Origin: a virus
Strand: one strand, 5' to 3'
Length of the DNA stretch: 29,627 nucleotides
Virus record (IMG/VR): IMGVR_UViG_3300046006_004229
Location: 1-29,627 of that record
Position 1 is the stretch's first letter. Each line of letters starts with the position of its first letter. The translations under genes and the position numbers were made by a program. The notes under the pieces are model-generated. The model was given only the letters and a program-made list of their open reading frames with translations, ran no database searches and had not been told where the DNA came from. Below, piece after piece: positions 1 through 29,627 of this stretch.

Positions 1-85
1 AGAGTTCACTTCTTGTATAATTGACTTTTGGAAGTGATGATGAATTCCATTCATCTTCAGTCATGTTTTGTCTTAAATTACTCAT
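1..85 (-). CDS. 5' end of an unidentified gene, cut by the window edge
   Basis: An ATG at 85 opens a frame that stays open to base 1, giving 28 visible residues that begin MSNLRQNMTEDEWNSSSLPK. It follows the metallophosphoesterase stop by only 8 nt, so it is probably cotranscribed from the promoter at 738-769. The visible part is polar, has no signal peptide or membrane segment, and matches no family I recognise. The rest lies outside the window. Confidence 0.6.
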   Translation of the reverse strand, partial: MSNLRQNMTEDEWNSSSLPKVNYTRSEL

Positions 86-93
86 ATCTTTAT

Positions 94-717
94 TTATTTA
101 GGTTCGTGATGATCTTGTGGTAATGATAATTTTGCAATTGATTGTTTATCCATTATATTAATAATATCTATTAAACTATATAGTTCCATATTATTTCCAT
201 CCATTCCAACATCCATTGCTTTACCATTTGATATTTTTTTATCTGGAGGTAAATGAACGTGGCCATGTAAATGTATAGTACCTTTATTCATATTATTCCA
301 ACTTGCTATTGGATAATGCATTAGTATAAATCTATAATCATTTATTTCAAGATCTAAGTATTCATGTACTGAACTAAATAAACTTCGAATATTGCTTTTA
401 TTTCTTTTAATATGATGATCATGATTACCTAAGATTAAGTGAATGTTCTTACATACAATTCTGTTACGGAAATCCTCTATCATTTCAAAACCACCAAATG
501 ACCAATCTCCTAAATGAAATAAAATATCATCCTCCATAACATTTAAGTTAATAGAGTTAACAATTACATTGTTCATTTCTTCTAATGAATCATAATCCCT
601 AGTTCTTTCACTTTCACCTTCAGACCAGTTACTTACACCCCTACAAATATTTTTATGTTGGTAGTGGGTGTCTGATGTAAACCATATCTTTTGTCCTTGT
701 TCTTGTTTTATCTTCAT
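94..717 (-). CDS. Calcineurin-like metallophosphoesterase
   Basis: A 207-aa protein with the full set of calcineurin-like phosphoesterase motifs: D16-x-H18 near the N-terminus, G70-D71, G97-N98-H99-D100, H134 in HYP, and H151-G-H153-V-H155. These residues normally hold a two-metal centre that hydrolyses phosphoesters; the substrate (nucleotide, cyclic nucleotide, nucleic acid end or phosphoprotein) cannot be read from the sequence. No signal peptide, so cytoplasmic. It is the first gene after the promoter at 738-769, with a leader of about 20 nt. A second, different phosphoesterase lies at 7993-8637; the two share only the family motifs. Family assignment is firm; role is unknown. Confidence 0.9.
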   Translation of the reverse strand: MKIKQEQGQKIWFTSDTHYQHKNICRGVSNWSEGESERTRDYDSLEEMNNVIVNSINLNVMEDDILFHLGDWSFGGFEMIEDFRNRIVCKNIHLILGNHDHHIKRNKSNIRSLFSSVHEYLDLEINDYRFILMHYPIASWNNMNKGTIHLHGHVHLPPDKKISNGKAMDVGMDGNNMELYSLIDIINIMDKQSIAKLSLPQDHHEPK

Positions 718-737
718 TACCTTAATTTATTTATACC

Positions 738-769
738 TAAATATAACATCAGTGTTTGGATGAGCCAAA
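738..769 (-). promoter_or_regulatory. Bacteroidota-type promoter P1
   Basis: On the minus strand TTTGG (769-765) is followed by a 19-nt spacer and TATATTTA (745-738), close to the Bacteroidota -33/-7 consensus TTTG and TAnnTTTG. The ATG of the phosphoesterase gene is 20 nt beyond the -7 box. The -33 box is the left half of a perfect dyad, GTTTGG-CTCAT-CCAAAC. Confidence 0.75.
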
Positions 770-772
770 CAT

Positions 773-1852
773 TTACTCATAACTTTCTCTATCTATTTTA
801 ATAACATATGGAAATCTAGGTACTCCATCAGGTGTTAAATTAAAATACTTTACTGTGGCTGTTTTACCTATTAAATTCTTTCTATCATTCCACATTTTAA
901 TACATTCTTCCCAATTAAATTTAGGTGAAGAATTATATATTTTACCTTCTTTAGTTTTAAATACAAATGACCCAACCATACCTGTTTTATTACCACCACC
1001 TTCTTCAACATCAAGTATAATATATTCTTCATCTATAAATGATTTATGTTTAAGTAATGATTTAGAACGTTTGTTTTCATATTTACTATCTAAACGTATC
1101 ATTTGACCTTCATATCCTGCTGACATATAGTCTTCATAATAAGCATTTACATCATTTAAATTATCCAATTGTTCTGTTTTAACCAAAATACAACATTTAG
1201 GTAAAGACATATTTGTTAGTTCTTTATATCTTTTTACAAATGTATCATTATTTGATGGTAAATCATATATATGGTATTGTATTTTAATACGTGATTCATT
1301 TAAATCTTCAGATGTTGGTTTTGTTTTTTTAACTAATGAACAAATAGCATTAAAATCATTTGCAAATTTATCAGCATATAATTCTCCATCAAATATTAAA
1401 CTTGAATCTTTATCAAATAATGATTTCATTGATTCAAAAATGTGAGGTGCAGATACAATTTTCTTACCATTTCTACTCCACATACCATCTTTTTTAACAA
1501 TACATCTAATACCATCTAATTTTGGCTGAGAGAAAACTGGAAATTTAATTTTACTCATTTGATCTTCCCATTTGTGGGCTAACATTGGTTCAAAATGAAT
1601 TTCATTATCAATATCTTTAATATTTTCAAATGAACCTGTTTCTTTTTTCTTACGATGAATTGCTGTTGCTTCTTTAAGTGCCTGTTCTTCAGCTGTACAA
1701 TATGATTTAGCTTTACACAATGTCCATTGTGAAGTTGTTTTAATACCGTCTGTGAATCCAGTTATTGTTCTGTATTTATCACCTTCTATTTCAATGATAA
1801 ACTCATTAATTTTACCTTTAACTGATCGCGAATACAATGTTTTTAATTCCAT
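773..1852 (-). CDS. ATP-dependent DNA ligase
   Basis: A 359-aa nucleotidyltransferase that seals nicks in duplex DNA. Motif I is K111-L-D-G-I-R116, with K111 the expected AMP-accepting lysine; motif Ia is S126-R-N-G; motif III is F154-D-G-E-L; IIIa is YHIYDLP near 193-199; motif IV is E248-G-Q-M-I-R253; motif V is K268-H-K270. The last 75 or so residues are of the right size for the OB-fold domain. The first 75 residues form an extra domain (SQWTLCKAKSYCTAEEQAL) resembling the WGR-like or zinc-free DNA-binding leaders of some phage ligases; that part is inference. It has its own promoter at 1876-1907 with a leader of about 23 nt. Used in phage replication and repair. Confidence 0.93.
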   Translation of the reverse strand: MELKTLYSRSVKGKINEFIIEIEGDKYRTITGFTDGIKTTSQWTLCKAKSYCTAEEQALKEATAIHRKKKETGSFENIKDIDNEIHFEPMLAHKWEDQMSKIKFPVFSQPKLDGIRCIVKKDGMWSRNGKKIVSAPHIFESMKSLFDKDSSLIFDGELYADKFANDFNAICSLVKKTKPTSEDLNESRIKIQYHIYDLPSNNDTFVKRYKELTNMSLPKCCILVKTEQLDNLNDVNAYYEDYMSAGYEGQMIRLDSKYENKRSKSLLKHKSFIDEEYIILDVEEGGGNKTGMVGSFVFKTKEGKIYNSSPKFNWEECIKMWNDRKNLIGKTATVKYFNLTPDGVPRFPYVIKIDRESYE

Positions 1853-1875
1853 AACCTTTATTTTTTACTTATACA

Positions 1876-1907
1876 TAAATATAACATTGGCTCCCGGAGG
1901 AGCCAAA
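1876..1907 (-). promoter_or_regulatory. Bacteroidota-type promoter P2 with a GC-rich hairpin in the spacer
   Basis: TTTGG (1907-1903), 19-nt spacer, TATATTTA (1883-1876) on the minus strand, ahead of the ligase gene (gap to ATG 23 nt). The spacer contains a perfect 6-bp inverted repeat GGCTCC-TCCG-GGAGCC, starting inside the -33 box. In an AT-rich genome this is conspicuous and may be an operator, or a weak transcription barrier for readthrough from the upstream 58-aa gene. Confidence 0.75.
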
Positions 1908-1926
1908 CATTCATGGAAAATAAGTA

Positions 1927-2103
1927 CTACTTCTTACCCTTAGGTTTTTTAGGTGCAGTCTTAACAACTTTTTTAGGGGTTGAATTAGTAGGTTTTTTAG
2001 GTGTTGGAACAATGATTTCTTCAATTGTTTCCTCAAAATCTTCCACTATTTTTCCAAAACCAAATTTAGTTAATAATAATTTAAGTGTTTTAATTATTTT
2101 CAT
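1927..2103 (-). CDS. Small Lys/Pro-rich protein (58 aa)
   Basis: ATG at 2103, TAG at 1927-1929, 58 codons. Residues 1-18 are hydrophobic and basic (MKIIKTLKLLLTKFGFGK), 19-31 are acidic (VEDFEETIEEII), and 33-58 repeat TPKK/APKK units ending in PKGKK. A tail of PKK repeats resembles histone H1-like tails that bind nucleic acid without sequence specificity, so a DNA- or RNA-binding or charge-interaction role is possible but unproven. The ORF lies 20 nt after the HEXXH gene stop and before the ligase promoter, consistent with being last in that transcription unit. An open frame also exists on the other strand here but matches no gene arrangement. Confidence 0.7.
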   Translation of the reverse strand: MKIIKTLKLLLTKFGFGKIVEDFEETIEEIIVPTPKKPTNSTPKKVVKTAPKKPKGKK

Positions 2104-2123
2104 ATTTCTATTTATTATACATA

Positions 2124-2711
2124 TTAAATGCCTTCTTCCTCAAATATTTTAAATACTTTCTTACTTATAGTTTTATAGTTCATACTAAAAGTATTTGGCA
2201 TAATGCCCAATAATCGTTGGTTTAAATATGGAGAATTTGAAGGTGTGCACCATCTGCGAGAATGTAACATATAGTTATAAAATTGAACATACGCATTAGC
2301 TCTTTTAACATACAAATCAATATCAATTTTTAAATTAAATTGTTTGATTATTTTAACACTACGTTTTTCATTATCTAACTCTAAATCACGACATAATGCT
2401 AAATGTTTTTTTATAACATATATATTTTCTCCTGCTAACCATTTTTCTACTTTACTATGACTTTTATTTATATCACACTCAGTCCATAATGGTAATTTAT
2501 CTTTCCATTGAGTTAAATGACTATATTCATGAACTAATGTTGATAAAAAATCAGGACTATTCATAGCTACAGCAAGTGTATAACCATCAAAATATCCTGA
2601 ACATAATGAATTTCCAGGTAATCTTATAGATTGAGTATTTTTAAGAATACATTTAACATTATGTTTTTCACATTCCTGTTTAACATGTTTAATGAATTCC
2701 TTTTGGTTCAT
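2124..2711 (-). CDS. HEXXH zinc metallopeptidase-like protein
   Basis: A 195-aa protein with a classic zincin core: H61-E62-Y-S-H65 inside TLVHEYSHLTQW, followed by a Glu-rich segment (L110-E111-L-D-N-E115) that can supply a third zinc ligand. No signal peptide or membrane segment, so it is probably cytoplasmic, which argues against direct cell-wall cleavage unless it is released by the holin. It sits 6 nt downstream of the lysis-type membrane genes. Similar HEXXH proteins of unknown role occur in large tailed phages. Metallopeptidase fold is likely; substrate unknown. Confidence 0.7.
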   Translation of the reverse strand: MNQKEFIKHVKQECEKHNVKCILKNTQSIRLPGNSLCSGYFDGYTLAVAMNSPDFLSTLVHEYSHLTQWKDKLPLWTECDINKSHSKVEKWLAGENIYVIKKHLALCRDLELDNEKRSVKIIKQFNLKIDIDLYVKRANAYVQFYNYMLHSRRWCTPSNSPYLNQRLLGIMPNTFSMNYKTISKKVFKIFEEEGI

Positions 2712-2717
2712 GAAGTT

Positions 2718-3068
2718 TTAATTAGTCATAAATATAATAACAACTCCAGACATTATAAATACAATTAAACCCATTATATCACCAAAATTAGATGGTTTTA
2801 CCATTTTAATAGGTGGTCTACTTATTAAGCTATCAACAGAGTTTGTAAGTAATTTTATACTATCTGTTTTTATATCTATAATTTGATTTTTACTAATAAA
2901 GACTTGGTTCATTTTAACTGCTTGTTTAGCAGTCATAATTACAACTGAGTCACCATTAATGATTGTCTGTTTCGGGTACTGCGAGTAAATCAAACTTGGA
3001 AGCATTATTAGGCTTAGTAATAATATTAAGTTCTTTTTGAGTTTGGATAAGTTCATGTTGTGTTTCAT
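2718..3068 (-). CDS. Signal-peptide and C-terminal-TM protein, spanin-like candidate
   Basis: A 116-aa protein. Residues 1-29 form a signal peptide (basic n-region, long Leu/Ile stretch, predicted cleavage after IYS, Gln next as is common in Bacteroidota). The exported part (about 30-95) carries TIINGDSVVIMT and a short amphipathic segment, and residues 98-114 form a second hydrophobic helix, so the protein is probably anchored by its C-terminus. The gene starts inside the lipoprotein gene in another frame; the overlap is 113 nt from the first ATG (3068) and 101 nt from the second (3056). The signal peptide needs one of these two starts. Position after a holin-like gene and two coiled-coil membrane genes suggests a role in envelope disruption. 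Confidence 0.7.
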   Translation of the reverse strand: MKHNMNLSKLKKNLILLLSLIMLPSLIYSQYPKQTIINGDSVVIMTAKQAVKMNQVFISKNQIIDIKTDSIKLLTNSVDSLISRPPIKMVKPSNFGDIMGLIVFIMSGVVIIFMTN

Positions 3069-3336
3069 TTAATACTTGTTTAGTTTCAACTAACTCAGTT
3101 TTTAATTGAGTATTTGTTTCTTTTAATGTAACAATTGATGTAACTATATTCTTTACTTCTTTTACTTGTTTTTCATTTGCGTCCTGAACAACCATTCCAG
3201 ATTTAATTAGTCGTTTAGAGCTTCTTTCAAGTATGTTTGATAATGATGTATCTGAATTTATAATATCTTTTTCTGTATTAGTAGATTTATTTGTGCAACC
3301 AATCATAATAATACTAAGGAATACAAGTATTTTCAT
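2956..3336 (-). CDS. Coiled-coil lipoprotein, outer-membrane spanin candidate
   Basis: A 126-aa predicted lipoprotein: short n-region, hydrophobic core and lipobox MIGC with the lipidated cysteine at C14. Residues about 58-104 are rich in Thr/Glu/Lys/Leu and read as a coiled coil (ETNTQLKTELVETKQVLNET). This is the architecture expected of a two-component spanin's outer-membrane subunit, although it is longer than the classic Rz1. It begins 1 nt after the stop of the TM plus coiled-coil gene, so the two are translationally linked, and its last 113 nt also encode the start of the next gene in the +1 frame. The lysis role is inferred from architecture and neighbours. Confidence 0.7.
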   Translation of the reverse strand: MKILVFLSIIMIGCTNKSTNTEKDIINSDTSLSNILERSSKRLIKSGMVVQDANEKQVKEVKNIVTSIVTLKETNTQLKTELVETKQVLNETQHELIQTQKELNIITKPNNASKFDLLAVPETDNH

Positions 3337-3337
3337 A

Positions 3338-3652
3338 TTATTTTATTTGTCCTAAATTTGTTAGTATTTCTAGTTTAGTTATTGCTACCGCGAAAGCACT
3401 ATCACTACGTTTAAGTTGAGTTGATAAAAAATCAACTTTAGTTTCTAATACTTCTATTTTAGTTTCATGTTTTGAAATCTGATTAGTGTAATTAAATTTA
3501 CCATCAGCATATAAATAACCAATAGCAATAATTACAATAAATAATAGTCCTTTTACTGGATCTTTTGAAAATTGTTCAAATGATATAGGTAAAGCAGCTT
3601 TTGATGTTATATTACCTATAGCACTTTCTGCGGGTTTAGTAGCTTTTCTCAT
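3338..3652 (-). CDS. Single-TM coiled-coil protein, inner-membrane spanin candidate
   Basis: 104 aa. Residues 1-33 are polar, 34-49 form one transmembrane helix (GLLFIVIIAIGYLYAD), and 55-98 form a Leu/Ile/Val-spaced coiled coil (KHETKIEVLETKVDFLSTQL). A TM helix followed by a periplasmic coiled coil matches an i-spanin (Rz-like) layout, but with an unusually long N-terminal tail. Its ATG overlaps the stop of the holin-like gene by one base (TAATG), and the lipoprotein gene follows after one base, so holin, i-spanin-like and o-spanin-like proteins would be made from one message. Function is inferred. Confidence 0.7.
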   Translation of the reverse strand: MRKATKPAESAIGNITSKAALPISFEQFSKDPVKGLLFIVIIAIGYLYADGKFNYTNQISKHETKIEVLETKVDFLSTQLKRSDSAFAVAITKLEILTNLGQIK

Positions 3653-3903
3653 TATCCTTCTGTATTATCTTCTTTTTTATGTTTAGTAAACTTATCTATA
3701 GTATCTGCACCCATTCCAATAGTAGTAATTATCATTACTGCATTTACTAAATCAGGGGATGGTGAAAAATCAGCATGTGAAAATGAGTTTACACACATAG
3801 TACCACATAAAAATAAAGCACCAACAAAAGCAATAACCGGTTTGATTGAGGTAGATCCTCTTTCATCTTTAAATAGATCGATAATCCATTGTTTAAAATT
3901 CAT
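3652..3903 (-). CDS. Holin-like membrane protein
   Basis: 83 aa with two hydrophobic helices (about 20-38 and 51-67), joined by a short polar loop (FSHADFSPSP), and a charged C-terminus (KFTKHKKEDNTEG). The pattern 'GSTS-IKPVIAF...G' followed by a Gly-containing second helix and 'D-T-I-D-KF' is typical of small holin-like proteins in Bacteroidota phages. It leads a run of four membrane or exported genes and follows a strong terminator, so it may have its own start site in the 50 nt upstream, where I see only a weak TATTATTG -7-like box at a plausible spacing. No endolysin is recognisable beside it. Holin function is inferred. Confidence 0.65.
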   Translation of the reverse strand: MNFKQWIIDLFKDERGSTSIKPVIAFVGALFLCGTMCVNSFSHADFSPSPDLVNAVMIITTIGMGADTIDKFTKHKKEDNTEG

Positions 3904-3944
3904 AATATTAAGTTAATTAGGGTTCAATAATACATATTCAAAGA

Positions 3945-3977
3945 AAAAACAAAAAAAGCCTAACCGAAGTTAAGCTT
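3945..3977 (-). terminator. Intrinsic terminator with UUCG tetraloop
   Basis: On the minus strand AAGCTTAAC-TTCG-GTTAGGCTT forms a 9-bp stem (one G-U pair) closed by the very stable C(UUCG)G tetraloop at 3956-3977, followed by a T-rich run (3957-3945, interrupted by one G). It lies 4 nt after the 31-aa membrane gene and before the holin-like gene, so it should separate the surface-protein transcripts from the lysis-type genes. Confidence 0.85.
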
Positions 3978-3981
3978 AATT

Positions 3982-4077
3982 TTAATGAATTAATGTACTT
4001 ATAATAGTCACTAAACCATATATTACTAATATACCAAATATTATTATTCTTATAGTTGTGTTTGTTTTGTCACTCAT
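3982..4077 (-). CDS. 31-aa single-TM membrane protein
   Basis: ATG at 4077, TAA at 3982-3984. The N-terminus is polar (MSDKTNTTIR) and is followed by one hydrophobic helix of about 20 residues (IIIFGILVIYGLVTIISTLI). It sits 9 nt after the stop of the Gly-rich coiled-coil gene and directly before the terminator at 3956-3977, which fits a real last gene of an operon. Possible roles include a small holin or antiholin-like membrane peptide; none can be assigned. Confidence 0.65.
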   Translation of the reverse strand: MSDKTNTTIRIIIFGILVIYGLVTIISTLIH

Positions 4078-4086
4078 TTTTATAAT

Positions 4087-5001
4087 TTACCAAAACTTAA
4101 GTTTCTTAAATCCTTTGTCTACTTGTTTACCAGCGTTATTTAAAGCATCTTGAGCTTCTCTAGCTTTTCTATCTATTTCTTCCTGTGCTGCTCTAGCTTG
4201 TCTATCTAATTCATCTTGAGCTGCTCTAGCTTGTCTTTCAGTTTCTCTTTGAGTTGCTTCAGCTGCTTTCTTTGTTGCTTCTGCTGCTTTTTTAGTTTCA
4301 ATTTCAGCTTGACGTGATTTTTCTTCAGCTAATGCTTTTGTTTGTGCTGCGGCTTTTTCTGATGCTTCTTTTGCTAATCTAGCATCTTCAGCTATTTGGT
4401 TTGTATCAACACTTACACTTAAATCAACTTCAACACCTAATAAAACAGCTACATCTCCACTAACACCAACTGTCACAACACCATCTGTAAAAGTAGCTTC
4501 ACCTCCACCACCAATAGCAACTTGTTCTCCAACTGATACACCTGCACCTGCTGTAACTGAACCTTCTCTTAAATCAACTGTTCCTTCTCCATCTACTCCA
4601 ACAGATGAACCTGCTGATAAACTTCCATTTGCTACTACTCCTTCATCACCTGCTCTTACTTCAAGACTAGCTTCGTTTCCTGTTTTAGCATAAGCATCTA
4701 CTGTTCCACTAACTCCAAATCCTTCAGCATTAGCTTGACCTTCTACTGTAATATGAGCTTCGGTTGTGTCTGAATAATTTGCTTCTACATAAACGTTATT
4801 ACCGTCTAATCCACCTTCTACTGAAGCTTCTGTTCCTGTTTTAGCAGATACTTCAATACCTACTGAGGCGTTTTCATCTCCTGTTTTTACTCCTGCTGAA
4901 GCAGTAGTTGTGTTATCAAATGATGCTCCACCTGAAGTTCCATCTGAATGTGATTCAGCTGTTTGGTTTGTTTCTAAACTTGTGTTTGTTTTTATTGTCA
5001 T
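4087..5001 (-). CDS. Gly/Thr/Val-rich repeat protein with C-terminal hendecad coiled coil
   Basis: A 304-aa, cysteine-free protein in two halves. Residues 1-200 are low-complexity Gly/Ala/Thr/Val/Ser/Glu with alternating small and beta-branched residues (for example VGIEVSAKTGTEASVEGG), suggesting a repetitive beta structure such as a solenoid. Residues 205-290 are strongly helical: two 7-residue units (KKAAEAT, twice) and then 11-residue repeats (ETERQARAAQD, ELDRQARAAQE, EIDRKAREAQD). It ends in a basic aromatic tail KKLKFW. No signal peptide. It looks like a structural or fibrous protein; virion decoration, fibre or scaffold are possible. It lies between the propeller-like protein and a 31-aa membrane peptide. 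Confidence 0.75.
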   Translation of the reverse strand: MTIKTNTSLETNQTAESHSDGTSGGASFDNTTTASAGVKTGDENASVGIEVSAKTGTEASVEGGLDGNNVYVEANYSDTTEAHITVEGQANAEGFGVSGTVDAYAKTGNEASLEVRAGDEGVVANGSLSAGSSVGVDGEGTVDLREGSVTAGAGVSVGEQVAIGGGGEATFTDGVVTVGVSGDVAVLLGVEVDLSVSVDTNQIAEDARLAKEASEKAAAQTKALAEEKSRQAEIETKKAAEATKKAAEATQRETERQARAAQDELDRQARAAQEEIDRKAREAQDALNNAGKQVDKGFKKLKFW

Positions 5002-5008
5002 GTTTTAA

Positions 5009-5989
5009 TTAAATTATTTCTGCGTTATATGAAATGGTATAATTTCCACCTTCATTATTAGGAAGAAGATAAACACCAAGAATATTATTTTTATATGATG
5101 TATTTGCACTAGTCCAAAGTGTTTGACTAAGTGGGAACTTTAATTTCTTCCAATTAGCTTCACCAAATGTACCATCTTCATTTCTTGAGATATTAACAAA
5201 AGCTGCTCCTAATCCTCCGAAAGATTCAATATCCACAACATCACTTGGTAAATTGTAACCACCAAAACCATCACTTGTAATACCTTCAAAATGTGTAATT
5301 ATGTTAGCAATATCTAAACCAAGATGTTGGTAGAATTTCCAGTTGGTAGTTTCTTTTGTGGCTGAATCCCAATCAACTATAAATGCTTGACTTAATTTAG
5401 TTGGACCTTCAAATGTACATCCACCTGCTAAAGTATAGCTAGTTCCACCATTATACCATACTCCATAAAGTGTAGTACTATAAGCTCCATCTGCTTTAAT
5501 TTCTAAGAATTCCTTAGTGTTAATATTATATATAAAAGCATAAGCATTAGAGTACTCTGTATCATAATTACCTACAGCATGACCACCCATAATACTATGA
5601 ACAAATGTCATCTTAGCATCTGTATTAGCAGAAACTTGTTCCCATGTTCCAGTTCCATCTGATGGTCCTTCATAGAAAAATCCTAAAGTTCTACTATCAC
5701 CTTCTAATTTATATGATCCAACTATTTGAACTCCATTCTCTGAGTTATTTGGACCGTAACAAGAGGTATTAATTACATTGTCACCTGGAAACATCAACTT
5801 GTTCCATTTACCTTCATCACCATTGAAATTTAATGGTCCTTCGTAAAGTAATCCATATGTTAATGTTGAGCTTTCTACTAAGCTTCCAGCTATGTAGACT
5901 TTACCAGAATCTTCAACACCTCTTATTCCTTGAATAAAAGTGTTTCCTTTTTCCTGACAGTTAAAATTTGTGTAGTTAACTTTTTTCAT
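5009..5989 (-). CDS. Repeat protein, possibly a beta-propeller, surface or fibre candidate
   Basis: 326 aa, no signal peptide. It contains recurring units in which a beta strand with aromatic residues precedes 'EGP' and 'W': LLYEGPLNFNG...KWNKLMFPG, FFYEGPSDGTGTWEQV, FIYNINTKEFLEI, AFIVDWDSAT...NWKFYQ, AFVNISRNEDG...NWKKLKFP. The spacing (about 45-55 residues) fits propeller blades or another repeated beta fold. It stops 7 nt before the Gly-rich coiled-coil gene. Both may be virion surface proteins, for example receptor binding, but I see no tail-specific signature and the fold needs structure prediction. Confidence 0.65.
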   Translation of the reverse strand: MKKVNYTNFNCQEKGNTFIQGIRGVEDSGKVYIAGSLVESSTLTYGLLYEGPLNFNGDEGKWNKLMFPGDNVINTSCYGPNNSENGVQIVGSYKLEGDSRTLGFFYEGPSDGTGTWEQVSANTDAKMTFVHSIMGGHAVGNYDTEYSNAYAFIYNINTKEFLEIKADGAYSTTLYGVWYNGGTSYTLAGGCTFEGPTKLSQAFIVDWDSATKETTNWKFYQHLGLDIANIITHFEGITSDGFGGYNLPSDVVDIESFGGLGAAFVNISRNEDGTFGEANWKKLKFPLSQTLWTSANTSYKNNILGVYLLPNNEGGNYTISYNAEII

Positions 5990-5994
5990 TTATT

Positions 5995-6258
5995 TTATTT
6001 TGATTTTAATTCAGCAATTGCGTCTTCAACGTATTTATCTCTTTGATCTTGAAGATATTTTATTCTTTCTAAAAGAATTACTTTATCTTCTTTAGTAGTA
6101 TTTTCAATATATAATTCTTTTTCTTCATATAACTTTTGCCAGTATGCTACTCGTTCTTCCATCATTTTACCTTGATACCAAATAACACCAGTCATAATTA
6201 AAATGGTAAATGATTGTTCTTTTAATTTACTAAAAAATGTATCTGTAATGTTATTCAT
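5995..6258 (-). CDS. Single-TM coiled-coil membrane protein
   Basis: 87 aa. One hydrophobic helix near residues 16-29 (FTILIMTGVIWYQG) is followed by a charged helix 33-85 (ERVAYWQKLYEEKELYI, then ERIKYLQDQRDKYVED) that reads as a coiled coil. The layout is the same as the i-spanin-like protein at 3338-3652, so it could be a second envelope-spanning component or a tether. It starts one base after the stop of the 31-aa membrane gene upstream and ends 5 nt before the repeat-protein gene. Confidence 0.7.
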   Translation of the reverse strand: MNNITDTFFSKLKEQSFTILIMTGVIWYQGKMMEERVAYWQKLYEEKELYIENTTKEDKVILLERIKYLQDQRDKYVEDAIAELKSK

Positions 6259-6259
6259 T

Positions 6260-6355
6260 TTAAGTATTATTATTAATCCAGTTAAATAAAGGTTTCATTA
6301 TTAATTTTCTAATAATTTCCCATATTATTATAGTCCATAATATTTGTTCTATCAT
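6260..6355 (-). CDS. 31-aa hydrophobic membrane peptide
   Basis: ATG at 6355 overlaps the TGA of the upstream gene by four bases (ATGA), and the stop at 6260-6262 is one base before the next ATG, which is strong support for translation. The product is Ile/Trp-rich (ILWTIIIWEIIRKLIM) with a polar Asn-rich C-terminus, so it should insert into or lie on the membrane. No family is recognised. Confidence 0.6.
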   Translation of the reverse strand: MIEQILWTIIIWEIIRKLIMKPLFNWINNNT

Positions 6356-6603
6356 ATTAATTTGGCATAAATATCACCTTCTCCCCAAGCAATCAACTTA
6401 TATAGCCCAGGATGTGAAAATTCATCTATAATATTAAAATCAACTTCTTTCCCATCCCAATCAACTGAATAATCTCCATATTGATTTATAGTTTTAATAT
6501 CATCAGGGTGTAATGAAAGCAGAGTAAATTTTGTATCTTCAGGTAAATAAGGCTGGCACCAAATGTACCAACCATTTGTTGTTAAAACTAATTTACCTTT
6601 CAT
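6352..6603 (-). CDS. Conserved-looking small protein, unknown function (83 aa)
   Basis: 83 aa, cytoplasmic, rich in aromatic residues and strands (GKLVLTTNGWYIWCQP, DYSVDWDGKEVDFNIID). It starts one base before the upstream membrane gene's stop region (6604) and its TGA overlaps the ATG of the 31-aa peptide, so it is part of a translationally coupled run of surface and membrane genes. I do not recognise the family. Confidence 0.75.
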   Translation of the reverse strand: MKGKLVLTTNGWYIWCQPYLPEDTKFTLLSLHPDDIKTINQYGDYSVDWDGKEVDFNIIDEFSHPGLYKLIAWGEGDIYAKLI

Positions 6604-6795
6604 TTAGAATTTTGATATTTCTTCAATCTCATCTTCTAACTTAGCAATAGTTAATGCTTTTAATAAAGATATTACTACCCACATTAAAGTGGTTAATATC
6701 CAAGAATTAAATGGTGTGGATATTAAAGCTAAGATACATGTTAGTATCATTATAAGGTGCATAGATATATCTATAATTTTCATTGTTTTATTCAT
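6604..6795 (-). CDS. Two-TM membrane protein (63 aa)
   Basis: 63 aa with two hydrophobic helices (about 8-25 and 30-48) joined by a short loop (STPFNSW) and a charged C-terminus (KLEDEIEEISKF). The arrangement is holin-like in size and topology but the sequence gives no further support. It abuts the genes on both sides (0-1 nt), sitting between the lipoprotein and the 83-aa protein. Confidence 0.7.
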   Translation of the reverse strand: MNKTMKIIDISMHLIMILTCILALISTPFNSWILTTLMWVVISLLKALTIAKLEDEIEEISKF

Positions 6796-6796
6796 A

Positions 6797-7216
6797 TTAT
6801 TTAATTATGTAAGAAAGATTTAATGGTTGTGCTGGAAGTCTACAAAATCCTATATCATGGTTTGTCACTCTACTTAAAATATTATACATTGTATCTCTTA
6901 TAACAATATCTTGATATTCAGACATTATTATTCCATCTTCAACTCGAATATTTAAAGTATCACCTACTTTACCAACAACACATCTTGTACTGAATATTGG
7001 ATCACCATTTCCATTAACTGATAGTAAAAATAAACTATCTTTTTGGTTGTTATTTAACCACATAGTTGTGGTATTTGAACCTGCTACTCTTGTTTCAATA
7101 TCTAATATTCGGGTACTAGATTCAGTTGGTGTATTATTTATTAATACTTCTTCTTTTTTTGTGCAACTCCCAAAACTAACCATAGTTAATAAGAGTAATA
7201 AATTGATTTTTTTCAT
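6797..7216 (-). CDS. Secreted lipoprotein of Bacteroidota type
   Basis: 139 aa. The signal peptide is MKKINLLLLLTMVSFGSC with the lipidated cysteine at C18 (lipobox FGSC). It is followed by TKKEE: in Bacteroidota, a charged stretch just after the lipid cysteine is used as a surface-export signal, usually Lys plus acidic residues, so this protein may be displayed on the host surface. The mature part is mostly beta (VAGSNTTTMWLNNN, DTLNIRVEDG). Phage-encoded lipoproteins often block receptors against superinfection; that is a plausible but untested role here. Confidence 0.75.
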   Translation of the reverse strand: MKKINLLLLLTMVSFGSCTKKEEVLINNTPTESSTRILDIETRVAGSNTTTMWLNNNQKDSLFLLSVNGNGDPIFSTRCVVGKVGDTLNIRVEDGIIMSEYQDIVIRDTMYNILSRVTNHDIGFCRLPAQPLNLSYIIK

Positions 7217-7222
7217 TTTTGT

Positions 7223-7456
7223 TTATTTATTTAGTTTATCGTATTTTTCTTTAAATTGATTTAATACTTCGATTAGATCATCAATATTATCAAATGCCCA
7301 TCTCTCTGTATCCATAACAAAAAAATCACCACCTCCTCCATCTTCAGTATGAATATGTAGAAATTGACCTAAATCACTATTCTCCATACAATCATTATCT
7401 TGAGCGAATGTTACTTTTAATGTTTGAGTTAATATTGATGCTTTTTCGTTTCCCAT
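7223..7456 (-). CDS. Small acidic protein, unknown function (77 aa)
   Basis: 77 aa, soluble. Central segment HIHTEDGGGGDFFVMDTERWAF, then an amphipathic C-terminal helix ending in KFKEKYDKLNK-type residues. Its ATG overlaps the stop of the preceding gene by one base (TAATG), so translation is coupled. No known family recognised. Confidence 0.7.
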   Translation of the reverse strand: MGNEKASILTQTLKVTFAQDNDCMENSDLGQFLHIHTEDGGGGDFFVMDTERWAFDNIDDLIEVLNQFKEKYDKLNK

Positions 7457-7650
7457 TAGTATAATGATTTACTTATTTCTCCTAATGATATTCTAATATT
7501 CGCTGCTATTTCATTATATGAATATGCTTTATTTGGTTTAACAGTACGAACAGCTGGTCCATTAGGAAATGCTTCTTTAATAGTATTGCTGGCCTGTTTT
7601 AATTCTTCTGAAGTGCAATTAGGCATTATATTTGTTTCGTAGTATTTCAT
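7456..7650 (-). CDS. Small protein, unknown function (64 aa)
   Basis: 64 aa, soluble, with two predicted helices (TSEELKQASNTIKEAF and SYNEIAANIRISLGEI) joined by a basic linker. It stops in a one-base overlap with the next gene's ATG and starts 5 nt after the 90-aa gene. No known family recognised. Confidence 0.65.
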   Translation of the reverse strand: MKYYETNIMPNCTSEELKQASNTIKEAFPNGPAVRTVKPNKAYSYNEIAANIRISLGEISKSLY

Positions 7651-7655
7651 AACTA

Positions 7656-7928
7656 TTATTTTTTTAAATGTTCAATTTGTGTTAAATAATCCATTACCTC
7701 ACTCTCACTTAAATGACCTAATACATCATTTGTGATTGGAGTATCATAACAAATGTCCCATTCATCATCTTCATCATACTTAGTTATAGCTATTTCCCAT
7801 AATCCTATTCTTCCACCATATGAATAATCATGTTGAACAATTGATGCTCCATATCCATTATCTGCTTTGAATATGTACTGTATTCCATTATTAACGGATC
7901 TACTTGGTAATTCTTTAAAATTTATCAT
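7656..7928 (-). CDS. Small protein, unknown function (90 aa)
   Basis: 90 aa, soluble, beta-rich centre with many Tyr/Trp/Asp residues (YSYGGRIGLWEIAITKYDEDDEWDICYDTPI) and a C-terminal helix. It is the first gene after promoter P3 (7954-7985) with a leader of about 25 nt, so it heads the run 7928 down to the terminator at 3956. I do not recognise the family. Confidence 0.7.
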   Translation of the reverse strand: MINFKELPSRSVNNGIQYIFKADNGYGASIVQHDYSYGGRIGLWEIAITKYDEDDEWDICYDTPITNDVLGHLSESEVMDYLTQIEHLKK

Positions 7929-7953
7929 AACTTTTATTTATTTTTATTATACT

Positions 7954-7985
7954 TAAATATAACATCACTACTTGGATAAGCCAAA
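7954..7985 (-). promoter_or_regulatory. Bacteroidota-type promoter P3
   Basis: TTTGG (7985-7981), 19-nt spacer, TATATTTA (7961-7954) on the minus strand; ATG 25 nt further on. The -33 box begins a TTGG-CTTAT-CCAA dyad. Expected to drive the 7928-to-3982 transcription unit. Confidence 0.75.
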
Positions 7986-7992
7986 CCAATTT

Positions 7993-8637
7993 TTACATTT
8001 CAAATACTCTTGGTTTATTATCTGGATAATAGTTTGTAGTACAAACACTAGCATTAATAAAAGTAGTATGTGGAGCGTTTTTAATACCATATCCTTCATG
8101 AATATGTCCAAATACATTTAATTTAGGTTTAACTTCTTCAATTCTGTATAATAAATCAATACAACCAACATTAACCCGATCTCTTAAAACAAAATCTAAT
8201 ACAGTTGCAGGTGGACCATGAGTAATAAGAACATCAGTATCATTTGGTATTAATGCCCATTTTTCTGCTAACTTAGGACCTCTAGGTAAATTAAATGCCC
8301 ATTGGTGAAATTCAGGTTGCCATGGTGTACCATAAAACTTAATTCCATCAATTACTATTTCTGAGTCTTCTAAGTAATGAACATTAGAAGGTAAACCATC
8401 AATTTCTTTTAATAACCACTCATATTTGTTTTCAAATGATAAATCATGATTACCTGCTATGAATATTATATGTTTAAATTTTTCTGATTGAGTTTCTAAC
8501 CAATAGAAAAAATCAATCACTTCATTACCTCTTCCTCTAGAAGTAAAGTCTCCAGCATGGATTAAAATATCACCTTCAGGTAATTCTACTCTACGATGAT
8601 GAGTGTGTGTATCAGATATTGTTACTATTTTAGTCAT
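7993..8637 (-). CDS. MPPED-type metallophosphoesterase
   Basis: 214 aa with D9-x-H11, G29-D30, G62-N63-H64-D65, T139-H140-G-P-P and G177-H178-I-H180 metal-binding motifs. The segment YGTPWQPEFHQWAFNL matches the signature GxPWQPxF...W.FNL of the MPPED (UPF0046) phosphodiesterase group, some members of which hydrolyse cyclic nucleotides in vitro. Cytoplasmic. Its start overlaps the end of the upstream 97-aa gene by 8 nt. A role against nucleotide second messengers in host defence is conceivable but not shown; family assignment is firm. Confidence 0.9.
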   Translation of the reverse strand: MTKIVTISDTHTHHRRVELPEGDILIHAGDFTSRGRGNEVIDFFYWLETQSEKFKHIIFIAGNHDLSFENKYEWLLKEIDGLPSNVHYLEDSEIVIDGIKFYGTPWQPEFHQWAFNLPRGPKLAEKWALIPNDTDVLITHGPPATVLDFVLRDRVNVGCIDLLYRIEEVKPKLNVFGHIHEGYGIKNAPHTTFINASVCTTNYYPDNKPRVFEM

Positions 8638-8923
8638 TATTTGTTAAAGTTAATTCTTCTATTAATTCAGATATGTTCATTTCTGGAACTTCTCTAAAAC
8701 GTTTTATATCAAATGTTGGTTCAAATACTCCGTCTAGATTAGGTAAAAATATAGGTTCATTAGTTAATTCTTCTAATAATAACCCAATTTTATTTACTTT
8801 AGTATACTCTTGAATCGCTCTAATTGTATACATTTTTCCTTGTTTAGGTCTATTATTTATTAATTCAATTGCTTTAGCGTCAAATGAACCATTAACACAT
8901 TCTACTATACTTCCTACTTCCAT
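8630..8923 (-). CDS. Conserved-looking phage protein, unknown function (97 aa)
   Basis: 97 aa, soluble. The first half is strand-rich (GSIVECVNG, GKMYTIRAIQEY, KIGLLLEELTN) like an SH3-like barrel, followed by DIKRFREV and an acidic helical tail. It is the first gene after promoter P4 and overlaps the phosphoesterase gene by 8 nt. Short SH3-like proteins of this kind are common in large phages without a known role. Confidence 0.7.
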   Translation of the reverse strand: MEVGSIVECVNGSFDAKAIELINNRPKQGKMYTIRAIQEYTKVNKIGLLLEELTNEPIFLPNLDGVFEPTFDIKRFREVPEMNISELIEELTLTNND

Positions 8924-8935
8924 ATTATTTTTTAT

Positions 8936-8967
8936 TTAATATAACATCATAGTTTTGATAGACCAAA
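8936..8967 (-). promoter_or_regulatory. Bacteroidota-type promoter P4
   Basis: TTTGG (8967-8963), 19-nt spacer, TATATTAA (8943-8936) on the minus strand; ATG at 8923, 12 nt beyond the box. The -33 box also starts a looser TTTG...CAAA dyad. Confidence 0.7.
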
Positions 8968-9549
8968 CTAGTCCCACCATCCTTCAATATTCTCTTCCAT
9001 TATTTTAAATAATAATTTTCTTGCTCTATTATGATTATAATGACCCATATTCATAGCAATTCTTTTATCTATTTCAGATTCATTATCTGCTAAATCAATA
9101 TTAAAGATCTGTAATTTTTCATCAGTTAAAACTTTCTTATATACTAATGGATATTTTTTAAAGTATTCATTAAATCGTTGTGATATAATATCCATGTTTA
9201 ATGTACTATAACCTGGTTTATCAGGTACATCTATAAATTCCCATTTTGTTTCATGATAATCCATATACTCACCTGAATAATACTCATCCGCAACTTTATC
9301 AATCAAATCCACACATATTCTTATACGTTTAGCATCTAACGCTGCTCTAGTATGTCGGTCATTATCACCAATGTATTTAGCTTGATTTTTTAGTTTAAAC
9401 TTAAGTATATCAAAAATATAATGTTTATCATAATCTTGATCATTCCAAATAACAGGAAACCATCTATATAAATTTTTAAATTTTCTATAAATGTATCTGG
9501 TTCTCCAACCAATTAAATCCCAATATATATCGTATATTTTATCTTTCAT
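8968..9549 (-). CDS. Conserved-looking phage protein, unknown function (193 aa)
   Basis: 193 aa, soluble, rich in Tyr/Trp/Lys/Asp. Notable segments: YIGDNDRHTRAALDAKRIRICVD and the C-terminal NHNRARKLLFKIMEENIEGWW. The Arg-rich helix near the C-terminus and the ending in GWWD look like a conserved phage family, but no catalytic motif is visible. It follows the 22-aa ORF by 11 nt and ends just before promoter P4. Confidence 0.75.
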   Translation of the reverse strand: MKDKIYDIYWDLIGWRTRYIYRKFKNLYRWFPVIWNDQDYDKHYIFDILKFKLKNQAKYIGDNDRHTRAALDAKRIRICVDLIDKVADEYYSGEYMDYHETKWEFIDVPDKPGYSTLNMDIISQRFNEYFKKYPLVYKKVLTDEKLQIFNIDLADNESEIDKRIAMNMGHYNHNRARKLLFKIMEENIEGWWD

Positions 9550-9560
9550 ATTTTTATTTT

Positions 9561-9629
9561 TTAAAAAATTATTAAATCACCATGAATATTATCATATTCA
9601 TCATCCCAATCTATAAATTCATCTTCCAT
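9561..9629 (-). CDS. Possible 22-aa acidic peptide
   Basis: ATG at 9629, two bases after the stop of the 72-aa gene, and TAA at 9561-9563. The product is highly acidic (9 Asp/Glu in 22 residues, MEDEFIDWDDEYD...). Tight spacing supports translation, but the length is so short that chance is possible. Confidence 0.35.
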   Translation of the reverse strand: MEDEFIDWDDEYDNIHGDLIIF

Positions 9630-9631
9630 AA

Positions 9632-9850
9632 TTAATCTAACCAAATTTTTTCTAATTTTGAAAAATGAACATGTTGTAATGTATCAAATTTTTCTACTCC
9701 TGATAATGGTTTAGCATCATCAAAATTATCTGAGAATACTGGCTTACCAGCGATTAACCCCATCCATACTTGAGCTTCATCGTTCATCACAATAAACTCT
9801 TTAATTGGTGTAGATAATCTATTTGGTCTACGTTTGCGTCTTACTTTCAT
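9632..9850 (-). CDS. Small basic-headed protein, unknown function (72 aa)
   Basis: 72 aa. The N-terminus is very basic (MKVRRKRRPNRL), then a beta/alpha segment with EAQVWMGLIAGKPVFSDNFDDA. The basic head suggests nucleic-acid contact; nothing more can be assigned. Its ATG overlaps the stop of the next gene upstream (9850) by one base. Confidence 0.65.
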   Translation of the reverse strand: MKVRRKRRPNRLSTPIKEFIVMNDEAQVWMGLIAGKPVFSDNFDDAKPLSGVEKFDTLQHVHFSKLEKIWLD

Positions 9851-10077
9851 TATTCTGGTAATAAACCTGCATTTTCAATTGTACACCAAACACGTTCATA
9901 CCAAACTCCCATTTTAGTACCTTCAAGTAAATCTCTATCTCTCATTCCAGCAAGTGAATTTTTTGATAATATAACTAAACACCAATCAAGTGTTTCATCT
10001 GCTTCTGTAATTTTTCCTTCTGTAATCAATGCTTTTGCTTGATTAAATAATTTTGTAATTGATAATCTTTTTTTCAT
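9850..10077 (-). CDS. Small helical protein, unknown function (75 aa)
   Basis: Start chosen at ATG 10077 (MKKRLSITKLFNQAKALITEG), preceded by AATTAAGGTT. A TTG start at 10095 would sit beside the terminator tail and add six residues, so it is less likely. The product is all-helical with two TPR-like helices (LFNQAKALITEGKITEADETLDWCL). Followed immediately by the basic 72-aa gene. No family recognised. Confidence 0.65.
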   Translation of the reverse strand: MKKRLSITKLFNQAKALITEGKITEADETLDWCLVILSKNSLAGMRDRDLLEGTKMGVWYERVWCTIENAGLLPE

Positions 10078-10096
10078 AACCTTAATTTTTAACAAT

Positions 10097-10125
10097 AAAA
10101 AAGGCCCCGAAATAAATCGGGGCCT
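10097..10125 (-). terminator. Intrinsic terminator
   Basis: On the minus strand AGGCCCCGA-(6 nt)-TCGGGGCCT forms a 9-bp GC-rich stem (10102-10125) followed by a TTTTT tail (10101-10097). It lies 12 nt after the HTH gene stop and should end that short transcript. Confidence 0.93.
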
Positions 10126-10136
10126 GTGAACCCTAA

Positions 10137-10358
10137 TTAAGCAGATGCTTTCTGTGAATTTTTAATTCTACGAGAAGCCATTTTATAAGCTGCGTTAATG
10201 ATTTCAGCATTACGTCTACGTCCTGCAAGAACATTACTAATGTGACTTTGTGAAAAATCACCTCCAAATTGTTCTGTTAGGCGGGCGTTGTCTGTTTTAC
10301 GTCTACGAGCATTATAAGATGCTAACTTAGCCGTTACGTTTAGTTTTTTGTTACTCAT
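10137..10358 (-). CDS. Helix-turn-helix DNA-binding protein
   Basis: 73 aa, very basic. Residues about 28-50 (LTEQFGGDFSQSHISNVLAGRRRN) read as an XRE-like helix-turn-helix: a first helix, a turn, and the recognition helix SQSHISNVLAGRRRN. The N-terminus (LNVTAKLASYNARRRKTDNAR) is also basic. The gene has its own promoter (P5) and its own terminator, so it is expressed as a single-gene unit, which fits a regulator or a small abundant DNA-binding protein. No autorepression site can be proven from sequence, but the promoter spacers contain dyads. Confidence 0.8.
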   Translation of the reverse strand: MSNKKLNVTAKLASYNARRRKTDNARLTEQFGGDFSQSHISNVLAGRRRNAEIINAAYKMASRRIKNSQKASA

Positions 10359-10386
10359 AACTTTAATTTAATTTATTATTGTGATA

Positions 10387-10418
10387 TTAATATAACATCC
10401 TATTTATCAGAGGCCAAA
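10387..10418 (-). promoter_or_regulatory. Bacteroidota-type promoter P5
   Basis: TTTGG (10418-10414), 19-nt spacer, TATATTAA (10394-10387) on the minus strand; ATG 10358, 28 nt beyond. Its -33 box lies inside the end of the upstream 47-aa gene. Confidence 0.75.
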
Positions 10419-10543
10419 CTATCCTTAAATTTTCTTCTAGAATAATTTTTTCCACTTGGCTTAACTTTAGAGATCATTCTTCTCCTAATTAATTGAGCCA
10501 AGTGACGGCTGTTATATCCATCTATTTTATCTTCTGCTTTCAT
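10400..10543 (-). CDS. 47-aa basic protein
   Basis: ATG at 10543 overlaps the TGA of the 93-aa gene by four bases; stop at 10400-10402. The product is basic with many Arg/Lys (HLAQLIRRRMISKVKPSGKN and YSRRKFK). Its 3' end overlaps the -33 box of promoter P5. Small Arg/Lys-rich proteins of this type recur in phages and may bind nucleic acid, but no family is recognised. Confidence 0.6.
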   Translation of the reverse strand: MKAEDKIDGYNSRHLAQLIRRRMISKVKPSGKNYSRRKFKDSLASDK

Positions 10544-10821
10544 ACTATTCTTAATTCTTTTGCTCTTTGATAGTTTATAACTTTACCATTATCCGGATGG
10601 ATGTATTTTCGTTTTGTTTTTGGTAACAATTCTTGTACCTGTTCAAATGATTTAGTTCCTTTAGGATATTCAATGGTGGTTTCATATGGATTGTATTTAC
10701 TTTTAGTAAGATCATACTTCCAAATCTGTTTAGTTCCATCTTCATCTATATAAACTCTTTCAAATTTATCAGATTGTGGTTTCACTTCAGTTAATATTGT
10801 TTTTGGTCTACCTCTACTCAT
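10540..10821 (-). CDS. Small DNA-binding-like protein with an AT-hook motif (93 aa)
   Basis: 93 aa. The N-terminus MSRGRPKT contains the AT-hook core RGRPK, which binds the minor groove of AT-rich DNA. The rest is basic and strand-rich (VYIDEDGTKQIWKYDLTKSK, KRKYIHPDNGKVINYQR). A single AT-hook motif is weak evidence on its own. First gene after promoter P6 with a 19-nt gap; couples to the 47-aa gene through ATGA. Confidence 0.65.
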   Translation of the reverse strand: MSRGRPKTILTEVKPQSDKFERVYIDEDGTKQIWKYDLTKSKYNPYETTIEYPKGTKSFEQVQELLPKTKRKYIHPDNGKVINYQRAKELRIV

Positions 10822-10840
10822 ATCGTTATTTATTTATACT

Positions 10841-10872
10841 TAAATATAACATCAATGATTGGGTAGGCCAAA
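10841..10872 (-). promoter_or_regulatory. Bacteroidota-type promoter P6
   Basis: TTTGG (10872-10868), 19-nt spacer, TATATTTA (10848-10841) on the minus strand; ATG at 10821, 19 nt beyond. Dyad TTGG-CCTAC-CCAA starts in the -33 box. Confidence 0.75.
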
Positions 10873-10876
10873 CCAA

Positions 10877-11026
10877 TTATCGTCCTTGTCCTACGTAAGA
10901 TTTAACGTAGTTTTTACTATTTTTACTTTTTGATGAGTTTTTCTTACTAGAGATGCCTTTTCGTTTACGTTTAGCTGATTCTTTGAAAAGTTTAGTACCT
11001 GATGAGGTAGGTTTTGCTTTTGCCAT
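10877..11026 (-). CDS. 49-aa Lys/Ser-rich basic protein
   Basis: ATG 11026 shares its first base with the stop of the next gene upstream (TAATG); stop at 10877-10879. The product is dominated by Lys/Arg/Ser/Asn (KRKRKGISSKKNSSKSKNSK) and ends NYVKSYVGQGR. Proteins with a Lys/Ser-rich body and a C-terminal GQGR are familiar to me from Bacteroidota phages, without known function. The charge suggests nucleic-acid binding. Confidence 0.7.
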   Translation of the reverse strand: MAKAKPTSSGTKLFKESAKRKRKGISSKKNSSKSKNSKNYVKSYVGQGR

Positions 11027-11322
11027 TATGTATTTAGTTGTTTAATTGTTTCTTGAATTAATTGACAACCTTCATAATCTTCCATTTTTTCAAATGCTGG
11101 CAAGTTATGTATTAATGTATCAAGGAAATTTTTCCTCTCAAGTGTTAGATCAAATATTGAGTTATCTTCTTCACAGAAAATACTTATAACATGAACATGT
11201 TTTTTCTTAGTGTTTAAATTTTTGATTATACTTTCAACAATGGATTTAGAAATTTCATAACTTCCATGCTCCATTACTTTAGATAACTCTTCATTATTCT
11301 TAACTGAAAATTCCTTTGCCAT
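11026..11322 (-). CDS. Conserved-looking phage protein, unknown function (98 aa)
   Basis: 98 aa, soluble. N-terminal helix, then a strand HVHVISIFCE, and a C-terminal helical segment FEKMEDYEGCQLIQETIKQL. The ending resembles the C-terminus of the 104-aa protein at 13064-13378 (HENYLVCKEIDKLIKKL): both have E-x-Y-x-x-C-x-x-I and a final Ile/Lys/Leu helix, and may share an interaction motif. It follows the 51-aa gene after one base. Confidence 0.7.
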   Translation of the reverse strand: MAKEFSVKNNEELSKVMEHGSYEISKSIVESIIKNLNTKKKHVHVISIFCEEDNSIFDLTLERKNFLDTLIHNLPAFEKMEDYEGCQLIQETIKQLNT

Positions 11323-11323
11323 A

Positions 11324-11479
11324 TTAAAATAAATCTAAAAATTTTTTGTTTACTCTTTTATCTTTTAACCTATTAAGTTTATCATCATTTTTAAGCATTT
11401 TGGTAGCTAGTTTTTCTAACTGCCTATGTTTAGCTGTTTCAAAATCAGTGACAACATCAATATGTTTCTTCTTCTTCAT
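11324..11479 (-). CDS. 51-aa Lys-rich helical protein
   Basis: ATG at 11479, TAA at 11324-11326, one base before the next ATG. N-terminus MKKKKHIDVVTDF, then a Lys/Leu-rich helix (QLEKLATKMLKNDDKLNRLK) and a C-terminal KKFLDLF. Basic and helical; nucleic-acid or protein binding possible. No family recognised. Confidence 0.6.
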   Translation of the reverse strand: MKKKKHIDVVTDFETAKHRQLEKLATKMLKNDDKLNRLKDKRVNKKFLDLF

Positions 11480-11491
11480 TTAATATAAATA

Positions 11492-12121
11492 TTATATTCT
11501 GCTTATAAATTCATGACCATCATCTGATTCTGTTGGTTTTGATAGTCCTAATTCTTGTAAACGTTTTTCAGTATAATCATCTAATTCCCAATCAATTTCA
11601 CTCTTAAATACAGTGACATGATCTTCTAATCCTAGTAACTGTTTTTCATCAAACAAATTGCCAATTTGCATAAAATAACAATTATAACAAAGTAATCTTA
11701 AGTTGGGTTGTTTATAGTTTTTCTTATTTTTATCTAGAAAATCAAGTATTAGAGGCATTTTATAATCATGAACTCGACGCTCACCATACCCACAACAATA
11801 ACATTCTTCCTTTAAGTAACCTTCCTTAACTAAACGACTACGAATTTTCTCAGGTTTAAAATTAGTCATTGGAACTCTACCTTCAATTATATCTAGTAAA
11901 GCTGGTTCTTTTCTTGAGTTGTTTAAGAACTTTGGAATACCTCTACCACATTGATTTTTATGTGCTTCAAATAGAGTAACATTATCCTCATTTTTATATA
12001 AAAGAGCATAACGTTTAAAATGCATCCAACTAACACTTAAGTAACGTGCTGCTGCTTTATTACTTTTAGTGTTACGCATGGCGCGTAATATATCTTCTTT
12101 AGTTAGTGGTTTAGGAAGCAT
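11492..12121 (-). CDS. HNH-like zinc protein, probably lacking nuclease activity
   Basis: 209 aa. Residues about 8-40 form an HTH-like helical region (DILRAMRNTKSNKAAARYLS). The HNH zinc knuckle is present: C107-x-x-C110 and C145-x-x-C148. Active HNH enzymes usually have a catalytic His in L-x-D-H-I and a second His after the last Cys; here these positions are F128 (LILDFLD) and Y149 (CYNCYF), so both general-base and metal-binding His are missing while N135 and the zinc ligands remain. It may bind DNA without cutting, or use another residue. Its start overlaps the end of the zinc-finger gene upstream by 11 nt. Confidence 0.75.
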   Translation of the reverse strand: MLPKPLTKEDILRAMRNTKSNKAAARYLSVSWMHFKRYALLYKNEDNVTLFEAHKNQCGRGIPKFLNNSRKEPALLDIIEGRVPMTNFKPEKIRSRLVKEGYLKEECYCCGYGERRVHDYKMPLILDFLDKNKKNYKQPNLRLLCYNCYFMQIGNLFDEKQLLGLEDHVTVFKSEIDWELDDYTEKRLQELGLSKPTESDDGHEFISRI

Positions 12122-12458
12122 TATCTGTTTCTTCAGCTATATCAATTTCTGGTGCTACATAGTCAGGATCAGTATTTTCATGATCCAAATAATCTAATGC
12201 TGCTTGTCCGTTTATTGTTTTGCGGTGAGTATTTTCTGAATGGAGATAATTTCTGTATTGAGATTCTTCCATTATAACTATTTCATTATATGTGTGATCT
12301 CCTTCTCCAAAAAGAATATTAACTCCTTTTTTTCTACCTGTATTTGAACATTTAACACATGTTCTAGTATTAGGTAAAATTTCTAATCGTTTTGGGTGGA
12401 TATTTTCTCCACATTGTATGCAAGGTGTATTTACCATTTGTTTTTTGTTTATAACCAT
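12111..12458 (-). CDS. DksA/TraR-like zinc-finger protein
   Basis: 115 aa. Residues 13-37 form a C4 zinc finger, C13-x-x-C16 then C34-x-x-C37, with the intervening ILPNTRTC that is typical of the DksA/TraR finger (a helical segment between the two Cys pairs). The acidic coiled-coil tip of DksA that enters the RNA polymerase channel is not present; instead the C-terminal half has HTYNEIVIMEE and an acidic tail. A role in transcription is possible but inferred. It overlaps the HNH-like gene by 11 nt. Confidence 0.7.
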   Translation of the reverse strand: MVINKKQMVNTPCIQCGENIHPKRLEILPNTRTCVKCSNTGRKKGVNILFGEGDHTYNEIVIMEESQYRNYLHSENTHRKTINGQAALDYLDHENTDPDYVAPEIDIAEETDNAS

Positions 12459-12475
12459 AATTATTCGTAACCTAT

Positions 12476-12913
12476 TTATTCTTCACCTTCTTCATCTTCT
12501 TCTTCACCATCATCTATTTCAAATTCAAATATGTCTATTGTCTTTAAGAATTGAAATAAATCTTTAGGTGTTTTTAATATATATTCTTTACTATCTCTAG
12601 GATCTATAAGAGTATATGTTGAACCGTCTTCTTTTTTACTTTCATATATATACCAATGAATAATATCAGCTTTACCTTTACCAAACATCATTATTGATAA
12701 ATTATCTAAAGCATCATATAATAATCCATCATATCCCTCAAGTAATACTCCATATTGTGTTAGTAATATATTTTGTACAGCCCATGCTTTCTCCCATTTC
12801 TCAATTATCTCAATAAACATTTGTTCATTAAGTTCAGGTTCATCACCTACTAAATCAATTTTAACACCTAATATACTAGTGAATAAATTATTTAAGTTTT
12901 CTTTATTAGTCAT
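12476..12913 (-). CDS. Acidic phage protein, unknown function (145 aa)
   Basis: 145 aa. Mixed alpha/beta body with conserved-looking YDGLLYDALDNLSIMMFGKG and IIHWYIYESKKEDGS, then a run of Asp/Glu at the C-terminus (DDGEEEDEEGEE). The acidic tail is DNA-mimic-like, or it may keep the protein soluble. Start at 12913 overlaps the end of the 53-aa gene. No family I can name. Confidence 0.7.
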   Translation of the reverse strand: MTNKENLNNLFTSILGVKIDLVGDEPELNEQMFIEIIEKWEKAWAVQNILLTQYGVLLEGYDGLLYDALDNLSIMMFGKGKADIIHWYIYESKKEDGSTYTLIDPRDSKEYILKTPKDLFQFLKTIDIFEFEIDDGEEEDEEGEE

Positions 12914-13067
12914 GTTTAAAAACTTTATATATTTTTAAAAACGCATCTGGTGGGAGGTGTTTGATTGTTGAGAAAAAGACAATAGCATCATAAAGAGATT
13001 CAAATTCTTTAGTATCAATAGGTTCATTTGTATTGTCTTCAATACGAGAAAAACTATATTTTTTCAT
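12906..13067 (-). CDS. 53-aa small protein
   Basis: ATG at 13067 overlaps the TGA of the 104-aa gene by four bases (ATGA); TAA at 12906-12908 lies inside the first codons of the acidic gene. Soluble, MKKYSFSRIEDNTNEP then SLYDAIVFFSTIKHLPPDAF. Coupling on both sides supports translation. Family unknown. Confidence 0.65.
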   Translation of the reverse strand: MKKYSFSRIEDNTNEPIDTKEFESLYDAIVFFSTIKHLPPDAFLKIYKVFKHD

Positions 13068-13378
13068 AACTTTTTTATTAATTTATCTATTTCTTTACAA
13101 ACTAAGTAATTTTCATGTTTAATATGAAACTGAATCATATTCTCTAATATTTGTTTATAATCAGCTTTATTTATAATAAGCATATGATTAAAATTAACAA
13201 TATTAAGTACTTTAGCTTCAGGTTGTTTTGTTTTTATAGCATACTTCATAGCTTCTAATACTTCATTAAATACAAATGTATTAAAATCAACAGAATCCCT
13301 TAAAACTTCTAATTCTTCCTGTTCATTTAGAATTAATTCTATATTAATAGGTTTACGTACTGTTTTAGTTCTTGCCAT
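13064..13378 (-). CDS. Small phage protein, unknown function (104 aa), probably leaderless mRNA
   Basis: 104 aa, soluble and mostly helical, basic N-terminus (MARTKTVRKPIN), C-terminus HENYLVCKEIDKLIKKL that resembles the end of the 98-aa protein at 11026-11322. Start fixed by context: the next in-frame Met is residue 44, far into the conserved-looking body. Promoter P7 puts its -7 box only 4 nt before this ATG, so the predicted transcript begins at or very near the start codon. Confidence 0.7.
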   Translation of the reverse strand: MARTKTVRKPINIELILNEQEELEVLRDSVDFNTFVFNEVLEAMKYAIKTKQPEAKVLNIVNFNHMLIINKADYKQILENMIQFHIKHENYLVCKEIDKLIKKL

Positions 13379-13382
13379 GATG

Positions 13383-13414
13383 TAAATATAATAAAAGATT
13401 ATTGATAAGCCAAA
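13383..13414 (-). promoter_or_regulatory. Bacteroidota-type promoter P7, 4 nt from the ATG
   Basis: TTTGG (13414-13410), 19-nt spacer, TATATTTA (13390-13383) on the minus strand; the start codon of the 104-aa gene is 13378-13376, leaving 4 nt (CATC). Dyad TTG-(6 nt)-CAA in the -33 region. Confidence 0.75.
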
Positions 13415-13422
13415 CTTATTTA

Positions 13423-14193
13423 TTATAAATATTTGAGATTAGTTTCTGAGTTATGTTGAATATATTTTCCCCACTTATACTTAGCGTATTCATGACAATT
13501 AGCTTCATATTGTTTTGATTGTTCAATTTTTTCAGGTGTTTTTGTACTAACTGAAACAAAATGATAAAACTGGCAACTATATGTTCTGATCATTTCAAAT
13601 CCATTCATCTGACATTTCATAAAAAACTCCCAATCTGCAACAAAACCGGATGGTGATGGATAATCTTCACCAAACCCACCTACTTTAAGAAAATCAAATT
13701 TATTCATGAATATTGGAAATGTACTTCCATTAGATTCTATTATATCAGTAGATATTTTTGATTCATATTCCCAAAATTTATTTAAGTCAAATGTTTTAGG
13801 TTCACGTCCTAAATCTTTAATATTAAATTGACGAAACATACTTGGGTATGGTTCAATTTGATTTGGTGAAACTACTTTTCCTTTAACATTAATCATTTCT
13901 AACTTAACATCCCAATCTTTAGGGGCAACGTTGTCGTCATTAATAATGAGAATCTTGTCATACATTGCATTAAACACGCCTAAATTAGTAGCTCGACAAG
14001 TACCTACATTTTGTTCTAGATCGAGTATATCAACTAATCCCGCGTATTTTTCTAATACGTTTTTACTAATTTCATAATCACCATCTACAACTACTATAAT
14101 TTGATTTTTACTTTGTTGTCCTGTGGTTAGTGATTCTAAACATAAATCCAATACTTCTGGATTATTGAATGTGGGTATAATTACTGATATCAT
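13423..14193 (-). CDS. GT2 glycosyltransferase
   Basis: 256 aa, GT-A fold. N-terminus MISVIIPTFNNP matches the GT2 start; VVVDGD (35-39) is the nucleotide-binding region; N85-D86-D87-N88 (IINDDNV) is the DXD-type metal-binding motif. GGFGEDYP (172-179) and ADWEF (186-190) are the acceptor-side and catalytic-base motifs. Donor and acceptor sugars cannot be read. No transmembrane helix, so soluble or peripheral. It begins in a 4-nt overlap with the oxygenase-like gene and is the last gene of the glycan block. Confidence 0.9.
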   Translation of the reverse strand: MISVIIPTFNNPEVLDLCLESLTTGQQSKNQIIVVVDGDYEISKNVLEKYAGLVDILDLEQNVGTCRATNLGVFNAMYDKILIINDDNVAPKDWDVKLEMINVKGKVVSPNQIEPYPSMFRQFNIKDLGREPKTFDLNKFWEYESKISTDIIESNGSTFPIFMNKFDFLKVGGFGEDYPSPSGFVADWEFFMKCQMNGFEMIRTYSCQFYHFVSVSTKTPEKIEQSKQYEANCHEYAKYKWGKYIQHNSETNLKYL

Positions 14194-14825
14194 ATTGTTT
14201 TATAGTATTCTCCTAGTTGGAATTTTGTTTTAGTATTGATTGAACCATGTTCACTTGGTTTATAGTTTGAATAAGTCATAACTCTAAAATCTACACTTAC
14301 TCTTGTTTTATTGGTTTCATTAATTTTATTACCATGAGTTAAATTACTTCCATCCCATTGAATAGTTTCTCCATAATTACAATTCATGGGTGCAAAATCA
14401 TTTTTATCTTCTTCAGATTCAACCCAAATAGTATTTGTATCAAAGGCATCAGTGAATGGTAAAAAGAAATTATCTTCTTTTACATCTACAGCCCAATTAA
14501 CATCTCTATAAAGTTTATCTTTATGGTATTCTCCAACAGCAATATTTTGAGGATATGCTATTCTAAATGTAGGAATAGCCTGATATACTATTTGTTCACC
14601 ATATATTGGTTTTATTACTTCTAAAATAAATTTATCATATATTTTAGTGAATTCATCAGTTCGAGCCCAATCATAATATAATTTATGATATTTTGTACTT
14701 TGGTCTTTCTCTCTACTAAATACTTCTACACTTTCATTTAAATTAGATAAATCATTTATTCCAAATACTTGTTCTAATTTTTCTTTAAATGAAAATTGTT
14801 CTTTATTATAATTAATTTTTATCAT
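14190..14825 (-). CDS. 2OG-Fe(II) oxygenase-like protein (StrG-like)
   Basis: 211 aa with the residues of a non-haem iron dioxygenase: H101-x-D103 (EYHKDKLY) and H164 (LTHGN) as the iron facial triad, and R175-x-S177 (TRVSVDFR) as the 2-oxoglutarate anchor. The H-x-D and 'THG...TRVSVDFR' pattern resembles StrG-like proteins of aminoglycoside and phage glycan clusters. It probably hydroxylates or otherwise oxidises a sugar or acceptor. It overlaps GT genes on both sides (4 and 14 nt). Activity is inferred. Confidence 0.75.
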   Translation of the reverse strand: MIKINYNKEQFSFKEKLEQVFGINDLSNLNESVEVFSREKDQSTKYHKLYYDWARTDEFTKIYDKFILEVIKPIYGEQIVYQAIPTFRIAYPQNIAVGEYHKDKLYRDVNWAVDVKEDNFFLPFTDAFDTNTIWVESEEDKNDFAPMNCNYGETIQWDGSNLTHGNKINETNKTRVSVDFRVMTYSNYKPSEHGSINTKTKFQLGEYYKTI

Positions 14826-15510
14826 TTATTTCTTTCCAATTAATAGTTGGTGACATTAATCCTTCCATACAGTGTGTTGATAAACCAGGTAATGGTGTTA
14901 TAATAAATCTATTTTTTGATTCATTAAGGTAAAGCCATTTATGATGATCTCCTACAGGTACATTTTTACCCATATGTTCTTCTCCATCTTCATCCATTAT
15001 TTTTTTAGTTGTAATATAACTACCGCAAGTACTAGGTACTGTTCTCCAATGACAAGTATCAGTAACAAATATTTTAGATACTAAATCATTATACATTGGT
15101 AAAAAATATTTATCATAATGGTCGTAAAGTGAGATGTAATTTAATCCTTTAAAGTTTTCAAATAAATTAACTATTTTATCTACCCAACCATCAACATGAA
15201 GATAATCATTTTCTAAGACATAAATTAAATCATTTTCATTTACTTTAGTTTCTAAAATTAAACTATAAATAGCTTTAGTAACTAATTCCATTGACCCACC
15301 TTTTATTTCATGAGTAATATATTTGTCTTTATATTTTGAAATCCAGTTATCTTCAACTTTACCATCCATTACTAAATGGAGTTCTACATCTTTATCTTTT
15401 ATTGTATTTAAAAGATTTATAAAACATTTTTCATAATCAAACCATTGAGGTCTTGATTTATTATCAGTTTTTGTCACATTATAGTGACTATAAAATATAT
15501 GTATTTTCAT
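14812..15510 (-). CDS. Glycosyltransferase-like protein
   Basis: 232 aa. The central motif VLENDYLHVDGW (E100-N-D102-Y) reads as a GT-A metal-binding loop preceded by a strand, and the C-terminal half has ITTKKIMDEDGEEHMGKN and PGLSTHCMEG, which could bind acceptor. The N-terminus KIHIFYSHYNVTK resembles a GT-A first strand. Less canonical than its GT2 neighbours, so family not assigned. Overlaps the oxygenase-like gene by 14 nt and follows the methyltransferase by 3 nt. Confidence 0.7.
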   Translation of the reverse strand: MKIHIFYSHYNVTKTDNKSRPQWFDYEKCFINLLNTIKDKDVELHLVMDGKVEDNWISKYKDKYITHEIKGGSMELVTKAIYSLILETKVNENDLIYVLENDYLHVDGWVDKIVNLFENFKGLNYISLYDHYDKYFLPMYNDLVSKIFVTDTCHWRTVPSTCGSYITTKKIMDEDGEEHMGKNVPVGDHHKWLYLNESKNRFIITPLPGLSTHCMEGLMSPTINWKEINDKN

Positions 15511-15513
15511 ATG

Positions 15514-16101
15514 CTAGTTTGTTAATGGTTCAAATTTCATAGTGTGAATATCAACATTTGAAAATTTATTACATCTTGCTAATATATTATACTTAATAGG
15601 AAATAAATTTCTATCGGGTGTTTGTAATCTATCAATTTCAATAATATCAAAATCTTTTAATAATACTTTCCATCCAAACTCAGTAAATCTCCAACAATCT
15701 GGAACAGGCCCATGTATTCTCCAATTTAAAGGAGCAGAGAATAAAATATATCCTTCATGTTTAACTATTCTTCTTAATTCTTCTATCGCTGCAAATGGAT
15801 TTACAGTGTGTTCTAATATTTCTAAACAAGTAATAACATCATATGTGGAATCCTTTATATGAGCATTATATTTTGTAATGTCACCTATAATATCTGGATT
15901 GTAATCAGATACTATATCTAAAGTTTCAATATCACACATATTAAAAGATATTTGGACTTCAGAACGTGTTTGAGGTCCTATTTCAAGTAATTTATTATTT
16001 AATACATTTCCATAGTTTTTTGCTGTTCTATTAATAAATGAATTAAGATGTTCTCTAGCTAATAAGAACGTGTTATTATCAAATTCTGATGGTTCAATCA
16101 T
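15514..16101 (-). CDS. Class I SAM-dependent methyltransferase
   Basis: 195 aa. Motif I is LLEIGPQT (E40-I-G-P; the usual glycine-rich loop is shortened), D63-type acidic region in DIVSDYNPDI, and motif III-like TYDVITCLEILEHTVNP (87-102), typical of the Methyltransf_11 group. ILFSAPLNWRIHGP follows. Probably O- or N-methylates a sugar or lipid-linked glycan in this block. Cytoplasmic. It lies 5 nt from the lactonase gene. Confidence 0.85.
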   Translation of the reverse strand: MIEPSEFDNNTFLLAREHLNSFINRTAKNYGNVLNNKLLEIGPQTRSEVQISFNMCDIETLDIVSDYNPDIIGDITKYNAHIKDSTYDVITCLEILEHTVNPFAAIEELRRIVKHEGYILFSAPLNWRIHGPVPDCWRFTEFGWKVLLKDFDIIEIDRLQTPDRNLFPIKYNILARCNKFSNVDIHTMKFEPLTN

Positions 16102-16106
16102 ATATT

Positions 16107-16925
16107 TTATTTTAATTTTTTTCTAAATAATGCTCCTCCAAGAAACTCATTTTCTTTTTTAGCAGTTGTGATAAAAAGTTCATTAAGATCTTCTCCTCCT
16201 AAACAACATGAAGTTACTCTTGAACAAGGCAATTCTATTTCATCTAATACTTTTCCAGTGTTAATATCCCATTTACAAACTCTTCCACCTTCCCATTCTG
16301 CTACCCAAATGTTTCCATCTAAATCAACACACATTCCATCTGGATATCCTATTCCATCAATTTCTATAATATGTTTTTCAAATAATATATCTCCGGTTTC
16401 TAAATTGTATTTATATTGAGCTACTTTATTTGTAGGAGTATCTATAAAATACATTTTATCTCCATTATGAGAAAATCCAATTCCGTTTGATATTAATAAG
16501 TCATTTAATAATACTTTAGATACTCCATTATGGAATGAAAATAATTTACCTTTTACAATTGATTCCTCAACAAAATAGTCTTTCTCACTTTTTGTACCTA
16601 CAATAAATCTTCCAATTGGATCAAATCTTCCATCATTATAACGTAAGTTTATATCTGACTCAAATTGTGTCATATATGTTCTTTTTTTAGTTTTTGGATT
16701 TATATTAAAAATACCATTTTTTTCCGCTGATATAATGTCTCCACTCTTATTTAAGGCCATACATCCTACATTTCCATCAGTAACAAAAGATTGTACTTCT
16801 CCTGTATTAGGATTTATTTGATAAATAAGACCTTGTTCTATTGATACACAATATATTAGTTTATTATTTTTATCCCAGACAGGTCCTTCTAATAAACTTG
16901 ATCCAGCGTGAAAAACTATTTCCAT
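16107..16925 (-). CDS. SMP-30/gluconolactonase-like sugar lactonase
   Basis: 272 aa, the size of a single six-bladed propeller. Family motifs visible: E13 in LLEGPVW, N97-D98-G99 (RYNDGRFDP), N147-G-I-G and YPDGMCVD with D196; E13, N147 and D196 are the expected calcium or zinc ligands and N97 a substrate contact. Such enzymes hydrolyse sugar lactones. It sits between the methyltransferase (5 nt) and the large GT2. The substrate in this phage is unknown. Confidence 0.9.
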   Translation of the reverse strand: MEIVFHAGSSLLEGPVWDKNNKLIYCVSIEQGLIYQINPNTGEVQSFVTDGNVGCMALNKSGDIISAEKNGIFNINPKTKKRTYMTQFESDINLRYNDGRFDPIGRFIVGTKSEKDYFVEESIVKGKLFSFHNGVSKVLLNDLLISNGIGFSHNGDKMYFIDTPTNKVAQYKYNLETGDILFEKHIIEIDGIGYPDGMCVDLDGNIWVAEWEGGRVCKWDINTGKVLDEIELPCSRVTSCCLGGEDLNELFITTAKKENEFLGGALFRKKLK

Positions 16926-16926
16926 A

Positions 16927-18129
16927 TTATAAGTTAATTTTATATTCTTCTAAAAGTTCTTGTATATTTGTTTTATTATAATGAGATACTTGAATTATTT
17001 TTTTCTCATCTACTCCATATTCTAATAATTTTGAAAATGTTTCATTAGAAATATCTTCATCAATTAATGCTATTAAAATATAATCATAATCAAATGACTT
17101 AATGTTATCAAATCCTACTATTGGTAGATTTAATTTTGAATAATATTCATACCATTCATCAATCCAACTTAAAACACTATATGTTTTATAAGTATTTATT
17201 TTCTTATACAAATGTTGACCAAATGTACCACCACCACAAATAATTAAATTATCTCCTGGTTTGATTTTATCAAAAGGATATAAATTTATTTCATCATTTG
17301 GTATTGGACCTTCAGTACTAACTGTTAATAAACTTAAAATATAATATTGGAGTTGAGGTAACATTATATCTAAAACTCCTCTATCAATAAAAATTTTCTT
17401 AAGACTTGTATAAATTGTTTCTATTTTAGAAATTTCAATTGCTTTTAAAGTTTTAATTAAAGAATCAGCACGTTGTCTATAATGATAGTATGGTTGTTCT
17501 AAAATAACTAATGTTTCAGCATCTAATAATGTAGGATAGAAACATAACGCATCTTCACCAATAGTTATACCTTCAGTCACTACTAATTGATTTTTTATTA
17601 ATAATTCTCTTCTATATAATTTACCCCATGAATATGAAAATATTCCAAACTGTGAGAATTTTCCATTATATAACATTTTAGGATAAATTGTTGATATAAG
17701 TTTCTTTTTATCATAAAATCCAGATGGAAATGTATTTTTTAAAATTTCAATTCTACCTTCTAAATTTTCCATATGAGATGATATTACAACATCTGCATTA
17801 AATTTAATAACTTGTTCTATATAATGTTTAATTAAATCTTCTTCAATCCAATCATCACCATCAACATATAAAATGTATTCTCCTGTTGATAAATTAAGTC
17901 CTGTTTTACGAGAACTAACTAACCCACCATTAGTTTTATGGATCACTTTAATTCTATTATCTATAGAAGCATAGTTATCACACATTTCTTTACTTGTATC
18001 AGTTGAACCATCATTAACAAGAATTATTTCAATATTCTTATATGATTGGTTTATAATACTTTGAACACACTTATCTATAAATAATTCACTATTATAAATA
18101 GGAACTATTATACTTACTAACTTACTCAT
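16927..18129 (-). CDS. GT2 glycosyltransferase with a C-terminal Rossmann-like domain
   Basis: 400 aa. Residues 1-230 are a GT2 domain: VSIIVPIYN (5-13), NDGSTD (39-44), VDGDDW (89-94; D90-x-D92-D93) and GEDALCF (190-196) before the catalytic base region. Residues about 285-385 are a second domain beginning DNLIICGGGTFGQHLYKK (G298-x-x-x-x-G303), a Rossmann-type nucleotide-binding motif. It may add a sugar-sensing or redox activity, so the protein is a fusion. It is 2 nt from the lactonase and 18 nt from the SDR. Donor and acceptor unknown. Confidence 0.88.
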   Translation of the reverse strand: MSKLVSIIVPIYNSELFIDKCVQSIINQSYKNIEIILVNDGSTDTSKEMCDNYASIDNRIKVIHKTNGGLVSSRKTGLNLSTGEYILYVDGDDWIEEDLIKHYIEQVIKFNADVVISSHMENLEGRIEILKNTFPSGFYDKKKLISTIYPKMLYNGKFSQFGIFSYSWGKLYRRELLIKNQLVVTEGITIGEDALCFYPTLLDAETLVILEQPYYHYRQRADSLIKTLKAIEISKIETIYTSLKKIFIDRGVLDIMLPQLQYYILSLLTVSTEGPIPNDEINLYPFDKIKPGDNLIICGGGTFGQHLYKKINTYKTYSVLSWIDEWYEYYSKLNLPIVGFDNIKSFDYDYILIALIDEDISNETFSKLLEYGVDEKKIIQVSHYNKTNIQELLEEYKINL

Positions 18130-18147
18130 AACTTATTTTTTATTTAA

Positions 18148-18897
18148 TTACATAAACCATCCACCAGTAATTCTAATATTAGAACCTGATACCATCATAG
18201 ATTTATTAGATAATAGATATATTATTGCGGGAACAATATCATCAATTTTGTTCATTCGACCCATAGGAATTAATTCTGATGCTTTTAGTCTTAAATCTTC
18301 TTCTGATATTCCTTGACTTTCTCTTAATGTTAGTTCTCCTTCTGTTGGTGTCCATCCCATTGTAATGTAATTAGCACGTATGTTATAATTACCATAGTTT
18401 CTAGCTATATGATTTGTTAATGTGACAACAGCTCCTTTAGAACAAGCATATGAAACTCTATCAATTTCACCCGCATCAGAATGAGGTGATCCAGTAAATA
18501 CTATTGATCCTCCTCCATTTTCTTTCATATATTTTATAGCGTACTTAGAACAAAATAAAGCACCTTTTAAATTTATATTAAATATTTCATCATGCATTTC
18601 TTCAGTACAATCTAATAATGACTGTATAGGTGTAATTCCAGCATAACTAAAAAATCCATCAACACGTCCTAATTTTTCATATGTAAATTTAAATAAATTT
18701 TCACAATCATGTACTTTAGTCATATCTGTTTTTATAAAATAAGCTTTACCATCATACTTTTCTAATTCAATTAAAAAGCTACCTGGTTCAACTATGTCAC
18801 CAAAAACAACATTATATCCTATTTTTACAAGTTCAATTACTACTTGTTTAGCTACTCCTTTAGTGCCTCCTGCTATAACAAACGTTTCTTTATTCAT
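18148..18897 (-). CDS. SDR-family NAD(P)-dependent oxidoreductase
   Basis: 249 aa. Start chosen at ATG 18897 (MNKETFVIAGGTKGVAKQV); an upstream ATG at 18951 gives a hydrophobic non-SDR leader that overlaps the ATP-grasp gene and was rejected. Glycine motif G10-G11-T-K-G14, Y85-A-G87 (NAG equivalent), N109, S137, and catalytic Y150-x-x-x-K154 (YACSKG) are present. C-terminal PMGRMNKIDDIVPAI and GGWFM are typical of classical SDR enzymes. It probably oxidises or reduces a sugar or hydroxy-acid intermediate. Ends 18 nt before the GT2 gene. Confidence 0.9.
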   Translation of the reverse strand: MNKETFVIAGGTKGVAKQVVIELVKIGYNVVFGDIVEPGSFLIELEKYDGKAYFIKTDMTKVHDCENLFKFTYEKLGRVDGFFSYAGITPIQSLLDCTEEMHDEIFNINLKGALFCSKYAIKYMKENGGGSIVFTGSPHSDAGEIDRVSYACSKGAVVTLTNHIARNYGNYNIRANYITMGWTPTEGELTLRESQGISEEDLRLKASELIPMGRMNKIDDIVPAIIYLLSNKSMMVSGSNIRITGGWFM

Positions 18898-18901
18898 ATT
18901 T

Positions 18902-20149
18902 TTAATTAAGAATAAATCCATTAAGAAGTTGATTATTATTATTGTTATCAAATACTTTTATAGTATTTTGAATTTCAGTAATTTTATTATTTAAATCTTC
19001 TTTAGTTTTACAATGTAAATATATTCTAGCCATAACTTGAGCTTCAGTACCTGTAATTTCATCACTAATTATACTTCCTTCAAATAAACGTCTTGATATA
19101 TGAAATATTGATGGATCATTTTTTAATACATCAAAACCTTGAATTTCATTAATTATACCTTTTTTTAGAAGAAACCATATTGTAGCTGAATAATTTTCAT
19201 TATTAGCTTGTATTATATTATATTTATTATTTATATCCTCACCTAATGCTACATCAATTAAGAATGATTTTTGATCAAATCCACTTATTTTTTGAATATG
19301 GAGATTTGGTGCTTCACCTTGTAATCTAAAGCCTGGATCATAATAGTGGAAAATATCATTTTCAATAAATGCTGATATTGTAAGTATAGCATTTTTTAAT
19401 CCTATATCTTTTAATAATTTTGATATTTTAGGATGTTCATTGTTTATATATTTATCTAATAAATTAGATGGATAAACGGCTCCTAAACAAACTTGGCTTG
19501 TTTTACCTTGTTCTCTAGTTGTGTACCTATCAGCTATAGCAGATAATATAGGATTACCATTTACAATTGTATAACTTATTATAACATCATTACAATCCAT
19601 AAATTTTTCTAATAATATATAGTCACTACTTGTATTATTAAATGCTTTTTCAATCCCAATACTTAATTCTTGTTCATTATAAGCTACTGACATTCCTTTT
19701 CCTGAATTTCTATCAATTGGTTTAATAAAAATAGGATAAGTTAAGTCTTGTATATTAGTAATTAAATCTGTTTTATAGAAAGTAGTGGATGGAATATTTT
19801 TAATATCATGTTCTTTACATAGATTATTAAATTTACCTTTATTTGTAAGTACTTCACATTGATATTGATCACCATAACATGGTAATTCAAGTGCTTCACA
19901 TACTTTTTGATAAGGTTCAATTAATCTATCTGCTACTCCAACTAAAACTCCATCAACTTTTTCTTGTTTGCAAAAATTTACTAATGAATCAACATCCATT
20001 CCATCAATATTGATCCCTCTATCCGCAAATTTCTTCGCGGGAGCATTAGGATCATTATCTGTGACTATAGTATATAGTCCCATAGATTTCGCTGTTTCAA
20101 TAAGTGGTATAGTTTCAGGATTAGATCCTAGAATTAGTAGTTTTTTCAT
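18902..20149 (-). CDS. ATP-grasp ligase (carbamoyl-phosphate synthase/PylC-like)
   Basis: 415 aa. Start set at ATG 20149 (MKKLLILGSNPETIPLI), because the longer frame from 20167 begins inside the -7 box of promoter P8. N-terminal Rossmann-like domain, then ATP-grasp motifs: K143 in FIKPIDRNSGKG (141-152), the LLEKFMDC strand (179-186) and DPGFRLQGE (271-279) which contains the metal-binding acidic and Asn residues. It ligates a carboxylate to an amine or thiol using ATP; the substrate is unknown, but an amino-acid decoration of a sugar fits its neighbours (DegT-like PLP protein, RmlD, SDR). Four nt separate it from the SDR gene. Confidence 0.88.
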   Translation of the reverse strand: MKKLLILGSNPETIPLIETAKSMGLYTIVTDNDPNAPAKKFADRGINIDGMDVDSLVNFCKQEKVDGVLVGVADRLIEPYQKVCEALELPCYGDQYQCEVLTNKGKFNNLCKEHDIKNIPSTTFYKTDLITNIQDLTYPIFIKPIDRNSGKGMSVAYNEQELSIGIEKAFNNTSSDYILLEKFMDCNDVIISYTIVNGNPILSAIADRYTTREQGKTSQVCLGAVYPSNLLDKYINNEHPKISKLLKDIGLKNAILTISAFIENDIFHYYDPGFRLQGEAPNLHIQKISGFDQKSFLIDVALGEDINNKYNIIQANNENYSATIWFLLKKGIINEIQGFDVLKNDPSIFHISRRLFEGSIISDEITGTEAQVMARIYLHCKTKEDLNNKITEIQNTIKVFDNNNNNQLLNGFILN

Positions 20150-20155
20150 ATGAGG

Positions 20156-20187
20156 TAAATATAACATTCATTATTATGGAAGCCAAA
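20156..20187 (-). promoter_or_regulatory. Bacteroidota-type promoter P8, 6 nt from the ATG
   Basis: TTTGG (20187-20183), 19-nt spacer, TATATTTA (20163-20156) on the minus strand; the ATP-grasp ATG is 20149-20147, leaving 6 nt (CCTCAT). The in-frame ATG at 20167 lies in the promoter and would not be transcribed. Confidence 0.75.
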
Positions 20188-20188
20188 T

Positions 20189-20824
20189 TTACCTATTTGC
20201 TTTTGTATATATTTCAAATTTAGATAAATCTGGATATGGTAATTCTAAATCTTCATTATGTTTTGGATTACCTTCACCATTATAGAATTGGTTCATTAAT
20301 AATAAACCTCTTGCTGATAATTCAGGCATCATATAAAAATTCCATCCTAACATATCTAAATTATCATCATGATATGAACATTCTCTTCTACCGCTGTATC
20401 TAGCGCGTTTAAACCATAAATATGCTTCATAATTATCAGTTAATATAGCACCACCTTTACTTAATTTAAAGTGCTTATATGGACCAGTAAATGAAATACA
20501 CATGTGTGTTCCTGGTTTATACATTTCAGAAGTAAAACATAAAGCTGAATCCCATACATTAGTTGGTTCTAATTGATAAGCTCCTTTTAATTTTTTACCT
20601 TTAACAGGTTTAAATTTAACTTTAGCACCTGCGTGAATAATTTCACATGGAACTGATGGATATGTTCTAGCAGGAATTGTAATTTCCATGTCTTTAACTT
20701 TTTCAAACATTAATGCTAAAAATAAAGCATTACTTTGATTATCTAAAGCTACTACATAAGGAGCACCTGTATATTCTCCTAATCTTCTTTCAAATTCATC
20801 TGTTATATCGTATACATTTTTCAT
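20189..20824 (-). CDS. Short DegT/DnrJ/EryC1/StrS-like PLP protein
   Basis: 211 aa, about 55-60% of the family's usual length of about 370. The large domain is recognisable: SNALFLALM (31-39), TYPSVPCEIIHAGAKVKF (54-71), the D92 position (VWDSALCF), and K117 or K120 in SFTGPYKHFKLSKGGAILT (111-129) as the PLP lysine. MPELSARGL matches the family's later conserved block, but the C-terminal small domain is missing. It may be an inactive or specialised form, for example making an amino sugar with a partner. Overlaps the RmlD-like gene by 4 nt. Confidence 0.75.
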   Translation of the reverse strand: MKNVYDITDEFERRLGEYTGAPYVVALDNQSNALFLALMFEKVKDMEITIPARTYPSVPCEIIHAGAKVKFKPVKGKKLKGAYQLEPTNVWDSALCFTSEMYKPGTHMCISFTGPYKHFKLSKGGAILTDNYEAYLWFKRARYSGRRECSYHDDNLDMLGWNFYMMPELSARGLLLMNQFYNGEGNPKHNEDLELPYPDLSKFEIYTKANR

Positions 20825-21717
20825 TTGTAAAATTCATTTAAATATTCATGTAAACATACTTTCCAATTTCTCATATAATTTTTTCCTAAATCATTTAAAG
20901 ATTTATTTATTAATTTTTCTGAGTATGGACGTGGAGCGAAATATTCTGTTTTAAAATAATCACTATCCACTTTATTAATTGTTAGTCCTAAATTAAGATA
21001 TTCATTAATAGCAACCGCTGTCTCATATCTACTTGCTTCACCTTCACTTACCATATTATATAACCCATAAGGTAATTCTTCTTCAATATGTCTTAAAATT
21101 GATGAAGCAAAATCTTTAGTATAAGTAGGAACACCTAATTTATCATCAACTACAAATAATTCTTTAGTTCCTGATTCTACTTGTTTCATAATTTTATTTA
21201 TGAACTTTTTATCTTTATCAGGTCCACCTCCCATCATCCATCCTGCTCTGAATATCCAGTATTTAGGGTAGTTTTGGTTTAATAAAAGTTGTTCTGTAAA
21301 ATATTTACTTTTACCATAAGTACTTAATGGAAATGGTTGATCTTCTTCAGTATAAAATTCTTTATCATTACCAAATATTCCTGCTGTACTAATAAAAACA
21401 TAAGGTATATTTAAATCCTTAGCTAAATTAAATAAATGAATAGCAGCTATAGTATTTGTTGAATAACAATCATCTTGTTCTTTTTCACAATATTCTAAAT
21501 CTACTAAAGCAGCAAAATTCAAAATAATATCTGGTTTATAATTATTTATTAAGTCAGTTGTATATTTTAAATCTCTAATATCACACCAACTAATATTTTC
21601 TGAAGTATCTTTATCTGTTAGTAAAAAATCTTTAGTATCAACAAGATTTTGTAATGTTGTACCTAACATTCCATTTGCTCCAGCTATAAATACTTTAGTA
21701 TATTTTGTATTTTTCAT
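20821..21717 (-). CDS. rmlD-like: RmlD-like NDP-sugar reductase (extended SDR)
   Basis: 298 aa. Rossmann glycine motif G13-A-N-G16-M-L-G19 (FIAGANGMLG), NFAALVDLEYCE (67-78) and the active-site Y134-x-x-x-K138 (STYGKSKYF). This is the layout of dTDP-4-dehydrorhamnose reductase and related sugar reductases. RmlA, RmlB and RmlC are not in the window, so the substrate would come from the host or another part of the genome. The first strand starts at residue 8, which rules out a much later ATG. Promoter P9 lies 4 nt upstream. Confidence 0.85.
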   Translation of the reverse strand: MKNTKYTKVFIAGANGMLGTTLQNLVDTKDFLLTDKDTSENISWCDIRDLKYTTDLINNYKPDIILNFAALVDLEYCEKEQDDCYSTNTIAAIHLFNLAKDLNIPYVFISTAGIFGNDKEFYTEEDQPFPLSTYGKSKYFTEQLLLNQNYPKYWIFRAGWMMGGGPDKDKKFINKIMKQVESGTKELFVVDDKLGVPTYTKDFASSILRHIEEELPYGLYNMVSEGEASRYETAVAINEYLNLGLTINKVDSDYFKTEYFAPRPYSEKLINKSLNDLGKNYMRNWKVCLHEYLNEFYK

Positions 21718-21721
21718 GTTG

Positions 21722-21753
21722 TTAATATAACTATCTTAAATTGATTGACCAAA
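21722..21753 (-). promoter_or_regulatory. Bacteroidota-type promoter P9, 4 nt from the ATG
   Basis: TTTGG (21753-21749), 19-nt spacer, TATATTAA (21729-21722) on the minus strand; ATG at 21717-21715, leaving 4 nt (CAAC). The promoter lies partly within the end of the upstream glycosyltransferase gene. Confidence 0.7.
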
Positions 21754-22605
21754 TTTTATTAATTCACTTCTTAAATTATTATTGGCTATTTGTTTAAATT
21801 CTTCTTGTTTATCTATTAATGATAAGTAACTTTTATATGGACTAAATCTGAATAAATGATCTTCAATTATAATTTCATTTTCTAAAACATACTGATTTAC
21901 ATCAATTCCTTTTTGTTTCATCATTTCTGAACAATACATAATATATGTATCTTCTAAACCATAATGACCTAATGATTCAGGAATTGTTATTTTTTTAGCT
22001 AATGGAGTACTTATAATAGTTGCCCATCCACCACCAAATTTAAATCCATCAATTGGACTCACAGTGACATTTCCTAATGATTTATTATGTTTGTATGGAT
22101 CTCTACTTTGAAAATGAATACCATCATTTTTATATTGATCATTAACTATAACATTCCAACTATCATCCCACATTGGGGTTGTTTGAGGTGTTAAAATAAA
22201 GTATGGTTGATCTTTTTTTAATACATTAACAGCATTAGTTATATAATAAAGTAAATTATTACTAAAAAATATATCAGTGTCTAATATTAATAAAGCATCT
22301 GCTTCTGTTTCTTTAAATGCTTTTCTACGATGTGAAACACATCCTTGAATACTATCATCTGTATTCACTTCAAACTTAGTTTTAGCCCAAGTTTTAGTAA
22401 GTTCTTCTAATTGATTAAACTTTTCAATAAAAAAGGCTTTGCGAATATTAGATGTTTGCCAATACACTAAATTAGTGTTTAAAACAACGTCTACTAGTAT
22501 TTCGTCGCTTTCATTTAATTGACTAGCATTATGTTTTAAATCAATTAAAATACGTTCTAACTGGTCGATTTCGTGGGGTAATGTATGTATAACTATTTGG
22601 AGCAT
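21736..22605 (-). CDS. Glycosyltransferase-like protein (GT-A)
   Basis: 289 aa. ADALLILDTDIFFSN (102-116) gives a clear D109-T-D111 metal-binding motif after a hydrophobic strand, and SHRRKAFKETEADAL is a typical preceding helix. The later FKFGGGWATIISTP and LGHYGLEDTYIMYCSE resemble the acceptor and catalytic segments of GT2-related enzymes. Soluble. Its start overlaps the end of the GT10-like gene by 13 nt, and its 3' end contains the -33 box of P9. Confidence 0.8.
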   Translation of the reverse strand: MLQIVIHTLPHEIDQLERILIDLKHNASQLNESDEILVDVVLNTNLVYWQTSNIRKAFFIEKFNQLEELTKTWAKTKFEVNTDDSIQGCVSHRRKAFKETEADALLILDTDIFFSNNLLYYITNAVNVLKKDQPYFILTPQTTPMWDDSWNVIVNDQYKNDGIHFQSRDPYKHNKSLGNVTVSPIDGFKFGGGWATIISTPLAKKITIPESLGHYGLEDTYIMYCSEMMKQKGIDVNQYVLENEIIIEDHLFRFSPYKSYLSLIDKQEEFKQIANNNLRSELIKFGQSI

Positions 22606-23411
22606 AAACCGCTTAATGTAAAAATTTCTGTTATTTTATCTATAATACTTTGTTCGTAACTAATATAATTAAGAGCTAATTGGTAATTATTTTCAATACT
22701 TTCTTTTTTTAGTTCATATATTTTAGGAGTAAGATATCTTGTTAAATGTATTAAATCATCAACATTCTCAAATTTAAATAAACCTGACTCATCAAAATGA
22801 TCCTTAATATTTGAACATCCCCAATATATAGGAATAGTTTTCATTAAGAAACAATCTAATATTTTTTCACTAAAGTATCCTCTATGTGAAAAATTTTCAA
22901 TTACTACTCCAAACATTGAGTTTCCAAATACTGTTTCTTTACCTATACGAGCATCATCTTCATTATGTCTATCACCTATTGTTTTATAAAAATTGGTAGG
23001 CATTTTAAATTCTTTTTCCCTATCTAAAATTTCATGACGTAATTGATGACCATAAGATTTTAATAATGTTCCACATAAGTGAGCTAATTCAAATTTTTTC
23101 TCATGTTCTTTTTCATATTGATCTGGTTTAAACCAAGTTTGACCAAAGGAAAAATATGTTGAGTTAAGTAAAGTATTTAATAATTTATCATTCCAAGTCA
23201 ATATGACTGAGAATAAATCTTTATTTGTAATAGTCCATTCATGTAAACCAAAATATTCATTTGGTTCTGCTAAAACCATTATATTGATTTCTGAAAGATC
23301 ATCTTGGTGTTTAGGAATATCATCTACAAATAAAGAAAAATTGATATGGTTTAAATGTTCAAGTTTTTGTTTGAACACATCTGGATTAAAAAACTTAGAA
23401 AATACTTTCAT
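22593..23411 (-). CDS. GT10-like (fucosyltransferase-type) glycosyltransferase
   Basis: 272 aa. Residues 167-201 carry the GT10 C-terminal signature: FGVVIENFSHRGYFSEKI then TIPIYWGCSNI, equivalent to 'F...EN....gY.TEKi.da...P.YwG' in alpha-1,3-fucosyltransferases. The N-terminal half is less conserved, as usual. It would transfer a 6-deoxyhexose or similar sugar from a GDP- or dTDP-sugar. The nearby RmlD-like reductase supports a 6-deoxyhexose. Three nt after a methyltransferase gene. Confidence 0.85.
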   Translation of the reverse strand: MKVFSKFFNPDVFKQKLEHLNHINFSLFVDDIPKHQDDLSEINIMVLAEPNEYFGLHEWTITNKDLFSVILTWNDKLLNTLLNSTYFSFGQTWFKPDQYEKEHEKKFELAHLCGTLLKSYGHQLRHEILDREKEFKMPTNFYKTIGDRHNEDDARIGKETVFGNSMFGVVIENFSHRGYFSEKILDCFLMKTIPIYWGCSNIKDHFDESGLFKFENVDDLIHLTRYLTPKIYELKKESIENNYQLALNYISYEQSIIDKITEIFTLSGLCSK

Positions 23412-23414
23412 CTA

Positions 23415-23966
23415 TTAATCAGTAAAATATATCCAACAACCTTCGGTTTCATAAATTATTTTGTCTTCAAAAAACTCATGTACTGCTTTTTTTACATCAT
23501 CACACCAAGTATAATCATGTCCTGCTATTACTCCACCTTTTTTAAGTTTTGGAAACCAAGCATTAATATCTTTTTTAACACTCTCATAATCATGAGCAGC
23601 ATCAATAAAAATAAAATCTAAACTTTCATCTGTATAATAATTTGCTCCATCCCAAGATAAAGCTTTAACAGGCTTTATTTGATGTTTAACAGGTTCAATA
23701 TTATTTAAAAATGTTTCATATAAATTTTCAAATTGATCTTCAGGTATTTCTGTTTGTGAGGGAACAAAATCCCAAGTATCAACACAGTCAAACTTAATAT
23801 TTTTTCCTGAATTAATAATTTCTACTGCCATATAAGCAGCACTCATTCCTTTCCAAGTACCAACCTCAACAAAATGAGAATTGGTTGGAAATTTATCTAC
23901 AATCATTGAATATAATCCAGGATATGTAAACCAATTTTCACCTAATGTTTTATAAAAATGTTCCAT
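23415..23966 (-). CDS. Class I SAM-dependent methyltransferase (Methyltransf_24 type)
   Basis: 183 aa. Motif I is FVEVGTWKGMSA (E34-V-G-T-W-K-G), motif II is FDCVDTWD (D63), and IDAAHDYESVKKD (121-133) with KKGGVIAGHDY (142-152) are the hallmarks of the Methyltransf_24 group, found often in glycan clusters of bacteria and cyanophages. Likely O-methylates a sugar. Spacing of 1 nt to the next methyltransferase. Confidence 0.9.
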   Translation of the reverse strand: MEHFYKTLGENWFTYPGLYSMIVDKFPTNSHFVEVGTWKGMSAAYMAVEIINSGKNIKFDCVDTWDFVPSQTEIPEDQFENLYETFLNNIEPVKHQIKPVKALSWDGANYYTDESLDFIFIDAAHDYESVKKDINAWFPKLKKGGVIAGHDYTWCDDVKKAVHEFFEDKIIYETEGCWIYFTD

Positions 23967-23967
23967 G

Positions 23968-24492
23968 TTATTTTGTCGCTGCTATATTTAAACTCATTAA
24001 TATTCCGTTTTCTTTATCCATGTGAGGTAAATATGATTTACTAAAATCGTCTCCTAGATAGTCTTCAGTATTCCATTCTGATATTGTTGTATAACCCATA
24101 GCTCTTAAATCATTAGATAAAGTATGGTAATCAAAAGTAATGTAATGATAGTTTTCATCATAATCTTGACCACCATAAAGTAATCCAATTAATGATTTTA
24201 AATCACCAGTCTTATTATAATAAGTACAAATCGCACTAAAATTAGGAATTGCTAAACGTAATGTACCTCCTGGTTTTAAAATTTCTAACCAACGTTTAAG
24301 TACTTCTTTATACTCCCATCTTCCAAAATGTTCTAATACATGACAAGCATATATTTCATCTACTGAATTTTCTTTATAATTTCGTAAAAAACGAATATTA
24401 TTAACTTCATCTACTCCAGGTAAATATCTAATATCAATATTAGTATAACCTTCTAAATGTTTTGTTCCGCAACCTAAATGCAATTTTATCAT
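23968..24492 (-). CDS. Class I SAM-dependent methyltransferase-like protein
   Basis: 174 aa. LHLGCGTKHLEGYTNID (4-20) is motif I followed by the acidic D20 of motif II. VDEIYACHVLEHFGRWE and EILKPGGTLRLAIPN complete the Methyltransf_11-like pattern, although the fold is short. Family clear; substrate unknown. Overlaps the GT2 gene by 4 nt. Confidence 0.85.
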   Translation of the reverse strand: MIKLHLGCGTKHLEGYTNIDIRYLPGVDEVNNIRFLRNYKENSVDEIYACHVLEHFGRWEYKEVLKRWLEILKPGGTLRLAIPNFSAICTYYNKTGDLKSLIGLLYGGQDYDENYHYITFDYHTLSNDLRAMGYTTISEWNTEDYLGDDFSKSYLPHMDKENGILMSLNIAATK

Positions 24493-25121
24493 ATTGTCTC
24501 GTAAAATTTATTTTGTTTTTCTTGTTTTGTAATTGATTTATGATGGTATAAACAAAAATCTTCATCTTCATAAGGTAAAGTAGCTACATTCATGTACCCA
24601 TCTAATATTTCATGAACTTTATTTTTCCACTTAATCCCTTTATTTAATTTAAGTATTCTCATTTGTGGATCAGGAAAGTTTATTCTGTTCTTTTCATCTA
24701 CTTTCCATCCCCATTGATCAATATGTTGTTGAGTAAGTCCTTCTACTATATTAACTCTAGGAACATAATAACAATCAACATCTAAATTCATTTCAAGTAC
24801 TTTTTTAATATTTTCAATCAAAAATGGATTTGGAATTTCATCAGCATCTATTTGAAATAAGTAATCACCTGTAGCCCATGTTAATAATTGATTTTTAAAA
24901 GTAGCAAAATCTCCATTTAAACGAGAATCTATTACTATTAACTGTTCATTATATATTTTTTTACAATTATTAAGTAATCTTGATATATCTGAATTGGTTT
25001 TATCTAAGTCTCGTAAAACTATAATTTCATCATTCTCATTGATGAGAGGACGCATATGGATCAATAATTGTTCTAATTCGTCTCTCTCATCACAAACTGT
25101 TATTCCGTAACTTATTTTCAT
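24489..25121 (-). CDS. GT2-like glycosyltransferase
   Basis: 210 aa. GITVCDERDELEQLL (6-20) is a GT2 start, FATFKNQLLTWATGDYLFQIDADE (72-95) gives the D92-A-D94-E95 metal-binding motif. KWKNKVHEILDGY follows, matching the 'W.g.vHE' region of the WaaE/KdtX-type GT2 enzymes. So this is a probable lipopolysaccharide-core-like or capsule-like GT. Starts in a 4-nt overlap with the 101-aa gene. Confidence 0.87.
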   Translation of the reverse strand: MKISYGITVCDERDELEQLLIHMRPLINENDEIIVLRDLDKTNSDISRLLNNCKKIYNEQLIVIDSRLNGDFATFKNQLLTWATGDYLFQIDADEIPNPFLIENIKKVLEMNLDVDCYYVPRVNIVEGLTQQHIDQWGWKVDEKNRINFPDPQMRILKLNKGIKWKNKVHEILDGYMNVATLPYEDEDFCLYHHKSITKQEKQNKFYETI

Positions 25122-25423
25122 CCTTTAAGTATTGTTTTTCCATTATTAGTAAAATCATAAGTTACAGTAGTGCTATTTCCAGTTCCTGTTCCTGTTCCAC
25201 AATATGTTTCATATGGATATTTTGGTGGATATATATATGGATTTACGGTTGGTGTTGGTGGATTGAAATCAATAATTTTTTTACCTACTTGAGATAATTT
25301 TTGTTTAATTGTTACTAATCCTGGAGATAAAGTAGTTACTTCTAATCCTTTACCTTGAGGTAGATTGTTTTCTAACCCATCTAAATAGCCCTCAAGCCAT
25401 TGTATAAATTCTTCTGGTCTCAT
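25118..25423 (-). CDS. Small phage protein with Pro/Gly/Thr-rich tail, probably leaderless mRNA
   Basis: 101 aa. N-terminus MRPEEFIQWLEGYLDGLENN, a phage-type helical head, then a Pro/Tyr-rich segment (NPYIYPPKYPYETYCG) and a Gly/Thr stretch (GTGTGTGNSTT). No membrane segment. The N-terminal MxPEEFIxW block is what I would expect at a true start, so promoter P10, whose -7 box lies 4 nt before the ATG, predicts a leaderless transcript. Overlaps the GT2 gene by 4 nt. Confidence 0.7.
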   Translation of the reverse strand: MRPEEFIQWLEGYLDGLENNLPQGKGLEVTTLSPGLVTIKQKLSQVGKKIIDFNPPTPTVNPYIYPPKYPYETYCGTGTGTGNSTTVTYDFTNNGKTILKG

Positions 25424-25427
25424 ATTA

Positions 25428-25459
25428 TTAATATAACATTATTCTGGTAAAAGGCCAAG
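25428..25459 (-). promoter_or_regulatory. Bacteroidota-type promoter P10, 4 nt from the ATG
   Basis: CTTGG (25459-25455, one mismatch from TTTGG), 19-nt spacer, TATATTAA (25435-25428) on the minus strand; ATG at 25423-25421, leaving 4 nt (TAAT). The -33 box lies in the end of the zinc-ribbon gene. Confidence 0.65.
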
Positions 25460-25888
25460 GTAAGTTAAAGCTTCTATAAACTCTTTTTCTTCAAAGAACT
25501 TTTGAGTTGTCATATCCATTCTCCACTTAGGAGAAGTACCGTCTTTAAGTTTATATTTATCTTTTTCTGACTCAAGTACTAATGTTGCTTTAACAGCTGC
25601 CCATTTCCAATTTGAGGCACTATTACCACTAGCAAACACCATTCCTTTATCAGGGATATTTACAGTTGAAGGCATCCATATTTTTCCTTCTTCATCTTCC
25701 ACCATTAAGGCTTTATATAAATCAGGAAGTACTTCCATTTGTTCTTTTAAAAACTCACTATCTGGTTTTATTATTGAGTTAGATATAAAACCACATCCAT
25801 AACACCAGAAATTTTTTATTCCTGGTGATACTTCTACCGCGTAACAGGCATTGCCTCCACAACGTGAACATTCTATTAATTCGTCCAT
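25439..25888 (-). CDS. Zinc-ribbon phage protein, unknown function (149 aa)
   Basis: 149 aa. N-terminal zinc ribbon: C8-x-x-C11 and C29-x-x-C32 (ECSRCGG...FWCYGCG). The rest is mixed alpha/beta (GKIWMPSTVNIPDKGMVFAS and SNWKWAAVKATLV). Proteins with this ribbon and a body of about 110 residues are known to me as conserved phage genes of unknown role. One nt after the GT-B gene's stop. Nucleic-acid or protein binding is inferred from the ribbon. Confidence 0.75.
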   Translation of the reverse strand: MDELIECSRCGGNACYAVEVSPGIKNFWCYGCGFISNSIIKPDSEFLKEQMEVLPDLYKALMVEDEEGKIWMPSTVNIPDKGMVFASGNSASNWKWAAVKATLVLESEKDKYKLKDGTSPKWRMDMTTQKFFEEKEFIEALTYLGLLPE

Positions 25889-25889
25889 A

Positions 25890-27194
25890 TTATATTTTAG
25901 TTAATTTTGGTAATTCTATTTTCTTTAATTGAGGTAAAATTAAAGGTATTGCTTTTGGAAATGTAGGAATATATTGGGTCAATAGTGAATCAGCTTTTTC
26001 CTTCATTTTATCCCAATTAAATTCAGTTTTACTTTTATATGCTTGACGTTTTGCTCCATCAGTATAATTTTTATAGTTTTCAAATACGTCTTTTAAATAA
26101 TGACCTATTTCTCCAGCATTTGGAGTAAACCATTGTGATTCTCGTATTAAGAACTGATTTACAGCACTTGGATGAACATTTTTAAGTTCTCCGTTTATTA
26201 AACTACAAAACTCTTTATTTAAAAAATCCATATGTCCACTCCATGCTGTTGTTATAAGTGGTTTTTTCATTAAACTAAATTCAAGTAATGGTCTTCCAAA
26301 TCCTTCACCTTTAGTTAAATTAACCATAGCTTTTACTTTTGGATGATTATAAATTTGATTTATTTCCTCATCAGTGAAATCACTATGTAAAAGATAAATA
26401 TTAGGTAAATTAGTTGATTCAACTGTTTCTCTTATTTGTTGAATTTTATTTAATATATCTTCTCTATCAGTATATGATGATACAGCACCTGATGTTTTTA
26501 GTATTAATGCTGGTTTTTTGGTTTTGTTTTTGAATGTTTCAAAAAATGCTTTAATTAATAAAGCTGTATTTTTTCTATCTTCACCAATATCACCTTGAAC
26601 CCAATGTCCTAAATATAAGTAAGCGAAATCTTCTTTAATACTATCTAATGCTTTAGATAAATCAGTTTCAGGAATGGTTTCTAGTACTTTATATAAATCA
26701 ATATTAGCTCCTTCAAATAATACTTCAACTGGTTTTTCTAATTGAATAGTACCTTCAACTTGATTAGTTTGTTTATTACGTCTTTCAAATTTACTAGTTT
26801 CAAATACTTGTTTTGAATGATTAGAAGAAACTATAGTTAAATTCATTCTATTAACTCCTTCAATCCAATCTGGTGGGCATATAGTAGTTTCAACACCCGC
26901 TGTAAAACCAATGTTATACTTACCTATAGGTGTGAATTCATTAGGTACTGTGATTTGTGCCCATATATCAGGTTGTTTAGGTAATTGAGGTGCATTTAAC
27001 CTATATTGATATAAAAATCCCCATTCAGGATTATCTTTACAAAATCCCCAAGCACAATCACCCCAACGTTGTGGTAGTAATTGAACTTCATACTTATCTA
27101 AAGCGATAATTGCTTTTATTAAATCTCGACTACGTGCTCCATACCCTGAATAGGTGTCAAATGGAGAACTTATTATAAATAACGGTTTACTCAT
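25890..27194 (-). CDS. GT-B glycosyltransferase (GT1/GT4 type)
   Basis: 434 aa. N-terminal Rossmann-like domain with SPFDTYSGYGARSRDLIKAI (10-29), C-terminal donor-binding domain with LGHWVQGDIGEDRKNT (195-210) and TKGEGFGRPLLEFSLMKKPL (294-313), in which E297 and E305 are the EX7E catalytic pair of GT4 retaining enzymes. No membrane segment. It probably transfers a sugar from a nucleotide donor. It is adjacent to another GT-B (1 nt), suggesting sequential steps. Confidence 0.9.
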   Translation of the reverse strand: MSKPLFIISSPFDTYSGYGARSRDLIKAIIALDKYEVQLLPQRWGDCAWGFCKDNPEWGFLYQYRLNAPQLPKQPDIWAQITVPNEFTPIGKYNIGFTAGVETTICPPDWIEGVNRMNLTIVSSNHSKQVFETSKFERRNKQTNQVEGTIQLEKPVEVLFEGANIDLYKVLETIPETDLSKALDSIKEDFAYLYLGHWVQGDIGEDRKNTALLIKAFFETFKNKTKKPALILKTSGAVSSYTDREDILNKIQQIRETVESTNLPNIYLLHSDFTDEEINQIYNHPKVKAMVNLTKGEGFGRPLLEFSLMKKPLITTAWSGHMDFLNKEFCSLINGELKNVHPSAVNQFLIRESQWFTPNAGEIGHYLKDVFENYKNYTDGAKRQAYKSKTEFNWDKMKEKADSLLTQYIPTFPKAIPLILPQLKKIELPKLTKI

Positions 27195-27195
27195 T

Positions 27196-28641
27196 TTAGT
27201 AAATTAATTTATGGTTTAAAACTCTTTTTTTAACTTCGTTTGTGTTTATTAATTCAAATTTTTCTCTTGGTTTCCAAGTTGAAAATAATCCATCTATAGC
27301 ATCAATAACTCTATTAGACATTTTTTCACTAGTAAATCCAGCTTCATCACTTATCGCCCATTCTCTACCTGATAATCCTCTTTCTACTCTTTCACTAATT
27401 GGCATCCAATATAATTCTGAAATACATTCTGCAGCATCTTCTGGTCTGCATCTATCATCAAAAATATAAGGTGTTGGAGGTGAACCCATGATTGAAATGT
27501 TACTTGGAAATACTGGAAATGCCCATTTACCATGTTTTTTATAAGTACCTCTATGATTAGAAGGAATGTTTTCATCAAAATCAATCCATTCACCTTTATC
27601 ATTTTCAAATCTCATTTGATCTTGCATTCCACCTGTTACATTAGCTATAATAGGTAATCCAGCTAATAATGCTTCTGTTAAACTTAATCCCCATCCTTCA
27701 TTTGATGTTAATAAAATTTGAGCATCAGATAAATTATAAAGAAAATTCATTTGTTGTGGATTTAATTTACCAGTTGAAAATATGATATTGTCTTCATATC
27801 CTTCAAAAAATAATTCTTTAATTGCTCTTAAATCAGTACCATGTTCACTTACTAATTCAGTATGTAATACTAAAGCACATTTTTGAGCTTTTTCTTTAGG
27901 TAATGTATCTAAAAACAATCTAAACGCCATCATAGTATCAGGTATTTGTTTACGGCGAATATTTCTTGAGTTAAAGAATAATGTAAAATCATATTCTTTA
28001 TTTTTTAATATAGTCTTTTTAAATGTTAAAAATTCTTTCCATTCAGTATCATTCTCAGTTAGTGGTTTAAATGTTTTTTCATTTAATCCATGAGGTACAT
28101 ACTTAAGAATTCTGTTTTTTGCTTTATCACCTAAAACTAATCTATTAATGTTTACAGTTTGTTTTGAAATACCTAATAGTAAATCACAAGCTTCATAATA
28201 TGGTTTATTATAGTGTGGTGCTGGTAAATCGTCCCAAATATTTAAATATACAATAGGAGTTGTTTTTCTAATTTCATTTTCAATACTAAATAACCAAGCG
28301 AAATACCTTGGATCAGTAATTAAAAATATAGCGTCTGGTTTTTCTATTTCTAACATTTGACGTAAAAATGAAGAATCACCGTATCCATTAACAGGATAAA
28401 TTACAACAGATGAATCTGTTATTCCAGCGTGAATGTTTGTATCTGCGGATAAATCTAAACGTTTACCCATTTCAGGATGTTCAATTGCTCCTCCAACATT
28501 AACCCAGTTAAAGTGATGACATGAATTTACAACTAATTCTCTTGCAACTGTTGCTACTCCTGAGTGGACTCTAATGTCATCACAAATAAGTAGAATTTTT
28601 TTCCTGTCTTTTTGAGGAACGTAACCTAATTTGTCTTTCAT
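27196..28641 (-). CDS. GT-B glycosyltransferase (GT4 type)
   Basis: 481 aa. N-terminal domain with ICDDIRVHSGVATVARELV (19-37), C-terminal domain with FFNSRNIRRKQI (222-233; R227 and K231 phosphate contacts) and TSNEGWGLSLTEALLAGLPI (312-331), where E315 and E323 form the EX7E pair. It continues with a helical C-terminus. Together with the next gene it forms a pair of GT-B enzymes. First gene of the glycan block, 5 nt after the ribbon-helix-helix gene. Confidence 0.9.
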   Translation of the reverse strand: MKDKLGYVPQKDRKKILLICDDIRVHSGVATVARELVVNSCHHFNWVNVGGAIEHPEMGKRLDLSADTNIHAGITDSSVVIYPVNGYGDSSFLRQMLEIEKPDAIFLITDPRYFAWLFSIENEIRKTTPIVYLNIWDDLPAPHYNKPYYEACDLLLGISKQTVNINRLVLGDKAKNRILKYVPHGLNEKTFKPLTENDTEWKEFLTFKKTILKNKEYDFTLFFNSRNIRRKQIPDTMMAFRLFLDTLPKEKAQKCALVLHTELVSEHGTDLRAIKELFFEGYEDNIIFSTGKLNPQQMNFLYNLSDAQILLTSNEGWGLSLTEALLAGLPIIANVTGGMQDQMRFENDKGEWIDFDENIPSNHRGTYKKHGKWAFPVFPSNISIMGSPPTPYIFDDRCRPEDAAECISELYWMPISERVERGLSGREWAISDEAGFTSEKMSNRVIDAIDGLFSTWKPREKFELINTNEVKKRVLNHKLIY

Positions 28642-28646
28642 AAATT

Positions 28647-28835
28647 TTATTCTATTTCTTTTATTTGATGATTGTGAATTTGTTTTCTAAATGTTTCATC
28701 TGTTAAGTACAAATGAATTGATCTATCCGTTAGTTTTTGTAATGAAAACTTATATCTGATGCAACTTATCTTAAATTGGTCAAATAACTCAGGATGAACT
28801 TTTACTGATGTTAATGTTTGATCTTTTGATGACAT
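28647..28835 (-). CDS. Ribbon-helix-helix-like small protein
   Basis: 62 aa from ATG 28835 (MSSKDQTLTSVKVHPELFDQ); a longer frame from 28862 adds a hydrophobic leader with no support and was not used. TSVKVHPELFDQF would be the ribbon strand plus first helix of an RHH fold, with SLQKLTDRSIHLYL as the second helix. RHH proteins are often repressors or partition proteins. It heads the glycan block, so it may regulate it; that is inference. The leader contains TATATTTG at 28867-28860, a good -7 box without a recognisable -33 box. Confidence 0.65.
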   Translation of the reverse strand: MSSKDQTLTSVKVHPELFDQFKISCIRYKFSLQKLTDRSIHLYLTDETFRKQIHNHQIKEIE

Positions 28836-28868
28836 AATATATTTTAATATAAATATATACAAATATAT

Positions 28869-29627
28869 CTAAGATGCATTTTGATCGCAGAGATCTTTCC
28901 TATTCTTAAAAACACAGTAGTTACAATTATATTTTGATGGTGTTTTAATGTAATCCATTTCTTTAATTGTTCCATCAGTATTAAAAACAGTCTCAATAAA
29001 ACTAGTTAAACTAGTCATTGCTCGTTTTGTTTTTATTTTACCTGATGGAGGTACAAATAGTTGGATTCGTTTTGTTGGAAAGTCTGATCCTTCAAATATT
29101 TTACGCTTAACAATAAAAAATTCAATTTCAACGTTATCTGGATCTAAACCAAACTGTCTACTAAGTAATTCTTTATATAATATTAATTGGAATTGTTTTT
29201 GTTCATCTTTCTTTTCCTTAGCACCCCATCCTCTAGTCGATGTTTTAATGTCGATTATCTTGACAGTATTTGTAGGTTCGTGATATAACACGAGATCCAA
29301 ATAACCCTTGTATAATACGTTTTTAAACCGGCTATCTAACGGTAATACTAATGGGATCTCACATCCAATTAATGACCAATCTCGTTTTGAGAAATAATCA
29401 GATTTATGTTTTTTAAACCAACTAATCATTGCTAATCCATCATCATGAAATTCTCTTAATTCTTCAGGTGATGAAAAATGAGAATTATTATTTTGTTTAT
29501 AGTTGGATTGATATTGTTCAATAAATTTTTCTTTAAAGTATTCCTCAATATCTAATTCATCAGCTTGAGCACCATTTATTTCAAACATTGTAGTTAAATA
29601 ATGTTGTAATGTTTCATGTATTGCTGT
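28869..29627 (-). CDS. PD-(D/E)XK nuclease, 5' end outside the window
   Basis: 252 visible residues; the frame is still open at the window edge. An ATG at 29588 exists, but 13 further codons upstream (TAIHETLQHYLTT) are in frame and contain the His-Glu of a RecB/Cas4-like leader, so the true start is beyond 29627. In visible numbering, YLDLV has D111, IIDIKTS has D126-I-K128 and QFQLILYKE follows, completing the PD-(D/E)XK core. Near the C-terminus C235-x-x-C238 and C247 suggest a metal or Fe-S site, though one of the usual four Cys is not seen here. Probably a phage exonuclease. Confidence 0.87.
   Translation of the reverse strand, partial: TAIHETLQHYLTTMFEINGAQADELDIEEYFKEKFIEQYQSNYKQNNNSHFSSPEELREFHDDGLAMISWFKKHKSDYFSKRDWSLIGCEIPLVLPLDSRFKNVLYKGYLDLVLYHEPTNTVKIIDIKTSTRGWGAKEKKDEQKQFQLILYKELLSRQFGLDPDNVEIEFFIVKRKIFEGSDFPTKRIQLFVPPSGKIKTKRAMTSLTSFIETVFNTDGTIKEMDYIKTPSKYNCNYCVFKNRKDLCDQNAS

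Follow-up and report, generated by a model that had tools for sequence, protein, structure and literature searches.

Two discrete placements of one phage-type promoter, the shorter predicted to yield leaderless mRNAs, in a viral contig and its relatives

In a 29.6 kb viral contig (the window, i.e. the whole stretch of 29,627 nucleotides analysed here) with nearly every gene on the minus strand, and in phages related to it, one phage-type promoter is found in two discrete placements relative to the ATG that it serves. In the short placement, the -7 box ends 4–6 nt before the ATG, and the mRNA should be leaderless, by analogy with mapped promoters of Flavobacterium; in the long placement, the box ends 12–30 nt upstream and the mRNA would carry an A-rich leader. 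We consider this to be the best explanation of the data and very likely correct. It suggests that a single virus initiates translation in two distinct ways. Leaderless translation is usually called rare in Gram-negative bacteria, and few studies have dealt with it in Bacteroidota, a phylum whose ribosomes do without Shine-Dalgarno pairing. Searches of the open-access literature found no account of Bacteroidota phages with a leaderless class.

Judging from its genes, the window phage is related to large phages that infect Bacteroidota; of the cultured ones, Flavobacterium phage immuto is the nearest found. Among the annotated phages searched, the 149-aa product of the gene at 25439–25888 matched four immuto records and nothing else. 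A nuclease, two glycosyltransferases, a gene of the 149-aa type and then a glycan cluster follow one another in immuto in a gene order common to the window, and immuto also carries T4-like gp20 and gp23. Two further relatives, G032 and G033, are of near-genome size (160.8 and 154.8 kb). It should be mentioned that gene calls in the relatives were mechanical, with ATG starts only, and that the contig collections are partial.

The promoter motif and its ten copies in the window

The promoter, TTTGGc-N16-gTTATATTTA, has exactly ten copies in the window, all on the minus strand. They are given below with the distance from the octamer to the ATG.

P1, 738..769, minus strand: leadered promoter, 20 nt; metallophosphoesterase gene 94–717, phrog_547
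P2, 1876..1907, minus strand: leadered promoter, 23 nt; ATP-dependent DNA ligase gene 773–1852, phrog_114
P3, 7954..7985, minus strand: leadered promoter, 25 nt; 90-aa gene 7656–7928
P4, 8936..8967, minus strand: leadered promoter, 12 nt; 97-aa gene 8630–8923
P5, 10387..10418, minus strand: leadered promoter, 28 nt; 73-aa gene 10137–10358
P6, 10841..10872, minus strand: leadered promoter, 19 nt; 93-aa gene 10540–10821
P7, 13383..13414, minus strand: leaderless-class promoter, 4 nt; ATG 13378; predicted +1 at 13378
13064..13378, minus strand: P7-driven 104-aa gene, no family match
P8, 20156..20187, minus strand: leaderless-class promoter, 6 nt; ATG 20149; predicted +1 at 20150–20151, leader 1–2 nt
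18902..20149, minus strand: P8-driven ATP-grasp gene, Pfam pre-ATP-grasp (sub-threshold) and ATP-grasp domains
P9, 21722..21753, minus strand: leaderless-class promoter, 4 nt; ATG 21717; predicted +1 at 21717
20821..21717, minus strand: P9-driven RmlD-like nucleotide-sugar epimerase/reductase gene, PF04321, E=4e-50
P10, 25428..25459, minus strand: leaderless-class promoter, CTTGG variant, 4 nt; ATG 25423; predicted +1 at 25423
25118..25423, minus strand: P10-driven 101-aa gene, no family match

The gaps of 4, 6, 4 and 4 nt at P7–P10 and of 12–28 nt at P1–P6, reported in a preliminary description of this DNA, were remeasured and came out the same to the base. Leaderless genes have been recognized by a -10/-7 box lying about 10–12 nt upstream of the start codon, leaving no room for a leader (PMC3160421); the octamer starts 12–14 nt before the ATG at P7–P10, in line with this arrangement.

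The pattern TTTGG-N{12,26}-GTTATATT has eight exact hits in the window, all on the minus strand and all with the two parts 17 bases apart, where 0.04 would be expected from the shuffled window; the two promoters that it misses are P7 (ATTATATT) and P10 (CTTGG). A 33-nt weight matrix, whose training set contains the copies from the window, finds 10 minus-strand sites in the window at a score of at least 12, with none on the plus strand or in the reversed control. The same matrix gives 47 hits vs 3 for G032 and 46 vs 0 for G033, and in the immuto genome it gives eight hits with a called gene downstream. The profile of 312 exact copies from the window and related contigs, among the matches listed, reads gTTTGGCyTy, a variable stretch, and TgTTATATTtA. 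The -7 octamer, TATATTTA, fits TAnnTTT-.

The host-consensus pattern TTTG-N-TAnnTTTG is at chance level within the window, so the motif is of phage type. The phage motif was likewise at chance level, with no enrichment, in four flavobacterial genomes, and in cellular contigs it was seen as a single copy per stretch among the matches listed, with no arrays. Compared to the primary sigma promoter of Bacteroidota (TTTG at -33, TAnnTTTG at -7), the phage promoter has two boxes at similar spacing and contains TTTG and TAnnTTT, but the -33 element is extended to TTTGGC and the final G of the -7 box is replaced by A in >80% of copies. We class it as a phage-type promoter whose -7 octamer resembles that of the host. 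As for a phage-encoded device, neither ribosomal protein bS21 nor sigma-70 region 4 gave a match in the phage records searched.

Start codons and orthologues in the relatives

The short distances are meaningful only at correctly assigned start codons. Later starts had been thought unlikely for the RmlD-like and ATP-grasp genes, and the domain matches agree: in the P9 product, the match to Pfam RmlD_sub_bind starts at residue 8 (profile position 2), and residue 1 of the P8 product falls on position 1 of the pre-ATP-grasp profile, at 25.4 bits, just under the curated cut-off of 27. The P7 and P10 products had no match in the family profile searches, and support for their start codons comes solely from relatives, where counterparts of P7, P8 and P10 were sought by local tblastn and inspection. 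A protein similar to that of P7 (MARTVKQYVPPN..) is encoded at position 52 of G033, also at 4 nt. A gene similar to that of P10 lies at 143059 in the same relative, at 4 nt, and L250 has a like layout. The P9 placement is kept in L259 (5 nt) and L257 (6 nt, by inspection). For P8, the local tblastn and inspection of relatives gave no clear conserved counterpart, and the IMG/VR orthologue scan with the P7, P8 and P10 proteins as queries found none.

Eight gene families hold both leaderless and leadered members among the matches listed. In most of them, including the DNA ligase and phosphoesterase families, the N-termini align at residue 1, which indicates that the ATGs are right; in a few small families the N-termini are more divergent. 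The ligase begins MELKTLYSRS at 23 nt in the window and MKLNTLYKRA at 4 nt in relatives, at least ten of which have the orthologue at 4 nt. The phosphoesterase begins MKIKQEQGQKIWF at 20 nt in the window vs MKIELKQGQRLWF at 6 nt, and the P4 family MEVGSIVEC at 12 nt vs MKVGALVEC at 4–5 nt in relatives. These three families align residue for residue from Met1, so the distance changed class while the protein start remained unmoved. Homologues beginning at downstream codons, which would have spoken against the short distances, were not found among the well-aligned mixed families.

This conservation also bears on an unlikely alternative, in which the short-spaced promoters are secondary and their genes are mainly carried on upstream polycistronic transcripts, with translation by reinitiation or scanning. 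The genes are indeed co-directional and closely packed, and the glycan region is served by few promoters; leadered transcripts could in addition arise by read-through from genes upstream on the same strand. However, orthologues keep the spacing, many unrelated families show it too, and some spacers contain a GGCC-TTCG-GGCC hairpin followed by T that could stop read-through.

Distribution of the box-to-ATG distances

A survey of the distance in related phages had been proposed in the preliminary description. We picked exact-motif promoters without regard to the ATG, from the fetched relatives and an IMG/VR scan, and obtained, among the matches listed, at least 316 distinct sites, at least 250 of them with a gene downstream. 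For 250 promoters among these matches, the distance is 2–6 nt in 53 (50 of them at 4–6 nt), 7–11 nt in one, 12–16 nt in 23 and 17–30 nt in 134, the last two ranges together holding 157 with a mode at 22. Collapsing the matches listed to protein family and distance leaves 12 cases at 4, 8 at 5 and 5 at 6 nt, none at 7–9 nt, one at 10 and ~129 at 12–30 nt. If the density rose through these bins, 25 vs 0 in adjacent three-base bins would have a chance of 2^-25 (~3e-8). A single-peaked distribution was rejected on these counts: a peak beyond 9 nt needs at least as many cases at 7–9 nt as at 4–6 nt, and a peak at 4–6 nt cannot yield a second one at 22. Weaker matrix-only hits include one 7-nt distance (L053, score 11.9).

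Leaderless, intermediate and leadered promoters number 11/0/34 in G032 and 12/0/33 in G033. Pooled with the window, the short class makes up 27 of 100 promoters, a count that includes one G033 contig-end site two times and a probably leadered 2-nt case. Distances of 2 nt occur twice in the leaderless set; the promoter at G033 27343 is probably leadered, because a lipoprotein-like start is present 20 nt away. The survey could have failed the two-class idea, and the idea held: distances are discrete across relatives, with 7–9 nt empty after family collapse, and orthologues jump between the classes. The two placements are not a quirk of one contig. The division of the classes by position noted earlier is true within the window but did not carry over to the relatives, where both classes interleave.

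The empty interval also argues against simple compaction, in which tight gene packing by itself squeezes promoters up to the start codon and no second mode of translation is involved. Several short-class promoters do reach into the end of the gene upstream (P9 and P10 in the window, the TTTGG of P9 falling within the final codons), and ahead of TTTGG a median of 1 nt is free in the short class vs 6 nt in the leadered class. Nevertheless, compaction predicts a continuum, 7 of 26 short-class promoters have at least 14 nt free upstream of TTTGG, where a leader would fit, and leadered promoters overlap upstream genes as well. We regard compaction as quite improbable.

The classes differ in more than distance. 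Leadered genes have A at ~70–83% of positions -5 to -7 and -9 to -13, and T at -1 in 74%, an A-rich signal in keeping with the start signals of Bacteroidota; leaderless genes leave no room for it. Leadered promoters have TG ahead of the -7 box, and T occupies the spacer position three bases ahead of the TTATATT core in 18 of 25 leaderless families vs 33 of 105 leadered families (p=4e-4). Products are longer in the leaderless class, with a median by family of 176 vs 81 aa (p=0.005). Two other candidate marks of leaderless genes were discarded: spacer hairpins are enriched over shuffles in both classes with no difference between them, and second-codon AAA shows no difference after family collapse (p=0.34).

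Genes for DNA polymerase, clamp loader, primase, a kinase-like ATPase, GTP cyclohydrolase I, phosphoesterase, ligase and a glycosyltransferase are among the leaderless ones of G032 and G033, and leadered promoters fill the arrays of small genes at 51–65 kb and 20–27 kb. By predicted function, this looks like a division into middle (leaderless) and early (leadered) genes. Class is not fixed by function, since ligase and phosphoesterase are leadered in the window.

Predicted transcription starts and comparison with known systems

In F. johnsoniae, TAHHTTTG spans -12 to -5, and at probable promoters the box and the start site are separated by 4 or 5 nt (PMC6847099); the box of F. psychrophilum is likewise at -12 to -5 (PMC9723704). 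A spacing of 4–5 nt would place +1 at the A of the ATG for P7, P9 and P10, and at 20150–20151 for P8. The published start-site mapping in Flavobacterium hence predicts what had been proposed for these four genes, an mRNA beginning at or beside the ATG. Since the phage box TAtaTTtA and the host TAnnTTTG differ at the last base, +1 could shift by one or two bases. That the distances are real but another +1 is used, so that the supposed leaderless mRNAs have a short leader or start inside the ATG, seems very improbable in spite of this A-for-G difference, given that the 4–5 nt rule holds for mapped Flavobacterium promoters, that the short class lies at 4, 5 and 6 nt with almost none at 2–3, and that starts within the ATG would destroy the start codon of many unrelated genes.

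We return to two placements of one promoter. From the short placement, transcription would start at the A of the ATG or 1–2 nt before it, and the leaderless mRNA would be translated through its 5'-terminal AUG. From the long placement, the mRNA would have an A-rich leader, in many cases with AAAGGTT-ATG or AAAAGTT-ATG at its end, which may act as a Bacteroidota-type start signal. Distances of 7–11 nt are avoided, presumably since a leader of 3–7 nt fits neither mode.

Most middle and late mRNAs of Thermus thermophilus phage phiYS40 are reported to be leaderless, with IF2 raised and IF3 lowered (reviewed in PMC3594737). This is the closest precedent, a phage with one leaderless and one leadered gene set. 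Two discrete promoter sets are likewise present in the window, G032, G033 and the survey, and replication-type genes are in the leaderless set of these Bacteroidota phages. Unlike phiYS40, these phages serve both classes with one shared promoter core and belong with a host phylum without Shine-Dalgarno pairing. A regulated programme on the phiYS40 pattern is possible but rather doubtful: leadered early genes would use the A-rich signal, leaderless replication genes would be favoured later by a phage-driven change in host initiation, and spacing would be switched gene by gene in evolution. The cI mRNA of lambda also begins at the AUG, but it is one gene from one promoter, whereas here a class is spread over the genome.

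The short class shares its spacing rule with a leaderless minority in Bacteroidota cells. The reported share is 5.5% in F. psychrophilum (PMC9723704). In B. thetaiotaomicron, 3.7% fall below 10 nt (PMC7366714), and for F. johnsoniae the figure reaches 13% when leaders of 10 nt or less are counted (PMC6847099). In 400 kb from each of three flavobacteria, 1 of 60, 4 of 100 and 10 of 69 host -7 boxes lie at 4–6 nt, and in the third, 8 of those 10 are at exactly 4 nt. Evidently the host can use the arrangement with the box abutting the ATG, and the phages use it more, reaching 27 of 100 compared to 3.7–13% of short or absent leaders in cells, and avoiding intermediate spacings more sharply.

With roughly one promoter in four at the leaderless spacing, and with orthologues in both states, these phages provide matched pairs that bear on the function of leaders in Bacteroidota and on the minimum leader length. 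The two placements also give a practical rule for start-codon calling in these phages.

Glycan gene cluster

A long block of genes occupies much of the window:
13423-28641, cluster of glycosyltransferase, methyltransferase, RmlD-like and ATP-grasp genes
This cluster is a putative surface-glycan pathway carried by the phage. The Flavobacterium phage immuto, the nearest cultured relative found, has a cluster that is alike in outline.

Hairpins at promoters and gene starts

Some promoters contain a G+C-rich hairpin within the spacer, positioned shortly 3' of the stop codon of the upstream gene. It reads GGCTCC-TCC-GGGAGCC in P2 (1876-1907), the promoter of the DNA ligase gene, and GGCC-TTCG-GGCC followed by T in promoters of the near-genome-size relatives G032 and G033. 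Spacer stems of at least 5 pairs are present in 24% of protein families in one promoter class and 20% in the other, versus 3% and 8%, respectively, in shuffles. The spacer hairpin is possibly a terminator merged with the following promoter.

A further hairpin lies immediately ahead of gene 9850-10095:
10077-10130, terminator-like hairpin, GGCCCCGATTTATTTCGGGGCC followed by T6
At a similar gene in G033 (promoter at 3278), a leadered promoter takes its place. The gene likely starts at the downstream in-frame ATG near 10077 (MKKRLSITK..) rather than at the upstream TTG.

Leaderless-type spacing beyond the window

In the more distant relatives L039 and L064, a different promoter type precedes the start of the ligase or phosphoesterase gene. 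One example is GGCTTGGTTTTCCAAGCCTTCTTTCGTATATTCACAAT-ATG, and the short promoter-to-start spacing resembles that of the leaderless class. Leaderless placement may therefore outlive the promoter motif. Among cellular -7 boxes, 8/69 in 400 kb of Nonlabens tegetincola (L444-L463) lie exactly 4 nt from an ATG, a spacing commoner there than in two Flavobacterium species, which suggests that leaderless genes may be common among some marine flavobacteria.
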